A DNA stretch of 54,143 nt from a virus. A program made the translations under genes and the position numbers. Below are positions 1 to 54,143 of this stretch, piece after piece. Position 1 is the stretch's first letter. Each line of letters starts with the position of its first letter. The notes beneath the pieces were generated by a model. It was not told where the DNA came from and searched no databases. It was given only the letters and a program-made list of their open reading frames with translations. Location: IMG/VR virus record IMGVR_UViG_3300048590_000145, positions 1 through 54,143 of that record, one strand, 5' to 3'.

Positions 1-197
1 TCAGGATCCATGAGCCAGAGCACGGTGGAACAGATCGTTGAGGATGTGGTCGCCCTCTCATGGGAGGCGGACGCTCACCTCGCCATCGTGTCCAACACCT
101 GCACGCACTGGCTGCCTGGTGAGTTCAGTGTCGAAGCTGTGCTGCAGGCTGCCGAGTATGGCGGCACGCACTACGAGACACTGGCTCCACTATTCGA
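1..197. repeat. Left copy of the 197-bp terminal overlap
   Basis: These bases match 53947-54143 over their full length, and the match reaches both ends of the window, as expected for a circular or circularly permuted contig whose ends were not trimmed. I count six mismatches (offsets 19, 39, 159, 178 and two adjacent bases near 190-192). Within the reading frame one changes Ser to Arg and the rest are synonymous. That pattern suggests two closely related strains rather than sequencing noise. Confidence 0.9.
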
Positions 198-411
198 GGA
201 CACCGACTGGGGTGTCGTCGTGACCATCGCTGACTACGACAGCAGCTTCGATGCCAAGCGTGTCATCGCTGCGGAGAACGGCTCGATCGAGCAGGTTCTC
301 GATGTCAGTCTGGTTGATCAACCGACATTCCTCGCCGAGGTTGTCGGACAACTGGCCCACGAGGTGAAGCCGCTGATGATGGCGGCGTCCTACTACGGCC
401 TGCGGTACTGA
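1..411 (+). CDS. VWA-domain protein, C-terminal part (continues from the window's right end)
   Basis: The frame is open from base 1 and begins S-G-S-M, the second half of a MIDAS motif (DxSxS) whose first half lies at the right end of the window. Joined to 53422-53946 it gives a 311-residue protein with a C-terminal von Willebrand A domain. Later MIDAS elements are plausible: a threonine in YGGTHYETL and an aspartate in TIADYDSSFD. The VWA fold binds a divalent metal and mediates protein contacts. The gene directly follows a MoxR-type AAA+ ATPase with a four-base overlap, so the two probably act as a pair. An ATG at base 10 is internal to the domain and is not the true start. Confidence 0.85.
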   Translation, partial: SGSMSQSTVEQIVEDVVALSWEADAHLAIVSNTCTHWLPGEFSVEAVLQAAEYGGTHYETLAPLFEDTDWGVVVTIADYDSSFDAKRVIAAENGSIEQVLDVSLVDQPTFLAEVVGQLAHEVKPLMMAASYYGLRY

Positions 412-492
412 GCAACAGGCTCCGCAAGGAGAGCGGGCAGGCATCTGCCGTGGCCCGCATCATCCAACACAACAATCTCCAAGGAGGAGAGC

Positions 493-1167
493 ATGGCAAC
501 AAACAACCCGAAGTCCGTGACGTTCTACGGACGTCTGTCGTACCCGACGTTCACGGCTCAGGAAGCCTACGTCCGCAGCCTCAAAGGTTCCTACCCTGCG
601 GATGATGTGGCCTCAGCTGCACCTGACTTCCTGCTGCTCGTGACGGAGGCACAGTTCAAGAAGGTTCTCGACCACTGTGTCAACGTCTTCCTGCCGTACT
701 GCAAAGAGCAGCACGACAAGGGCGAGAAGCGCGATGCGCTGGAAGCCGGCGAGGTGAAGAAGCTGATCGAGTCCATCCAGGGTGACCTGGCAGATCAGGT
801 CTACAACTCGCCGTTCAAGCCGGTCAGCGACAAGACCGCGGACCTGGCACCGGATGCTGTGGCTGCGGTCAAGGTGATCGGCTCGAAGGGTGAGGACTTC
901 ATCCTGAAGGCGATCGTCAACGACGAGTCCGAACTGTCCGTGCCTGACCCGGACATCCTGCAGTTCCCGGTGATCAAGCCGCTGTCCGCCACCACGCACC
1001 AGATGTACCCGGGTGCTGTGGTTGCCGTGACCGTGAACCTGTACGCCTACCGCAACGGTAAGCTGCCAGGCTTCAGTGCGGGAGCGAATGTCGCAGTGTT
1101 CCGGTCGGATGCCGAGCGCTTCGGCGGCGGCGTCGACGTGGACACGGATGAGATCTTCCTCGACTGA
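493..1167 (+). CDS. Single-stranded DNA-binding protein, DUF2815/Enc34-like
   Basis: This 224-residue protein probably coats single-stranded DNA during phage replication and recombination. The N-terminus (NNPKSVTFYGRLSYPTF), the central NLYAYRNGKLPGFSAG segment and the strongly acidic C-terminal tail ending DVDTDEIFLD fit the Enc34/DUF2815 family of phage ssDNA-binding proteins. Acidic tails of this kind usually recruit replication partners. An AAGGAGGAGAGC ribosome site sits just before the ATG. The next genes are a nuclease and a DNA polymerase, consistent with a replication role. The assignment rests on sequence pattern, not a database search. Confidence 0.75.
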   Translation: MATNNPKSVTFYGRLSYPTFTAQEAYVRSLKGSYPADDVASAAPDFLLLVTEAQFKKVLDHCVNVFLPYCKEQHDKGEKRDALEAGEVKKLIESIQGDLADQVYNSPFKPVSDKTADLAPDAVAAVKVIGSKGEDFILKAIVNDESELSVPDPDILQFPVIKPLSATTHQMYPGAVVAVTVNLYAYRNGKLPGFSAGANVAVFRSDAERFGGGVDVDTDEIFLD

Positions 1168-1180
1168 GTGATCTCACCAT

Positions 1181-1222
1181 GAGAGGGGTAGGCAGGGTTG
1201 CACCTGTCTACCCCTTTCTCTC
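1181..1222 (+). terminator. Terminator-like hairpin after the SSB gene
   Basis: A 12-bp stem (1185-1196 with 1203-1214, one G-U pair) closes a 6-nt loop and is followed by TTTCTCTC. GAGA and TCTC flank the stem and could extend it. It lies between the SSB stop and the ribosome site of the nuclease gene, so it may attenuate rather than end transcription. Confidence 0.5.
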
Positions 1223-1236
1223 GTGAAGGAGGAGCT

Positions 1237-1950
1237 ATGCCTGAAATGTTCAGTGCCAGTCGTGCCACACGCATGATGCAGTGCCACGCCAGTGCCAACT
1301 TGGAACTGGCTATCCCCGGATGGGAACCTCCGGTTGCCGATCCGGACAAGGAGAACGCAGCGAATCATGGAACGCACATCCATGAGCTGTTCGCCAAGGC
1401 GATGGAACTCAAGGCCAAGGATCTGAAAAAATTTTCCGAGGCCACGATGTACATCGCAGAACTACGTAGTCGCCGGCGTTTCCAGGTGCTCATCGAAGAG
1501 TCTGTCGATGTGAACTGGTTGCCGTCGAAACCGCACACCACTGCGGATCTCGTGCTGTATGTGCAGGATGAGATCCATGTCATCGATCTGAAGACCGGGA
1601 AGATCCCCGTGTACGCAGTCGACAACGCGCAGCTGCTGTACTACGCAGCGAGCTATGGACACCTGGCTCCCAAGGCCAAGGGTGTGCACCTCCACATCGT
1701 TCAGCCGTGGGCTGACGTGATGGAGTCCTGGTTCGCTGATGTCTCAACCATCGCTCGCTTCATGACCGATGCCATCAACACTGACAAGGCCATCACCGCA
1801 GGAAGTACACACTTCTCCCCGGGTGATGGTTGTCAGTTCTGCCCTGCCAATCCACACAGTCGTGGGCTGAAGGGCAGGCCGATGTGCCCCGCCATGATGC
1901 AGCTGCTGTACCCGCCTCTGATTGACGAGGCTGAAATCCTAGGAGGATAG
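1237..1950 (+). CDS. PD-(D/E)XK family nuclease (DUF2800-like, RecB/Cas4-type)
   Basis: This 237-residue protein opens with FSASRATRMMQCHAS, typical of DUF2800 and related RecB-like phage nucleases. The core shows H-GTHIHELF, then ADLVLYV followed by IHVIDLKTGK, the D...DxK arrangement of PD-(D/E)XK enzymes, then QLLYYA. A C-terminal cluster (CQFCPAN...MCPAM) may bind metal or an iron-sulfur cluster as in Cas4-like proteins. It probably processes DNA ends during recombination or replication. An in-frame ATG lies 39 bases upstream, but GAAGGAGGAGCT directly precedes 1237, so that start is preferred. The stop abuts the polymerase start. Confidence 0.75.
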   Translation: MPEMFSASRATRMMQCHASANLELAIPGWEPPVADPDKENAANHGTHIHELFAKAMELKAKDLKKFSEATMYIAELRSRRRFQVLIEESVDVNWLPSKPHTTADLVLYVQDEIHVIDLKTGKIPVYAVDNAQLLYYAASYGHLAPKAKGVHLHIVQPWADVMESWFADVSTIARFMTDAINTDKAITAGSTHFSPGDGCQFCPANPHSRGLKGRPMCPAMMQLLYPPLIDEAEILGG

Positions 1951-4050
1951 ATGAACTACACCAAGAAGATGATAGGTCTTGACTTCGAGACCTATGCCGC
2001 AACAGATCTGGTCGTCAACGGGTTGGACAACTACGTCAACTGCCCACACTTCCGTCCACTGGTAGCAGCAGTGGCGTACTCCGATGCCGGTGAGATCGTG
2101 ACGAAAAGCTTTGACTTCGTGGACAACTACGTACACGAGCTGATGCTGTTGAAAGAAACCTTGAACAACTGCATCATCGTGGCGCACAACGCAGGCTTCG
2201 AGCAGGCAGTGCTGGAGCGGATGGGTATTGATCTCCCATCCGAATCCTTCATTGATTCTGCTGTGCTCGCTCGTGCTGCCGGCGCTGCCGGAAAGCTCGA
2301 GGCCGCTGCTCCTCAACTGTTGGGCAGTGACAAGTTCGAGTCGGGCTCCGGTCTGATCAAACTGTTCTCCATCCCTGGCGAGTACCAAGCCAGGTCGAAC
2401 AGTATGGCGTTCAACCCGCGAGTCGTGGAGGATCACCTCGATGACTGGTCGGAGTTCATTGCCTACTGTGTGCAGGATGCTGTGCTCAGTTTCAAACTGG
2501 GGCAGTACCTCAGCTCCACGTATGGAGTAGAGGAACACCTGTTCAACGCAGTGACGATGGACATGAACAACACCGGATGGTTCGTTGACATCCCGTTGGT
2601 CGAGGAGATGCAACGCCAGTACCACGCCAACGTGGAGCAAGCAATCGAGAAGTTCCGTATCGACTGTGATGCTCCTGACCTGAACCTCGCCAGCTTCACG
2701 CAGTTACAGAAGTGGTGCGAGGACAGAGGTGTCCGGGCCAAATCGTTCGACGAGGCAGCAGTGGAGAAGCTGCTCGCCACACTGCACAAACGCATGGCGT
2801 CCAAACCCAACATGGATGAGGACACCAAGCGGGGATACCAACAGGTGATCGAGTTGCTGCTCACGAAACAAACAGTGGGTGGTAGCAGTCTGAAGAAACT
2901 GCAGACCATCCTCGATCGCACGGGTAGTGACGGACGGCTGCGGGACCAGTACCTCCACGTAGGTGCGGGTGCCACACGTCGTACGTCAGGACGTGGTGTG
3001 CAGTTGCAGAACCTGAAGCGGTTGAACGGGCAAGGCGACGATGTCGAGTTGCTGTTTGACCCGGCAGTCACCTGGCCTAACGACAGGCTGGCTGCCAACC
3101 TGCGACAGGTGTTTCGTGCCACGGATGACAATGGCCAGTTGATCGTCGGTGACTTCAGTAGCGTGGAGTCCCGCGGTCTAGCCTGGCAATCAGGTGAGCA
3201 GTGGAAGCTGGATGCTTATGCTCGCGGTCGAGATCTGTACAAGGTGCAGGCTGGGTTGATCTTCAACAAGCCTGTCGATCAGGTGTCCAAATCTGAGCGA
3301 CAGATCGGCAAGGTCGGTGAGTTGGCATGTGGCTATGGCGCAGGCCCGGATGCGGTGCGAGACTTCGCAGCGAAGATGGGTGTATCGATGACACAGCACG
3401 AGTCAGCGAAGCTGGTGCGTGACTGGCGCTCAGCCAATGATGGGATCGTGAACTACTGGCACGCGCTCAACGATGGGTTGCACACTGCTACAGGTGGTGC
3501 ATACACATCAGTGTCAATGGCATACGGAACTGTCGAGATCGAGCCTGTCATGGCACCGGAGTCGCTGCGTCAACAGACCCGCGATGTCGACCTGGTGTCC
3601 TTGCAGATCACCATGCGTACCGGATCCAAGATCCTGTTCAACCGTGTGATCCACGGTGCCCATCTCAAGGGCAGGAACGTCGGATACTGGAAGCCGAGCG
3701 AACGCAAGACCGGAGACTTGTGGGTCGACAGGTTCACCAACCCGAAGACCAAGCAGGTCCAACCGTACACCGTGTACGGAGGGAAGCTCGCGGGACTACT
3801 GACACAATCATTGTGCCGTGAGGTGTTCTTCACCTGTCTGCTCGATGTCCATGACTGGGTCGAGGATCTACCCAACGTCCAGTTGATCGGACAGTTCCAC
3901 GATGAGATCGTGCTGGACTGGGCCCCCCAGCTCAACCAGCCAGGTCTGGCTACTGTCATGGGAACACTGAACGAGTCGATGACACGTACGACTCTGCCGG
4001 ATTTCCCGCTCGCTGCGGAGATCAAGAATGATTTCCGTTACACCAAATGA
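1951..4050 (+). CDS. Family A DNA polymerase with 3'-5' exonuclease
   Basis: This 699-residue replicative polymerase has no 5'-3' nuclease domain. The N-terminal proofreading exonuclease shows D11-F-E13 (Exo I), HNAGFE (Exo II) and Y172-CVQ-D176 (Exo III, YxxxD). The polymerase half has motif A D401-FSSVESR, motif B around RQIGKVGELACGYG and motif C H650-DE in GQFHDEIVLD. These are the metal-binding and catalytic residues of the Pol I family, so it should be active. The ATG follows the upstream stop immediately, and the ribosome site (AGGAGGATAG) lies inside the end of the nuclease gene, indicating translational coupling. Confidence 0.95.
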   Translation: MNYTKKMIGLDFETYAATDLVVNGLDNYVNCPHFRPLVAAVAYSDAGEIVTKSFDFVDNYVHELMLLKETLNNCIIVAHNAGFEQAVLERMGIDLPSESFIDSAVLARAAGAAGKLEAAAPQLLGSDKFESGSGLIKLFSIPGEYQARSNSMAFNPRVVEDHLDDWSEFIAYCVQDAVLSFKLGQYLSSTYGVEEHLFNAVTMDMNNTGWFVDIPLVEEMQRQYHANVEQAIEKFRIDCDAPDLNLASFTQLQKWCEDRGVRAKSFDEAAVEKLLATLHKRMASKPNMDEDTKRGYQQVIELLLTKQTVGGSSLKKLQTILDRTGSDGRLRDQYLHVGAGATRRTSGRGVQLQNLKRLNGQGDDVELLFDPAVTWPNDRLAANLRQVFRATDDNGQLIVGDFSSVESRGLAWQSGEQWKLDAYARGRDLYKVQAGLIFNKPVDQVSKSERQIGKVGELACGYGAGPDAVRDFAAKMGVSMTQHESAKLVRDWRSANDGIVNYWHALNDGLHTATGGAYTSVSMAYGTVEIEPVMAPESLRQQTRDVDLVSLQITMRTGSKILFNRVIHGAHLKGRNVGYWKPSERKTGDLWVDRFTNPKTKQVQPYTVYGGKLAGLLTQSLCREVFFTCLLDVHDWVEDLPNVQLIGQFHDEIVLDWAPQLNQPGLATVMGTLNESMTRTTLPDFPLAAEIKNDFRYTK

Positions 4051-4053
4051 AAA

Positions 4054-4088
4054 GCCGAGCGCCTGGGTGCACAGTCCAGGCGCTCGGC
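4054..4088. other. Perfect 13-bp intergenic hairpin
   Basis: A perfect inverted repeat (4054-4066 with 4076-4088, 9-nt loop) begins three bases after the polymerase stop. No T-tract follows, so it is not a classical intrinsic terminator. It could be an RNA processing or stability element, or a weak terminator. Confidence 0.7.
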
Positions 4089-4109
4089 CTCATCCGAAAG
4101 GAGGTAGCT

Positions 4110-4601
4110 GTGTCCAATATATACACAGTGATAGGCATTGATCCAGGACTGGTGCACACCGGAGTGGTGCGCATGCAGTTCGACACCACATCAAAGACCC
4201 TTACGGTGGATTCCACAGTGATCGACGGGCCTGATGCCAAGGCTGTCTGGCATTGGATCTATATGTCAACCACATCACCCGTGGTGTTCATCGAGAAGTA
4301 CGTGCCACGCCAGAGGTACGGCACGGACGAACGCATGGTGAAAGCGGAAGCCGCCTTCACTACGCAGATCCCGCACGCCAAGGTGATACGCAACACCGGA
4401 GCCAAGCAGGTGGTCACCCAAGATCTGATGCAGGTGTTAGGAGTGTGGACATTCAACACTCCGACACATCACCAGGATCTCAGGGCAGCAGCACGCATCC
4501 TGTTGTACGGGATGATGAAGGACAAGCACCTGAATCATGTCCTTGCTGATGTCATCCATGATGAACTGGATGGGCATGGTTGGACGAAGGAGACAGCATG
4601 A
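4110..4601 (+). CDS. RuvC-like Holliday junction resolvase
   Basis: This 163-residue protein resembles RuvC-family endonucleases that resolve branched DNA during recombination or before packaging. It opens with VIGIDPGLVHTGVV, the RuvC motif with catalytic Asp 11. VVFIEKYVPR supplies the second acidic position and HHQDLRAAARILLYG the C-terminal helix with an Asp. The chosen start is GTG at 4110, because GAAAGGAGGTAGCT precedes it at ideal spacing. An in-frame ATG at 4047 would place the intergenic hairpin inside the coding region. The stop overlaps the helicase start (ATGA). Confidence 0.8.
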   Translation: MSNIYTVIGIDPGLVHTGVVRMQFDTTSKTLTVDSTVIDGPDAKAVWHWIYMSTTSPVVFIEKYVPRQRYGTDERMVKAEAAFTTQIPHAKVIRNTGAKQVVTQDLMQVLGVWTFNTPTHHQDLRAAARILLYGMMKDKHLNHVLADVIHDELDGHGWTKETA

Positions 4602-5806
4602 CAGCCACCACTGCACCGGAGATCCACGAGTTAGCAACACGAGCAGGGGTCACCCTGTTCGACTACCAGCAGGAGTTCTTGGACAGTGTGGTGCACAGTG
4701 CTCAGCCCTTGCGCTCGTGCTTGTTCTACAAGACGGGTGCAGGCAAGAGCCTCACTGCACTGGCAGCCATTGCTCTGCTCGGGTACGACACCTGCCTGGT
4801 GATCTGCCCTCCGTCCACTCACAGTCAGTGGGTGGCGTTGGGCGAGAAACTGGGTGTCACCGTGGATACGATGTCGCATGCGAAGTTCCGCAGAAAGACG
4901 GTCAAGGTGTCGCGCGTGATCCCGGTGATCGCTGATGAGTTCCACCTGTTCGGTGGGCAGAAGGGTCAGGGCTGGCGTAAGCTGGACAAACTGGCCCGGC
5001 ACTTGCAAGCACCTCTGATCCTGGCATCGGCGACACCGAACTACAACGATGCCGAACGGTGCTACTGCGTGCAGCATGTACTGGTGCCACACCAGACCAA
5101 GGGCGGTTACCTGCAATTCCTGTACGAGAACTGCACCACGGAGCAGAACCCGTTCGGGATGGAACCGATCGTCACCGGCTTCAAGAACTACCCGGATGCG
5201 GCAGCGTTCCTCGCGGACATCCCAGGGGTGTTCCATCTGCCGGACGACCTGGTCATCGACATCGTGGACGTGCCGTACCGAGAGCAGTTGGATCCTGATC
5301 TCGTCACCTACGGATACGACAGGCTCAACCATCGCATGATTGCGAGCCTGATGGAACGCCGGCACACGTTCCGATACCAAGGGTTGATCGATGAGCGCGG
5401 TAACCTGCGAACACCGATCCTCCAAGAACTGGTGAAGATAGTGATCGCCAGTCCATACGGACGCACGGTCATGATCTTCACCACGCATTCTTCGATCGCA
5501 CAAGTAGTGTCAGAAACCCTGGCATCTGTGTGGCTCAAGAATGTGCTGGTCACAGGTAGTACATCCAGGCTGGAAAAGAACCGCATCATCGATGAGGTTC
5601 GCGCCGGCAACCACAAGATACTGATAGGCACAGCAACCCTGGCCACAGGTACCGATGGACTGGACCGTGTCTGTGACACGCTGGTGATTCTCGACGACAC
5701 AGATGATGACGCACTGCGCCGTCAGCTGATCGGACGGATCATGCCACGAGGCGACTACGTCTCCTCGACGGCTAAGCAAATCCTGAGGTTCGTACCTACA
5801 CCCTGA
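4598..5806 (+). CDS. SF2 DNA/RNA helicase (DEAD/DEAH-like)
   Basis: This 402-residue ATPase has a Walker A motif TGAGKS (residues 46-51), a DEFH box (113-116), motif III SAT (144-146) and, near the C-terminus, ATLATGTDGLDR followed by RQLIGRIMPRG, the motif V/VI region with the arginine finger. This is the two-RecA-domain layout of superfamily 2 helicases or translocases. It probably unwinds or remodels DNA during replication or recombination. The ATG overlaps the stop of the resolvase gene and is preceded by GAAGGAGACAGC. Confidence 0.85.
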   Translation: MTATTAPEIHELATRAGVTLFDYQQEFLDSVVHSAQPLRSCLFYKTGAGKSLTALAAIALLGYDTCLVICPPSTHSQWVALGEKLGVTVDTMSHAKFRRKTVKVSRVIPVIADEFHLFGGQKGQGWRKLDKLARHLQAPLILASATPNYNDAERCYCVQHVLVPHQTKGGYLQFLYENCTTEQNPFGMEPIVTGFKNYPDAAAFLADIPGVFHLPDDLVIDIVDVPYREQLDPDLVTYGYDRLNHRMIASLMERRHTFRYQGLIDERGNLRTPILQELVKIVIASPYGRTVMIFTTHSSIAQVVSETLASVWLKNVLVTGSTSRLEKNRIIDEVRAGNHKILIGTATLATGTDGLDRVCDTLVILDDTDDDALRRQLIGRIMPRGDYVSSTAKQILRFVPTP

Positions 5807-5823
5807 CCACACCCGGGGTGGGG

Positions 5824-5840
5824 AGCTGGACAGTCCAGCT
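5824..5840. other. Short palindrome upstream of the 40-residue gene
   Basis: Eight-base arms (AGCTGGAC and GTCCAGCT) flank one central base. The palindrome lies just before an AAAGGAG ribosome site, so it could be an operator or affect translation of the next gene. Confidence 0.4.
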
Positions 5841-5855
5841 TGGAAAGGAGTAGTG

Positions 5856-5978
5856 ATGCCGAGCATCCAGGAGATTGCTGAGTCAGTTCGTGAAGAGATG
5901 AATCAGCCTGACATCGCACCATTACGATTCGCCGAACTAGTGCGACGTCTCAAGTGGTGTGAGTCCCAACTGAAATAA
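5856..5978 (+). CDS. 40-residue hypothetical protein
   Basis: A short ORF (MPSIQEIAESVREEMNQPDI...) with a clear GGAAAGGAG ribosome site at good spacing, bounded by a palindrome before it and a strong hairpin after it. It is predicted to be mainly helical and mixed-charge. It lies between two helicase genes and may be a small accessory factor for replication, but no family is recognised. Confidence 0.6.
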   Translation: MPSIQEIAESVREEMNQPDIAPLRFAELVRRLKWCESQLK

Positions 5979-5983
5979 CCGAG

Positions 5984-6014
5984 GAGGCGGCAGGGACCGA
6001 AACCCTGCCGCCTC
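5984..6014. other. Perfect 12-bp intergenic hairpin
   Basis: A GC-rich stem (5984-5995 with 6003-6014, 7-nt loop) is perfectly paired and followed by TGCTCT rather than a T-run. It separates the 40-residue gene from the SF3 helicase and resembles the hairpin after the polymerase gene. Confidence 0.7.
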
Positions 6015-6038
6015 TGCTCTACCCGAAACGGAGATGCT

Positions 6039-7424
6039 ATGCCAGACATTCGTACCAAACGGGAGCTGAGCCAGTACGCAGTCAACTTTGCTACCAGCTT
6101 CTCACTCGTACGGTACAACCATGTGCTGTACATCCCGGCCGACTTTGAGACCGGGGAGATGGAGGTGACTCCCTTACCTGAACGCACAGTGTGGAAGCCC
6201 ATGTCTATGACCGCGGTGCAGCAATGGGCCATGCACCATTACGACACCTTGTTCGTGTCTGCCAGTGAGGAAGCCAGCTTCTTCTACATGGTGGGTCAGG
6301 CTGCACAGCAGGTGGATTTTCAAACAGACAGCCTGCTGATCCACACCACAGATGGGTTGAAAGAACTGAAAGGCGATGGCAAGTTGCACGATGCCACCGG
6401 CCAGTTCGTTCCGAACTTCCTGCCCGTCATGCTGAACGAGGATCCACAGGACAAAGCACATGTCCTCGATGTACTCAACGGATGGCTGGATGACGAGGAG
6501 GAAACCGCAGCGCTGCTGCGTCACCTCGCCACCACGCTTGCGCCTGACTGGTCAGCCGTCAAGTACGTCATGCTTCTCGGTGACGGGCGTAACGGCAAGT
6601 CCGTTCTGATGAGTATGCTGCAAGCCCTGTTCGGCTGGGAGAACTGCTCCCATGTCACCCGGCAGGACATCAGCAAGGCATCTCCTGTTGTCACCGAAGT
6701 CCTCGGCAAGTTGTTGAACGTCGTCTATGACGGTGTCGCTGAGTACCTGCGTGACTCCGGCAACGAGAAGTCTCTGATCGCAGGGGAACCCGTACCGATC
6801 AGGATGCTGTACTCGTCCACCTCCACATTGGTGCAGACCAACGCCTTGTTCATCGAAGGATTGAACAAGGAGCCGAAGTCCAGTGACAAGTCCTCAGCAC
6901 TTCAGGCTCGTATCGTACGGTTCTGGTTTCCGAACACGTACGCCGACGATCTGATGTTCAAGGACAGGATGCTGTCGAAGCCCATGTTAGGCGCCTTGCT
7001 GTCCCTGCTGATCGACAACTACGTCAAGAAGCAGGACAAGGCGGTCATGCTGGCACCCACTCGACGGTCGAAGGAACTGCAGTTGGAGCATATGCATTCC
7101 AACTCCTACGCACTGCAGTTCATTGTCCATGTGGATCACTCGGACCCGTTGGGTGCCGACAGTCTGCTTGGTATCGACTTCGCAGAACTGACCGCGCGAT
7201 TCATCTCGTGGCGTGTCAGTGAGGGCGACATTGCTTCATGGTCAGAGCCGGATGTCACAGAGTTGTTCCGGCCTTCTGTGAGGATTAGTCGTCAATCACG
7301 CCGTGTCCACGGCAAACCCCGAAAGATCAAAGTCGTCGAGGCTTTCAAGCCGGAGACAACTGCCTACCTGCAACTACTGAAAGGAGAGGATGCAGATGCA
7401 GACACAACCGTGGTGGATGACTGA
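6039..7424 (+). CDS. SF3 / D5-like replicative helicase
   Basis: This 461-residue protein carries GDGRNGKS (181-188), the Walker A form of phage and plasmid superfamily 3 helicases (P4 alpha C-terminal, poxvirus D5-like). An acidic stretch around NVVYDGVAEYLRDSG and a following TSTLVQTNALF region fit the B/C motifs. It probably acts as the hexameric replicative helicase. The next gene encodes a primase-polymerase, so primase and helicase, often fused in related phages, are separate but adjacent here with a 29-base overlap. The ribosome site is a modest CGGAG. Confidence 0.85.
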   Translation: MPDIRTKRELSQYAVNFATSFSLVRYNHVLYIPADFETGEMEVTPLPERTVWKPMSMTAVQQWAMHHYDTLFVSASEEASFFYMVGQAAQQVDFQTDSLLIHTTDGLKELKGDGKLHDATGQFVPNFLPVMLNEDPQDKAHVLDVLNGWLDDEEETAALLRHLATTLAPDWSAVKYVMLLGDGRNGKSVLMSMLQALFGWENCSHVTRQDISKASPVVTEVLGKLLNVVYDGVAEYLRDSGNEKSLIAGEPVPIRMLYSSTSTLVQTNALFIEGLNKEPKSSDKSSALQARIVRFWFPNTYADDLMFKDRMLSKPMLGALLSLLIDNYVKKQDKAVMLAPTRRSKELQLEHMHSNSYALQFIVHVDHSDPLGADSLLGIDFAELTARFISWRVSEGDIASWSEPDVTELFRPSVRISRQSRRVHGKPRKIKVVEAFKPETTAYLQLLKGEDADADTTVVDD

Positions 7425-8247
7425 TGAGTATTTCAGTGCCACACCGATACCCGCAGAGTTCGAACAGCACGCCGGACCTCACGGGATTGCTCTTGTCAAA
7501 GCCTGGCAAGACGGACGGACATCACGAGGATGGGGGCTGAAACCAACGGAGAAGTCTCCCGGATTCATGAAGTCGTACGAGTCGAACACCTTTCGATCGG
7601 ACATCGTCACCTTCGGGTACGAGTCAGGTCGGTGGAGTTTTGCCTTCGTGATGCGATCATTGCGCATGGTGTGTATCGACATCGACGGCAAGAACGGTGG
7701 CCTGGTCGAAGCCCGCAAGTTGGGCATGTTGCCTTACACACTGGCGGAGACCAGCAAGAGTGGCGATGGTTTCCACCTGTTCTACCTGACCAGTGATGAT
7801 CAGTGGGACAGTGAGACTGGCTTTGCCATGTTCAACGACCGGATCGCTTTGGAGCAGGGTGTGGACCTGCGTTCCGTTGGCTGTGTGTACCACTACAAGC
7901 AACAGCGGTGGAACACCCGTGCTCTGGCCGAACTGCCACAACATCTGAAAGACCGTCTCAATCGAGACAAGCAACGCTCGTCAGGAACCACTGACGAGAT
8001 CATCAAGATCCTGGATACAGGAGATCCTACGGAGGTAGCAATGATGCACGACACAATGATCACGGATCTGAACAAGCAGATCCCAGCCGGCCGGCGAAAC
8101 ACCACACTGTTCGCCATCGGTTCCCAGATGATGCAGGCACAGATCCCTGGCTGGCCGCGGCTCGTTCACGACCGTGCCCTGGCTCTCGGCCTGGACATCG
8201 AGGAAGCGGACAAGCTGCTGCACAACATCAAGAAGTACGGAGACTGA
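7396..8247 (+). CDS. Bifunctional primase-polymerase (prim-pol)
   Basis: This 283-residue protein probably synthesises primers for replication. It contains VCIDIDGKNGG with the metal-binding D95-x-D97 pair, followed by SGDGFH (122-127) with the catalytic-region His, and EQGVDLRSVGCVY, all hallmarks of the archaeo-eukaryotic prim-pol fold. The C-terminal 80 residues look like a helical primase-C-type domain. Two ATGs are available. GGAG lies 9 bases from 7396 but only 3 from 7390, so 7396 is preferred; the difference is two residues. It overlaps the helicase gene and probably forms a primosome with it. Confidence 0.85.
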   Translation: MQTQPWWMTDEYFSATPIPAEFEQHAGPHGIALVKAWQDGRTSRGWGLKPTEKSPGFMKSYESNTFRSDIVTFGYESGRWSFAFVMRSLRMVCIDIDGKNGGLVEARKLGMLPYTLAETSKSGDGFHLFYLTSDDQWDSETGFAMFNDRIALEQGVDLRSVGCVYHYKQQRWNTRALAELPQHLKDRLNRDKQRSSGTTDEIIKILDTGDPTEVAMMHDTMITDLNKQIPAGRRNTTLFAIGSQMMQAQIPGWPRLVHDRALALGLDIEEADKLLHNIKKYGD

Positions 8248-8248
8248 C

Positions 8249-8518
8249 ATGACTGTTCGAGATGAAGTTCTCAGCGAAGCTCAGCATCTGATCACCAACG
8301 ACCGCAACAAGGACTATGGTGATCCGAGCAACAACTTCCGGTGCATCGCTGACATGTGGTCATCGTATCTCGATCACACGATTGAACCTCATGATGTTGC
8401 TGTCATGATGGTCATCGTCAAGTTGTCACGGATTCAGACAAGTCCTGCCAAGCGTGACAGTTGGGTGGATCTGGCTGGCTATGCAGCATTGGGATGCGAA
8501 GTTGCCCCGAGTGCATGA
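8249..8518 (+). CDS. DUF6378-like small phage protein
   Basis: This 89-residue protein has the pattern NDRNKDYGDPSNNFRCIADMW followed by ...DVAVMMVIVKLSRIQ and DSWVDLAGYAALG. I associate this with the DUF6378 family found in many phages next to replication genes; it is helical and distantly MazG-like. A role in nucleotide metabolism is possible but not shown. The start follows CGGAGACTGAC and lies just after the prim-pol stop; an upstream ATG in the same frame lies inside prim-pol and lacks a ribosome site. It is the last gene before a terminator. Confidence 0.65.
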   Translation: MTVRDEVLSEAQHLITNDRNKDYGDPSNNFRCIADMWSSYLDHTIEPHDVAVMMVIVKLSRIQTSPAKRDSWVDLAGYAALGCEVAPSA

Positions 8519-8520
8519 GA

Positions 8521-8559
8521 AGAAGGTGACCCTGGGAAACCGGGGTCACTTTCTTTTTT
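8521..8559 (+). terminator. Rho-independent terminator of the replication module
   Basis: A 12-bp stem (8521-8532 with 8543-8554, one G-U pair) is followed by CTTTTTT. It lies three bases after the DUF6378-like gene and is the clearest intrinsic terminator in the early region. Confidence 0.85.
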
Positions 8560-8616
8560 CAGCAGGGAGATATCGAGTAGACTATTTGCAATTAACTACT
8601 TTTTTGAGGGTGACTC

Positions 8617-9180
8617 ATGAGCATGCTGGATGACAATGCGACGTTTCTTTCTGAGGCGGAAGAAGAGCTGAAGAGACGTTTCAAGAAGGAAGAAGCAGAC
8701 AAGCGTCGGCTACCGTCAAACGCTGCCGACGCCCCGTCGTCCGACAGGCTCGACCAGCTCGTACTCCCCGATGAGATGCGAGCGAAGATGCCCGTCACCA
8801 AGGACAAATATCTGGTGAGGGAAAACCCTCACCTGGTTCAGTGGGAGCGCGAGGTCCGTAAGTTTCTCAGGAACCTCTCGCCCGATCACGGTCACCGGGT
8901 ATCGGCGGTGATGGTGTACGAGTGGGCCACCGGGATCCGTATCGCCGACATCATGAAGTCGCCGGACAAGGTTGTCGGCCGGCTGCAGTCGTGGCGCTCC
9001 GACCTCCGCAAGATCAACAAGGTGTTGGAGTTCTACTTCGGCAAGCCCTACATGACGTACATCTGCGGGAAGAAAGTACCGAAGGCGTACCGGGTGAAGC
9101 CCGGGTACTACATCCGCCGGCACCGCCCGTACACCTTGACGCTGTGGGCCGAGTACACCGAGGGCGTGCTGTACCCGTGA
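8617..9180 (+). CDS. Hypothetical protein, possible winged-helix DNA-binding protein
   Basis: The 187-residue protein has a charged coiled N-terminus (SEAEEELKRRFKKEEADKRR) and a basic C-terminal half. In the latter, VSAVMVYEWATGIRIADIMKS and LQSWRSDLRKINKVLEF look like helix-turn-helix helices, and CGKKVPKAYRVKPGYYI like a wing. No family is recognised with confidence. It sits just after the terminator with its own 57-base AT-rich leader, so it is probably transcribed separately. A late-gene regulator or small terminase subunit are both possible. The ribosome site is GAGGGTGACTC; a second ATG lies two codons inside. Confidence 0.55.
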   Translation: MSMLDDNATFLSEAEEELKRRFKKEEADKRRLPSNAADAPSSDRLDQLVLPDEMRAKMPVTKDKYLVRENPHLVQWEREVRKFLRNLSPDHGHRVSAVMVYEWATGIRIADIMKSPDKVVGRLQSWRSDLRKINKVLEFYFGKPYMTYICGKKVPKAYRVKPGYYIRRHRPYTLTLWAEYTEGVLYP

Positions 9181-9497
9181 CCCATCATCCCGTTGTTGTC
9201 CTGCCGGACGGTACGCGGAGGTACTCGAACTACTCGAAGTACACACCGAAACCGTTGGAAGAACGCACGTACAAGGTTCGCAAGCCGGATCATCCACAGG
9301 CCGTACGGTTCCACGGTCAGTGGTTCATTCCGTTGGAACTGCTGTCAGACGAGTACCGCACGATGCCGGAGACACGACCGGATACCGATGCGTACGACCA
9401 CATGGTCAAGCCGCGGAAGTGCCGGTGTGTCCCGTGTCAGAGGCCTGAGGCTCGGGCCTGGCAGCAACGATGGCGGGACGACCAGCTCAAATCCTGA
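9177..9497 (+). CDS. Hypothetical protein with a Cys cluster
   Basis: GTG at 9177 overlaps the upstream stop and begins a 106-residue protein (MTHHPVVVLPDGTRRYSNYSK...). It is rich in Arg, Tyr and Pro, has a WFIPLELLSDEYR segment, and ends with CRCVPCQRPEARAWQQRW, a C-x-C-x2-C group that may bind zinc. No family is recognised. It is the last rightward gene, and its final 11 bases overlap the converging leftward gene. Confidence 0.6.
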   Translation: MTHHPVVVLPDGTRRYSNYSKYTPKPLEERTYKVRKPDHPQAVRFHGQWFIPLELLSDEYRTMPETRPDTDAYDHMVKPRKCRCVPCQRPEARAWQQRWRDDQLKS

Positions 9498-9771
9498 CCG
9501 GATTCTGCTGGGCCAATACCTGTTGGTCGTACTGCGGGCCGCCTTCGATCCGCTGAAACAACTGTTGAATCGATTTCAGATCGCGGCCCAGGATCGCTTG
9601 CAGTACCAGTGTCGCGGCTGTCTTGTCGAGGATGTCCTCGGACTCCTTGTACACCATCTGCACGGTGCCGAACCGCTGGTGCCACAGCCACAGCAGCCGG
9701 GTGTCCAGGCTAGTGCGGTGGTCCTCAGGGATCCGGTTGCGCCAACGACGGATGGGCGTGATGTCACTCAT
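9487..9771 (-). CDS. Small hypothetical protein at the end of the late operon
   Basis: This 94-residue helical protein (MSDITPIRRWRNRIPEDHRT...) contains YKESEDILDKTAATLVLQAIL. No family is recognised. A GGAG ribosome site precedes the ATG, and the start overlaps the tiny ORF upstream. It is the last gene of the leftward unit and meets the rightward operon tail to tail. Its position in the terminase cluster allows a packaging accessory role, but nothing in the sequence proves this. Confidence 0.6.
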   Translation of the reverse strand: MSDITPIRRWRNRIPEDHRTSLDTRLLWLWHQRFGTVQMVYKESEDILDKTAATLVLQAILGRDLKSIQQLFQRIEGGPQYDQQVLAQQNPVRI

Positions 9772-9856
9772 CGCCGTCTCCGTCGTTGGGGTGAATCAGC
9801 CCGATCTCCTGACGCCGCGTTTGATCCCCGGAGTTGATGGCCTTGAGCGCAGTCAC
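9764..9856 (-). CDS. Tiny overlapping ORF, 30 residues
   Basis: A GTG start overlaps the upstream stop (GTGA) and the end overlaps the next ATG by eight bases, giving a 30-residue peptide (MTALKAINSGDQTRRQEIGL...). The evidence is only the tight overlaps on both sides, typical of translational coupling. No family is recognised. Confidence 0.4.
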   Translation of the reverse strand: MTALKAINSGDQTRRQEIGLIHPNDGDGDE

Positions 9857-9996
9857 TTCAGAATCCCCTCACTAGAAAGGCCGTGGGCCGCCTCCCACCC
9901 GGCGACGAACGCCTTGTAGGCGGTCGTCGTGTCGCGGACTCCGTATTCGTTGCGATATTCGGCCCACGCGCACGCCAAGTCCTCGAAGTAGTTCAT
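9853..9996 (-). CDS. 47-residue hypothetical protein
   Basis: This short helical protein (MNYFEDLACAWAEYRNEYGV...) contains the YKAFVAGWEAAHG pattern common in small phage proteins of unknown role. The start forms an ATGA overlap with the upstream gene and the end forms a GTGA overlap with the next, so it fits cleanly into the coupled operon. Confidence 0.55.
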   Translation of the reverse strand: MNYFEDLACAWAEYRNEYGVRDTTTAYKAFVAGWEAAHGLSSEGILK

Positions 9997-10229
9997 CCGT
10001 CGTCCTCGTCTCTTCCGATGTCGGTGGTGACGATCTCTAGTCCGGCACGCAGCATTCCGATTTGCAACAGCCAGTCGAGGTCGGGGGTGGCGGCCAGGGT
10101 CAGGCGTGGTTTCCCGTCCCCGACGGTGGATACGACGCGCATGAGGACGACGGCGTCGAGGACGATGTCGTCATCGTTGATGTGGTCGCTGGTGACGTTG
10201 GGCAGCAGGTCGCTGATGTGACGGCTCAT
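9993..10229 (-). CDS. 78-residue hypothetical protein
   Basis: An acidic small protein (MSRHISDLLPNVTSDHINDD...) with an alternating strand-like pattern and an acidic tail GRDEDDG. The ATG at 10229 overlaps the stop of the 18-residue ORF as ATGA. A GTG two codons upstream is also possible. No family is recognised. Confidence 0.5.
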   Translation of the reverse strand: MSRHISDLLPNVTSDHINDDDIVLDAVVLMRVVSTVGDGKPRLTLAATPDLDWLLQIGMLRAGLEIVTTDIGRDEDDG

Positions 10230-10282
10230 TGCCACGCCCCGATCAGCAGCAGTCGGATAGTGGCTTCCATTTGTAGTTTCAT
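10226..10282 (-). CDS. Micro-ORF of 18 residues bridging two genes
   Basis: MKLQMEATIRLLLIGAWQ is encoded with ATGA overlaps at both ends and a GGAGGAG sequence about ten bases before its ATG. It may be a real micro-protein or just a device to re-initiate ribosomes onto the next gene. Confidence 0.3.
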   Translation of the reverse strand: MKLQMEATIRLLLIGAWQ

Positions 10283-10569
10283 GATTCGATCGCTCCTCCT
10301 GTCAGATCCCGGAACTCGATCTTGATCTCTTGATGGGTGGCAGGATGGGATCCGGTTCGACGCCGGCCAACCATCCGGTTGAAGATCATCTCCCGTGCGG
10401 TGTTCGCTTCCTTCATCGAGCTACGGTCTGTCGAGTTGGCACTGTTGGCGATCTCGAACAGCGTGCGCACCACCAGCTCGTGTGCTGGCAGGCTGATCAT
10501 GTCATCGGTTTTCATGACGGGGTTGTCGGCCACCAGTTGCATAGCCTGTCTGATCGTGACGATCTTCAT
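10279..10569 (-). CDS. Small protein next to TerL, possible terminase accessory
   Basis: This 96-residue protein (MKIVTIRQAMQLVADNPVMK...) has SMKEANTAREMIFNRMVGRRR followed by a hydrophobic strand EIKIEFRDLTGG. This is loosely like the C-terminal part of some small terminase subunits, but the match is weak. Its ATG overlaps the TerL stop (ATGA) and AGGAG lies eight bases upstream, which decides against the GTG two codons earlier. Confidence 0.5.
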   Translation of the reverse strand: MKIVTIRQAMQLVADNPVMKTDDMISLPAHELVVRTLFEIANSANSTDRSSMKEANTAREMIFNRMVGRRRTGSHPATHQEIKIEFRDLTGGAIES

Positions 10570-12026
10570 GCCCACACTCCTGTCCAGTCTTCCTCGTAGT
10601 TCACTGACGCGGTGGACTGTCCGGCGTTGTCAAAAAATTTTCCGTTGAAGAAATCCAATTCCTTCACGGCCTGTACCACATAGCGCAGTGCGTCCATCAT
10701 GTGGCTGTACTTGTCGTGTAGCGGTTGCTGGGTCCACATCTGCAGCTTGGTGTTGAACTCGTACTTGTAGTTCTCCAAGCACTCGAGCAACCACTGGCAG
10801 TTTCCCGAATGGACGATGCTGTTGTACAACATCATGCGTGTCTGCTGGATGTCGGTGACAATCGAGAAGTCCCCAGACCTGGATCCCGGGATCTTCCACA
10901 CCTTGTTCGACTTGGCGAGCACTGCCACGTTCGGGAACCTCTGTCGCATCATGTCCGCGGGCGTGGTGTTGATCGCCTTCTCATGGTGCTCACCGTCCCA
11001 CGGGAGGATGATCGCAGCCAACTTGTTGAAGTACGGCTTCACCTGTAGATCGTCCACGTACTCCGGCAGTGCTTTGCCGTGTCCCTCGCCGCAGTCGTAC
11101 AGGAACAGTCTCCCGTTGATCCACTGGAACGCGATCCAACTGGTGGCGTCCGACTGGATCCCGGAGGAGCCGATGTCGAAGGCGACGTACACCGGATGGC
11201 CTGGATTTAGGTTGAACTCATGGACCCGCTTCTCCTCCTCCATCTTCATGTACGCCTCGCCGTACACCGCAGCGGCGTCCATCTCCTCGAAGGAGACGTA
11301 GTACTCCTGCTCGAACATCCGGTCGTTGCCGAACCGTTTGAGGTAGGTATCCCGGATCCGTTCAAGTTCTTCCGTGGTCAGGACCGGGGGCAGTCCTTCC
11401 CGCGTCATGATCTTGTTCAGGTCATCGATGTCCCTGATGATGACATCGGCCTCGGGGTTGTCCTTCATGGATTCCATCAACTGCCACAACGGATTCCGTC
11501 GTTTCCCTCGTGGCGTGCTGACGACCATCAACCGCTTGTCCTCTGCGCGGTTCTCAAGGATCGGCATCAGCCGGGGGATGGGATCCTCACGGGTGAACAG
11601 CGCCAGCTCGGTGATGGTGTAGTCCTGGAACGACGTACCCACACCGGCTTTGTCCTGTCCGGACTGGAAGTAGCCTTGCAGCTTCAGCCGGCTCTGGTTG
11701 GTGAACCGGCCCTCCATGACGGTGCCCTTCCAGTCCACTGTCTCCCCGGGTACGTTGTCCTGCAGGCCACGGATGTACTCCCCGGACTCCGGATCAATGT
11801 ATGTCTTGTCCCAAAGAATGTCCCGGATCATAGGATTCGAGAGGCTAATGTATACGCCCGTCGTCTTCGGAGTCTTGAGTCGGGCGTGACACTGCTCCAT
11901 CGATGCCGAGACATCCTTCCCCGTCTGCCGTGGCAAGACCGCGATCCCGTACCGATTGTTCCTCCACAGTCGGTGGAGTTCCTCCTGGTACGGGCGTGGC
12001 TTGTAGTAGACGGGGAAGGACGGCAC
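10566..12026 (-). CDS. terL: Terminase large subunit
   Basis: This 486-residue ATPase-nuclease packages DNA into the prohead. The N-terminal motor has a PRQTGKD Walker A variant (residues 32-38), an acidic Walker B ending YTITE140 and the coupling motif VVSTPRGKRRNP. The C-terminal RNase H-like nuclease begins at VAFDIGSSG with its metal-binding Asp, and the protein ends with a DALRYVVQA helix typical of TerL. The start is GTG, four bases after the upstream stop, with no strong ribosome site, suggesting coupling. It lies far from portal and capsid genes, near the end of the late operon. Confidence 0.92.
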   Translation of the reverse strand: MPSFPVYYKPRPYQEELHRLWRNNRYGIAVLPRQTGKDVSASMEQCHARLKTPKTTGVYISLSNPMIRDILWDKTYIDPESGEYIRGLQDNVPGETVDWKGTVMEGRFTNQSRLKLQGYFQSGQDKAGVGTSFQDYTITELALFTREDPIPRLMPILENRAEDKRLMVVSTPRGKRRNPLWQLMESMKDNPEADVIIRDIDDLNKIMTREGLPPVLTTEELERIRDTYLKRFGNDRMFEQEYYVSFEEMDAAAVYGEAYMKMEEEKRVHEFNLNPGHPVYVAFDIGSSGIQSDATSWIAFQWINGRLFLYDCGEGHGKALPEYVDDLQVKPYFNKLAAIILPWDGEHHEKAINTTPADMMRQRFPNVAVLAKSNKVWKIPGSRSGDFSIVTDIQQTRMMLYNSIVHSGNCQWLLECLENYKYEFNTKLQMWTQQPLHDKYSHMMDALRYVVQAVKELDFFNGKFFDNAGQSTASVNYEEDWTGVWA

Positions 12027-12028
12027 AG

Positions 12029-12454
12029 TTACTCGGCGGTGTAGGTGAAGACTGCCGCCGTCGACAGCTTCGACTCACCGTTGTCCACGACCAGGTCGTA
12101 GTCGCCGGCAACTTCATCAGGCACATCGACCTCAAGCTCGGTGGCACTGTTCACCACCGGAGTGAGCTCTGTTTCTCCCCACAGCACAGTGGACTCATCG
12201 ATGAACCCGGTGCCGGTGACAGTGACGGTGACGGGCCCGGTGCCTTCCACGGCCGTTGACGGGTCGATCTCAGAGACAGTTGGCACGGGCTCCTGCAGTC
12301 CGGTCAAGTCCTGGTACTGCTCCTTGCTGGACTTCTCACTCCGGTCGAAGTCGGCTCGTAACGCGGTGGTGGCCTGTGCGTTGTTGGCCGCGGTCTCTGC
12401 TGGTGTGGACCGCGCAGGATTGGTATAGACGGTGGCGTTGTGAGGAGTGGTCAT
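12029..12454 (-). CDS. IPT/TIG Ig-like domain protein
   Basis: This 141-residue protein has an Ala/Asn/Thr-rich helical N-terminus (about residues 1-55) and an Ig-like IPT/TIG domain: PTVSEIDPSTAVEGTG, then TVTGTGF, LTPVVNSATELEVDVP and GDYDLVVDNGES. TIG domains in phages usually occur in capsid decoration or tail proteins and bind surface sugars or neighbouring subunits, so it is probably a virion component. Its position just before TerL is compatible with a head decoration role. Confidence 0.65.
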   Translation of the reverse strand: MTTPHNATVYTNPARSTPAETAANNAQATTALRADFDRSEKSSKEQYQDLTGLQEPVPTVSEIDPSTAVEGTGPVTVTVTGTGFIDESTVLWGETELTPVVNSATELEVDVPDEVAGDYDLVVDNGESKLSTAAVFTYTAE

Positions 12455-12467
12455 CTTCGTGATCCCT

Positions 12468-13490
12468 TCAGATCTGCAGGTGTGGTAACCCTATTGTGCC
12501 GAACAATGTGGAATAGTCTTCCTTCTCCGCAGAACTGCCGGCTTTGGAAGGGATGCCAGCCTGGGGTGGGTCAGGCTCCTTGACGGAGTTACTGCCTTCC
12601 CCAGGCGGCGTGGTGGCCGGCTTCGGCTCGGGCTGTTTCGCTGACGGAGGGGTTTCCGTCTGCTTCTGCCGGAGCGCATCGATGATCGGCTGCACAGGGA
12701 TGCTGTACCCCTGCAACTTGCCATCTTGCCTGACCTCGTACGGCGTGGCGAGTTTGGCGAACTCGTCAGCCAGAGTCTTGTTGAAGTTCTTCGTGCCGGG
12801 GATCAGATCCTTGTTGTTCTTGAACAGATCGATCGAGGCATGAAGGGTTTGTAGTTGTGACCCGGACTCTTCAAGTTTCTGCTGTGTCGCCTCCTCGACC
12901 TCTTGAACGAGCAGACTGCGCACAGCCTCTTGCCATTCCTTCGCATCGTTGCTGTCGCGCAGGGTCTCCATTCCCTCCTTGCCAATAGCCGGCACCTGTG
13001 TGCCTACCAGCAAACGAGGGTGCGTCTCCAAGGCTTCGAAGTATTTCTCGTAGTCCTCACGGGCCTGATCGAAAGACTCCTGCTGATACTTCTTGATAAC
13101 GGTTTCCTCGAGTGCGCTGCTCAGCTTGCCGAGTTTCGGGAGGAAATCACTGGCATCGGCTGTCCAATCCGCGGGAAGATCTGTTGCTCCGCTAGGGGCA
13201 TCAGGCCGTTCAACACTTCCTGCAGCATCTCCTCCTGCGTCATCAGATGCAGGTGACTCTTCTGCCACTGCTGCTGTTGCAGGTTGTCCATCCTTTGCAG
13301 CGCCTGTGCCAGTGGAGTCAGTGCCTCCATCAGTAGCATCCGTTGCTGTAGCTTCAGTTCCAGCAGGAGCCGTTGCTCCCTCTCCCACTGCCTCTGCGCC
13401 TTCCTCTGGCGCCAGCGCATCCATGAGAGCGCCGAAAGCAGCATCCCCCATGCCCGGTAGATCCACGACTTCACGGGTGTCTTCACTCAT
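12468..13490 (-). CDS. Acidic structural protein, possible scaffolding protein
   Basis: The 340-residue protein has a low-complexity Ala/Gly/Thr/Glu/Asp-rich first third, a central helical region (LSSALEETVIKKYQQESFDQ and onward, likely coiled coil), and a Pro/Glu/Lys-rich tail. High acidity, disorder at both ends and a helical middle are typical of scaffolding proteins, but these genes usually lie beside the capsid gene, which is 16 kb away here. The start overlaps the upstream gene by eight bases. Function remains unproven. Confidence 0.5.
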   Translation of the reverse strand: MSEDTREVVDLPGMGDAAFGALMDALAPEEGAEAVGEGATAPAGTEATATDATDGGTDSTGTGAAKDGQPATAAVAEESPASDDAGGDAAGSVERPDAPSGATDLPADWTADASDFLPKLGKLSSALEETVIKKYQQESFDQAREDYEKYFEALETHPRLLVGTQVPAIGKEGMETLRDSNDAKEWQEAVRSLLVQEVEEATQQKLEESGSQLQTLHASIDLFKNNKDLIPGTKNFNKTLADEFAKLATPYEVRQDGKLQGYSIPVQPIIDALRQKQTETPPSAKQPEPKPATTPPGEGSNSVKEPDPPQAGIPSKAGSSAEKEDYSTLFGTIGLPHLQI

Positions 13491-14052
13491 TGCTACCCCA
13501 CTCGCGCTTCATCTCTTCCAGTTCCATCGTGAGCAGTTCCCGGTGCTCATCGCTGAACTCGAACTTGATGTTGTCGAGCAGGGAGGTCAGACCGGTCTGG
13601 TCGAAGAACATCTTGTGGACTTCAACGATCGAGGCCAGTTCGAGAGGAGCGTCACCATGGGTGCAGTCCCAGTCAAGCTCCCAGGACAGGATCACCTTCT
13701 GCCAGTTGATGATGACGTTGAGGTAGTGGATCGAGTTGTGCTCGACATCTTCCTCGGGGCTGGCGTAGTTCAGACATTCGTCATCGGTGTCGATCTCAGC
13801 CTGAAGGACTTCCCGGAGCTGGTCGATCTTGTCGTAGTACAGATCCCGGAAGTGTGGCATGTCCTCGAACAGGATCTGGGCATGAGCACTGATGATGCGG
13901 TTGGCCCATTGCGGGGTGATCCGCTCGGTGCGCACATCCTCACTGGACTTCAGCACAGCGGTCCAGACCTGCAGGATGGTGTGATAGTCCGTGTCCTCTG
14001 CTTCAGCAAGGATGTCTTCCACGGTCAGTTCGGCGTCGATGTTTTCAGTCAC
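13483..14052 (-). CDS. Hypothetical acidic virion-cluster protein
   Basis: A 189-residue, acidic, helix-rich protein (MTENIDAELTVEDILAEAED...). GTG at 14052 forms a GTGA overlap with the upstream stop. The alternative upstream start would lie inside the neighbouring gene. It shows no motif I recognise. The surrounding genes are structural or packaging genes, so a virion or assembly role is likely. Confidence 0.55.
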   Translation of the reverse strand: MTENIDAELTVEDILAEAEDTDYHTILQVWTAVLKSSEDVRTERITPQWANRIISAHAQILFEDMPHFRDLYYDKIDQLREVLQAEIDTDDECLNYASPEEDVEHNSIHYLNVIINWQKVILSWELDWDCTHGDAPLELASIVEVHKMFFDQTGLTSLLDNIKFEFSDEHRELLTMELEEMKREWGSNE

Positions 14053-14786
14053 TTGATCTTTCCTGTCAGTTGAAGGTGCCGGTGCTCGGCCTGGATGGTG
14101 CGAATCACGGATCGGATGTCGTAGCACAGATCGTTCTCGACGTAGACCCGTTTGATGGTGTCAGGGACCAGCTCGCTGCCCCCGTAATACGCTTGCACAT
14201 CGGTGAGGTTGAATCCTTCCCGTCCGTCGTAGCAATGGATCTTGAACGGGAATCGGGGATCGGTGTAGATACCAACTTGGTACGAGGGCAGGGTGATCTT
14301 CACCTCGGCTGGGCGTTGAGTCTGGTCACCGGAAACCTCGAAGGTCTCGACGTACTCACCGTTCTGCACTGTCTCCGTGCGGACCCCGGTATCCATGTAT
14401 TTGAGGACACGCCGGCCACGGGGCTTCGGGTATGAAGGTTTGCGCACTTCCTCCTGGTGCCACTTGCGGCCTTTCTCGTCAACCCGGATCACCTCGTCGG
14501 GTGCCAGCGTGTTAAGCCGCTGACCGGGCAGTTCGTCAGGATCCGGTTCACTGACTCGCGGGATAGAGCGCTCTTCAGGTGCCGCCGTTGCCGGGGCAGG
14601 AGCAGGCTCAGGAAGCCCGAAGAACTCGGGGGAGGGTGATTGGTCCTCGGCCTGCTCAGGGGGCGTCTCTACCCGCCCCAGCTCCGCCTTGAGCTGTGCC
14701 ACGGTGTAGTTGCGGTACGGCTGGGTAGGGGTTAGCCCCGACGCCTTCAGTTCGTTGTAGAGGGCTGCCTTCTCAGCAGTGGACAT
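14049..14786 (-). CDS. Hypothetical protein with SAP-like N-terminus
   Basis: In this 245-residue protein, residues 5-37 (ALYNELKASGLTPTQPYRNY then TVAQLKAELG) resemble a SAP-type helix-extended-loop-helix, a small DNA-binding motif. A Pro/Glu-rich linker follows (about 40-80), then a folded C-terminal domain with YTDPRFPFKIHCYDG and DLCYDIRSVIRTIQAEH. It is the first gene after the repeat-bearing gap at 14787-14925 and has an AGGGAG ribosome site. A structural or DNA-associated virion role is possible; the family is not recognised. Confidence 0.5.
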   Translation of the reverse strand: MSTAEKAALYNELKASGLTPTQPYRNYTVAQLKAELGRVETPPEQAEDQSPSPEFFGLPEPAPAPATAAPEERSIPRVSEPDPDELPGQRLNTLAPDEVIRVDEKGRKWHQEEVRKPSYPKPRGRRVLKYMDTGVRTETVQNGEYVETFEVSGDQTQRPAEVKITLPSYQVGIYTDPRFPFKIHCYDGREGFNLTDVQAYYGGSELVPDTIKRVYVENDLCYDIRSVIRTIQAEHRHLQLTGKIK

Positions 14787-14825
14787 GTCGCTCCCTAGGT
14801 GGGTTCTGATAAGGATATGGCCTTA

Positions 14826-14930
14826 TGTAGTCACTGTAGTCAGTGTAGTCACCTGTTTTGGAAACTTCTACACCATATGTCGCACGAAAAGTTTAGAAAT
14901 GGGGTGACTACAGTGACTACACCGACTACG
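14826..14930. repeat. TGTAGTCA / TGACTACA repeat hairpin, cluster 1
   Basis: Three TGTAGTCA octamers at exact 9-bp steps (14826, 14835, 14844) are followed by a 53-bp spacer and then two TGACTACA (14905, 14914) plus CGACTACG (14923), again at 9-bp steps. The arrangement is a long inverted repeat. The spacer contains AAACTT and AAGTTT, which could pair inside it. The last unit overlaps the stop of the nozzle gene. The same octamers and a similar spacer recur at 48.3-48.6 kb. Confidence 0.85.
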
Positions 14931-17900
14931 TCCGCTCCCACTCCATGTCCTGTACGGGCCTTGGGATGCCGTTCGTGGAGTAGACATCGGCACCTTCCAG
15001 CACATTCCTGCCGTACTCGAAGGTCTCTATGCTGCCGTGCTCGTAACCCACGTTCACCGTGACCGGGGTGTAGCGGTACTGCACATGGCAGATGGATCCT
15101 GAGCCGGCTTTCCCATCCACGTTGCCAGCGAAGAAGTACCACTCCTTCATATCCCGGCGCACCAGGAGATGATCTTCCACGTCCCATGACATCGAGGTGG
15201 ACCTGTCCGGGGTCAGATCCTCGAACTGCTTCTCGATGCTGACGTTCTGCCCGTTCACTGTGCGACCGCGGATTCCGTACCGCATGGCTCCACTGAAATC
15301 GCCGAACATCACTGACACCTGTTGCAGGTGAGCCCAGGCATCGTGAGCCCGGTTGGCGCCCTGGGTGTTCGTCTCGAAGAACCAAGGGATGGGACGTTGC
15401 CCGACATTCCCGTCCTCCATGACGTAATCGTCCTGACGCGCGTCGGGGTCCAGGTAGTACACACCGTCAGGACGCATGACCCCGACATACACCCGAGGCC
15501 CGTACTCGAGGATCCGCAGCCCGGAGGCTTGGATCAAGAACCGGGACCAGGTGCCAGACTCCTTACCGACTGTGTCGTACACCCAGATCTCGTTGCCGTG
15601 ACAACCGTCTTCCACTGGAATCCCCCGAGGGTTGTTCACCAGGAAGTACAGCCGATTATCATGTACCGCACTCATGATCCAGTTCTTCGACTGCAACGAT
15701 TCCCACATGTTGGAGATGTCATCCGACATCGACTTGTGGTTGATGTTGTAGTTCTGCGCGGTGGACTTCAGCAGTGCACGATCAATAGGTCGGTACAAGG
15801 CGTTGTTGTGCACGAGTGCACCGAACGGAGCCATCGTCCCTGGCGTGTTCGTCGTCTCCTCGAATCCCATCACCTGCGCGCTGCCCGTCTGCGCATTGAT
15901 GTCAGCCGGCGTCATGTAGTAACAGATCGAAGTGCCGTCACTGCCGAGGCACAGGATCGTCAGTGTGTCCACGGACTGCGGGTTCTGCCACAGCACCACC
16001 GATCCAGGTAGGTGCAGGTTTCCCGAGGACAGCGTTTTCACGCCACCCCCTTTGCCGGAGGTGAACTTCGTGTACTCCCCCGGACGGTTCGATGACCATC
16101 GGATCGCACCGGGATCATCGGCATCACCGACCAGTACGATCCTGTCCGCTGCCACGATCCCTGTCCGGGCACGCGGGGGTTGAGAGTAGTTGGTGCGGTT
16201 GTCCTTCGTCGGCAGCATGGCTGAGTCGAGAGTGAATCTCCGGCTGGGAGTCACATTGATCCAGCCGCCCTTCTCGTACGGCAGCGAGTTGCCTGATAGC
16301 CGTGACGCCTGATCCGGGTACAACTCCCGTGACCCGGCGAACTGAGCTTCCACGGGTACCGGATCCTGGTCCGACCAGGAGAATGTGTACAGGTTCCACT
16401 TGATCGCACCGGCAGACAATGCTTCGGTGTACACCGAGGAGGGTACGACAGCCACCAACTGGTCAGCGCACAGATCAGCAACTTCAGTCGCCGTACCACT
16501 GGGCTCACCCGCAGCGTTGGGGACTTCCCATAGCCAGTTCGACTGAGGGCGTTTCATGCGGACCTCGGTGATCTTCGACGGCGCCGACTCACCGATCTCG
16601 TTCTCAAAGGTGTAGAAGTACCCCATCTTGTACTTGTTGACATCGGGGCCTCCGGTAGCGATAAGCGTATTCGCTGCCGGGGCCTCAGCAGTGGGAATCG
16701 CGGTGGGGTCCACCGTTCGTACTTGGATACTGGGGCACAGATGCGCAGCGCCAGGATTCTCCCATTGATGCACGAGCTGCGTCGTACTGACAGTGGAGCC
16801 GTCGAAGTACGTGCCAGCCGTACTGGCATCCGACTCGATCATTCCGCCGTCCAAGGCGAAGACCTGGTTAGGGCCGACATCGCGGATAGTGATCTGAAGT
16901 CCGGCAGCAACGCTATGCGTTGGGGCGATTCCACTTTCTGAACTGACACTGATACGTGTCCACGCCCCTGTGCCGGACGAAGCAGACGTAACCCCGGATT
17001 CAAGCTGGGTGCGATGCTGGTCATAGAGGAACAACTGAAGATCCGTTGTCTTCGCCACTCCGCTCAACGCTTTGATATGCATGGTGTTGGTCACCGGGCG
17101 TCCCGGAACCACACTGACACGGGCTGCCACGATCGTGATGTCCTGGTTCGGCCAGTACACCGAGGCGGACTGGTTGGCCGTTCCCGTCCAGTAGTAGCCC
17201 ACACCTGATGCACCGGAGAACATGTCCGTCGACTCGTTCGCACGGCACAGCATCACATTGCGAACCTTGACCCAGGACTGCTTCTTCTTCGTACTGTCAC
17301 CACCGATGAGAATCCGCGCAGTCACCGCGTTACTGGGTGCTTCGATGGCAGGAGTGACGTAACGGCCGGAGCGTGCATCAGGGAAGAACTTGATCGGATC
17401 GCCGATCTCGGAGCCGTTGTTCCGGTAGAACTGCAGTCGCACCCGGAGCAGGGCGTCGGCACTCAGGTCGAAATCGAAGGCCACCCGGTACTTGCGGCCT
17501 GCTTCGATGCCGGCCAGTTTCGCACTGCGGGCGAGAAAGACGTTCGTCCCCTTCTCGTCATAGATCCGCATGTCGTCCCCGACAGCGCGCAGGACAGGAT
17601 CCCCCAGGCCGGAATGCCAACCTTCGATACCTGTTGCTGACACGTTGTGCAGTGGAGAGGTGGCAAGGTTCGTACGTTGTGGCGCCGTCCACACTTTGAG
17701 CGATGTGCCACCGGCAGGAAGCGACTCTGCCCGTGTTATCTCCCATGAGGTGGTGGAGCCTTTCGTCCAGCCCGCGGTGCCTGCCTCGAAGCTGGGATTG
17801 ATCAGCTCGTTGCGCCGCACCGTGTACCCGAGCTTCGAGATCCATGCGGCTTCCGGGTGCATAACGACTGCCTTGTGGGTGTCTTCCCACTCCGGCGTGG

Positions 17901-18477
17901 TAATCGAGTTCATTCGTTTGGCGACCTTCTCCGCACCCACGGAGAACAGCCGTATCGATTCGCCGGCATCAGACAAAGCCAGGATCTTGTTGTCGATCTG
18001 CAAGTACGACACATGTTTCGTGGCACTCGAGAAGTTCAGTGTCACTACTCCTTGAGGAATGTAGAACCCGATCTTCGTATCCGTGATGGGGTAGACGATC
18101 TGGTTCGGGTCAGTGAGCAGCATCGCTCGGAAACCTACGGTGTCGTCTTCCTCACGGCACGCGAACAGCAACGCCTTGGAACCGTCATGCAGGTAGAAAG
18201 GTTCCATCGTGCCCACGACGGGACGATCAAAGGCAACACCGGGCGCAGCAACGTCGTCGTAGTGCATGTCCGGGGTGTCTATGTAGGACACGTACCGCAA
18301 CCCAGGGCGTACCGAGATCCCCTTGCTCCGATCCACCATGACGTTCTGCATGTCCCGACAGGACGTAGGATCAGACAGTCCTGGCGGATGGGCGGTGGAC
18401 CAGCCGGTGAACTGGCGCAGGTACGCCTTCGACAGCGGCCTGTCGATCGGAGCCGGTATGGATTTCTTGGCAGGCAT
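14926..18477 (-). CDS. Tail nozzle / tail tubular protein B-like
   Basis: This 1183-residue protein has an N-terminus with SCRDMQNVMVDRSKGISVRPG, the pattern typical of T7 gp12-like nozzle proteins, and later GAIRWSSNRPGEYTKF, also typical of this family. In podoviruses the nozzle forms the tail tip below the adaptor ring. About residues 225-610 appear to be an insertion of two Ig/CBM-like beta-sandwich modules: NELINPSFEAGTAGW, YYWTGTANQSAS and GTYFDGS are motifs seen in actinophage tail proteins that bind surface sugars. It follows the adaptor gene, as in T7, with an AGGAG ribosome site. Confidence 0.75.
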   Translation of the reverse strand: MPAKKSIPAPIDRPLSKAYLRQFTGWSTAHPPGLSDPTSCRDMQNVMVDRSKGISVRPGLRYVSYIDTPDMHYDDVAAPGVAFDRPVVGTMEPFYLHDGSKALLFACREEDDTVGFRAMLLTDPNQIVYPITDTKIGFYIPQGVVTLNFSSATKHVSYLQIDNKILALSDAGESIRLFSVGAEKVAKRMNSITTPEWEDTHKAVVMHPEAAWISKLGYTVRRNELINPSFEAGTAGWTKGSTTSWEITRAESLPAGGTSLKVWTAPQRTNLATSPLHNVSATGIEGWHSGLGDPVLRAVGDDMRIYDEKGTNVFLARSAKLAGIEAGRKYRVAFDFDLSADALLRVRLQFYRNNGSEIGDPIKFFPDARSGRYVTPAIEAPSNAVTARILIGGDSTKKKQSWVKVRNVMLCRANESTDMFSGASGVGYYWTGTANQSASVYWPNQDITIVAARVSVVPGRPVTNTMHIKALSGVAKTTDLQLFLYDQHRTQLESGVTSASSGTGAWTRISVSSESGIAPTHSVAAGLQITIRDVGPNQVFALDGGMIESDASTAGTYFDGSTVSTTQLVHQWENPGAAHLCPSIQVRTVDPTAIPTAEAPAANTLIATGGPDVNKYKMGYFYTFENEIGESAPSKITEVRMKRPQSNWLWEVPNAAGEPSGTATEVADLCADQLVAVVPSSVYTEALSAGAIKWNLYTFSWSDQDPVPVEAQFAGSRELYPDQASRLSGNSLPYEKGGWINVTPSRRFTLDSAMLPTKDNRTNYSQPPRARTGIVAADRIVLVGDADDPGAIRWSSNRPGEYTKFTSGKGGGVKTLSSGNLHLPGSVVLWQNPQSVDTLTILCLGSDGTSICYYMTPADINAQTGSAQVMGFEETTNTPGTMAPFGALVHNNALYRPIDRALLKSTAQNYNINHKSMSDDISNMWESLQSKNWIMSAVHDNRLYFLVNNPRGIPVEDGCHGNEIWVYDTVGKESGTWSRFLIQASGLRILEYGPRVYVGVMRPDGVYYLDPDARQDDYVMEDGNVGQRPIPWFFETNTQGANRAHDAWAHLQQVSVMFGDFSGAMRYGIRGRTVNGQNVSIEKQFEDLTPDRSTSMSWDVEDHLLVRRDMKEWYFFAGNVDGKAGSGSICHVQYRYTPVTVNVGYEHGSIETFEYGRNVLEGADVYSTNGIPRPVQDMEWERT

Positions 18478-18484
18478 ACCGCTC

Positions 18485-19237
18485 CTAGAAGTTCGAGTGC
18501 GGGTGCAGGTGTTCCTGCATCTCGGGGATCAGACCGTTCTCCAAGGGCAAGATGAACTGGTTGCTGTACGGCATGTCGGTGTTACGGCTGTCACGCTCGA
18601 TCACCTGGTACATCAGATCCTTGTAGCCGGCTTCCAGTGTTTGCACTCGTGGCTGCATGATCGGGTCGGTCTGCGCGTAGTTCCATGCAGCCCTGGCAAT
18701 GATCACATCCGGGTAGTCGAAGTCGAGAAGCTGTCCACGGACACCATCCGGCACCTCTTCCCCTGTGGGGGGTAGCCGGAACATACGAGGTTCCCGCATG
18801 ACCGGGACGAAGATCTGCAGTCCTTCTTCGAAGGAGAAGAACCTACGCGAGAAGGTCAGTTGTTGCCGAGTCACTGAACACCACAGTCCCCGCATGTGCT
18901 CGTACTTGGACAGTGATTCCCGAGGAAGGAAGTACGCCCATTGCACAATGCTTGAGCCGTTCTTCAGCCGTACCGCGTCGTCATTGATGATGCGGGGACG
19001 CACGTTGGACGGCAGTTGCAGAATCTGCTCACCGGCCTTTGCTGCCCCGATGTTCAGTTCGGAAGCGTAGAACCCCCATTCGTGTTCCAGCGCATTCGCG
19101 CGTAGGGCCCTGTTGATCTGCCGGGTGATAGAGCGATACCTGTCGTACTCGGGCTCGTATTCCAGATCGAGTCCGGTCAGCAGCCCCAACACCTCGGCCA
19201 CGGCATCGTCGAGTGTCAGTTCGACTTCGATGTTCAT
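18485..19237 (-). CDS. Head-tail adaptor / tail tubular protein A-like
   Basis: This 250-residue protein opens with a helical region (LTLDDAVAEVLGLLTGL, RSITRQINRALRANALEHEW) followed by beta-rich segments, a layout like T7 gp11-type adaptor proteins. It lies directly before the nozzle gene, which is the conserved podovirus gene order (gp11 then gp12). It probably forms the ring joining portal to nozzle. The call relies on gene order and size as much as on sequence. Confidence 0.65.
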   Translation of the reverse strand: MNIEVELTLDDAVAEVLGLLTGLDLEYEPEYDRYRSITRQINRALRANALEHEWGFYASELNIGAAKAGEQILQLPSNVRPRIINDDAVRLKNGSSIVQWAYFLPRESLSKYEHMRGLWCSVTRQQLTFSRRFFSFEEGLQIFVPVMREPRMFRLPPTGEEVPDGVRGQLLDFDYPDVIIARAAWNYAQTDPIMQPRVQTLEAGYKDLMYQVIERDSRNTDMPYSNQFILPLENGLIPEMQEHLHPHSNF

Positions 19238-19240
19238 CAG

Positions 19241-20440
19241 CTACCACTTCCTCAGACTGGCGCCTTCGGCACGGCCACCCTTTTCAATGGTGACAGCCGC
19301 AGCCAGGTTGGAGTTTGACTGCGCGCCTTTCAGCTGATCCATGCCCCGGTAGTTCTTGATCCAGTCGGGGGCTTCCTTCTGCTCGTACGATTCGTCCTGC
19401 AGTTCCGCCCAGTCATCGAAAGCATTGCCGGCTTGACGCCTGCGCAGTTTGTCCGCGGGCGTGCCGGACTTTCCCTTGCGCATCTTCTTGCCGGTGCCGG
19501 AGACGCCGATCAGCTTGTTGGAGGAGGACAAGGACGCGGCATTGGAGAAGCCCGTTCCGGAACCCTTGGTGTTCTTCAGCTTCTTCTTCGCCTTCTTGTT
19601 CTTGCCGAGCCGGGGGATCTTCGCCTCGTACTCCTCGGCGTTGGCGTACGCATCAGCCTGTGCCGTGCGCACCTGCCCGAGCTGGGTCAGCCCTTCACCC
19701 CGTGCTTCCAGGTAGTCACGCCAGATCTGCTCCTTCTCGCCCTCACCCGCGATCCAGGCGTTGGACAGTTTCGTCTTCGTATCCTCGTTCAGCCCAACGA
19801 CACCCTGATTGATGCTGGCGAGAGTGTCGTAGAACGCACGGTTGCCCTCGGCAGCATTGGCGTTCTGGTTGCGTGCGGCAATCAGCATTGCCTTGATCGT
19901 GTCGGACTCCCCGGCACCTTGGGTGAGGATTTGACCCAGGGCATCCTGACGTTCACGTACCAGGTTGGCAACCCCACCTTCCAGAGTGGCCGCGGTGGCT
20001 GTCTCATTGTTCTCCCCTGCAACCGTGTAGGTCTTGCCGAGTTCTGTAGCACTGGACGTGAGATCTGCGAGTTGGGTGTCCCGGGTCCGCGTGATGTCCT
20101 GGATGTCCTGCTTACGGCGCTCCTTCATCTCACCGAGCGCCTTCTTCAACGCTGACGCCTGACTGTTCAGGTTCGTCGCCTGCTTCAAGTAGCGCTTGCC
20201 AGTACGGTCGTCACGTTCCTTCTGCTGCTTCTCCGCCCTGCGCTGCGCAGACGCCACCGAGTTCTTCGCTGACGACTTCGAACTCTTGGACTTTGACGTC
20301 CTGGACGTTGACGGGCGGGACGAAGGCCGTGACGCGGGATTCGTCGATGTCGGGCGTGGCGCCGTTGACGGCTTACCGAGCACCGGGGCTTTCTTCACCG
20401 GGCGCTTGCCCTTCGGCCTGACAGGGATGGTGTTAGCCAC
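19241..20440 (-). CDS. Basic, coiled-coil internal virion protein candidate
   Basis: This 399-residue protein has a very basic Lys/Ser/Pro/Arg-rich N-terminal 80 residues, a helical coiled-coil middle (SQASALKKALGEMKERRKQD, ERQDALGQILTQ), and a basic segment KKAKKKLKN near residue 300. The composition suggests DNA binding and packing inside the head, as in ejection proteins, but no family is recognised. GTG at 20440 is chosen because GGAGG lies six bases upstream; a TTG four codons earlier is the alternative. Confidence 0.5.
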   Translation of the reverse strand: MANTIPVRPKGKRPVKKAPVLGKPSTAPRPTSTNPASRPSSRPSTSRTSKSKSSKSSAKNSVASAQRRAEKQQKERDDRTGKRYLKQATNLNSQASALKKALGEMKERRKQDIQDITRTRDTQLADLTSSATELGKTYTVAGENNETATAATLEGGVANLVRERQDALGQILTQGAGESDTIKAMLIAARNQNANAAEGNRAFYDTLASINQGVVGLNEDTKTKLSNAWIAGEGEKEQIWRDYLEARGEGLTQLGQVRTAQADAYANAEEYEAKIPRLGKNKKAKKKLKNTKGSGTGFSNAASLSSSNKLIGVSGTGKKMRKGKSGTPADKLRRRQAGNAFDDWAELQDESYEQKEAPDWIKNYRGMDQLKGAQSNSNLAAAVTIEKGGRAEGASLRKW

Positions 20441-21851
20441 GACGGCCTCCAATGTTCAACATCTCGATGATCTCATCCGGGGACCGGTTGGGTCTAGGTA
20501 CACCGTCGTTGCCAACCGCTTCCTTCGCACCGTACTGCTTTTCATTCATGGCACGCTGGTACGTCGTGCGATACCACTGCTTCTGCTCTTGCGGGCTGAA
20601 CTCGTGATCGATGAAGAACTGGCGGATCTCGGCCATCGGGTCTTTGATCGTCTCGTCCGGGATCTTCAGTGTCAACCAGGAGGATTCGTAGAACCTGTCA
20701 TCGGTCCATAGTGGTTGGGATACCTTACGGCCATCAGGCAGGACAACCTCTTGATATTCAGGTTTACCCTTATCCCTGATATGCCCGCCAAACCCGAATG
20801 GGATGTCCTTGATGTTCTCCTCGGTCACGGTGATCGGGTTGAGCGCAGTGTCCACCGACCAGAACGTCCGCTCAGCATCCGTCATAGCTGCTTCGATCGC
20901 CTCGACGTTCAATCGGACAGCCGACGAGTCAACTGCCGCCTGATTCTCCGGCGAGCGCAGCTGGTCATAGTTGGCGACAGTGTCAACCACTTGCATCCTC
21001 GGACGTCCATCGTTCACCCACTCCTGCTTGCCCTGGATCAAAGGTTCGAGGGGTTGCGCGGATGACAAGGTGAAGTTCTTCAACTCGTCGGCATCGATGG
21101 CCCGTTCGAGAGACAGGTACTCGTCCAGGTCTTGACCGACGGCTTTGAAGTTGATGCTCTTCAGCAGCTCCACCGTGTTGATGGCGATGGTGTCGGACCC
21201 GCCCTCTTTGCCGAAGATCTCCTCCACATCAGCGTTGTACTGGTTCAGCTGCGCTTCGGAGTATGCCGGAGTCTCGGTGCGCGTACCAGCCTTCAGATCT
21301 TTCTGGCGTGCTTGAACCAACCGGGTGTTGAAGTCGACCGCGGCTTTCTGATCGTCGTCCAGTTTGTCGTACTGCTTCCAGGTCAGCACGCCCTTCTGGG
21401 CTTCCGCCTTCGTCTTCTCCTTCTCGATGTCAGGCTTGTCATCGGTGGACTGCGCCGTGGAACGGTAGCCGGTCTGATTGGAGAGCGTATCGTCCATGCC
21501 GCGCAGTTGCAGCGCTGACAGCTCGTACTCGTACTCGGCCAGATCCCGCTTCTTCCGGTACTTCAGATCCTCCGGCGTCTCGATCTTCGTCGGTCGATCA
21601 GGCGCCGGGGCTGACCAGTTCGTATCGTTCAGCAGTCGTTGCTGACTGGCAGGCATGGTGTACGTGGACGGAGCGGGAACCGCTGTCACACCCGCTACCT
21701 CGGGAGGTGCCGGTAACAGGGGAGGCGGGCGGTACGAACTGGACGGTTTCTCGACCGGGGCCTTCGCCTGACCCCGGCCTCCCAGTCCTAGAGGTTTGGG
21801 CGCAGGGTCATTCGAACGACTGCCCGACCACGGGATGAGTTTGAAAGCCAT
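20433..21851 (-). CDS. Hypothetical internal virion or tail protein
   Basis: This 472-residue protein has a Pro-rich, disordered first 80 residues (PPPLLPAPPEVAG), followed by charged helical segments (DLKYRKKRDLAEYEYELSAL) and a mixed C-terminal half ending SPDEIIEMLNIGGRRG. It is followed by the basic coiled-coil protein, the adaptor and the nozzle. Position and composition suggest an internal or tail-associated structural protein. GAGGAGGTGTGACGC precedes the ATG. Confidence 0.5.
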   Translation of the reverse strand: MAFKLIPWSGSRSNDPAPKPLGLGGRGQAKAPVEKPSSSYRPPPLLPAPPEVAGVTAVPAPSTYTMPASQQRLLNDTNWSAPAPDRPTKIETPEDLKYRKKRDLAEYEYELSALQLRGMDDTLSNQTGYRSTAQSTDDKPDIEKEKTKAEAQKGVLTWKQYDKLDDDQKAAVDFNTRLVQARQKDLKAGTRTETPAYSEAQLNQYNADVEEIFGKEGGSDTIAINTVELLKSINFKAVGQDLDEYLSLERAIDADELKNFTLSSAQPLEPLIQGKQEWVNDGRPRMQVVDTVANYDQLRSPENQAAVDSSAVRLNVEAIEAAMTDAERTFWSVDTALNPITVTEENIKDIPFGFGGHIRDKGKPEYQEVVLPDGRKVSQPLWTDDRFYESSWLTLKIPDETIKDPMAEIRQFFIDHEFSPQEQKQWYRTTYQRAMNEKQYGAKEAVGNDGVPRPNRSPDEIIEMLNIGGRRG

Positions 21852-21864
21852 GCGTCACACCTCC

Positions 21865-22641
21865 TCACAGCTTCATGATATAGGCGAGAACGTAGTACGG
21901 CGGCATGTTGTTGTGCGCCTGAGATGCATTCGCGGCGGTCGCATTGTTGATCGTATGCGAGTGAGGAGCGTTCGCCGCCTCCGACGGGACCAAGTCGTTC
22001 GCGGTACCGAACGCATGATTCGTCCAGTGGTCGTGATTGCCGTTCTGTGTGGTCGCCGCATTGTTGATCGACCCAGCACCTGTCACTCGTTTACCGTTCG
22101 GTGAGCCAAGAGCAACATCCTGCTGGTAGTCCAGGTTGTGCCCGTGGTTACCGTTCGGGTTCACGTAATGGTTGTGGTACCAGTGGTTCCTGTTGATGCT
22201 GTGGGAGTGTGGAGCATTGGCCGTTTGCATCGTGTGCGTGTGTACAGGTACGCCGGACTGCGCCCCGGTCAAAGTGACATTCTCTTCGCCACCAGCAGTG
22301 CCGACGGCCCGCGTGCCCCAGCCCAGCACGAACTTGTTCTTCAAGTCCGGGGTGCCATTCGTCCCGTCGCACAACGCCCAGCCTGCCGGAGCAGTTGTCC
22401 CAGACCACATCACGATCACACCTGTCGGAACGCCGCCGACGGATTCGGGATCGACCGCGGCCCACGTATCAGTCGCTGTGGTGGCGAGCAGTTTGCCCGC
22501 CGGAATGTTCGTGTCGGGTGTGTGGATCGTGCCGTTGTCCAACGCGATCAACGAGTTCTTCACCCATAGCGTGTGGTCGAAGTGACCCAGTTCGCCTTCA
22601 ACCGGATCAGCCGGCCACGGGGTGGGGAGCAGAGATACCAT
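21865..22641 (-). CDS. Tail fibre protein with tail-collar domain
   Basis: In this 258-residue protein, residues about 92-125 (GVIVMWSGTTAPAGWALCDG, then TPDLKNKFVLGWG) are a clear phage tail-collar domain. The second half is very rich in His and Asn with HTH and HSH pairs and ends MPPYYVLAYIMKL, like the T4 gp12/T5 tip-type metal-binding trimer. It probably forms a receptor-binding tip stabilised by metal ions. It lies next to another fibre gene and follows AGGAGACTGAC. Confidence 0.85.
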   Translation of the reverse strand: MVSLLPTPWPADPVEGELGHFDHTLWVKNSLIALDNGTIHTPDTNIPAGKLLATTATDTWAAVDPESVGGVPTGVIVMWSGTTAPAGWALCDGTNGTPDLKNKFVLGWGTRAVGTAGGEENVTLTGAQSGVPVHTHTMQTANAPHSHSINRNHWYHNHYVNPNGNHGHNLDYQQDVALGSPNGKRVTGAGSINNAATTQNGNHDHWTNHAFGTANDLVPSEAANAPHSHTINNATAANASQAHNNMPPYYVLAYIMKL

Positions 22642-22650
22642 GTCAGTCTC

Positions 22651-23169
22651 CTAGACGACGTACCAGATCCGGACGGTACGAGTGGCACTCGGCCCGATGT
22701 AGATCTTGTTGTTGGTGGTGTTCAGCAGCATTTGGTTCGTGGTCGGTGTGCTGCTGACATCCAGGAGCGATGTCACAATCGCGCCCGCTGGCAGTCCGGT
22801 AGGTGTCGCCCAGCCCGTTCCATCAGCAGTGATGCTGACCTGCAGGTACGGGGGAATCCGGGAGTCGACGTACTGCTTCGTCGCCAAGTGCCCACTGGCT
22901 GTCGGGCTGAGAGCGGTCACGCGCGAGTTCACGTTCAACCCGGAGCTGGTCGCGCTGATCTGGGACTCGTTCACCCCGCTCTTCATGGTGAGCGTGCCTT
23001 CGATGGTATCGCCGCTGCGCTTCACGCTTTGCTGGTCGAGACGCTTCACGAACTCTTTGATCCACCGCGACCAGGCGAAATGCCCTGGTTTGCCGGCTAC
23101 CGGGTCTGCCGGCTCCACTCCCTGCGTACCTCCGGGATATGGGAACTCGGGTGCGCTTGATGCTCCCAT
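22651..23169 (-). CDS. Tail fibre protein
   Basis: This 172-residue protein has SGDTIEGTLTMKSGVNES, a shaft-type repeat, and the ASGHLATKQYVDSRI motif found in many fibres, ending in a beta-rich tip (YIGPSATRTVRIWYVV). Its N-terminus (EPADPVAGKPGHFAWSRWIK) resembles that of the next fibre protein (PWPADPVEGELGHFDHTLWV), suggesting a shared attachment module. The ribosome site GGAGAGGAG overlaps the upstream stop. Confidence 0.7.
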   Translation of the reverse strand: MGASSAPEFPYPGGTQGVEPADPVAGKPGHFAWSRWIKEFVKRLDQQSVKRSGDTIEGTLTMKSGVNESQISATSSGLNVNSRVTALSPTASGHLATKQYVDSRIPPYLQVSITADGTGWATPTGLPAGAIVTSLLDVSSTPTTNQMLLNTTNNKIYIGPSATRTVRIWYVV

Positions 23170-23172
23170 TGT

Positions 23173-23364
23173 CTACTCCTCTCCTCCCGACGGAGGTGCC
23201 GGGTTGAGAGACCATTTGTCCCTCCACAGTGACTCCCACGTTATCGGAAAACCTTCGTCCCATATGTCGATCCACGGGTCGGGCCATACACACAGTTGCC
23301 CGAGCCAGATCCGTTCGATCTGCTGCCCGCCGCTGTGCGCTGTCCCGACACCTATGAGATCCAT
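23173..23364 (-). CDS. 63-residue hypothetical protein
   Basis: This small protein (MDLIGVGTAHSGGQQIERIW...) is rich in Trp and Asp, with VWPDPWIDIWDEGFPITWESLW. It is compact and may fold as a small beta domain of the kind placed between lysis and fibre genes in actinophages. No family is recognised. The start lies just after the endopeptidase stop with a weak ribosome site, so coupling is likely. Confidence 0.55.
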   Translation of the reverse strand: MDLIGVGTAHSGGQQIERIWLGQLCVWPDPWIDIWDEGFPITWESLWRDKWSLNPAPPSGGEE

Positions 23365-23368
23365 GTGA

Positions 23369-23929
23369 CTACCGTTTCTTCTTCGGCTTGAGCCAGACCT
23401 TCGACGGTGGCCAGATCCGGTTGCTGTCGTACATCTGGTTGTACCGCTGGCTGGGATTGATCCAGCCCTTGTGTACCGAGAAGTGCAGGTGCAGCCCGGT
23501 GGTGTTGCCTGAGGTTCCCATGCGCCCGATCCACTTGCCGAACGGCTTCTGCTTACCGGCAATCACCACGCCGGCTTTCACCTTTTGACCGGGCTTCACC
23601 CGCACCGATCCTTTACGAAGATGCTGGTAGAAGGCCGAGCGTTTCTGCCCTTTGCTATTCGTCCAGCCGAGGATGATCCAGTTGCTGGGCATCCCCGAGT
23701 AGCGGCGCGGAGGATTGTCGGACTCACCGTCGTGACAGGCAAGGATCACACCGTCCCGTACGGCCCGGAGTTTCGCGTACCGCCACGGGATCGGCGCGAT
23801 GTCCATCGCCCAGTGCGGGTTACCGTTGCTGTACCGTTCAGCGCACGTAAGGCGAAACGGGCCGCGCAGTGGTGGCGAAGCATTCTTGCGCCAGTTCTTC
23901 CGGCGGTTGGGCCAGACACCGAGTTTCAT
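23369..23929 (-). CDS. M23-family endopeptidase (endolysin)
   Basis: This 186-residue zinc metallopeptidase of the M23/LytM type probably cleaves peptidoglycan cross-links at lysis. Metal ligands are visible as H39-x3-D43 in PHWAMD and H147-L-H149 in GLHLHFSV, with a further His in YQHLRKG at 103. VKPGQKVKAG is the conserved family segment. There is no obvious signal peptide, so export would depend on the holins encoded directly upstream, with which it overlaps as ATGA. No separate cell-wall binding domain is seen apart from a basic C-terminus. Confidence 0.85.
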   Translation of the reverse strand: MKLGVWPNRRKNWRKNASPPLRGPFRLTCAERYSNGNPHWAMDIAPIPWRYAKLRAVRDGVILACHDGESDNPPRRYSGMPSNWIILGWTNSKGQKRSAFYQHLRKGSVRVKPGQKVKAGVVIAGKQKPFGKWIGRMGTSGNTTGLHLHFSVHKGWINPSQRYNQMYDSNRIWPPSKVWLKPKKKR

Positions 23930-24186
23930 AGGACTTCTCCGTTCTCGTCCAGCTCGGGCGGTGCGTACTCGCCCTCCCCTTCAATGTGGGGATCGTTCAC
24001 CGGGGTGACCGAGGGACGCACCCACAGCACCATCAGCAGCGTCGCCAACCCTGCGACCGCCGTGTTGATCTGAGCGATTTCCTCAGGTGTCAGATCCCAC
24101 ACACGCACGACAATCACATTGGTCACTCCGGCTAGGACCGCGAGGATCGCGGCTCGTATCGCAAGAGGTTCACGGGTGATGTTCAT
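23926..24186 (-). CDS. Holin, two transmembrane segments
   Basis: This 86-residue membrane protein has two predicted helices (LAIRAAILAVLAGVTNVIVV and TAVAGLATLLMVLWV) separated by DLTPEEIAQIN, with a charged acidic C-terminus. This is a common actinophage holin layout. It directly precedes the M23 endopeptidase with an ATGA overlap, so it probably permeabilises the membrane for the lysin. Confidence 0.8.
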   Translation of the reverse strand: MNITREPLAIRAAILAVLAGVTNVIVVRVWDLTPEEIAQINTAVAGLATLLMVLWVRPSVTPVNDPHIEGEGEYAPPELDENGEVL

Positions 24187-24189
24187 TTC

Positions 24190-24441
24190 CTACTCCCAGT
24201 ATTCATCGTTGTCATCATCTTCCTCGATTCGCTTCTGTCGGCGCTTGTCACGCTCGTGAAGGGCGTGGAGTTCTTTACGGCGGGCCAGGCGTAATGCGGC
24301 CCGCAATTCCTCGTCCTCCGCTCTCGTCCGTCCGTCCGGCCAGTAGTAACTCGTGATACGTGTGATGAGCATAGCGACGGCTGCACCGATCAGAATGATG
24401 ATCTGACCGATAGCAGGGTCGATGCTCGCCATCCACGTATT
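24190..24441 (-). CDS. Holin-like protein, one membrane helix and charged tail
   Basis: This 83-residue protein has one strong hydrophobic helix (GQIIILIGAAVAMLIT) followed by a long, highly charged helical tail (ELRAALRLARRKELHALHER... DDDNDEYWE). A second holin or antiholin is plausible from its place in the lysis cassette. GTG at 24441 follows the upstream stop by a few bases with GGAG close by. An ATG at 24432 is the alternative start. Confidence 0.6.
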   Translation of the reverse strand, partial: NTWMASIDPAIGQIIILIGAAVAMLITRITSYYWPDGRTRAEDEELRAALRLARRKELHALHERDKRRQKRIEEDDDNDEYWE

Positions 24442-24443
24442 CA

Positions 24444-24836
24444 CTACTCCAACTCTCTGTGCGATGTCTCTAGGACATATAACCCAGCCATCGTTATCGC
24501 AAAACACATCGGCAGGATTCCTTGAAAACTTGTGCCGTCCAAAGCCACCTCCACTGCTCTACCGGCCCACGCGCCTACTCCAAACAGTAAACCGATTTCG
24601 TACATGATCTGGGATCTGCGGAACCACGCCCAAATTGTGAACACCGATGACAATCCTGACAATGCTGCGAGCGCACCGATGGAGTCGTCCGGTGTGAACA
24701 GGATCGGCTGTGTGCTGGGCAACAGGGCGAGGATCTGATTGAGAAACAGAACAAGGGTAGCAATCACCGGACCGATTGCCACCGGCTTGATACACCGTCC
24801 ACCGACGGAAATACACTCGATCTCCGCAGGGGTCAT
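24444..24836 (-). CDS. Multi-pass membrane protein of the lysis cassette
   Basis: This 130-residue protein has about four hydrophobic segments: IGPVIATLVLFLNQILALL, GALAALSGLSSVFTIWAWF, YEIGLLFGVGAWAG and ILPMCFAITMAGLYVL. Two Cys near the N-terminus (IECISVGGRCIKP) could form a disulfide. It is probably a conserved phage membrane protein of unknown function. It is coupled by ATGA overlap to the 28-residue gene upstream and lies before two holin-like genes. Confidence 0.65.
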   Translation of the reverse strand: MTPAEIECISVGGRCIKPVAIGPVIATLVLFLNQILALLPSTQPILFTPDDSIGALAALSGLSSVFTIWAWFRRSQIMYEIGLLFGVGAWAGRAVEVALDGTSFQGILPMCFAITMAGLYVLETSHRELE

Positions 24837-24919
24837 AGCGCACTACTGACTGTTATCCAGGCGGCCACCAGAATGATGAGGGACACCAGGAGGATTCGTG
24901 AGATCGTGTCATGCAGCAT
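24833..24919 (-). CDS. 28-residue single-pass membrane peptide A
   Basis: MLHDTISRILLVSLIILVAA followed by WITVSSAL is almost entirely one membrane helix. It starts two bases after the stop of the preceding mini-gene and ends with an ATGA overlap into the next gene, so it is framed as a coupled gene. A role in lysis timing is possible. Confidence 0.55.
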   Translation of the reverse strand: MLHDTISRILLVSLIILVAAWITVSSAL

Positions 24920-24921
24920 GG

Positions 24922-25008
24922 TTATCCAAAACCCTTTACGAGAAGGTACGCAATAAGCACGGCAGTGAGCGTTCCGAGAAGTACCGCGACGAAGATTTGA
25001 CCATTCAT
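24922..25008 (-). CDS. 28-residue single-pass membrane peptide B
   Basis: MNGQIFVAVLLGTLTAVLIA followed by YLLVKGFG is a single hydrophobic helix with a short basic end. TAGGAGAATCTC gives a strong ribosome site. It is the first gene of a run of five membrane-protein genes leading to the endolysin, so it could be a small holin, pinholin or antiholin. Confidence 0.6.
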   Translation of the reverse strand: MNGQIFVAVLLGTLTAVLIAYLLVKGFG

Positions 25009-25017
25009 GAGATTCTC

Positions 25018-25296
25018 CTATCCGTTGATCAAAGGTTGTACTGCTGCAAGGATCATCGCATCGGTGATGACTGCGGGGTCCATTCCTGGGTCGGTGGCGT
25101 TCTGCGGTCCGGCCTGGATCGCCTGGGTAACGGCGTAGTCCCATGCCTCCCCCCATCCTGGTGATGCGCACACCGTCCACATGATGTCGTTCATGGTCTG
25201 CTCAGGATCGGCAGCGCCTTCCTGCGCACAGCACGCCGTGATCCGTTGCCGCAGGCCCGGGTGCTGCTGCATCTGCGCGATAGCCAGATAACTCAT
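25018..25296 (-). CDS. 92-residue hypothetical protein
   Basis: A small helical protein (MSYLAIAQMQQHPGLRQRIT...) with CCAQEGAADPEQTMNDIMW and a C-terminal DPAVITDAMILAAVQPLI. Similar small proteins lie between fibre and lysis genes of other actinophages, but I cannot assign a function. It starts eight bases after the upstream fibre gene. Confidence 0.6.
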   Translation of the reverse strand: MSYLAIAQMQQHPGLRQRITACCAQEGAADPEQTMNDIMWTVCASPGWGEAWDYAVTQAIQAGPQNATDPGMDPAVITDAMILAAVQPLING

Positions 25297-25303
25297 CTGT
25301 CCC

Positions 25304-25855
25304 TCATCTCAACCTCATGAACTGCATCGTGCCCGAGTACGCCGACCGGCCGCCGCCAGAGTTGGCCTGGCCGAGCATGTCCATCGTGTCGTGGAGGGCG
25401 TAGGAATCCACGATGAACGTGGCGGTGTTGATGATCTGCCCGGCACCCGCCCCGGTAGTGGCTTCCAAGTAAGAGCGAGACTCCCACGGGCTCCCCATCG
25501 TCCCGAACCACTCACCGATCCGCATGTACATGTACAGGCCGCTGCTAGCAGCGGAGTCCGAAACCACGCCGTAGGTGATCTGCCACCGGCCATACGGGAG
25601 GAAAAACACATGCGAGCCGGACATCGTGATGCCCGCGTCACCTCCGGCCTTAGACCAGCCGTCGATGAAAACCGCGTTGGCCGTAGGGATGGACAGCCCA
25701 GCCGACCGGCTGAACGTGTCCACCTTTCCCCGGTTGTCGATGCCCCACGACTGCGCGTCCACATACTGCTTGGTGGCGGGGTGCATGTTCGCGCTGGGTG
25801 CGAGAACCGTCACCGGGGCGTCGTACTGGGTGGTGTCCTTGATCTTTCGGGTCAT
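25304..25855 (-). CDS. Fibre-tip protein with C1q/TNF-like head
   Basis: This 183-residue protein begins with a short stalk containing HPATKQYVDAQ and then a beta-rich domain (SIPTANAVFIDGW, SHVFFLPYGRWQITYG, ATFIVDSYALHD) like C1q/TNF jelly-roll heads of phage fibres. It probably forms a trimeric receptor-binding head. The ATG overlaps the stop of the long fibre gene (ATGA), suggesting the two assemble together. Longer upstream starts in the same frame would overlap the fibre gene. Confidence 0.65.
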   Translation of the reverse strand: MTRKIKDTTQYDAPVTVLAPSANMHPATKQYVDAQSWGIDNRGKVDTFSRSAGLSIPTANAVFIDGWSKAGGDAGITMSGSHVFFLPYGRWQITYGVVSDSAASSGLYMYMRIGEWFGTMGSPWESRSYLEATTGAGAGQIINTATFIVDSYALHDTMDMLGQANSGGGRSAYSGTMQFMRLR

Positions 25856-27408
25856 CCGATCACCGTCACTCTGTACTGGTTGGCGCTCGGAGCCGTGGCG
25901 AAGTACACCTTGCACTGTGTCGAACTGGTGAGCTCCACCCCGCACTGCACCACGCCGTAGGGGCTGCCCACTTCACGCACCTGCACGATCACGTCCTGGG
26001 TGCCCAAGCCGTGAGAGATGACATACGACGTGGCGCTGGTGGTCAGTGTGGCGCTGTACTTCCTCGGGACCACGTTAAAGTTGACCCGGGTCTCTCCGAG
26101 AATATGCGTGAGACCATCACCGATCTTCGCCGATATTTGCGACCCGGTGATGTCGATTCCGTCTCCGGCGGTGAACGCCCCCGGCCCGGAGAACTGCGCG
26201 AATGTCAGTGCAGTGGTGTCCAACGTGATCGGGTTGTCAGTGGTCAATACCCAAGCGGTGTCAGCTTGGGAACCGCCCTGTTCCACGAACGTGAACATCC
26301 CCGCAGTCACTTTCGCGCTGGTGTCCGCATCAGTAGCACGAATGTTCGCCGTGGTTCCCGCAGCACGGGTGTAGATACCGTTCTCCGATGCGGTGCTCTG
26401 GTTCTTCACCAGCACCCGCTCGCCCACCGCGATACTCACTCCATCCACTGTGGCAAGACTCATGCCGGAGGCGAGGTCCACGCTGGCGGTAGTGGCGGCC
26501 TTGACGCTGCCTTTCACGTCCAACCCGGTTTGGGCGGCGGCGACGGCGGCGTCCAGTTGCTGCTTGGTCACCGCATCGGTCGCCCCGGTACCGTCACCCA
26601 TGTTGCCGATCTTGTTGCCGCCCATGTTGATGCTGGCAGTACCGCCGGACATCACTATGGGGCCGGTGACAGTACCTCCGGTTTTCGGCAGGGCCGCGTT
26701 CGCCGTGGCCTGCGCAGCGCTGGCGGCCGACGCAACCGTGTCCACCTGGCCCTTGGTCGCACCGTCAGTAGCACTAGTGCCGTCAGCCATGTTGGTGATC
26801 TTGAAGGAGTTCATGTGCAGCGCGACGGACGGGCGCACACTCGGCAATGACCAGTACGTGCCGTTCCACGAGAACGCCGAACCGTCGTTGCCCGACTGGC
26901 CGTAGATCGAAGTGGAGTACACCGTTCCCGACACGGTGAGGTTGCCGCTGATTGTGCCACCGGAAAGGGCCAGGTACACGCCCACGACTTGCTCGTAACG
27001 GACGGCTTGACCGTTGGCAGCCGCAGCCCCGAGGCCGGTGATCTTGTATCCGCCCATTGCAATGTCAGCGGTCGGCGCGGCCAGGTCGGACAGTTTGATC
27101 GCCGAGTGCGCGGCAGCGTTGTGCGCCGGCAGAGCGTGGTAATGGTCAGAGCGTGCAGCGGTCGCCGCAGATCCGTTCGCTGCGGACTGCCCGAACGCCG
27201 ATGCCTGCCCGGACAGGTTCGCCACGGCAGCCCCTGTAGCCGCCACCCACGTTGAACCGTTGTACCACTCCAACGTGTTCGTCGTGGAATTGTAGTAGAA
27301 CTTCCCGGTCGTTCCGGTTGGTGCGGCGGACAGGATATGTGCCCGTACGTTCCGTAACTCGTTGCCGTTCAGATTGATACTGACGACGAACGTTGCGTCA
27401 GATGCCAT
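25852..27408 (-). CDS. Long tail fibre / tail spike protein
   Basis: This 518-residue Ala/Gly/Thr/Ser-rich protein has repeated shaft motifs: LSGGTISGNLTVSGTVYS, GDGTGATDAVTKQQLDAAV and TDGATKGQVDTVASAA. The N-terminus has GKFYYNSTTNTLEWYNGSTW, a fibre attachment-type segment. The C-terminus (SYVISHGLGTQDVIVQVREV and YFATAPSANQYRVTVIG) is a small beta-sandwich tip common in actinophage fibres. It probably binds the host surface. It is the longest of the fibre proteins encoded here. Confidence 0.8.
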   Translation of the reverse strand: MASDATFVVSINLNGNELRNVRAHILSAAPTGTTGKFYYNSTTNTLEWYNGSTWVAATGAAVANLSGQASAFGQSAANGSAATAARSDHYHALPAHNAAAHSAIKLSDLAAPTADIAMGGYKITGLGAAAANGQAVRYEQVVGVYLALSGGTISGNLTVSGTVYSTSIYGQSGNDGSAFSWNGTYWSLPSVRPSVALHMNSFKITNMADGTSATDGATKGQVDTVASAASAAQATANAALPKTGGTVTGPIVMSGGTASINMGGNKIGNMGDGTGATDAVTKQQLDAAVAAAQTGLDVKGSVKAATTASVDLASGMSLATVDGVSIAVGERVLVKNQSTASENGIYTRAAGTTANIRATDADTSAKVTAGMFTFVEQGGSQADTAWVLTTDNPITLDTTALTFAQFSGPGAFTAGDGIDITGSQISAKIGDGLTHILGETRVNFNVVPRKYSATLTTSATSYVISHGLGTQDVIVQVREVGSPYGVVQCGVELTSSTQCKVYFATAPSANQYRVTVIG

Positions 27409-27423
27409 GATTGTCTCCCTGTG

Positions 27424-27951
27424 TCATGAGCAATACGCTTTCCCACTTGTTGCTCCTGAGAATCGAACGATCACGGATGTGATGTCGACATATTCGATGG
27501 CGGCAATGAGCGCCGACCCAGCGCTGTCCACAATGGATACCGCCGGATAGTAGCCGAGTTCGTGCACCACAGTCCAGGTATCGTCTGCGACTGCTTGGGT
27601 GTGTACGTACGATCCAGCGGTTGATCCGTCCCCCGGAGGTCCAGGCGGTCCAGGCGGTCCAGGCGGTCCAGGCGGTCCTTGCGGGCCTGGATTCCCGGTG
27701 TCGATCAGAATGTCCGGAGCGGTTGTTACCTCCAACGGTGCATCCGGTTTCACATCTGCTTCGACGGTGACATCCACCGGAGTCAGTACAGATAGGTCGA
27801 TAACCTGTCCACTGGTCACATCGATGACATGCTCACTGGGTTGAGCAATGACGACGGCTGTTTCCCCTGCTGTCGTGTCGATGGTGACGTTCGCCGGAGC
27901 TTCAACAACAATCTCCACCCCCGAAGTGTCGTCCCCCGGGGGCGTGGTCAT
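27424..27951 (-). CDS. Collagen-like fibre protein
   Basis: This 175-residue protein has a Val/Thr/Asp-rich N-terminal half, a short collagen-like stretch NPGPQGPPGPPGPPGPPG, and a C-terminal beta tip (TWTVVHELGYYPAVSIVDSA) like that of the neighbouring long fibre. Collagen-like triplets form triple helices in phage fibres. The ATG overlaps the upstream stop (ATGA). Confidence 0.75.
   Translation of the reverse strand: MTTPPGDDTSGVEIVVEAPANVTIDTTAGETAVVIAQPSEHVIDVTSGQVIDLSVLTPVDVTVEADVKPDAPLEVTTAPDILIDTGNPGPQGPPGPPGPPGPPGPPGDGSTAGSYVHTQAVADDTWTVVHELGYYPAVSIVDSAGSALIAAIEYVDITSVIVRFSGATSGKAYCS
27641..27676 (-). repeat. Four exact 9-bp tandem repeats coding G-P-P
   Basis: CCAGGCGGT is repeated four times exactly, with a degenerate unit on each side. 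On the coding strand it encodes the collagen-like Gly-Pro-Pro run. Exact tandem units of nine bases could change in number without breaking the frame. Confidence 0.85.
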
Positions 27952-28301
27952 GTCGCTGTCCGGGTCACATCAGGATGAATCCGCAGTTCACCGTAGGCCA
28001 GTGTGGTGACCGGATCGGATCCGTCAGACTCCGCCAGCTGCACATCCCAGAAGCCAGTGAACTTGCCACGACGGGCAAGCCGTTGACAGTCTGCATGCAG
28101 CAGGATGACATCGGCGCCCCAGGTCTCTTCAACGATGTCGAACTCTGCTTCGAGTTTCTGACTGTCAGGGCGGGAGCGTACTTGGGCCCTCCACGTTCTG
28201 CCGGCCACGATCGCGGAGTCCACTTGGATGTGCAGCGTGAGAGTGTCACCGGCATAGTGATCGATGTTGATTACCTGTGGCCGGGTGTCGATGTTGGGCA
28301 T
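27948..28301 (-). CDS. Virion-associated beta-domain protein
   Basis: This 117-residue protein (MPNIDTRPQVINIDHYAGDT...) has the pattern RTWRAQVRSRPDSQKLEAEF... GKFTGFWDVQLAES. It resembles the small immunoglobulin-like or BppU-type N-terminal domains found upstream of fibres in actinophages. It probably attaches fibres to the tail. A GAGGTGACCC ribosome site precedes the ATG. The family assignment is tentative. Confidence 0.6.
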   Translation of the reverse strand: MPNIDTRPQVINIDHYAGDTLTLHIQVDSAIVAGRTWRAQVRSRPDSQKLEAEFDIVEETWGADVILLHADCQRLARRGKFTGFWDVQLAESDGSDPVTTLAYGELRIHPDVTRTAT

Positions 28302-28309
28302 GGGTCACC

Positions 28310-29002
28310 TCACGCGATCACGAGATAGAGAACGTTCGGGTCTTTGACGGGGATCGCATCGTACTGGGCCTGCGTTCCCTTCCAGAACGGGAAGCCGACA
28401 GACTCGAACCAGCCCCGCAATTCGTTCGCGTAGTTCGCGGAGGTCTGTGCAGAGGCTTCCGCCGTATCTGCAATCGCCTGCATCGCTGAACGCATGTCGG
28501 TGATCTCGACGCGGAAGTCATCGATGAGCTCCCGGACGAGCATGAACAGCCCGTCCACGCGCTCCACCGTCACCTGGACGACGTCGTGTTCTTTCAGGTA
28601 GACGGTGACATCCGTGCCCGTACCAACGTTGGTGAACGTGTTCGCCGTGTCCTCGTCCGCGTTGATGCCGACCTCGAGATGGCCTTTGAGGATCGGCACC
28701 GAATACCCGGACGGCGGATACAAAGTGATGTCGTACGAGTACGCTCCGGGGGTGAGCGCCAGGTCTTCTGCCTGGAACTCGAACTGTTGCATGTCCGGTT
28801 GATCCAGCATCGGCACGGCTGTGATGCTCAGAACTTCCAAACCACTACGGCGTACCTGCTCTGTGGCAACGAACCGCAATTCGCTGTCAGTGAGATCGAC
28901 CGGCGTTCCGTCGGATGTCCGAAGCCACACGCCGAAAGAAAACGATTTGTTCGCCTCGACAGCAATGTTCGTTTCCTGCCGGGGCGTATTCCCTATAGCC
29001 AT
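28310..29002 (-). CDS. Baseplate/upper tail fibre-like protein
   Basis: In this 230-residue protein the first half (SFSFGVWLRTSDGTPVDLTD, LTPGAYSYDITLYPPSG) resembles BppU-type upper baseplate domains. A helical linker follows (DMRSAMQAIADTAEASAQTS), and the C-terminus FPFWKGTQAQYDAI...NVLYLVI is the W-x-G-T-Q-x-Q-Y-D motif common in phage fibre-attachment proteins. It probably links fibres to the tail or portal. AGGAGGTCAG precedes the ATG. Confidence 0.65.
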   Translation of the reverse strand: MAIGNTPRQETNIAVEANKSFSFGVWLRTSDGTPVDLTDSELRFVATEQVRRSGLEVLSITAVPMLDQPDMQQFEFQAEDLALTPGAYSYDITLYPPSGYSVPILKGHLEVGINADEDTANTFTNVGTGTDVTVYLKEHDVVQVTVERVDGLFMLVRELIDDFRVEITDMRSAMQAIADTAEASAQTSANYANELRGWFESVGFPFWKGTQAQYDAIPVKDPNVLYLVIA

Positions 29003-29018
29003 GCAAACCTGACCTCCT

Positions 29019-29057
29019 GTTGTGGCGGGAGCAACACATGGTTACTCCCGCCACAAC
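29019..29057 (-). other. Perfect 13-bp intergenic hairpin after the capsid genes
   Basis: Arms 29019-29031 and 29045-29057 pair perfectly around a 13-nt loop. It lies between the small capsid-linked gene and the fibre genes. A T-run is absent, so it may be a processing or partial termination site that reduces transcription after the capsid gene. Confidence 0.7.
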
Positions 29058-29064
29058 GATCGAG

Positions 29065-29244
29065 TTACTGACCGGGAGGCATTTCCTCAGGAGGTGCTTC
29101 AGCCGGCGCGCCCTCTGGCGCTCCTGCCGCTCCACCCTCCGGGGGTGCTTCCCCGCCGCCGCCTTCGGTCGCACCTTCCAGTGCGTCGATGGCAACACCG
29201 GCCAGTTCCTGAATCTGCTTGAGCAGTTCGATGAGCTGTTCCAT
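29065..29244 (-). CDS. 59-residue Pro/Glu/Gly-rich protein after the capsid gene
   Basis: MEQLIELLKQIQELAGVAID forms an amphipathic helix; the remainder is a disordered Pro/Glu/Ala/Gly tail. The gene follows the capsid stop by nine bases with a modest ribosome site. It could be a head-associated accessory protein. No family is recognised. Confidence 0.55.
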   Translation of the reverse strand: MEQLIELLKQIQELAGVAIDALEGATEGGGGEAPPEGGAAGAPEGAPAEAPPEEMPPGQ

Positions 29245-29253
29245 TGGTCAGCC

Positions 29254-30621
29254 TCAGCTCCGCTCGGTGTGTGCCACGTCGCCGGTCTCCTGCACGGTGA
29301 GATCGGTGTCGATCGCACTCGTGGTGTTGTACGGAGACTGGAACCACTCGGGCCGCGACGGGTCGACATCCGGTCCGGACAGCGGGTACGTCACCGGAGC
29401 GACACCAGTCTGTGCACGGGCAGCGGCGACCTGAGCCGCAACGAAGGTGAACGAGTCGTCCACCACATCGAGGTTGTCGGTCGTGCTCGGCAGGAACAAC
29501 GGGACCACACCTTCCGAGAGTTGATCGATGACCCACACGTCGTAGGAGAAGTCCTGCACGTACTCGGTTCCCTTGAACCGGGTGCCGCCGTCCTGCTCCC
29601 GGCGCTCGCTGAAGTGTTCGTACGTCTGGATCGCGTTCTTGTACGCGGCCAGGGCGACGACCTGCTTCAACGTGCGACCGGCGGTTGCACTGGAAGCGAC
29701 CGGGTCGACGACCAGGTTGCTGTCCACGTACACCTTCGGCAGGAACTCGGGGTGGATCTTCACCAGCTTCCACGAACCCTTCAGGGTTCCGAGGTAGCCG
29801 GAGGCGTTCGCCCCGGAGATGTCGCCGTCCTTGTACAACTTGAACGCCGACTCGGTTCCGGCACCCTTGTCGATGAGCGCGTTGATGAACACGAGCTCGA
29901 GGGCACTGGTGACGAGCAGGAAGCGCTCGTTGTTCCCGAAGTTGCTGTCGAACCAGTTGTCACTGAACAGAAGCGTCAGCGCGTCGAGGGTCGACATCGG
30001 GTCGGTGTCATCCAGGTTCATGCCCTTGATGGTGGCGAAGGACGGCTGGATCTGGTTGTCACTGTCCTCGCCCGGTTCGGCAACCCACTTGTAGTCGGCC
30101 GCGTTGCCGGTGCAGGCGATCCGGTCGGCACCAGTGGTGACCGGGCCTGGCGTCTCGGTGGACAGACGGGGAACGAGCTTGCCGGTCATGTGACCCTGGA
30201 CAGCGGCGAGCAGACAATACTTGTCGTGGTCGCGCAGCACGGTGGTCTGCATCTTGCGGCCGGTGTACTCCTGCACGATGTTCTTGATCGGCGAGTAGCG
30301 CAGCTGCTCGTCGAACACCGTGAAGCCGAAGGAGCGGTGCCGGCTCATCGAGTAGGTTCGCCACTCGATCGGCGGGATCCCGTTCTTCCACTCGGAGGTG
30401 TATTCGGAACCGGAGTAGTGGTCCGCCCCGATCCGGCTGATGTCCGCGTCCACGATGTAATCGTCGACTCGGATGTCCGGCACTCGGATACTCCGAGCAT
30501 TCGGGTTCGGCTTGATCTCCGATCCGGTGAACATGCCCGCTACCGGGCTGGTGATGCGAAGGTACGTAGCCAGAGCGACCTGGTAGTCGGTCAGGCTGTC
30601 CTTCTGGACTGGTGCGACCAT
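29254..30621 (-). CDS. Major capsid protein
   Basis: The 455-residue protein follows the portal gene directly. It contains EWRTYSMSRHRSFGFTVFDE, a long helix with IVQEYTGRKMQTTVLRDHDK (spine-helix type) and NNERFLLVTSALELVFINAL (P-domain-like). This arrangement fits the HK97-fold capsid proteins of podoviruses. The ribosome site is AAGGGAGAACGCGAC. Long antisense ORFs across it have no ribosome sites and are rejected. Confidence 0.8.
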   Translation of the reverse strand: MVAPVQKDSLTDYQVALATYLRITSPVAGMFTGSEIKPNPNARSIRVPDIRVDDYIVDADISRIGADHYSGSEYTSEWKNGIPPIEWRTYSMSRHRSFGFTVFDEQLRYSPIKNIVQEYTGRKMQTTVLRDHDKYCLLAAVQGHMTGKLVPRLSTETPGPVTTGADRIACTGNAADYKWVAEPGEDSDNQIQPSFATIKGMNLDDTDPMSTLDALTLLFSDNWFDSNFGNNERFLLVTSALELVFINALIDKGAGTESAFKLYKDGDISGANASGYLGTLKGSWKLVKIHPEFLPKVYVDSNLVVDPVASSATAGRTLKQVVALAAYKNAIQTYEHFSERREQDGGTRFKGTEYVQDFSYDVWVIDQLSEGVVPLFLPSTTDNLDVVDDSFTFVAAQVAAARAQTGVAPVTYPLSGPDVDPSRPEWFQSPYNTTSAIDTDLTVQETGDVAHTERS

Positions 30622-30655
30622 GTCGCGTTCTCCCTTGTACGTCGTTGCCTGATGC

Positions 30656-32641
30656 TCAGGCGCTGGCAGGTATCACACTAGAAGAGTTTGCAACAGGAGT
30701 CGAAAACTCGTTTTCGTTTTCTACCGTCATATCCGCCGATGGTGTGATTTCCATACCTAGTTTCTTCATAATCAGTTCTTGCGATTCCCGCATCATTGCC
30801 ATTTGCTCTTGCAACATGGTCAATGCAGCCTGTGTCATCTCGGTCAATTGAGCATTACCCGTGAGGCTGGCGAGCTGGTTCTCCTCGATGACTGCGATCC
30901 TCTGATCGCGTGCATCCACGGCTTCCACGTCACCGTTCCACATCAGGCCGATGTCCTTCGCAGACGTAGAGCCGGACAGTTCGATCTGCTTACCGATGAT
31001 GTACTGCATCGCCTTAGCAGCCTGTTGCAGCATCTGTGGATCTTGTGCTGCCGCCAGAGCCGGCATCGCCTGGGACAGCGGGACGAACAACTCGTTGAGG
31101 ATCCGCAGTTGCTTCTCGTCTTCCATCTCCACCAGTGACCCGGGTACAGCCCGGACCCAGTATTCGATGGCGAGCTGCTCGAAGTCCATCTCGATCGAGC
31201 CATCGGCATCGATGAGTTCCACCGGCAATCCGGCCCGGAGCAGCTTGAGCCGGGCGTCCGCGGTCGGTTGCACCTTCTTCACGTTCTTCAGTTCCTGGAA
31301 GTACACGGTCAACGCATACGAGCAGTAGTGACTGAAGAAGGATTCGATCGCCTTCTGGTAGTTGTTGGTCGTGATGTCGACCATCGCCTGCTGCGCCTCG
31401 ACACCCTGCGGTGTGGCCGACATACCGTTCCCGGCCTGAGTCGCCATCTGCTGATCGGCTGATCCGATCAGGTTCACCATCGATCCGAGGTTCTGCTGGC
31501 TGATCGCGCCGTACTGCATCAGCGTCTGGGTGTTCACCTCGAACGGTTCGATACGCGCATTCGGGTTGCTGATCTGTGTGTACTTACCAGGGCTCAGGTT
31601 CGGCAACGCATTGACCGCGCCGTATCCCAAGATGCTCGGGTTGATGTTGCGGTACCACAGTTTCATGGCACCGTTCAGCATCAAGTCCTGGAAGTCCTGC
31701 CGCCCGATCAGCAGCTCCACCTGCGACTTGCCGAGTGGCTGCTGGCTGTCCTTCTCCAACACCAGGAAGTGCACGGGGTGGAGCTTCAACGGATGCTTGT
31801 TCTTCTCGATCCGCAGAAGATGCTTGGTGTTGGGGGAGAAGGTGAGGAAGGGCTGCCCGCTCGAGGTGTACCAGGTGATGATCTCGTAGCCCTCGGGAAT
31901 GATCCCGTGCTTGCCGGTCTGGTAGTCGACCGAGTCCTTCGACCGTCCGTACGGTGCATCCTTCAACAGCGACTTCAACGCGGCGACATCCCAGCCGACT
32001 GCTTCGTCACGGATCAACGCATGGACATCACCACGGGTCAGGTATCGCCGGACGAACACGTTGTCGGCCTGGCGTACATCCCGCGCGCCAGGATCCGGGA
32101 ACACGTCACGGTAGTGGATGGCGTCGTACTTCATGTACCAACTACCTGCAGCATCCTGTAGCAGCTGCGGGATCACCACATCGAATCCGATGGTCAGCGC
32201 GGTCTTCGCAGAGGCGAACAAGTTCTGCTGCATGTCGTTGCTGTACTCATCGGAACCGATGATCTTCGTGGTGAGGATGTGCTTGGCGAAGATCCCCTGG
32301 ATCGAATCGTCGTCGTACTTGCTCAGCACTTCCACGTTCGGCGTGTTCTGCACGAGGTTCCGCGCGATACGCCGGATCAATCCCGCCGTCTCACCGGACG
32401 AGATGTTCGGCAGGTCGGGCTTCGGGCTGATGACAGCACCGTCCGCTAGCTTCTCCAACTTGTAGTAGGAGTGCACCCGCTGATCCATCTCGGACTTGTA
32501 CCGCTGGTACATGCCGTACAGCATGTGGCCGGCGGGTCCGATGTTGCGTACGTCGAGACTGCCATCCCGCGAGTCGATCCGGTATTCGTCATACCAGTCC
32601 TCGAAGGTGGTGACAGCCTTCTCAACCGTTTCTACTGCCAC
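30656..32641 (-). CDS. Portal protein
   Basis: This 661-residue protein has the portal features DAIHYRDVFPDPGARDVRQADNV (split by other residues in places), an EGYEIITWYTSSG strand, PLGKSQVELLIGRQDFQDL and the long C-terminal stem/wing helices, ending in a Gln/Met-rich helical tail (MTQAALTMLQEQMAMMRESQ). It forms the dodecameric channel for DNA packaging and ejection. GTG at 32641 follows GAGGAAGG and overlaps the end of the giant gene by ten bases. Confidence 0.85.
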   Translation of the reverse strand: MAVETVEKAVTTFEDWYDEYRIDSRDGSLDVRNIGPAGHMLYGMYQRYKSEMDQRVHSYYKLEKLADGAVISPKPDLPNISSGETAGLIRRIARNLVQNTPNVEVLSKYDDDSIQGIFAKHILTTKIIGSDEYSNDMQQNLFASAKTALTIGFDVVIPQLLQDAAGSWYMKYDAIHYRDVFPDPGARDVRQADNVFVRRYLTRGDVHALIRDEAVGWDVAALKSLLKDAPYGRSKDSVDYQTGKHGIIPEGYEIITWYTSSGQPFLTFSPNTKHLLRIEKNKHPLKLHPVHFLVLEKDSQQPLGKSQVELLIGRQDFQDLMLNGAMKLWYRNINPSILGYGAVNALPNLSPGKYTQISNPNARIEPFEVNTQTLMQYGAISQQNLGSMVNLIGSADQQMATQAGNGMSATPQGVEAQQAMVDITTNNYQKAIESFFSHYCSYALTVYFQELKNVKKVQPTADARLKLLRAGLPVELIDADGSIEMDFEQLAIEYWVRAVPGSLVEMEDEKQLRILNELFVPLSQAMPALAAAQDPQMLQQAAKAMQYIIGKQIELSGSTSAKDIGLMWNGDVEAVDARDQRIAVIEENQLASLTGNAQLTEMTQAALTMLQEQMAMMRESQELIMKKLGMEITPSADMTVENENEFSTPVANSSSVIPASA

Positions 32642-35600
32642 TGTTTCAACCTTCCTCGCTCAGACGAGTAGCGTTCCCGTCTGACACTAGCCCTACGGAC
32701 AATCGGATTATCGGCTTTCGGCGTGTACTGCCCGTCCATCTGGGGACCGTAGCCGCCACGGATGGACCGCAGAATCTTGTCGGTGAACAGCGCGGGTCCG
32801 TTGTAACTGCTGCCGCTGTACCCTCCTCGGCTGTAGCCACCGCGACTGTAGCCGCCGTAGCCACGACGGTAACCGCCGTAGTAGCCGTTGTACTTGCTGG
32901 TCCATCCCGGCGTGGTGCGCTTTTTCTCCACCTCTTCAAGGATGTCATCCTCGGCCTCAAGGTCGTTGACGATGTACGAGGGGACTACGGCCTTCAACCC
33001 GGTGTTGGTCTGTGTCAACTCGTTCACGATGTTGCCACGGGAGTCGAGCCGTGTTCCCTGTGCCGGAGGTGCCACGGTATGTGGTGTCGGCAGGAACAAC
33101 TGCGACAACGTGTTGCGGGTGAACGGTGTGGCCCACGGCTTGCCGTCCGGCCCGATCGTGTACGTCACGTTCAACTGGGTGTACTTGGCGACAGGGATCG
33201 CAGGGATCTTGTCGTTGTACAGCATCTCGCGGAACCCGGGACGGCCGGTGACATCATCGCCGTACCAGAACCTGCGCACTCGGTACATGGCCGATTCCTC
33301 GGACATGCCCATGTCGATGCTTTCCTGCTTGATCTGCTGCAGCCACTCGACACCGATCTGCCGGCGCATCTCGTACGGGATTGCCAACCCCTGCAATGCC
33401 GGACTGTCGAAGTCGATCGTTCCGTTCCACAACCCGGTGTACACACCGTCAGCACCATCCTTGGTGATGACTTCCATGTTGTTCTTGTCCATGATGGACA
33501 GCGCGTACTTCGGGCTGTTGTACAACTTGTACAGCGTGTTGGCCCGGGCTTCGATCTCGCTCTGCTGCCACCAGCCACCGGCTTGCTCGGTCTGGTACTT
33601 CAAGCCCCGAATGATCTCTTCCTTCGTGAACCTGTCCTGCCCACCCCGGCCCTGCCACGCCGCCATGATCAGTGCCTCGGCCTCGGCCCGGTTCAGTTCC
33701 TCAGTCGGAACCAGGGGTTGCTTCGGCACCATGTTCTCGCGCCGGAACGAACTGTCGCTGCCCCACTGCCCGGTGAACAGGGACAGCAATACGGCAGCCG
33801 TGGCATTGCCTTCGGCGTACTGGTGGAAGATGGCATCCATTCCTGAACGCTTCGCGTACCGCAGCCGGTTCTCGTTGGCGATCGGTTGGCCCGTGTTCGG
33901 ATCGATCACCGGCTCCCCGGTCACGGGATCCACGATCTGATCGCCCTGGTACTGCTCCATCACTTCCTTCTGCGACACCGGGTAGCGATTGCCCCCTACT
34001 CCGATCTCAGTGACCAGCTGCCCGTTCTTCTCCGCAGGGATCGCATACGGGTTACGGTCCACATCGTCGAACGCGGAACGCAGACCGTTGATGAACTGGT
34101 TCTCGAGCAACGGCCTCTCGTACATTCCGACGAGTGTGGCGATCATCCACTGCCGGCGGTTGATCGCCTCGGGTGTTTCAATCCCCTCACTGTCCAGCGC
34201 TTCCAGATCGGACACCAGCAGCGAGGCGTTCAGGTTGGCATCCCGCCATAGGTTCTGTACCGACGTGGGGATCGCGGAGGCCGCGTCGAGGAAACCCCAT
34301 CCGATGTTGCGGATGTCACCATCCTCGAAGAACCGCACCGTACCCATGAGCGGCGAGGTGAACTGCCGGATCATCCAGTGCGGGACCACAGCCGAACGGG
34401 GTTCACCGTCGTAATCACGGGAGAAGATGGTGTTGAGGATCGGGATGCTGTCCAGCCAGATCGAATCCGCGTACAGGAAATCGTTCTGCGCCTCGCGCGG
34501 GTCGTAGAAGTGCGGAAGGTTCAAGTACCGTTCCATGCGTCGGCGACGGCGCTCCTCCTCATCCTCACCGCCCAGTCCAAGGATGTTCGCGCCCATCAGC
34601 CCGAGAGCGACCAGCCCGGTCTGGGTGATCGCACCGCGCAGGACCAGTTTCTGCAGGTCCAGCGTCTCGAGCACATCGGTGAACTCGAAGTATTCGGGCT
34701 CGATCGTTTCACCGCGACGGGCGGCAGCAGCCACCTTGCGGATCGAGTTCGGTGTCTGGCGCCCATCGAGGAACATCGCCAGCCCTTGATCCGCTGCTGT
34801 CATACCCGTCAGCGTGGTCAGCGCGTTCACGTTGAACCGTGTGAACATGAACGGGATCTTCAACATGGTTCCCACGATGGCCTTCATCGTGCTGTCCGAG
34901 GCATACAGGGAATCGATGGGCCGCATGATCATGTCGCCCAGCACCGTGCCCTTGGTGGACCGGACCTGTGCAACCTGCGCAACACCAGCACGGTGAGGGT
35001 TGAACTCCTCGCGTGAGAACTGTTTCTTCAGCCACATCGGATCGGCTTCCAGTTCCTGTGCCAGCGTCTCAAGCGAGATCGAGTTGTTCGTGGCCGCCAT
35101 GTATTCCAGTGCACCCAGGATGTATCGCTTCGCCGCCGCGGTCTTACGCTGCCCGAGCGTGGGGTCGTTGTACACCCGTGCAGTCGTGCCTGCCCACTTC
35201 TCAAGAGTTCGGGCGATCCGCCCTCCACGGGAGATCTGGCCTTCCTCATCCTCGAACTCTGTCGGGATGATCATGTTCTGGTAGGTCATCTCGCCGAACA
35301 ACTCGCCACGCCACTTCGGATCAGCTCCGAGCTGCTCAGCGATTTTCAGGATCAGTTTGATCTGTTCCGGGGTATAGGTGAGCTTGATCTGATCCAACCC
35401 GACCAACTGCCCGAACGACGATTCCTGCAGTCGGGACAACGCGCGACCACTGATTCCGACGTTCTGCCCGAGAAGGAACTCGGTAACGTTGTTCATCTGG
35501 TTGCGCATGTGAACCTCGATGATCGCCGAGGTCCACAGTGCCGGGTTCGCCAGACGGGTGATGATCGACATGTGCACGATACTGCGCAGCGCCATGTTGG

Positions 35601-38600
35601 TGTTCTGCAAGTTCTCCCGGTACTCAACACCCTGCTTGGCGTAATCCCGGTACGTCGTCTTCTTCTGCCGGCCAAGATGATTCTTCTTCAGCCAGTTCTC
35701 CCGCTGAGTGTTCCGGTAGAAGATGCTCGACGCGGGAACATCCGAGGCCACATCGCCATCGAATGCAGCTTCGTGACCCGCCATCACCTCCCAGGTCTTG
35801 TTCATCGATTCCAGGATTGCCGGCTCCCGCATCTGTATCCGGACTCCGGGATCCACCGACAGGTACAGCTCGTTGGTCTCAGGATCCTGAAGCTTCGCCA
35901 GGACCTCGGGATCAAGACTCGCAGGCATGTTCGCCAGCAACGGTGTGGAGTATTGGAACGTGTGGAAGAACCCATCAGTGTCCACACGGAACATCGCGTG
36001 GAACTGCTTGTTGGAGTTCTGCACCTGACCAAACAGCACATCCACCCATTCGGACCAGTCGTACTCGGCCTTGTACTTCTTCTTGCCATCCAGCTTCATC
36101 GGAGCCCAGGCTTTGCCATCGGTACGGCTGGCCTGCGCAAGGAAGATCTTTCGCCAGAACGTGTTCGACTCATGCGGAACATCCGCTCCGTGCAACGGAT
36201 GCCACCCGCGTCGCACGTTCTGCAACATCGACGCGACTGCCTGCCGGTACATCTCCGGTGTCACCGGGTCGATCTCTCCTTCGAGAGGAGCCGGAGCACC
36301 CAGCCACTGCCGTACGAGATAGTCAATCTCGATCATGTCCGCTGTCGGGTGCAGGCCCAGAACATCGAGCAGCTCCTTGGCCTGCCCGGTGTTGTTCCAG
36401 TTGTCCATGTCCTTCGGGTCACGCGACAACGGCTGGGTGTACCGTCCGAGTTTCTCGTCCGCCTTGTCCCAGTGCACCTGTTCCATCGGCATCAGATACT
36501 TCGCCGGGTAGTAGTCCGTGGGCGGGGGAACGATCCGTGTGATGAGATCCCACACCGTCTGATCATCACTGTTGAACCGCATGATCTGCTCGTCACCGAA
36601 CTGATCCCGCGGTTCCCGGGTGACCGTCTGCATACCTTGAGTGCTCGCCACACGCGCGTTGTGCACCGAGGCGTCGCGGGACATCACCACACCGAACGCC
36701 AAGGTGATCGGGTTCTCGTCCGCCGGCAACGGGGTTTCCAACTGCAGCAACCCGGTCTTGATGAGTTCCCGCTTCGAACCGTCAGGCAGTGTCCTGATCA
36801 ACGTCGTGTGGAACGTGAACGCATCGTCGAACCACGAGCCCGTGTGCTCCACCCCGGCATCATCGGTGTACTTCGTCAGCACGGAGTTGGCACGCTTGAT
36901 GAGCATCGAGTGCAGACCGGGCCAGGTCGGGTTGGACATGGCGTCCGTCATGACACTGGGGAGGAAGCCGACAACAGCATTCGTCACCTTGTCGTTCCTG
37001 ACCGTCAGCACACCAGGATTGGACACGACCTGGTTCGGGGAGATCCCCGCGATCGACATGGTGACCAGCAGGATCTGCCCGAGTCGTTGTTCATCGGTGA
37101 GCGTTGTGGACTGTTGATCCGAGGCGACGAGATCGACCCAGGCATCCCCGAGTTCTGCGCGGCCTTCCGCGTTCAACTGCTGCAAGTACGCGAAGGTACT
37201 CGTGGAAGAGGAAAGAATGTCGTCGGCCTCTTCCACGCTCAACGAGTTGTTCATCGCGGCGTACCTGTTGAGGAACGCTTCCAGCTCGTTCCACTTCTCC
37301 GAGAACGACCTGGTGTCATCCGGCATCAGCAGGTTGACCAGATCGGAGCGGAAGTCCACACCCGTGAAGGCGAACAAGGTCTTGAAGTCCGAGACCACGT
37401 TACGCATCCCGGCCTTGTCTTCTTGACCCTTGCGTCCGGTCATCGACCCGATGTGCACCGTGTTGTCCTTGTACACCGACAACGGGCCAACGAACTGCTC
37501 ATCCTCCGCCATCGGGACCAGCGTCGTCTTCACACCGTGCGCCAACATCTTCTGCGCCCAGCCCAGCTCGAACTTGCCGTGCAGCATCTGACCCCGGTGG
37601 TCGGGCCGGATGTCGTCGATGGTGAACGGCGGTAGCAGCGTGGCATTCGCCTCGACCGCAGGACGGGGAATGGCGACTCGCAAGCCACCGCGCTCACCAT
37701 TCAGCGGTGTGCTCCACTGTCCGACGATGTGGCCCTTGTCGAGGTTGTTCGGCAACCGGAATCCGAGACGGTGGATCAGCACCGAGCCGTCGCTGCCGAC
37801 CAGCAGGAACAAATCACCGGACAGCACGGTACGTCCCGCTGTCAGCGGATCCTGTCCAGCGGACAATGCATCGAGGAACCTGTCGAGCGCTTCCTCCGGG
37901 TCGCGGACACCCGGGGTGTACGTCCCGTTCGGGTGTTCCTTGTAGATCGGAATGCTCGAGTCGTACTCGCCCAACATGCCGAGAAGCGTGGCGCGTCCTT
38001 CAGGCTGGGCGGCGAAGTCGAGCAGCTGCTTGGCGATCTTGGTGAACTGATCCCCTACTGCTGTTGCCTGCTGGATCGGGCGACCGAACGCCAACACGTT
38101 GTCACTGGACACACCGAGCATGAGATTGGTGGGAACCAGTTGCATCGACACCCTGCGGAAGATCTCGCTGAAGTTGTCGTTGACGATCCGCGCGCCTTCG
38201 TTGATCGCCATGTCTTCGGTGATCAGGTTGACGTTGATGTTCTGGAACGCCTCCTGATGGATGGCGCTACGTGACGACGTGAGACTGGCGGCCGTTGCGT
38301 CGTACTCCCGATCCTCGGTGATCGGCTCGTAGAAGTTGCCAGACCCGTCATTCATCGAGCGGTACTTGATGGGCATCGGACCGGTCAGCATATACGTGGA
38401 CACTTCCTTGCGCAGATCACTGGCACTGCGTGACGAGCCGAGCATGATGATGACGCCTTCACGCGCGAATGCGTCAACGATCTTGATAGCCCGGGTGGCC
38501 GCTGTGACTTCGTCATATCCGTGCCAGCTGAGAATGCTTTCCAGATCGATGATGACCACATCGCCGTACGACGGTTTGGTCGACGCATTCTGGAAGAAGT

Positions 38601-41600
38601 TCTCGTCGAAGGAGACCCGACCGAGAACCCCGTCCACCACCTGTGTCGAAGCCAGATCCTCCTTGAACTCCCAGATCATGCCGTTGGGGCCGAGACGATC
38701 CTGAATCTTGGAGTACGCCTGCCACGACTTCATCAGCCCGATCGGGTCGCTCATGTCCTCGAAGGGAACTCCGAGCCGCTTCAACTGCTTGCCGATGTCT
38801 TCGACCTTCAACAGTTTGCTGATGGTCTTCCAGCCACGCTTGTTAACCGCGGCAATGTCAAGCTTGCCTTCAGCCTTCTCCCGCAACCGGGACCGGCGCT
38901 CGGCTTCCTGCTCCCCATTGCGCACCCACTGTGCGAGGTTCTGCGCGAACTTGCCCTTCGTCGGTTTCTCCCCGGGTGGCCGGCGCCGCGCGCGTGCCAG
39001 GGGGAGGAACTGTGTGACCGGGGCATCCCGCAGCGTGGCCTCCTCGCCAAGCCGTTCCAGGCCCAACTCCCGCAACCGCGCTTCACCGAGCTCCGGGAAG
39101 ACATCCATCTCATCGAGATTGAGCACCGGCTGTTGCAGATCGTACGGGTCGAACCCGGTGCCACCCAGCAACTTCTGGGCATTGGACTCGCTCAGGGCCA
39201 CCAGCTTCGGTGGCTTACCAGGTTCGGTCAGGGACTCGAGCGGGATCGGTTGGCCGGTGGCCTGTGCGGTGATGTACCGCTCTGCCCACCACACCTCCTT
39301 CTTCCCGGTGTCGGTGTTCCTGCCCACAACGACGTGACGCGACTTCACGTACTGGTACATCGCGGGGAAGTCGTCGAGGAAGAACACCGACATCGGGTAC
39401 TTGCGGGTGAGCAGATGCCACGCTTTCCGCTTCATGATGTCGGCTACATCGCCGGTCTCCATGTTGAGAACGACTTGCAGATCCGCATTCTTGAACGCCG
39501 GGGGAACCGCACCTCCGCTTGCCAGCATGTCCAGCGGTCCCTGCTGCAACAGCTTGGACTCCGCATTCGGGCCGAAGATCATGGCAGCGATCTGGCTGAT
39601 CTCCGACCGGGCAGCAGGGTTGCGCCCGCGTCCGTCGAAGAACCTGTTGTTGGCCCAGTCCCGCGAGTACGGCTTCTTGTCCACATCGACGTATTCGATG
39701 TGAATGGTGTAGCCCTGCTTTAGTAGATCTTTGATCTTCGTCAATCGGTCGGCGTGCTTGAACAGCAACGCCGTGTCGAACACACGCAGGCCGGAGTTCT
39801 GTGTCTCGACGTTTGTCATGTCCACATCGGAAACCCCTGTGGTGATGTCAATCGGCTGTGCCGGGTCAGCCGTGGGGATCAACTGCACAGTGGACACGAA
39901 GTGGTGATGCAGTCGGGCGTAGGCGAACTGGTCGAACACGAGCTGTGCTGATTGACCCGGGTTCACCACCAGGTCGGCGGTGCTGTGGTGCTCAGCAGGA
40001 TCCGGCAGACGGAAGCTCGGACGGAACGCCCCGACCCACGGCCCGAAGATCTTCGGGTAGTTCCCGGCCTTCGGAACCTCCGTGCCAACCCTGGTCTGGC
40101 GCATCGCCAGTTCCATCTTCAGGATGTTCACCGGTACCCGGCTGTTCCACTCACCCAGCAGTTTCTCGTTCAGGATCGTGCCGGTGATCTGCCGAGCGAT
40201 GTCCTCGGTGTTCGTCTTACGCTTCTGCGGATCGATGAAGCCCTGGTTCCTGCCCAGGTCGACCATCATCTTGACCGCGGTGTGCACCTGTGGGGTGAAC
40301 AATCCGTCAACCAGGAAACTCCATGTGTCGTCGTGGAGTCGAGCGAACTCGTGAACGTTCCCAGCGATGGCAGGTGCGGCCTTCACGTCGTTCGCGGAAC
40401 GTGTGGTGCGCTCCTCGAAGTACACCAGGGTGGCCCAGATCGCCAGTTGATCCCACTCTTCGGCCACCAGGGGATCCCAGGTCTCGATGTCGTCGAGACT
40501 TCCCTGCGGTTTGAACGCCACATCCCGGAACTTGTCGAGTAGAGCGGAGAACGCTTCCTCCCGTTCCCCGTCGTTGATGGAGATCTTGGCCTTGACACCC
40601 TGGAACTTGATGACCCTGCCGCCCTCGGACAGGAAGCGGACCAGTGCCGCCTTCTTCATGGTGTCCTCGGTACGCTGCCCTGGATCGTGTGACAGCGAGA
40701 AGGACTGACGGATCGATTCGAAGTCACGGGCGAGGATCGAGCCGGCGAACCGGAGGTCGTGACCGGACTGTTCGAATGCCGACGCCCTGTCCAGGTGCTC
40801 CTGGTACTCACGCTCCGCTTCCGCGATCAGTCCCGCATTGCCCGTGGCCCGGGCATCTGCCAGTCGGGCACCAGCGGCCAGTGTCTCCACCTTGTTCCGC
40901 TGGATGACCGCTGTCACCAGCATGTCGCGGGTGGCCTCCCGCTCACCCTCCTCCACGTTGGAGAGGAAGAGCTCTTCCAATGCGGACGTGTCGCCCCACA
41001 TCTTCTCCTGCATGATGGCGGCAACTTCCGCCTTCAACCTGTCAAGCAGTTTCGGATCCTGCAACGTACCGATCGACTTCAGTGCATTCGCCACATGAAC
41101 GACCAGGGTGTTGCGCAGTTGCTCCGCAGCACGTTCGCCACGGCCTGTGCCGGCTGTGGTCTGGTACGCCTCGAGAATCGTATTCAACATCCGTTGGATC
41201 GGGTAGAACCCGTCAACGTCCGAACCCTCCTCGATGGCCTGCCGGCGGATGAACGACTCCACGTACGTGATCAGCTGCCAGGACTTGTCCAGTTCATTGC
41301 CGGAGCTGGTCTGGAAGACGTGCGCGAACGACGCCTCCTTCATCATCTGACCCAAGTCGGACGGCTTCCCCGGCTTCGAGGAGGCGTGCTCGGAGTCCTG
41401 GTACAACTGGACCACGTTCAACGAGTTGATGTCCCGGGTCACCGGGAAAAGTACGGCACGGGCGAACGCCTGTGTCGCCGGATCCTTCAACGCTTCCAGT
41501 GCACCGCGCAACGTGGACAAGTCGATGGTCAATTCGGAGCCGTCCTTGAGCTGCACCCTGACCGGGCCATTGGCGAGCATCGTCGGGCTGGACGCCACCG

Positions 41601-44600
41601 CCTTCCAGTCATAGGAGTGAACCGCGTTCATCTCCAACGTCAGAGCAGTACCGAACCCGATCGTGTCGATCGAGGCCAGGGCGTCCCCGAGACCGGACAA
41701 CTGCGGGTCGGACTTACCCTTGTCATGCAGACGGATCAGCATCTCGTGGAACGCGCGCATCGCCTGTTCCCGCGCGTTCGGGCCCACCGCATCCCCGAAC
41801 AGCCGTGCATTGTCGATCGACTGCTCCAAGTACATGAGCAGGTTGTTGTACGTGGTGTCCGTCTCCTGGCTGCGCACCTGACGCCACGCATCCTCGGGGT
41901 GGATCCCCTGGGATACCAACGACCGGACCTTCTGCTCCTGGTCTGCCAGCAGATCCACCATGTGCTGCAAGGTCACCTTGTTGCCGGTGATGATGTTCCT
42001 GCTCTCATCGAGCGCGTTCGCCCGGCGGTGCATGATCGACTGGAAGTCGGCCAGTGTCTCGCGCAACTCCATGTCGGTCGATCCGGCCTGGTACACGTCA
42101 CTGGGGGTGAGTTCGAACTCCTCCACGGAATCCACGAACGGGGACAGTTCCGCCCGCCCGAACAGCCACACCGGCTCGTTATTGATCGCCTCGTACAACT
42201 CGTCCAGCGATTCCGACTGGAACATGGTGTTCAGGAATCGTCGCAGTTCGTGACCACCATCCGGCAAGGTGTTCAGGAAGTACATCGTTTCCAAGAACCG
42301 CGACTTGATCATCTTGGGATTGACTCTGCCGACCCGCGCCTCATCCGCGACCTGCTCGACCTTCGGCACCACCCACTGCTGGTTGTCGGCATCCCAGTGC
42401 GCCAGCGCGTCCAGACTGACCGGGGTACCCAGCAACTGGTTCCACTCGGCCAGCTTCGTGAATACGAAATACTTCTCAGCGGCGTCCTCAAGGTTCTCGT
42501 TCGTCATCACGTCTTCGATGAACTGCGCCTCGACCAGTTGCCCGTCCACCCGGTCGAACACCGCACGACGGGACGCGGCGGGGATCAGCTCCGCGATCAG
42601 CTTGGCGACACTCGGATCCCGTTGCAGCATGTGACGGTACACCGCGACCCGGGACACCGCCCCATCCACCGGCTTGATCTCTCCGGCGAACATCTCGCGC
42701 CAGGTATCCAACTGATGCTGGAAATCCCGCAGCCCGTCGATGAAGTCGTCCTTGGCCTTCTTCCCCTGCTTCTGCCGGCGCGCGCGTTCCGCGGCCACCG
42801 CTGACTGCAACGAGTCGATCAACATGGTGTACCCATTGACCACCGGCACACCGGATACGTTCTCGCCATCCTGGTACTCGGCCAGGGTGGACAGTGCGGT
42901 GATGTCCCACGGCGGATCCGGCATCCCCCGGTGGGAGAAGTACCCCGGCACCCGCTTCAACCCGGAGAACTCGTGACGCGCAGCCGACACGCTCTTCGTC
43001 AGCATCATGTCGTGGAACTGTCGCAGCGTCATCTGCGGGCCGATGTAGAACGCATCACTGCCGACCAGCTCGGCCAACTGCAGATCGCCGAAGACCTCGA
43101 CCACGGCCAGTGCCGCAGTGTTCGAGTGCGCGGCCTTCGGGTAGCACAGCTCGGTCAAGCGCTGGATCTTCTTCTTCTTCGCCGAGTCATCGGCCAGTCC
43201 ACGGTTCTTCTCGAGCTCGATCTGCAACGACCGGCGCAGTAGCAACTGCAGCAACGTGATGTCGTTGCCGTCAACGCTGTACTCCCCGGATTCGACATCC
43301 ATCTCGAAGTTCCCGACCCGGATGTTCGAGATCAGCAGGAACAACTGTCGGATGTCGAGGTGGGTGTTGTTCTCGTTCTTCGTGGACTGTGCGATCTCGG
43401 AGATCCAGTTCAGGACACGGCGCTCGATCGAGTTGTGGTTCTGGATCGTCTGAAGATCCGTCTCCGTCTTGTCCGCACCCAGGTTCGCGTACATCTGAGC
43501 GAGCACGAACTCGGGCGAGGTCTCCGTCCGATCCATCGTTTCCGGTCGCCGGTTGAACGTCAGATCGATCGCGGACTGGATCAGCGCGTGGTAGTGCAAG
43601 AACTGTGACGGTCGTGGCTCCTCGAAACCGCCGAGCTGCGCCATGCTCAACCCGTACGTGGCCGCCTGCAACTGCGCACGGGTGTCGAGCCTGGCGATGT
43701 CCGCGGGCCGTGTCCCCGGATCGTCCTTGTCAATCGCGGGATCCTGGGCGAACGCGATCATCCCCAGATGTTCCTGGATCGACTCCCAGTTCGCAGAGAT
43801 CAGCGACCACAGATGCGTGACCTCGGGAACACCCGTGGCATCCGACATGGAGAACAAGGCTTCGGCCTCGAGCTCCCACATCTCCTGTGCCAACTTCACA
43901 CGGGCCTTCGGGTTTTGTCCTCGTACCCGGTTGAAGAACGCATCCAGCACTGTGCGCATGTCCCTGGGGTTGATCGGCCCGGACGGTTGCGCGTACCGAT
44001 CCATCAGCTTCTGGCGCAACCTGTCGAACCCGAGTTCCACCTGTGTCTTGCGCTCAACATCCAGGTTCTGGTTACCGAACAGATCCACGTACGCGGCCTC
44101 AGAGTCCGGTACGTCCATCGTCAACGTCCACGACTTCTCCACCGGGCCCTCGGCTTCAGCCACCGGCCCGGCCTGCTGCTCGAAATACTGCAGGCCACGG
44201 CGGAAGTTCTCGAGTTCCTCCCTCGGGACGTACAGGTCGAACTGCTGCACGAACGCATCCCCGTCGTGGTCGGCACCCAGCGCCTTCAACACCGACTGGT
44301 GCACGTACACCGTGCGGTGCGCGTTGCGCTTGGTCAGCAGTTTCGACACCTGCGGCAGGAACACCGCGAACGATCCCTGATCGATCAGCGGGTGTCTCGG
44401 CAGCATGAACTCGACGACCCGCTTCACCGCTTCGGCATCGATCAGGTTGCCATCAGCGTCAACCAGTTGCGCCTGCTTCTGGTACAGCTCGGTCAGACGG
44501 GCGTTCATCTCGTCGACTATCAACTCGCCACGGCCCGTATCGGTCTCAGCGGTGAAGTCCGCGTACCGCTGGATCAGCTCGCCGGTCGTCGAGTCGTCCC

Positions 44601-47067
44601 CGATCAGGGCACGCACCGCCTCGTTGATGCCGGTCAGATCCTCCAAGTACGATTCGACCCGGGCCAGATCCTGCATCGCCCGGTCCCTGCCGGATTGAGC
44701 AGCGTCCTTCTCCTCCTGCGTGGCACCAGGATCACTGAGCACCGCATCCAGTTCTGACACCTGTGCGCGGTACGCCGCCGCCTGATCGGTGTATCGGGAG
44801 ACCTTTGTGCCCAGTGCTTCGGCGTTCTTCACCATCGTGGTGATCATCTGATCGAACGACATCACAGCGGTGTTCGCGTCGAACAGCATCTCGTCGATCT
44901 CGTTGCCGAGCCGCAGGAACTCCGAGGTGGCCGCGTGTACCGTCACCGCATCCCCACCCAGCTTGTTCGCGTTCTTCTGCGCCTCCTCCCAACTGGTCTG
45001 CTGGATCAGGGGGAAACCCTCCTGTGCCACCGGGGACTCCGCAGCCGCACGGAACTTCATTCCTTCCTGGGCAGTCTCCCGAACAACCTCGGCTGCCTGA
45101 TCCTCCTCCGGGGTGGGGATGGACAGCATGTCGAGCGCGCGCTGGCTCATCCCCTTCTTGACCTCGCCCCACTCCTGCGCTGACACCGACTCCCCGGTAC
45201 GGATGTTGTAGGTGCGGCGCTGCACCTCGCTCAACTTCTGTTCCACGCTCGGGCCTTGGTTCAGCGCGCCCCAACCCATACCCATACCGGCCGCGCCACC
45301 GTACGCCGCAGCCTTCGCAACCTCGGTCGGGACCGGCGTCTCACCAACACTGAGCGGATCCAGGATCGCCTGCACACCTTCTTCCAGTGCTTCGCCGTAT
45401 CCGGTGATCAGCCCGGTGCGCCAGGCGCTGCCCTGCGTCAACTCCACTGCCGCGTTGTACATGTCGTCCGGTGTCACCAGATCACCACGGCGCCTTGCTG
45501 CGGCCCGGGCACGGAACTGCACCGTCAACGCCTTGGTCGCCTCACTCGGGGCGAACGCCTCCGGCACCAACCGGGTGGTCATGGTGCCGTCCGCGGCCCT
45601 GGTGTATCGCGTTCCCGCGATCACCTCTCCCTCGTCCCACTTCGCCAGCCGGCGGTTCACCGAACCGGGCAGCCACCGAGAACCTGCCGTCTCCGACGCC
45701 TCCCGGCCCGCGACAAACGCTCTGTCGTGACGGGCGATCCGGCCCAGCAACCCGCCGGTCGCCATCTGCACCGCGTCGATCCCGACACTGCCGATCGCCG
45801 AACCCCACTCAAGCGGGTTCTCGTACGGGTCGAACTGGCCCTGGGACTCGTTGAACCCCTTGCCGGTCCCCAGTGCCGTCGTCTTCCCCGCGACCACGGT
45901 GCCCATCTGGCCCATGTACAGCGCACGGCCCGGAGCACTCGAGAACTGCAGCACCGCATCCGCGCCGGTCGCCGCCAGGTCCACACCCTGCTTCCATCCC
46001 GGAACGAGTTGGTTCCCCTCGTCATCAACCTTGTACCAGTCCACCAATTGGTCGTCGCGCCCACCCATCTGAACCTCGTTCAGACCGCGCCACAGATTGG
46101 AGACCGGGGAGATCATCTTCGACCCGACGTTGCCCCACTCCTCCACCGCGAAACCCCACGCCGGCAACTCCCCGGCTCCGGCGAACTCCTCCTTGATCTG
46201 GTCCTGCCGGGTCGCAGCCCGTGCCGTCAGATCCGTCAGCTCATCCTTGTTCAGCCATGACCCGATACCACCGACAACACTTCCGACAACACCACCGATG
46301 ATCGCACCGGGCAATGCACCTACACCTGCGAACGGCGCACCGATGGCAGCACCGACTCCGGCGAACAGCGTGGCACCACCCGTGGCACCACCGGCAACCA
46401 GCAGATCGTCACCACGGCCCTTGACGATCGACTCCTCGTGCCGCTGCAGATCCGCCTGGTACTGCTCGGCGGACTTCGCGTACGCCGCCTGTTCGCTGTA
46501 ATGCTTGCGCAGACCCTGGATCTCCTCGGAGTACCCCTTCGGGTTCTCCTTCTGGAACTGCCGGCGGTTCTGGTAGTCGTCGAACAGGAACTGCCCCACC
46601 ATGTTGTCCGCGGTGCGCTCGTCGAACACCTCGTACAGGTTCTGCCCCTGCTGCAGCTTCCCGTTCAGGAACACATCACCGAACCGGAACTGCCCGTTCG
46701 GGTCGTCCCACAACGCAACCCCGGTGGCCGACGGATTCTTCTCCGGGTTGAACTGCTCGTAGAACACCGACGACTTCTTCTCCTCCATCGCCTTGTTCAT
46801 CCAGGTCGACTGCTGGTTCCAGAAGTCCCGGTAGAACTGGGTGTCCCACCCATTCTCCACACCTTCGGCGTTCTGCCCCGCGTACCACTGCGTCGCCGTC
46901 GACATCATCGACTGCGGCAGCCACGGCTGCAGTTGCGAATCCCCTGCCAGGTAATCCTGCTGCGCACGCCCGAACCGCTGCGCGGACTGCTTCAAACCAG
47001 CAGGAGCAGCCGGGTTGGCAGCCATACGGTCAAACGCCGACGTACCCGGCTTGTCATAGTTCGCCAT
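32632..47067 (-). CDS. Giant 4811-residue polyvalent virion protein with an RNA polymerase-like DxDGD motif
   Basis: One uninterrupted ORF of 14,436 bases. Seen: a Gly/Ala/Val-rich hydrophobic stretch at residues 222-272 (GAAIGAPFAGVGALPGAIIG and similar) like a membrane-inserting glycine zipper; D933-H-D-G-D937 within VLKALGADHDGDAFVQQFD, preceded by LPRHPLIDQGSF, like the RPxxHR...NADFDGD active site of multisubunit RNA polymerases and RNAi-type or crAss phage polymerases; a HAD-like VVIIDLESIL (D2841-x-E) with LGSSRSASD; an LPD38-like PFMFTRFNVNALT; and a Gly/Tyr/Arg-rich tail near 4723-4753. Known: N4 and crAss-like phages package giant polymerases. Inferred: it is an ejected virion protein, possibly an RNA polymerase. 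The second catalytic barrel is not identified. ATG at 47067 is chosen for GAGAGG upstream; ATG at 47085 is an alternative. Confidence 0.7.
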   Translation of the reverse strand: MANYDKPGTSAFDRMAANPAAPAGLKQSAQRFGRAQQDYLAGDSQLQPWLPQSMMSTATQWYAGQNAEGVENGWDTQFYRDFWNQQSTWMNKAMEEKKSSVFYEQFNPEKNPSATGVALWDDPNGQFRFGDVFLNGKLQQGQNLYEVFDERTADNMVGQFLFDDYQNRRQFQKENPKGYSEEIQGLRKHYSEQAAYAKSAEQYQADLQRHEESIVKGRGDDLLVAGGATGGATLFAGVGAAIGAPFAGVGALPGAIIGGVVGSVVGGIGSWLNKDELTDLTARAATRQDQIKEEFAGAGELPAWGFAVEEWGNVGSKMISPVSNLWRGLNEVQMGGRDDQLVDWYKVDDEGNQLVPGWKQGVDLAATGADAVLQFSSAPGRALYMGQMGTVVAGKTTALGTGKGFNESQGQFDPYENPLEWGSAIGSVGIDAVQMATGGLLGRIARHDRAFVAGREASETAGSRWLPGSVNRRLAKWDEGEVIAGTRYTRAADGTMTTRLVPEAFAPSEATKALTVQFRARAAARRRGDLVTPDDMYNAAVELTQGSAWRTGLITGYGEALEEGVQAILDPLSVGETPVPTEVAKAAAYGGAAGMGMGWGALNQGPSVEQKLSEVQRRTYNIRTGESVSAQEWGEVKKGMSQRALDMLSIPTPEEDQAAEVVRETAQEGMKFRAAAESPVAQEGFPLIQQTSWEEAQKNANKLGGDAVTVHAATSEFLRLGNEIDEMLFDANTAVMSFDQMITTMVKNAEALGTKVSRYTDQAAAYRAQVSELDAVLSDPGATQEEKDAAQSGRDRAMQDLARVESYLEDLTGINEAVRALIGDDSTTGELIQRYADFTAETDTGRGELIVDEMNARLTELYQKQAQLVDADGNLIDAEAVKRVVEFMLPRHPLIDQGSFAVFLPQVSKLLTKRNAHRTVYVHQSVLKALGADHDGDAFVQQFDLYVPREELENFRRGLQYFEQQAGPVAEAEGPVEKSWTLTMDVPDSEAAYVDLFGNQNLDVERKTQVELGFDRLRQKLMDRYAQPSGPINPRDMRTVLDAFFNRVRGQNPKARVKLAQEMWELEAEALFSMSDATGVPEVTHLWSLISANWESIQEHLGMIAFAQDPAIDKDDPGTRPADIARLDTRAQLQAATYGLSMAQLGGFEEPRPSQFLHYHALIQSAIDLTFNRRPETMDRTETSPEFVLAQMYANLGADKTETDLQTIQNHNSIERRVLNWISEIAQSTKNENNTHLDIRQLFLLISNIRVGNFEMDVESGEYSVDGNDITLLQLLLRRSLQIELEKNRGLADDSAKKKKIQRLTELCYPKAAHSNTAALAVVEVFGDLQLAELVGSDAFYIGPQMTLRQFHDMMLTKSVSAARHEFSGLKRVPGYFSHRGMPDPPWDITALSTLAEYQDGENVSGVPVVNGYTMLIDSLQSAVAAERARRQKQGKKAKDDFIDGLRDFQHQLDTWREMFAGEIKPVDGAVSRVAVYRHMLQRDPSVAKLIAELIPAASRRAVFDRVDGQLVEAQFIEDVMTNENLEDAAEKYFVFTKLAEWNQLLGTPVSLDALAHWDADNQQWVVPKVEQVADEARVGRVNPKMIKSRFLETMYFLNTLPDGGHELRRFLNTMFQSESLDELYEAINNEPVWLFGRAELSPFVDSVEEFELTPSDVYQAGSTDMELRETLADFQSIMHRRANALDESRNIITGNKVTLQHMVDLLADQEQKVRSLVSQGIHPEDAWRQVRSQETDTTYNNLLMYLEQSIDNARLFGDAVGPNAREQAMRAFHEMLIRLHDKGKSDPQLSGLGDALASIDTIGFGTALTLEMNAVHSYDWKAVASSPTMLANGPVRVQLKDGSELTIDLSTLRGALEALKDPATQAFARAVLFPVTRDINSLNVVQLYQDSEHASSKPGKPSDLGQMMKEASFAHVFQTSSGNELDKSWQLITYVESFIRRQAIEEGSDVDGFYPIQRMLNTILEAYQTTAGTGRGERAAEQLRNTLVVHVANALKSIGTLQDPKLLDRLKAEVAAIMQEKMWGDTSALEELFLSNVEEGEREATRDMLVTAVIQRNKVETLAAGARLADARATGNAGLIAEAEREYQEHLDRASAFEQSGHDLRFAGSILARDFESIRQSFSLSHDPGQRTEDTMKKAALVRFLSEGGRVIKFQGVKAKISINDGEREEAFSALLDKFRDVAFKPQGSLDDIETWDPLVAEEWDQLAIWATLVYFEERTTRSANDVKAAPAIAGNVHEFARLHDDTWSFLVDGLFTPQVHTAVKMMVDLGRNQGFIDPQKRKTNTEDIARQITGTILNEKLLGEWNSRVPVNILKMELAMRQTRVGTEVPKAGNYPKIFGPWVGAFRPSFRLPDPAEHHSTADLVVNPGQSAQLVFDQFAYARLHHHFVSTVQLIPTADPAQPIDITTGVSDVDMTNVETQNSGLRVFDTALLFKHADRLTKIKDLLKQGYTIHIEYVDVDKKPYSRDWANNRFFDGRGRNPAARSEISQIAAMIFGPNAESKLLQQGPLDMLASGGAVPPAFKNADLQVVLNMETGDVADIMKRKAWHLLTRKYPMSVFFLDDFPAMYQYVKSRHVVVGRNTDTGKKEVWWAERYITAQATGQPIPLESLTEPGKPPKLVALSESNAQKLLGGTGFDPYDLQQPVLNLDEMDVFPELGEARLRELGLERLGEEATLRDAPVTQFLPLARARRRPPGEKPTKGKFAQNLAQWVRNGEQEAERRSRLREKAEGKLDIAAVNKRGWKTISKLLKVEDIGKQLKRLGVPFEDMSDPIGLMKSWQAYSKIQDRLGPNGMIWEFKEDLASTQVVDGVLGRVSFDENFFQNASTKPSYGDVVIIDLESILSWHGYDEVTAATRAIKIVDAFAREGVIIMLGSSRSASDLRKEVSTYMLTGPMPIKYRSMNDGSGNFYEPITEDREYDATAASLTSSRSAIHQEAFQNINVNLITEDMAINEGARIVNDNFSEIFRRVSMQLVPTNLMLGVSSDNVLAFGRPIQQATAVGDQFTKIAKQLLDFAAQPEGRATLLGMLGEYDSSIPIYKEHPNGTYTPGVRDPEEALDRFLDALSAGQDPLTAGRTVLSGDLFLLVGSDGSVLIHRLGFRLPNNLDKGHIVGQWSTPLNGERGGLRVAIPRPAVEANATLLPPFTIDDIRPDHRGQMLHGKFELGWAQKMLAHGVKTTLVPMAEDEQFVGPLSVYKDNTVHIGSMTGRKGQEDKAGMRNVVSDFKTLFAFTGVDFRSDLVNLLMPDDTRSFSEKWNELEAFLNRYAAMNNSLSVEEADDILSSSTSTFAYLQQLNAEGRAELGDAWVDLVASDQQSTTLTDEQRLGQILLVTMSIAGISPNQVVSNPGVLTVRNDKVTNAVVGFLPSVMTDAMSNPTWPGLHSMLIKRANSVLTKYTDDAGVEHTGSWFDDAFTFHTTLIRTLPDGSKRELIKTGLLQLETPLPADENPITLAFGVVMSRDASVHNARVASTQGMQTVTREPRDQFGDEQIMRFNSDDQTVWDLITRIVPPPTDYYPAKYLMPMEQVHWDKADEKLGRYTQPLSRDPKDMDNWNNTGQAKELLDVLGLHPTADMIEIDYLVRQWLGAPAPLEGEIDPVTPEMYRQAVASMLQNVRRGWHPLHGADVPHESNTFWRKIFLAQASRTDGKAWAPMKLDGKKKYKAEYDWSEWVDVLFGQVQNSNKQFHAMFRVDTDGFFHTFQYSTPLLANMPASLDPEVLAKLQDPETNELYLSVDPGVRIQMREPAILESMNKTWEVMAGHEAAFDGDVASDVPASSIFYRNTQRENWLKKNHLGRQKKTTYRDYAKQGVEYRENLQNTNMALRSIVHMSIITRLANPALWTSAIIEVHMRNQMNNVTEFLLGQNVGISGRALSRLQESSFGQLVGLDQIKLTYTPEQIKLILKIAEQLGADPKWRGELFGEMTYQNMIIPTEFEDEEGQISRGGRIARTLEKWAGTTARVYNDPTLGQRKTAAAKRYILGALEYMAATNNSISLETLAQELEADPMWLKKQFSREEFNPHRAGVAQVAQVRSTKGTVLGDMIMRPIDSLYASDSTMKAIVGTMLKIPFMFTRFNVNALTTLTGMTAADQGLAMFLDGRQTPNSIRKVAAAARRGETIEPEYFEFTDVLETLDLQKLVLRGAITQTGLVALGLMGANILGLGGEDEEERRRRRMERYLNLPHFYDPREAQNDFLYADSIWLDSIPILNTIFSRDYDGEPRSAVVPHWMIRQFTSPLMGTVRFFEDGDIRNIGWGFLDAASAIPTSVQNLWRDANLNASLLVSDLEALDSEGIETPEAINRRQWMIATLVGMYERPLLENQFINGLRSAFDDVDRNPYAIPAEKNGQLVTEIGVGGNRYPVSQKEVMEQYQGDQIVDPVTGEPVIDPNTGQPIANENRLRYAKRSGMDAIFHQYAEGNATAAVLLSLFTGQWGSDSSFRRENMVPKQPLVPTEELNRAEAEALIMAAWQGRGGQDRFTKEEIIRGLKYQTEQAGGWWQQSEIEARANTLYKLYNSPKYALSIMDKNNMEVITKDGADGVYTGLWNGTIDFDSPALQGLAIPYEMRRQIGVEWLQQIKQESIDMGMSEESAMYRVRRFWYGDDVTGRPGFREMLYNDKIPAIPVAKYTQLNVTYTIGPDGKPWATPFTRNTLSQLFLPTPHTVAPPAQGTRLDSRGNIVNELTQTNTGLKAVVPSYIVNDLEAEDDILEEVEKKRTTPGWTSKYNGYYGGYRRGYGGYSRGGYSRGGYSGSSYNGPALFTDKILRSIRGGYGPQMDGQYTPKADNPIVRRASVRRERYSSERGRLKQWQ

Positions 47068-47178
47068 CGACCAGTGGCCTCTCATCGGACAACGCGACAC
47101 CGCCAGTCTAGGGGCATCCCCGCCGCTTTGACAGCCACCCGGGGAACTCGTGTTCGCGGCGAAACCCTGCGACACCTG

Positions 47179-47252
47179 TGCGGCTCGCAGACTTTCCGAG
47201 CGGTGTCACTGCGATACGGCAGTAAATCCAGCACAGAACTCTGCGAGCCGCA
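47179..47252. repeat. 13-bp inverted repeat in the giant gene leader
   Basis: TGCGGCTCGCAGA at 47179-47191 is matched exactly in inverse at 47240-47252, with 48 bases between. In the leftward transcript it could form a stem in the leader of the giant gene, or serve as a paired protein-binding site. Confidence 0.7.
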
Positions 47253-47416
47253 ACCTTCCGCAGGAATTACCACGCTGTCAGCATCCTCAGCATTCCCCAC
47301 AGGGCGCTATCCGCCCATTTCCCTCATGTTTCCAGGTCATCCGGTGTTTTAATGGAAACTTTTGTGTGAGGTTCCAAAAGATAAAATAGATACAAATAAC
47401 ACAGACTATACCCCCC

Positions 47417-47440
47417 CTACATATATATGTATATATGTAG
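47417..47440. promoter_or_regulatory. AT-rich palindrome (CTACATATATA, 2-base centre)
   Basis: Two 11-base arms flank a TG centre, preceded by a run of seven C. The site sits in the middle of the divergent promoter region and may be an operator or an easily melted element. Confidence 0.6.
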
Positions 47441-47472
47441 TTATAGATAAACCTGAATCTCTTTAGTCTGGT

Positions 47473-47509
47473 GTTTCCATTTTAGCAATTCTCATTTCCA
47501 TTTTAGCAA
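47473..47509 (+). repeat. Direct repeat TTTCCATTTTAGCAA, 21-bp step
   Basis: Two exact 15-base copies (47474-47488 and 47495-47509) lie 21 bp apart, about two helical turns, just upstream of the first rightward gene. The core GTTTCCATT recurs inverted at 47351-47359. This spacing suits a dimeric regulator bound on one face of the DNA. Confidence 0.65.
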
Positions 47510-47535
47510 GTTAGTCAACCGATAAGGAGGACATC

Positions 47536-47856
47536 ATGTCCAAGAAGCCACGGACGAAGAACCCCGTAACTCAGGCCATCCAGGCCAACATGCTCCACAT
47601 GCTCAACCCGCCGAGCGAACAAGACCGTGCCAAGGCAAAGGTCAAGGCAGCGCAGAAGCTCGCTGAGGTAGAGCAACTGCAACAGCTGTCAGCAACGATG
47701 GTCCTTGAGGCCATCCAGAACTCCCAGTTCAACATTCTGCGTCAAGCAGAGGAACTGGGGTTCACCGAGCAGCACCCGGTGTATCAGCGTGCAGTGCATG
47801 CTTACGCTGTTGGTACTGAGTCCGCAGCTCAGAACATGAAGCGCAAGCTCACGTGA
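47536..47856 (+). CDS. First early gene, helical hypothetical protein
   Basis: This 106-residue, basic and helical protein (MSKKPRTKNPVTQAIQANML...) has an Ala/Lys-rich helix AKAKVKAAQKLAEVEQLQQL and ends QNMKRKLT. It has a strong ribosome site (ATAAGGAGGACATC), lies directly behind the operator-like repeats and is closed by its own terminator, so it is a monocistronic early unit. A DNA-binding or host take-over role is possible but not shown. Confidence 0.7.
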   Translation: MSKKPRTKNPVTQAIQANMLHMLNPPSEQDRAKAKVKAAQKLAEVEQLQQLSATMVLEAIQNSQFNILRQAEELGFTEQHPVYQRAVHAYAVGTESAAQNMKRKLT

Positions 47857-47862
47857 GGAACA

Positions 47863-47897
47863 GCCCTAGGGTCTTCGGACCTTAGGGCCTTTCCTTT
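47863..47897 (+). terminator. Rho-independent terminator with UUCG loop
   Basis: An 11-bp stem (47863-47873 with 47878-47888, one G-U pair) with a C(UUCG)G tetraloop is followed by CTTTCCTTTTT. It lies seven bases after the stop of the first early gene. Confidence 0.9.
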
Positions 47898-48097
47898 TTA
47901 CTCCAAGTAGCTACTGCTTTTTTAAGTGTGTCTGTGTGTATGGGACGTATCGAATCTCACTGCACTACGTTTTTCTAGTCGTGTGACGCTTGCGCTCAGG
48001 CTACTGAGCGACCAAGCCATTTTCACACGAGGCATACGCACAGACGTATCTATTTTAAGCAGTGCTACTACTCACACACACGTCTCATTCATCGCTT

Positions 48098-48157
48098 GAT
48101 GACCTCATCACCTGATGCAGATGATGAACATCTAGTGCATCTCATGATGTGGTCATC
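48098..48157. repeat. Nested inverted repeat (cruciform-like)
   Basis: Outer arms GATGACCTCATCA (48098-48110) and TGATGTGGTCATC (48145-48157) match at 12 of 13 positions. Inside them GATGCA (48114-48119) pairs with TGCATC (48136-48141), and AGATG with CATCT. The whole 60 bases could fold into one extended hairpin. Confidence 0.7.
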
Positions 48158-48306
48158 AATTGCATCCAGTAATGATGTCCTCACTACGGTTACTCTGTGT
48201 AGTCGCGGGATGTCAGCAGGAGTCAGCGGTACGCTGGGCGATCTGAGTCTCAACCGACACCCTGGGTGGTCGGTGATCCCACCTTCCAATACCTGAAGCA
48301 GATTGC

Positions 48307-48392
48307 CGTAGTCAGTGTAGTCACCTAAAGTCGTGAAACTTCTTTTCTCTTATAACTAGAAGTTTAAGAGTTAAGGTGACTACATGACTACA
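48307..48392. repeat. TGTAGTCA hairpin unit, cluster 2a
   Basis: CGTAGTCA (48307) and TGTAGTCA (48316) at a 9-bp step are followed by an AT-rich spacer with GAAACTTCT and AGAAGTTTA, then TGACTACA at 48377 and 48385. The spacer shares its GAAACTTCT...AAGTTTA pair with cluster 1 at 14.8 kb, so the two loci are related beyond the octamers. Confidence 0.8.
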
Positions 48393-48437
48393 CGGCCTGT
48401 TGATCATGCAAAACCCCTGGTCAGAGCCATGATCATT

Positions 48438-48490
48438 TGTAGTCACCTGAAATCCTTTTCAGGTGACTACACCCTGACTACATGACTACA
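48438..48490. repeat. Perfect 15-bp hairpin unit, cluster 2b
   Basis: TGTAGTCACCTGAAA (48438-48452) and its exact complement (48457-48471) flank a 4-base loop. Two further TGACTACA octamers follow at 48475 and 48483. Confidence 0.9.
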
Positions 48491-48585
48491 CTTTTTACAC
48501 TCCGTTCACCTACTACTCACGACACGCCGTGTCATGTAGTTGCGTAATCCTCACATCCATATCTTGATCTTGAAATCAGGGCAAA

Positions 48586-48630
48586 TGTAGTCAGGATGTA
48601 GTCACCTGAAATCTTTTTCTGGTGACTACA
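48586..48630. repeat. Hairpin unit, cluster 2c
   Basis: TGTAGTCA at 48586 and 48597 precede a stem nearly identical to cluster 2b (TGTAGTCACCTGAAA against TTTCTGGTGACTACA, one mismatch), ending with TGACTACA at 48623. Confidence 0.85.
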
Positions 48631-48787
48631 CCTGAGCACCTGTTCAAGTCCTCGGTCACATCACCATCGACAACGACTGCAACAGCGGTTGCCATGTCCC
48701 AGGCGTGGTCCCCTTCCAGGCGTGGAAGGAGTCAAGGCGTTGACTCTTAGTAACAAAACTGTTTTTGGAAGAAGGAGTAAGAGAGAG

Positions 48788-48806
48788 TAGGGAAAGAGTT
48801 TCCCTA
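48788..48806. promoter_or_regulatory. 8-bp hairpin with 3-base loop before the first gene of the accessory operon
   Basis: TAGGGAAA and TTTCCCTA flank a GAG loop, 16 bases before the ATG at 48823. N4 virion RNA polymerase promoters are known as short DNA hairpins with 3-base purine-containing loops, so this is noted as a possible promoter. It could equally be a translational element in the leader. Confidence 0.4.
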
Positions 48807-48822
48807 GTTAGGAGTAATAGCT

Positions 48823-49080
48823 ATGACTCTTCTATCCGTTCTCATCATCTTCACTGCGGGTGTCATCGCCCAGCCACTGACACAGTGGCTCTTCGATGTC
48901 GCACGCTCAGAATGGCGAGACCATCAGCTCCGCCGCAAGACCTTCAAGATCCAGTCCTCGATCACCGTGCTCGAGTCCAACGGCTGGCGCCTCATCCCAC
49001 CGGACGAGGTCGACACCCTGATCCTTCAGCACCACATCGAGACGAATGTCCGGGGGGTGCCGGAGTCATGGGCGACCTGA
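48823..49080 (+). CDS. Small membrane-anchored protein
   Basis: This 85-residue protein has one N-terminal hydrophobic helix (MTLLSVLIIFTAGVIAQPLT) followed by a charged cytoplasmic-type region (ARSEWRDHQLRRKTFKIQSS). It resembles small phage inner-membrane proteins. GTTAGGAGTAATAGCT precedes the ATG, which favours it over a longer upstream ORF in another frame. Confidence 0.65.
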   Translation: MTLLSVLIIFTAGVIAQPLTQWLFDVARSEWRDHQLRRKTFKIQSSITVLESNGWRLIPPDEVDTLILQHHIETNVRGVPESWAT

Positions 49081-49268
49081 TTCAGATGAAACTGCCAGAA
49101 CACCAGGCAGTGGACGAACGCCGCAAGAACCACGCGGATCCGCACTTCTCACTGGAGATCTTCACACCTGAAGAACTGCAGCACACACGACTGATCATCA
49201 CCGGCAGGGCACACGACATTACTGATGCCAAAGACCTGTTACAGATGCTCGGCCTGATCAACCCTTGA
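49068..49268 (+). CDS. 66-residue hypothetical protein
   Basis: MGDLIQMKLPEHQAVDERRK begins a small protein with LEIFTPEELQHTRLIITGRA and a helical C-terminus TDAKDLLQMLGLINP. The ATG overlaps the preceding gene by 13 bases with GGAG nearby. No family is recognised. Confidence 0.55.
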   Translation: MGDLIQMKLPEHQAVDERRKNHADPHFSLEIFTPEELQHTRLIITGRAHDITDAKDLLQMLGLINP

Positions 49269-49308
49269 ACCTCTGTCTGGTGGTGACGTCCAACCTGTCA
49301 GGCGGAGC

Positions 49309-49348
49309 CCCGGGTAGCACGGTCTCACTCGATACCGTGCTACCCGGG
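49309..49348. other. Perfect 15-bp intergenic hairpin
   Basis: Arms 49309-49323 and 49334-49348 pair perfectly around a 10-nt loop; the outer CCCGGG makes it very stable. It is followed by ATTCAATCC, not a T-run. It is one of the strongest stems in the early region. Confidence 0.8.
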
Positions 49349-49383
49349 ATTCAATCCAACCCACCATCAAGGAGGTGGACATC

Positions 49384-49506
49384 ATGACGAAGGACATGTA
49401 CATCGAGCTCTGCTACGACGGTGTCAATCGCCCACTGTTCAACCCGAATACATCACTGACTCCGAAGGAGAACAGTGATGCACCGATGCAGCGGAACTGC
49501 CCGTGA
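49384..49506 (+). CDS. 40-residue hypothetical protein
   Basis: MTKDMYIELCYDGVNRPLFN begins a small protein with a very good ribosome site (AAGGAGGTGGACATC). Its last residues (MQRNCP) and the matching DNA are the same as the end of the lipoprotein gene 400 bases downstream, suggesting duplication or recombination between the two. Confidence 0.6.
   Translation: MTKDMYIELCYDGVNRPLFNPNTSLTPKENSDAPMQRNCP
49477..49502 (+). repeat. 26-bp gene-end repeat, copy 1
   Basis: These bases match 49877-49902 at 23 of 26 positions, and both copies encode the MQRNCP end of a protein followed by a stop. The copies are exactly 400 bases apart. Confidence 0.8.
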
Positions 49507-49591
49507 TCAGAGCAACACCATCAAGGAACAGTTCCGCGGCATCACAGAAACACCGCAACACCAACCACAACCATCCGATCAAGGAGAAGTC

Positions 49592-49906
49592 ATGCACGCA
49601 CCACGTATCACCAAGGCAACACTCATCGCACTCGTCCCAGTCATGGCATTCTCACTGGGCGCGTGCTCGGTCGACGTGTCCACACCGGGCACGGCGACAC
49701 AGCCACCGACCAACCTGCACACGCTCAGTCTCGAGGACCAGATCCTCGATGACACCTGGTTCAACCAGCCCGCGGACAACCGCGAAGCGATGTGCGACAT
49801 GTACGCCGTGGACCCTCAGTCCATGTGGCGAGCCTTCAACGAGGGCGCACACGACGCATTCACCAAAGAGCAGTTCGATGCCATGATGCAGCGGAACTGC
49901 CCATAA
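49592..49906 (+). CDS. Phage-encoded lipoprotein
   Basis: This 104-residue protein has a signal peptide: basic start MHAPRITK, hydrophobic core ATLIALVPVMAFS and lipobox L-G-A-C at about residues 22-25, predicting lipid attachment at the Cys. The mature part is acidic with two Cys (MCDMYAV and QRNCP) that could form a disulfide. Phage lipoproteins often block superinfection at the cell surface, which is an inference here. The ATG at 49592 follows AAGGAGAAGTC; longer starts would run through the preceding gene. Confidence 0.7.
   Translation: MHAPRITKATLIALVPVMAFSLGACSVDVSTPGTATQPPTNLHTLSLEDQILDDTWFNQPADNREAMCDMYAVDPQSMWRAFNEGAHDAFTKEQFDAMMQRNCP
49877..49902 (+). repeat. 26-bp gene-end repeat, copy 2
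   Basis: Second copy of the repeat at 49477-49502. Similarity continues weakly past the stop (GCAACA then CAAGGA), so the duplication may have included the following ribosome site. Confidence 0.8.
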
Positions 49907-49936
49907 CCCGCGCAACAATGGCACAAGGAGGAAGCC

Positions 49937-50263
49937 ATGTGCATGACCGACGACGGTGGCTGGGTAATCCCGGTCGCCGGCGAGTACCCGCTACCGACAG
50001 ATGGCAAGACACTGCAGATCATCCACGACACGATGTTCCACATCGACGAGGTGATGCTCATCGAGCTGATCGCTGCTGCACACAGCGATCTGCACAACTG
50101 CTGGCTGCGTTTCCGTCTGGGGATGTACGCCGTGCACAGCGAGGAGATCTTCAACGAGACACAGTACAAGGATGCAATGAACTACATCCTCGCTGCCTGT
50201 GTCCACGCTGGTCAGCTCGACGAGATGCTAGACCTGGCAACCAGGATGCGGGAGATGGGATGA
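49937..50263 (+). CDS. 108-residue hypothetical protein
   Basis: An acidic, helical protein (MCMTDDGGWVIPVAGEYPLP...) with MLIELIAAAHSDLHNCWLRF and a C-terminal helix LDEMLDLATRMREMG. It has a strong AAGGAGGAAGCC ribosome site. No family is recognised. It lies between the lipoprotein and small membrane genes. Confidence 0.6.
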   Translation: MCMTDDGGWVIPVAGEYPLPTDGKTLQIIHDTMFHIDEVMLIELIAAAHSDLHNCWLRFRLGMYAVHSEEIFNETQYKDAMNYILAACVHAGQLDEMLDLATRMREMG

Positions 50264-50269
50264 TCAATC

Positions 50270-50413
50270 ATGGAGTTCCCATCTCAAGGCGACATGACGC
50301 TGTTCGTGATCGCCATGTTCACCATCACGAGACTCATCAACTTTGTCGAGTCTCGCAGGCAACATTCATCGGGACGGGACCAGCCCGTCACTTACCGAGA
50401 GGAGTCATCATGA
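50270..50413 (+). CDS. 47-residue membrane peptide
   Basis: MEFPSQGDMTLFVIAMFTIT followed by RLINFVES is one membrane helix with a basic, polar tail. The ribosome site is weak (GGGA about 12 bases upstream). Its stop overlaps the next ATG as ATGA, which supports it as a real coupled gene. Confidence 0.5.
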   Translation: MEFPSQGDMTLFVIAMFTITRLINFVESRRQHSSGRDQPVTYREESS

Positions 50414-50535
50414 CTTCAACTCGCTGTGCTTGCTGCTCACAAGAACACTTGTGGCAACCAAGCCAGGTGTGCTCCACCTGTGTCGATCATCTCCATGACA
50501 AGGGGATGAAGACATGGGGATGGTGCCACGTGTAA
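50410..50535 (+). CDS. 41-residue Cys-rich, zinc-ribbon-like protein
   Basis: MTSTRCACCSQEHLWQPSQV then CSTCVDHLHDKG: two Cys pairs (C-x-C-C and C-x2-C) with nearby His suggest a small zinc-binding fold. GAGAGGAGTCATC precedes the ATG, and the start overlaps the preceding stop. Such mini-proteins often bind nucleic acid or host proteins; the function here is unknown. Confidence 0.55.
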   Translation: MTSTRCACCSQEHLWQPSQVCSTCVDHLHDKGMKTWGWCHV

Positions 50536-50801
50536 CACCTGGTAGTTGTCCTGGGCATGACATAAAACTGCCCTCGCATCGCCCCCATCCATTGATGCAG
50601 TAGATATCTATCGACTGTCTCAATGAAGGAATGCTCAGACGTCTATCCATGTGCGCGTAGGTCTGAGAGAAGCGGAAGTCCCGATCAGATACTCGTGGAC
50701 GCACGGTACGGCGGTCTTCGCGGCTTCACCCATCACAGATGTCCCCATCACCTGGCTCATGGTGGTGGGGGTGACATGTCAATCCAACTAAAGGAGGAAC
50801 C
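50536..50801. other. Gap without a convincing gene
   Basis: About 266 bases hold two short palindromes (TAGATATCTA at 50601-50610 and TGACATGTCA at 50772-50781) and a 60-codon ORF judged a shadow. A promoter for the following genes may be here, but no clear box is seen. Confidence 0.4.
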
Positions 50802-51077
50802 ATGAGTCGTAGTACACCAATGGAACGCATCGAGAAGTTGCGTCTCCAACTGGAAGAGGCAGAGAAGAAGGCTGCTGAGCAAGAGGCGAAGAAGGCTGCT
50901 GCCCAGGCAGAGCGCGACAAGAAGAAGCGCTCGTCCTTGGAAGCCAAGCTGGACCGGCTCAACACGCAGGCTTCTGCGATTGCTCAGCTGATCCTCGAGA
51001 CGCAGGCCAAGCTCGACGAGCTGGGTCAGCCCGCCGAAGAAGAGCAGACCCTTGACTTCGAGCCTGTCTCCGACTGA
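50802..51077 (+). CDS. Coiled-coil protein
   Basis: This 91-residue protein is almost entirely one charged helix (RIEKLRLQLEEAEKKAAEQE, KLDRLNTQASAIAQLILETQ) with heptad patterning, ending in an acidic tail. AAGGAGGAACC precedes the ATG. It probably forms an oligomer or acts as a small scaffold. Its last 26 bases overlap the next gene if that gene starts at TTG 51052. Confidence 0.65.
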   Translation: MSRSTPMERIEKLRLQLEEAEKKAAEQEAKKAAAQAERDKKKRSSLEAKLDRLNTQASAIAQLILETQAKLDELGQPAEEEQTLDFEPVSD

Positions 51078-51840
51078 GGCACTGTCTCAGGTGGTAGGTC
51101 AGCTGCACGGGAGTCCGGCGTTCATCGCCGGCTCTTGTGCAGCTGCCGATGCACATGGACTCACCGAGTTCCATGACATCGACGTGTTCGTACCCAGCCA
51201 GCCTGTCCTGTTCACCACGATCCAGCGACTGCTCGACCAGGGTTACTACCTGGACGAGCGGTTCGACCGTGTCTGGTACAGGTGGCAGCGGTACGGACTG
51301 AAGGGCTGGCACACCAATTCCATGCGGTTGTACAGCCTGAGTGATGTGGAGACCAACATCGTCTACAAGTTGGTCGACCGTCAGCCAACGACATCACTCG
51401 CACAGGTGATCGAGTCTTTCGACTTCGGTCTGCTGGCGATGGGTGTCGAAACCGAAACGGGTATGTACCGGGACATGCGTAGCTATCTGTTCCCGGGTCA
51501 CGACCCGAACGGTCCATTGCCGATGATGCCCAACAAGCGGGACAACTGGCGTCAGGGATTCATCAGTCGTTACAACGGTTTACGGGAAGGGGCACGGCTC
51601 GCCAAGTACCACAACTACGGGTACGACATGAGCCTGGTTGTTGACGACATGGTGCAGGGCTACAAGATGGCAGCCACGTACCACCTGGCGCAGTATGATG
51701 AGGACAAGCAGTTGCTCGGCCAGATCTACACAGCCCTTGCTGATCGCATCAGCACCGGAGACCTGGATGAACTGGGCACCGCATACAACACGTTGGACTT
51801 CAACGATCCACTCGACGAGATCATGGAGGCACTCGAATGA
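51052..51840 (+). CDS. Nucleotidyltransferase-like protein
   Basis: In this 262-residue protein, FIAGSCAAADAHGLTEFHDI followed by DVFVP has the G-S plus D-x-D arrangement of the polymerase-beta-type nucleotidyltransferase fold, with candidate Asp ligands in DIDVFV. WYRWQRYGLKGWHTN and SFDFGLLAMGVE follow, as in phage proteins of this superfamily. The substrate is unknown; candidates are RNA, protein or a small molecule. The start is uncertain: TTG at 51052 (weak site GAAGAAGAG) or GTG at 51091. The stop overlaps the next gene. Confidence 0.55.
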   Translation: MTSSLSPTEALSQVVGQLHGSPAFIAGSCAAADAHGLTEFHDIDVFVPSQPVLFTTIQRLLDQGYYLDERFDRVWYRWQRYGLKGWHTNSMRLYSLSDVETNIVYKLVDRQPTTSLAQVIESFDFGLLAMGVETETGMYRDMRSYLFPGHDPNGPLPMMPNKRDNWRQGFISRYNGLREGARLAKYHNYGYDMSLVVDDMVQGYKMAATYHLAQYDEDKQLLGQIYTALADRISTGDLDELGTAYNTLDFNDPLDEIMEALE

Positions 51841-51977
51841 CACCATCAGAATCCACTGATGACACACTCGATGCCCTGGTCGAGACCGATGCGAAGCACC
51901 AGCGTATGACCCTGGCTCAGCTGTACCGCAAGGCCAAGGACAAGCATCTGATCAAGCCGCAGGCCCAGTACACCTGA
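51837..51977 (+). CDS. 46-residue hypothetical protein
   Basis: MTPSESTDDTLDALVETDAK begins a small protein with a basic C-terminal helix (LAQLYRKAKDKHLIKPQ). It is coupled by an ATGA overlap to the nucleotidyltransferase-like gene and could be its partner. No family is recognised. Confidence 0.55.
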   Translation: MTPSESTDDTLDALVETDAKHQRMTLAQLYRKAKDKHLIKPQAQYT

Positions 51978-51998
51978 GCCTGTGGTTTTGTCATACCC

Positions 51999-52022
51999 CC
52001 CTGTCATCATGAGATGGCAGGG
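51999..52022. other. 10-bp hairpin with 4-base loop
   Basis: CCCTGTCATC pairs with GATGGCAGGG (one G-U) around ATGA, just before the 125-residue gene. No T-run follows. Confidence 0.45.
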
Positions 52023-52058
52023 ACAACAAGGGGGCACAGCCCCGGAAAGTAGGTAGCA

Positions 52059-52436
52059 ATGTTCGAAGTCACCCCGCTGCTGGATGGCAGCACACTCGTC
52101 GAAGGCACCGACTCTCGTGGTAACACGGGCAGTGCGGTGCTGTACTCTCCCGCGTGGGAAGCAGTCGTGGAGGCACGCATCCAGGCTGCTGCGATAAAAG
52201 AGTTCGACGCCACGGTCGAGGCGTTCTTCGCCCCGATCGTCGAGGCAGCTGACAAGCTGACCAAGGTCGACGAGAATCCGTGGGCCTCAGTCACCATCGG
52301 CGAAGCCATCGAGGGCAAGACCCCTCAGGTGATCCACCTGGACAGCGAGGGCATCATCCTCCGTGTCCTGGAAGAAGGTGACAGCGACAACCTGCGCTGG
52401 GTTGCCGGTGGCACACAGCTGGTCGTGGTCAAGTAA
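52059..52436 (+). CDS. 125-residue hypothetical protein
   Basis: An acidic protein (MFEVTPLLDGSTLVEGTDSR...) with strand-like N- and C-terminal parts and a central helix (KEFDATVEAFFAPIVEAADK). It lies directly before the MoxR/VWA pair and may belong to that unit. The ribosome site GTAGGTAGCA is modest. No family is recognised. Confidence 0.6.
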   Translation: MFEVTPLLDGSTLVEGTDSRGNTGSAVLYSPAWEAVVEARIQAAAIKEFDATVEAFFAPIVEAADKLTKVDENPWASVTIGEAIEGKTPQVIHLDSEGIILRVLEEGDSDNLRWVAGGTQLVVVK

Positions 52437-52504
52437 CCACGGCCTAGGTCGCCGTCCCTGTCCTCCCCTGTGCAGGGGCGGCGACCGACCACCGGAGGTA
52501 GCTG

Positions 52505-53425
52505 ATGCTTGAACGACTGATGCGGTTGTACGTCATGTCGATGGCGTACGACGTCCGCTCTCCCATGCCACACCTGGTGGGTCCACCGGGATGTGGCAAG
52601 TCGACCAGTGTTGAACAACTAGCAGAACTGCTGGATGTTGAACTGCACATCATCAATGTCTCCCGGCTCAGTCCGTTGGAGATCGAAGGTGTGCAGATGC
52701 CACATGGTAGCGGTGCTGAGATGGCACTGCGCATGTTGCCGGCCACCTTCTGGACGAGCCTGAAAGAGGGCGACATCCTGTTGATGGATGAGTTCTTGCG
52801 TGGTTTCCCCGAGGTGTACAACGGGCTGCTCGACATCTTCACCAGCCGTAGGGTTGGTGCGTTCGTGCTGCCGAAGGTGTTCATCATCGGGGCCAGCAAC
52901 AGCGTGGTCGCATACGACCAGGCGTTGGAGGACAGGCTATTGCACCTGCCTGTCACTGATCCTCGCAAGTCGAAGACGGAACTGAACAACCTGGCTGAGA
53001 TCATGGTCAACGCATTGGGCTTACTGCCTGCGATGACCAAGGATCCCGACATGATCGAGCTTCTCGAACGTGTAGTGCTGCCGATGTACGACCTCCTCGA
53101 TTCGTTCACGAAGAAAGGGGTCAAGGCTGCATCCAAGAACGACGGTCAGTCTCTGCGGAAACTGATCGGTCAGGTTCAGATGCGGATGGTGAAGACACCA
53201 CTGCTGAAGGACATGATCACTCGCAACAATCAGTTGGCTATGGCATCAGGCAAGGCTCAGTACGTTGTGCTGCTCGACGGGAAGAACCCGCCGAACGGAT
53301 ACCACGCAGCGGCTGAGAACTTGCAGGGCAACCCCCGGCTGACTGATGTGCAGGCTCTCAACCTGCGTATGAATCTCGAGCTGATCGCTTTATCCGAGGC
53401 GATCACAGAAAGTGAGGAAGCATGA
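52505..53425 (+). CDS. MoxR-type AAA+ ATPase
   Basis: This 306-residue AAA+ ATPase has Walker A GPPGCGKST (26-34), Walker B LLMDE with D95/E96, sensor 1 in IIGASNS (N132) and an arginine in LEDRLLHL near residue 144. The family (MoxR/RavA/CobS-like) remodels or activates partner proteins together with VWA-domain proteins. Here the VWA gene follows with a 4-base overlap, a typical pairing. It probably acts as a chaperone on a phage or host target. CCGGAGGTAGCTG gives a strong ribosome site. Confidence 0.85.
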   Translation: MLERLMRLYVMSMAYDVRSPMPHLVGPPGCGKSTSVEQLAELLDVELHIINVSRLSPLEIEGVQMPHGSGAEMALRMLPATFWTSLKEGDILLMDEFLRGFPEVYNGLLDIFTSRRVGAFVLPKVFIIGASNSVVAYDQALEDRLLHLPVTDPRKSKTELNNLAEIMVNALGLLPAMTKDPDMIELLERVVLPMYDLLDSFTKKGVKAASKNDGQSLRKLIGQVQMRMVKTPLLKDMITRNNQLAMASGKAQYVVLLDGKNPPNGYHAAAENLQGNPRLTDVQALNLRMNLELIALSEAITESEEA

Positions 53426-54143
53426 GCAACGAAGACCTGGTCATCGTGGACCTGAGGCAAGACCTCAAGTTCCAACTGACCATGCTGAAGTCGATGCTGC
53501 CTGACGTGGAGACTGCACTGTTCTTCGCTCAGGTGTACCGGCTCAGCGCAAACGAGCTGGGCACCCTGCTCAAGGCACTGTTCAACACACCCGTCATCAC
53601 CGCTTTGACGGCTGAGGGTGGGATGCACAGTGACATGTTGCAGGACTACCTGGTGGATATCGGGTATCTGCCCAACATCCAACAAGGTGATCTCGTGTTC
53701 GGCGAGGTGCAGCCCGAAGGAGAGGTTCTGCCTCAACTCTGGGATGCAGCACGTATCGAGATCGCAACCTCGATCCAGCAGGTGGCCGACAAGTTGAAGG
53801 ACGTTGTCGCCACGCTGCCGGGCAAGCACGGACAACTGGTGTTTCGATCGATGCAGATCATGAACGCCAAGCGCCCGATCATCGGAGACCACAAGGCTCA
53901 TGTGCACCACGAGCCGGCACCTCCGAACTTGGTGATCCTGGATGTCTCAGGATCCATGAGCCAGCGCACGGTGGAACAGATCGTCGAGGATGTGGTCGCC
54001 CTCTCATGGGAGGCGGACGCTCACCTCGCCATCGTGTCCAACACCTGCACGCACTGGCTGCCTGGTGAGTTCAGTGTCGAAGCTGTGCTGCAGGCTGCCG
54101 AGTACGGCGGCACGCACTACGAAACACTGGCTCCATTGTTCGA
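53422..54143 (+). CDS. VWA-domain protein, N-terminal part (continues at base 1)
   Basis: This is the first part of a 311-residue protein. Residues 1-165 are helical (MSNEDLVIVDLRQDLKFQLT, ATSIQQVADKLKDVVATLPG) and unlike known domains, probably the region that contacts the AAA+ ring. The VWA domain starts near 168 with LVILDVSGSMS, whose D174, S176 and S178 form the MIDAS metal site. The ATG overlaps the ATPase stop (ATGA). The frame runs off the window end and continues at bases 1-411; the joined frame is consistent at the overlap. Confidence 0.85.
   Translation, partial: MSNEDLVIVDLRQDLKFQLTMLKSMLPDVETALFFAQVYRLSANELGTLLKALFNTPVITALTAEGGMHSDMLQDYLVDIGYLPNIQQGDLVFGEVQPEGEVLPQLWDAARIEIATSIQQVADKLKDVVATLPGKHGQLVFRSMQIMNAKRPIIGDHKAHVHHEPAPPNLVILDVSGSMSQRTVEQIVEDVVALSWEADAHLAIVSNTCTHWLPGEFSVEAVLQAAEYGGTHYETLAPLF
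53947..54143. repeat. Right copy of the 197-bp terminal overlap
   Basis: Matches 1-197 with six mismatches; see the left copy. It begins inside the MIDAS codons of the VWA gene and ends with the window. Confidence 0.9.

Follow-up and report, generated by a model that had tools for sequence, protein, structure and literature searches.

A giant late phage protein is a candidate two-barrel virion RNA polymerase

We propose that the giant late protein encoded by IMG/VR virus record IMGVR_UViG_3300048590_000145 (analysed over all 54,143 bases, hereafter the window) is probably a two-barrel (beta/beta') DNA-dependent RNA polymerase fused into a very large virion or ejection protein. The ORF, identified by its reading frame and its homologues, lies at 32632..47067 on the minus strand, occupies 26.7% of the record and encodes 4,811 amino acids from an ATG at 47067, or 4,847 from a GTG at 47175. 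An earlier sequence-only reading had described it at these coordinates as the first late gene and about 27% of the genome, a description that our analysis bears out while adding the strand (minus, read from 47067 to 32632), which had been left unstated. The giant gene opens a leftward late unit. Its 3' end overlaps the portal gene (30656..32641, minus), which had no PHROG match of its own and was assigned by gene order, the portal gene directly following the giant gene in all annotated relatives examined. The same unit is closed by the large terminase (10566..12026, minus; phrog_2, E 3.8e-21). Divergent from the giant gene is a small first early gene of 106 amino acids (47536..47856, plus), a layout that relatives share.

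Homologues of the giant protein, at 15-35% identity, occur in Microbacterium and Arthrobacter podoviruses and in about 30 IMG/VR contigs. Using tblastn, we recovered 57 phage records with a homologue (56 Microbacterium and 1 Arthrobacter), belonging to Eekayvirinae (Akonivirus, Tinytimothyvirus) and Burrovirus, with Arthrobacter phage MissAmericana unclassified; scans of IMG/VR added about 30 further homologues and two contigs within bacterial MAGs. The latter (L073 and L074) come from MAGs labelled Propionibacterium/Propionibacteriaceae, which is either a possible hint of the host or a binning error. In the 12 relatives compared in detail, the giant gene leads the late unit, is followed by the portal gene, and is labelled either 'hypothetical' or 'tape measure'. 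The homologous giant genes of Microbacterium cluster EK and Burro (gp27, gp31, gp32, gp33; 4,434-4,494 amino acids) occupy the same place before the portal gene and were published with unknown function (PMC7302621, PMC13069448). The relatives were described as podoviruses in which the role of the giant protein was called unclear, a ~250-kDa protein of Burro virions was attributed to the giant gene or to a processed part of its product, and Burro gp27 was found to be without similarity to N4 vRNAP (PMC7302621). As late as 2026, a note described the function of the giant gene as elusive (PMC13069448), and across the literature up to March 2026 the role of the protein is given as unknown or the protein is labelled 'tape measure'.

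The proposal starts from a catalytic-type aspartate motif, DHDGD (residues 933-937; 44257..44271, minus), whose codon pattern, GAYCAYGAYGGNGAY, has a single occurrence in the 54,143-base record. Translation confirmed the order reported in the sequence-only reading: R-x-P (residues 891-893; 44389..44397, minus), a hydrophobic strand, V-x-V-H-x-x-V, A-D-H-D-G-D and V-P. In profile alignment the R-x-P is equivalent to the RAPT of RpoC. By itself the D-x-D-G-D motif proves little, as it arose in 498 of 5,000 shuffles of the giant protein (10%); R-x-P at the observed distance before D-x-D-G-D arose in 19 of 5,000 (0.4%). Conservation of the three aspartates, which the earlier reading had named as a check, is complete: D-x-D-G-D with its upstream R-x-P is present in all 33 near-full-length homologues. 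The residues invariant across the family near the motif are R891, P893, S899, D933, D935, G936, D937 and G958.

Profile comparisons place this motif in a beta'-like active site. A profile search of the whole PDB matched the beta' subunits of AR9 and phiKZ exactly at the DxDGD site. With a narrower profile (A7, residues 868-975) we obtained 14 matches in the whole PDB, 11 of them RNA polymerase active sites from beta', gamma or RPA1 subunits (AR9 and cyanobacterial gamma included) or from the P23-45 tape-measure polymerase; the best match was phiKZ gp55 (E 0.0014). Alignment with hhalign to E. coli RpoC 420-474, from RAPT to DFDGD, scored 29.8, a value that none of 200 column shuffles reached (maximum 21.4). 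When the whole protein was scanned blindly with a beta' profile, three windows at 771-1100 scored 30-31 and the next best scored 19.5. The PHROG 'RNA polymerase beta subunit' matched residues 917-940 weakly (E 0.13), and searches with P0001 alone and with alignment A2 gave no matches.

An AlphaFold model of this region (34 sequences, pLDDT 75, pTM 0.49) predicts strands at 887-890 and 900-907, a short helix, a strand at 919-923 and a helix at 924-930, followed by DHDGD, a strand at 938-940 and a helix at 949-957. This is the order of a beta' barrel and not of an EF-hand; in phiKZ gp55 the DFDGD likewise lies between beta5 and beta6 (PMC8287921). A structure model at DHDGD was another check named by the earlier reading, with a calcium-binding loop given as an example of a fold that would speak against a polymerase. 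M. tuberculosis beta' chains were numerous among the Foldseek matches of this model, but at E > 1 and driven by helices, so that they carry little weight. Region 1010-1660 was modelled as mostly helical, and we found no specific match in it to the bridge helix or trigger loop of beta'. Motif conservation, profile matches and the predicted fold together identify a beta'-like double-psi barrel, whose second half spans residues ~885-985 (44113..44415, minus), and thereby support the original suggestion that the motif resembles the beta' active-site barrel.

The partner barrel likely lies downstream, at residues ~3051-3240 (37348..37917, minus), where profile alignment and modelling point to a beta-like double-psi barrel with catalytic-type lysines. 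Compared with a profile of 29 RpoB sequences, residues 3051-3240 scored 31.7 in hhalign, which 0 of 199 shuffles reached (mean 16.2, maximum 26.3), and swapped pairings of barrel and profile scored 16-17, equal to the null. This alignment puts conserved K3173 and K3180 (37528..37551, minus) on the GDK..GNK lysines, the two catalytic lysines of beta (E. coli K1065 and K1073), and invariant K3218 (37414..37416, minus) on the VPSRM segment (E. coli R1106). The lysines sit within the blocks GD(I) at 3084-3085, G-K...G-x-K and I-D...S-K. In a coarse RpoB scan, window 4456-4675 scored almost as well as region 3040-3260, and a jumbo-phage beta profile aligned at the same lysines but was equalled by 14 of 199 shuffles and was not significant.

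We modelled the downstream region with 33 sequences (pLDDT 78, pTM 0.63) and searched the PDB with Foldseek. The phiKZ nvRNAP ranked first (E 0.019), and Pol III RPC2, ASFV and E. coli beta were within the first nine matches; in BFVD, the matches after the protein's own family were RNA polymerases of Noxifer, Pithovirus and an entomopoxvirus. E-values to structures outside the family were 0.005 or worse, so that no fold match is significant alone, and matches to whole models were dominated by helices. HMMER gave no match of the beta-like region to PDB RNA polymerases, nor of its sub-profile to RpoB, gp66 or gp96; the support for this barrel comes entirely from profile-profile comparison and fold search. 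A second barrel upstream of the motif was rejected, no lysine in residues 400-930 being conserved in at least 90% of homologues. The sequence-only reading was therefore right that no second barrel lies upstream, but the doubt it drew from this about a polymerase is countered by the probable beta-like barrel ~2,240 residues downstream.

A Gly-rich hydrophobic segment near the N-terminus (residues ~225-275; 46243..46395, minus) contains the hydropathy maximum of the protein (residues 234-265), drew weak PHROG matches to endolysin, tape-measure and tail-lysin families, and may be a membrane-inserting part used in ejection. Pfam found no family above its cut-off on the giant protein and no consistent match across all family members. 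At residues ~2800-2900 (about 38370-38670, minus) the block 'VVIIDLESI...VIIMLGSSRS' resembles a HAD-like fold, with one homologue matching PF00702 weakly (E 0.011). Near the C-terminus, at residues ~4740-4790 (32710-32850, minus), is a Gly/Tyr/Arg-rich repeat tail, RGGYSRGGYSG, and the family consensus also shows recurrent Gly-rich stretches towards the C-terminus. Elsewhere in the record, a search for sigma-70 region 2 gave no match while its controls were positive, in keeping with the earlier statement that no sigma-like gene was recognised; a search for T7-type RNA polymerase (PF00940) also gave no match, but its control genomes were silent as well.

A candidate early promoter lies between the giant gene and the first early gene, at 47387..47455 on the plus strand. 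This single-copy element consists of an A-rich stretch, TATACCCCCCCTA and an AT-rich inverted repeat, and is conserved in most relatives. Its general form is an A-rich stretch, then TATACCCCC(C)(C)TATA (at 47407 in the window), then the AT-rich inverted repeat; on the early strand, it precedes the small first early gene at a distance of 0.2-0.5 kb from the giant gene. Besides the window, most relatives carry the TATACCCCC element; L023, L042 and L073 have variant forms, and searches of five relatives (L016, L018, L037, L046 and L066) did not recover it. The pattern TATAC{5,8}T[AT] occurs 29 times on both strands of 3.28 Mb of family loci, with almost all of the places listed at the element position. 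The element is a candidate promoter or possibly an origin, and it may be linked to the polymerase. A tandem TTTCCATTTTAGCAA was rejected as a genome-wide promoter motif, having just two adjacent copies.

Following the small first early gene is ~0.9 kb of non-coding DNA that holds a cluster of GTAGTCACCTGAAA palindromes (window 48310-48640), with six matches against 0.17 expected. In the equivalent stretch, Eekayvirinae carry 3-5 copies of the hairpin CCATG-CGAGA-CATGG (L003 6518-6840; L006 3543-3920; also L007, L009, L010, L011 and L013), and these small-stem hairpins recall N4 promoters. TATAAT-like -10 boxes of host sigma-A type lie just upstream of the giant gene in L003, L006, L007 and L009-L011, suggesting that late genes use the host polymerase.

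We considered whether DHDGD might be a calcium-binding, EF-hand-like loop, which D-x-D-G-D alone resembles and which its frequency in shuffled copies would allow. The strand-helix-loop-strand order, the invariant distant R-x-P and a PDB profile search that returned polymerases instead of EF-hands speak against this, and we give the idea practically no credence; conservation, strand order and profile matches led us to reject both an EF-hand and a chance origin of the motif. A purely structural role for the protein, in ejection or in the manner of a tape measure, with a barrel that is a relic or has some other use, is also quite improbable. The 'tape measure' annotation in some relatives and the Gly-rich hydrophobic segment would fit such a role, but the relatives are podoviruses, with no long tail to measure (PMC7302621), and the Asp triad and R-x-P stand out as the most conserved residues in a region that diverges fast, arguing that an active-site function has been kept.

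A further alternative grants a real beta'-like barrel and denies that the downstream region is its partner, the beta-like barrel lying elsewhere in the chain, in another phage protein or in a host protein. At the sequence level the second barrel is indeed less well supported than the first. Against this stand an RpoB score that no shuffle reached, an alignment that sets conserved lysines on catalytic lysines, and independent fold searches that return beta-type subunits; moreover, no beta-family match was found elsewhere in the record, and residues 400-930 offer no lysine of comparable conservation. We regard this alternative as unlikely, if somewhat less so than a purely structural role.

Under the two-barrel reading, the beta'-like barrel (residues ~700-985, with Asp933, Asp935 and Asp937) would hold the catalytic Mg2+, and the beta-like barrel (residues ~3051-3240, with K3173, K3180 and K3218) would contact RNA and NTP, both on one chain with beta' first and ~2,240 residues between them. 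The protein would be made late, packaged, and enter the host with the DNA, perhaps helped by the Gly-rich hydrophobic segment. There it would transcribe the first of the early genes, with the TATACCCCC-hairpin element at 47407 as the probable promoter. Ejection with the DNA and early transcription are suggested by analogy with P23-45 gp96, and we infer that this virus packages the protein, that the promoter is used and that the polymerase is active. Cleavage of the chain between the barrels may yield two halves of ~250 kDa, a conjecture that would explain the ~250-kDa Burro band against ~490 kDa predicted. Taken as a whole, we lean toward a model in which beta'-then-beta barrels on one virion chain of ~4,500-4,900 residues, possibly cut into two ~250-kDa subunits, start transcription at a unique C-run/AT-hairpin promoter.

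Under the polymerase reading, the largest actinobacteriophage gene, for which the literature to March 2026 that we searched offers no explanation, acquires a function that can be tested, and directly so in the cultured Microbacterium phages Burro, Akoni and TinyTimothy. If true, this reading would add a further virion RNA polymerase lineage to those of N4, crAss-like, phiKZ-like and P23-45 phages, with a reversed layout within a widespread actinobacterial phage group. Should the reversed order hold, a single chain can carry the two catalytic halves of cell-type RNA polymerase in a different arrangement, a point relevant to the origin of these enzymes.

Among known systems the nearest precedent is Thermus phage P23-45 gp96 (PDB 8H2N/8H2M), likewise a giant late virion protein (5,002 amino acids) with DFDGD in its N-terminal part; it joins a giant tape-measure protein to a virion polymerase whose DFDGD occupies residues 779-783, and its fragment 327-1124 is active (PMC10770324). 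Profile A7 matches gp96 at DFDGD and gp96 'NQEYAKSTGVDFDGD' aligns to the motif region of the giant protein, but similarity is detectable only around the motif, with none detected outside it. In gp96 of this long-tailed phage the beta-like barrel precedes the beta'-like barrel within ~800 residues, whereas in the podovirus protein the probable beta-like barrel follows beta' by ~2,240. The crAss-like phage phi14:2 gp66 (PDB 6VR4) is also a single-chain two-barrel virion polymerase of a podovirus-type phage, but its motif is DFDID, its barrels run beta then beta' (PMC10770324), and the giant-protein family profile gave no match to its motif. The phiKZ and AR9 non-virion RNA polymerases (gp55, gp71-73; PMC8287921) provided the best profile matches for the beta' site and, for phiKZ, the best PDB fold match of the downstream region, yet consist of several separate subunits rather than one chain. 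N4 virion RNA polymerase (Schitoviridae) is also a giant polymerase ejected with the DNA by a podovirus and uses hairpin-type promoters (PMC12633501), but has a T7-like single-subunit fold. In the single-chain two-barrel polymerases compared previously, the connector leads out of the beta-like barrel into the beta'-like one (PMC10770324); the giant protein seems to depart from this order of gp96, gp66 and the QDE-1 clade, having no conserved upstream lysine pair and a candidate beta barrel downstream. Single-chain two-barrel polymerases were thus already known, whereas the function of the giant-protein family was not, and as far as the literature up to March 2026 shows, the reverse order, beta' then beta with ~2,240 residues between, is undescribed for such polymerases.
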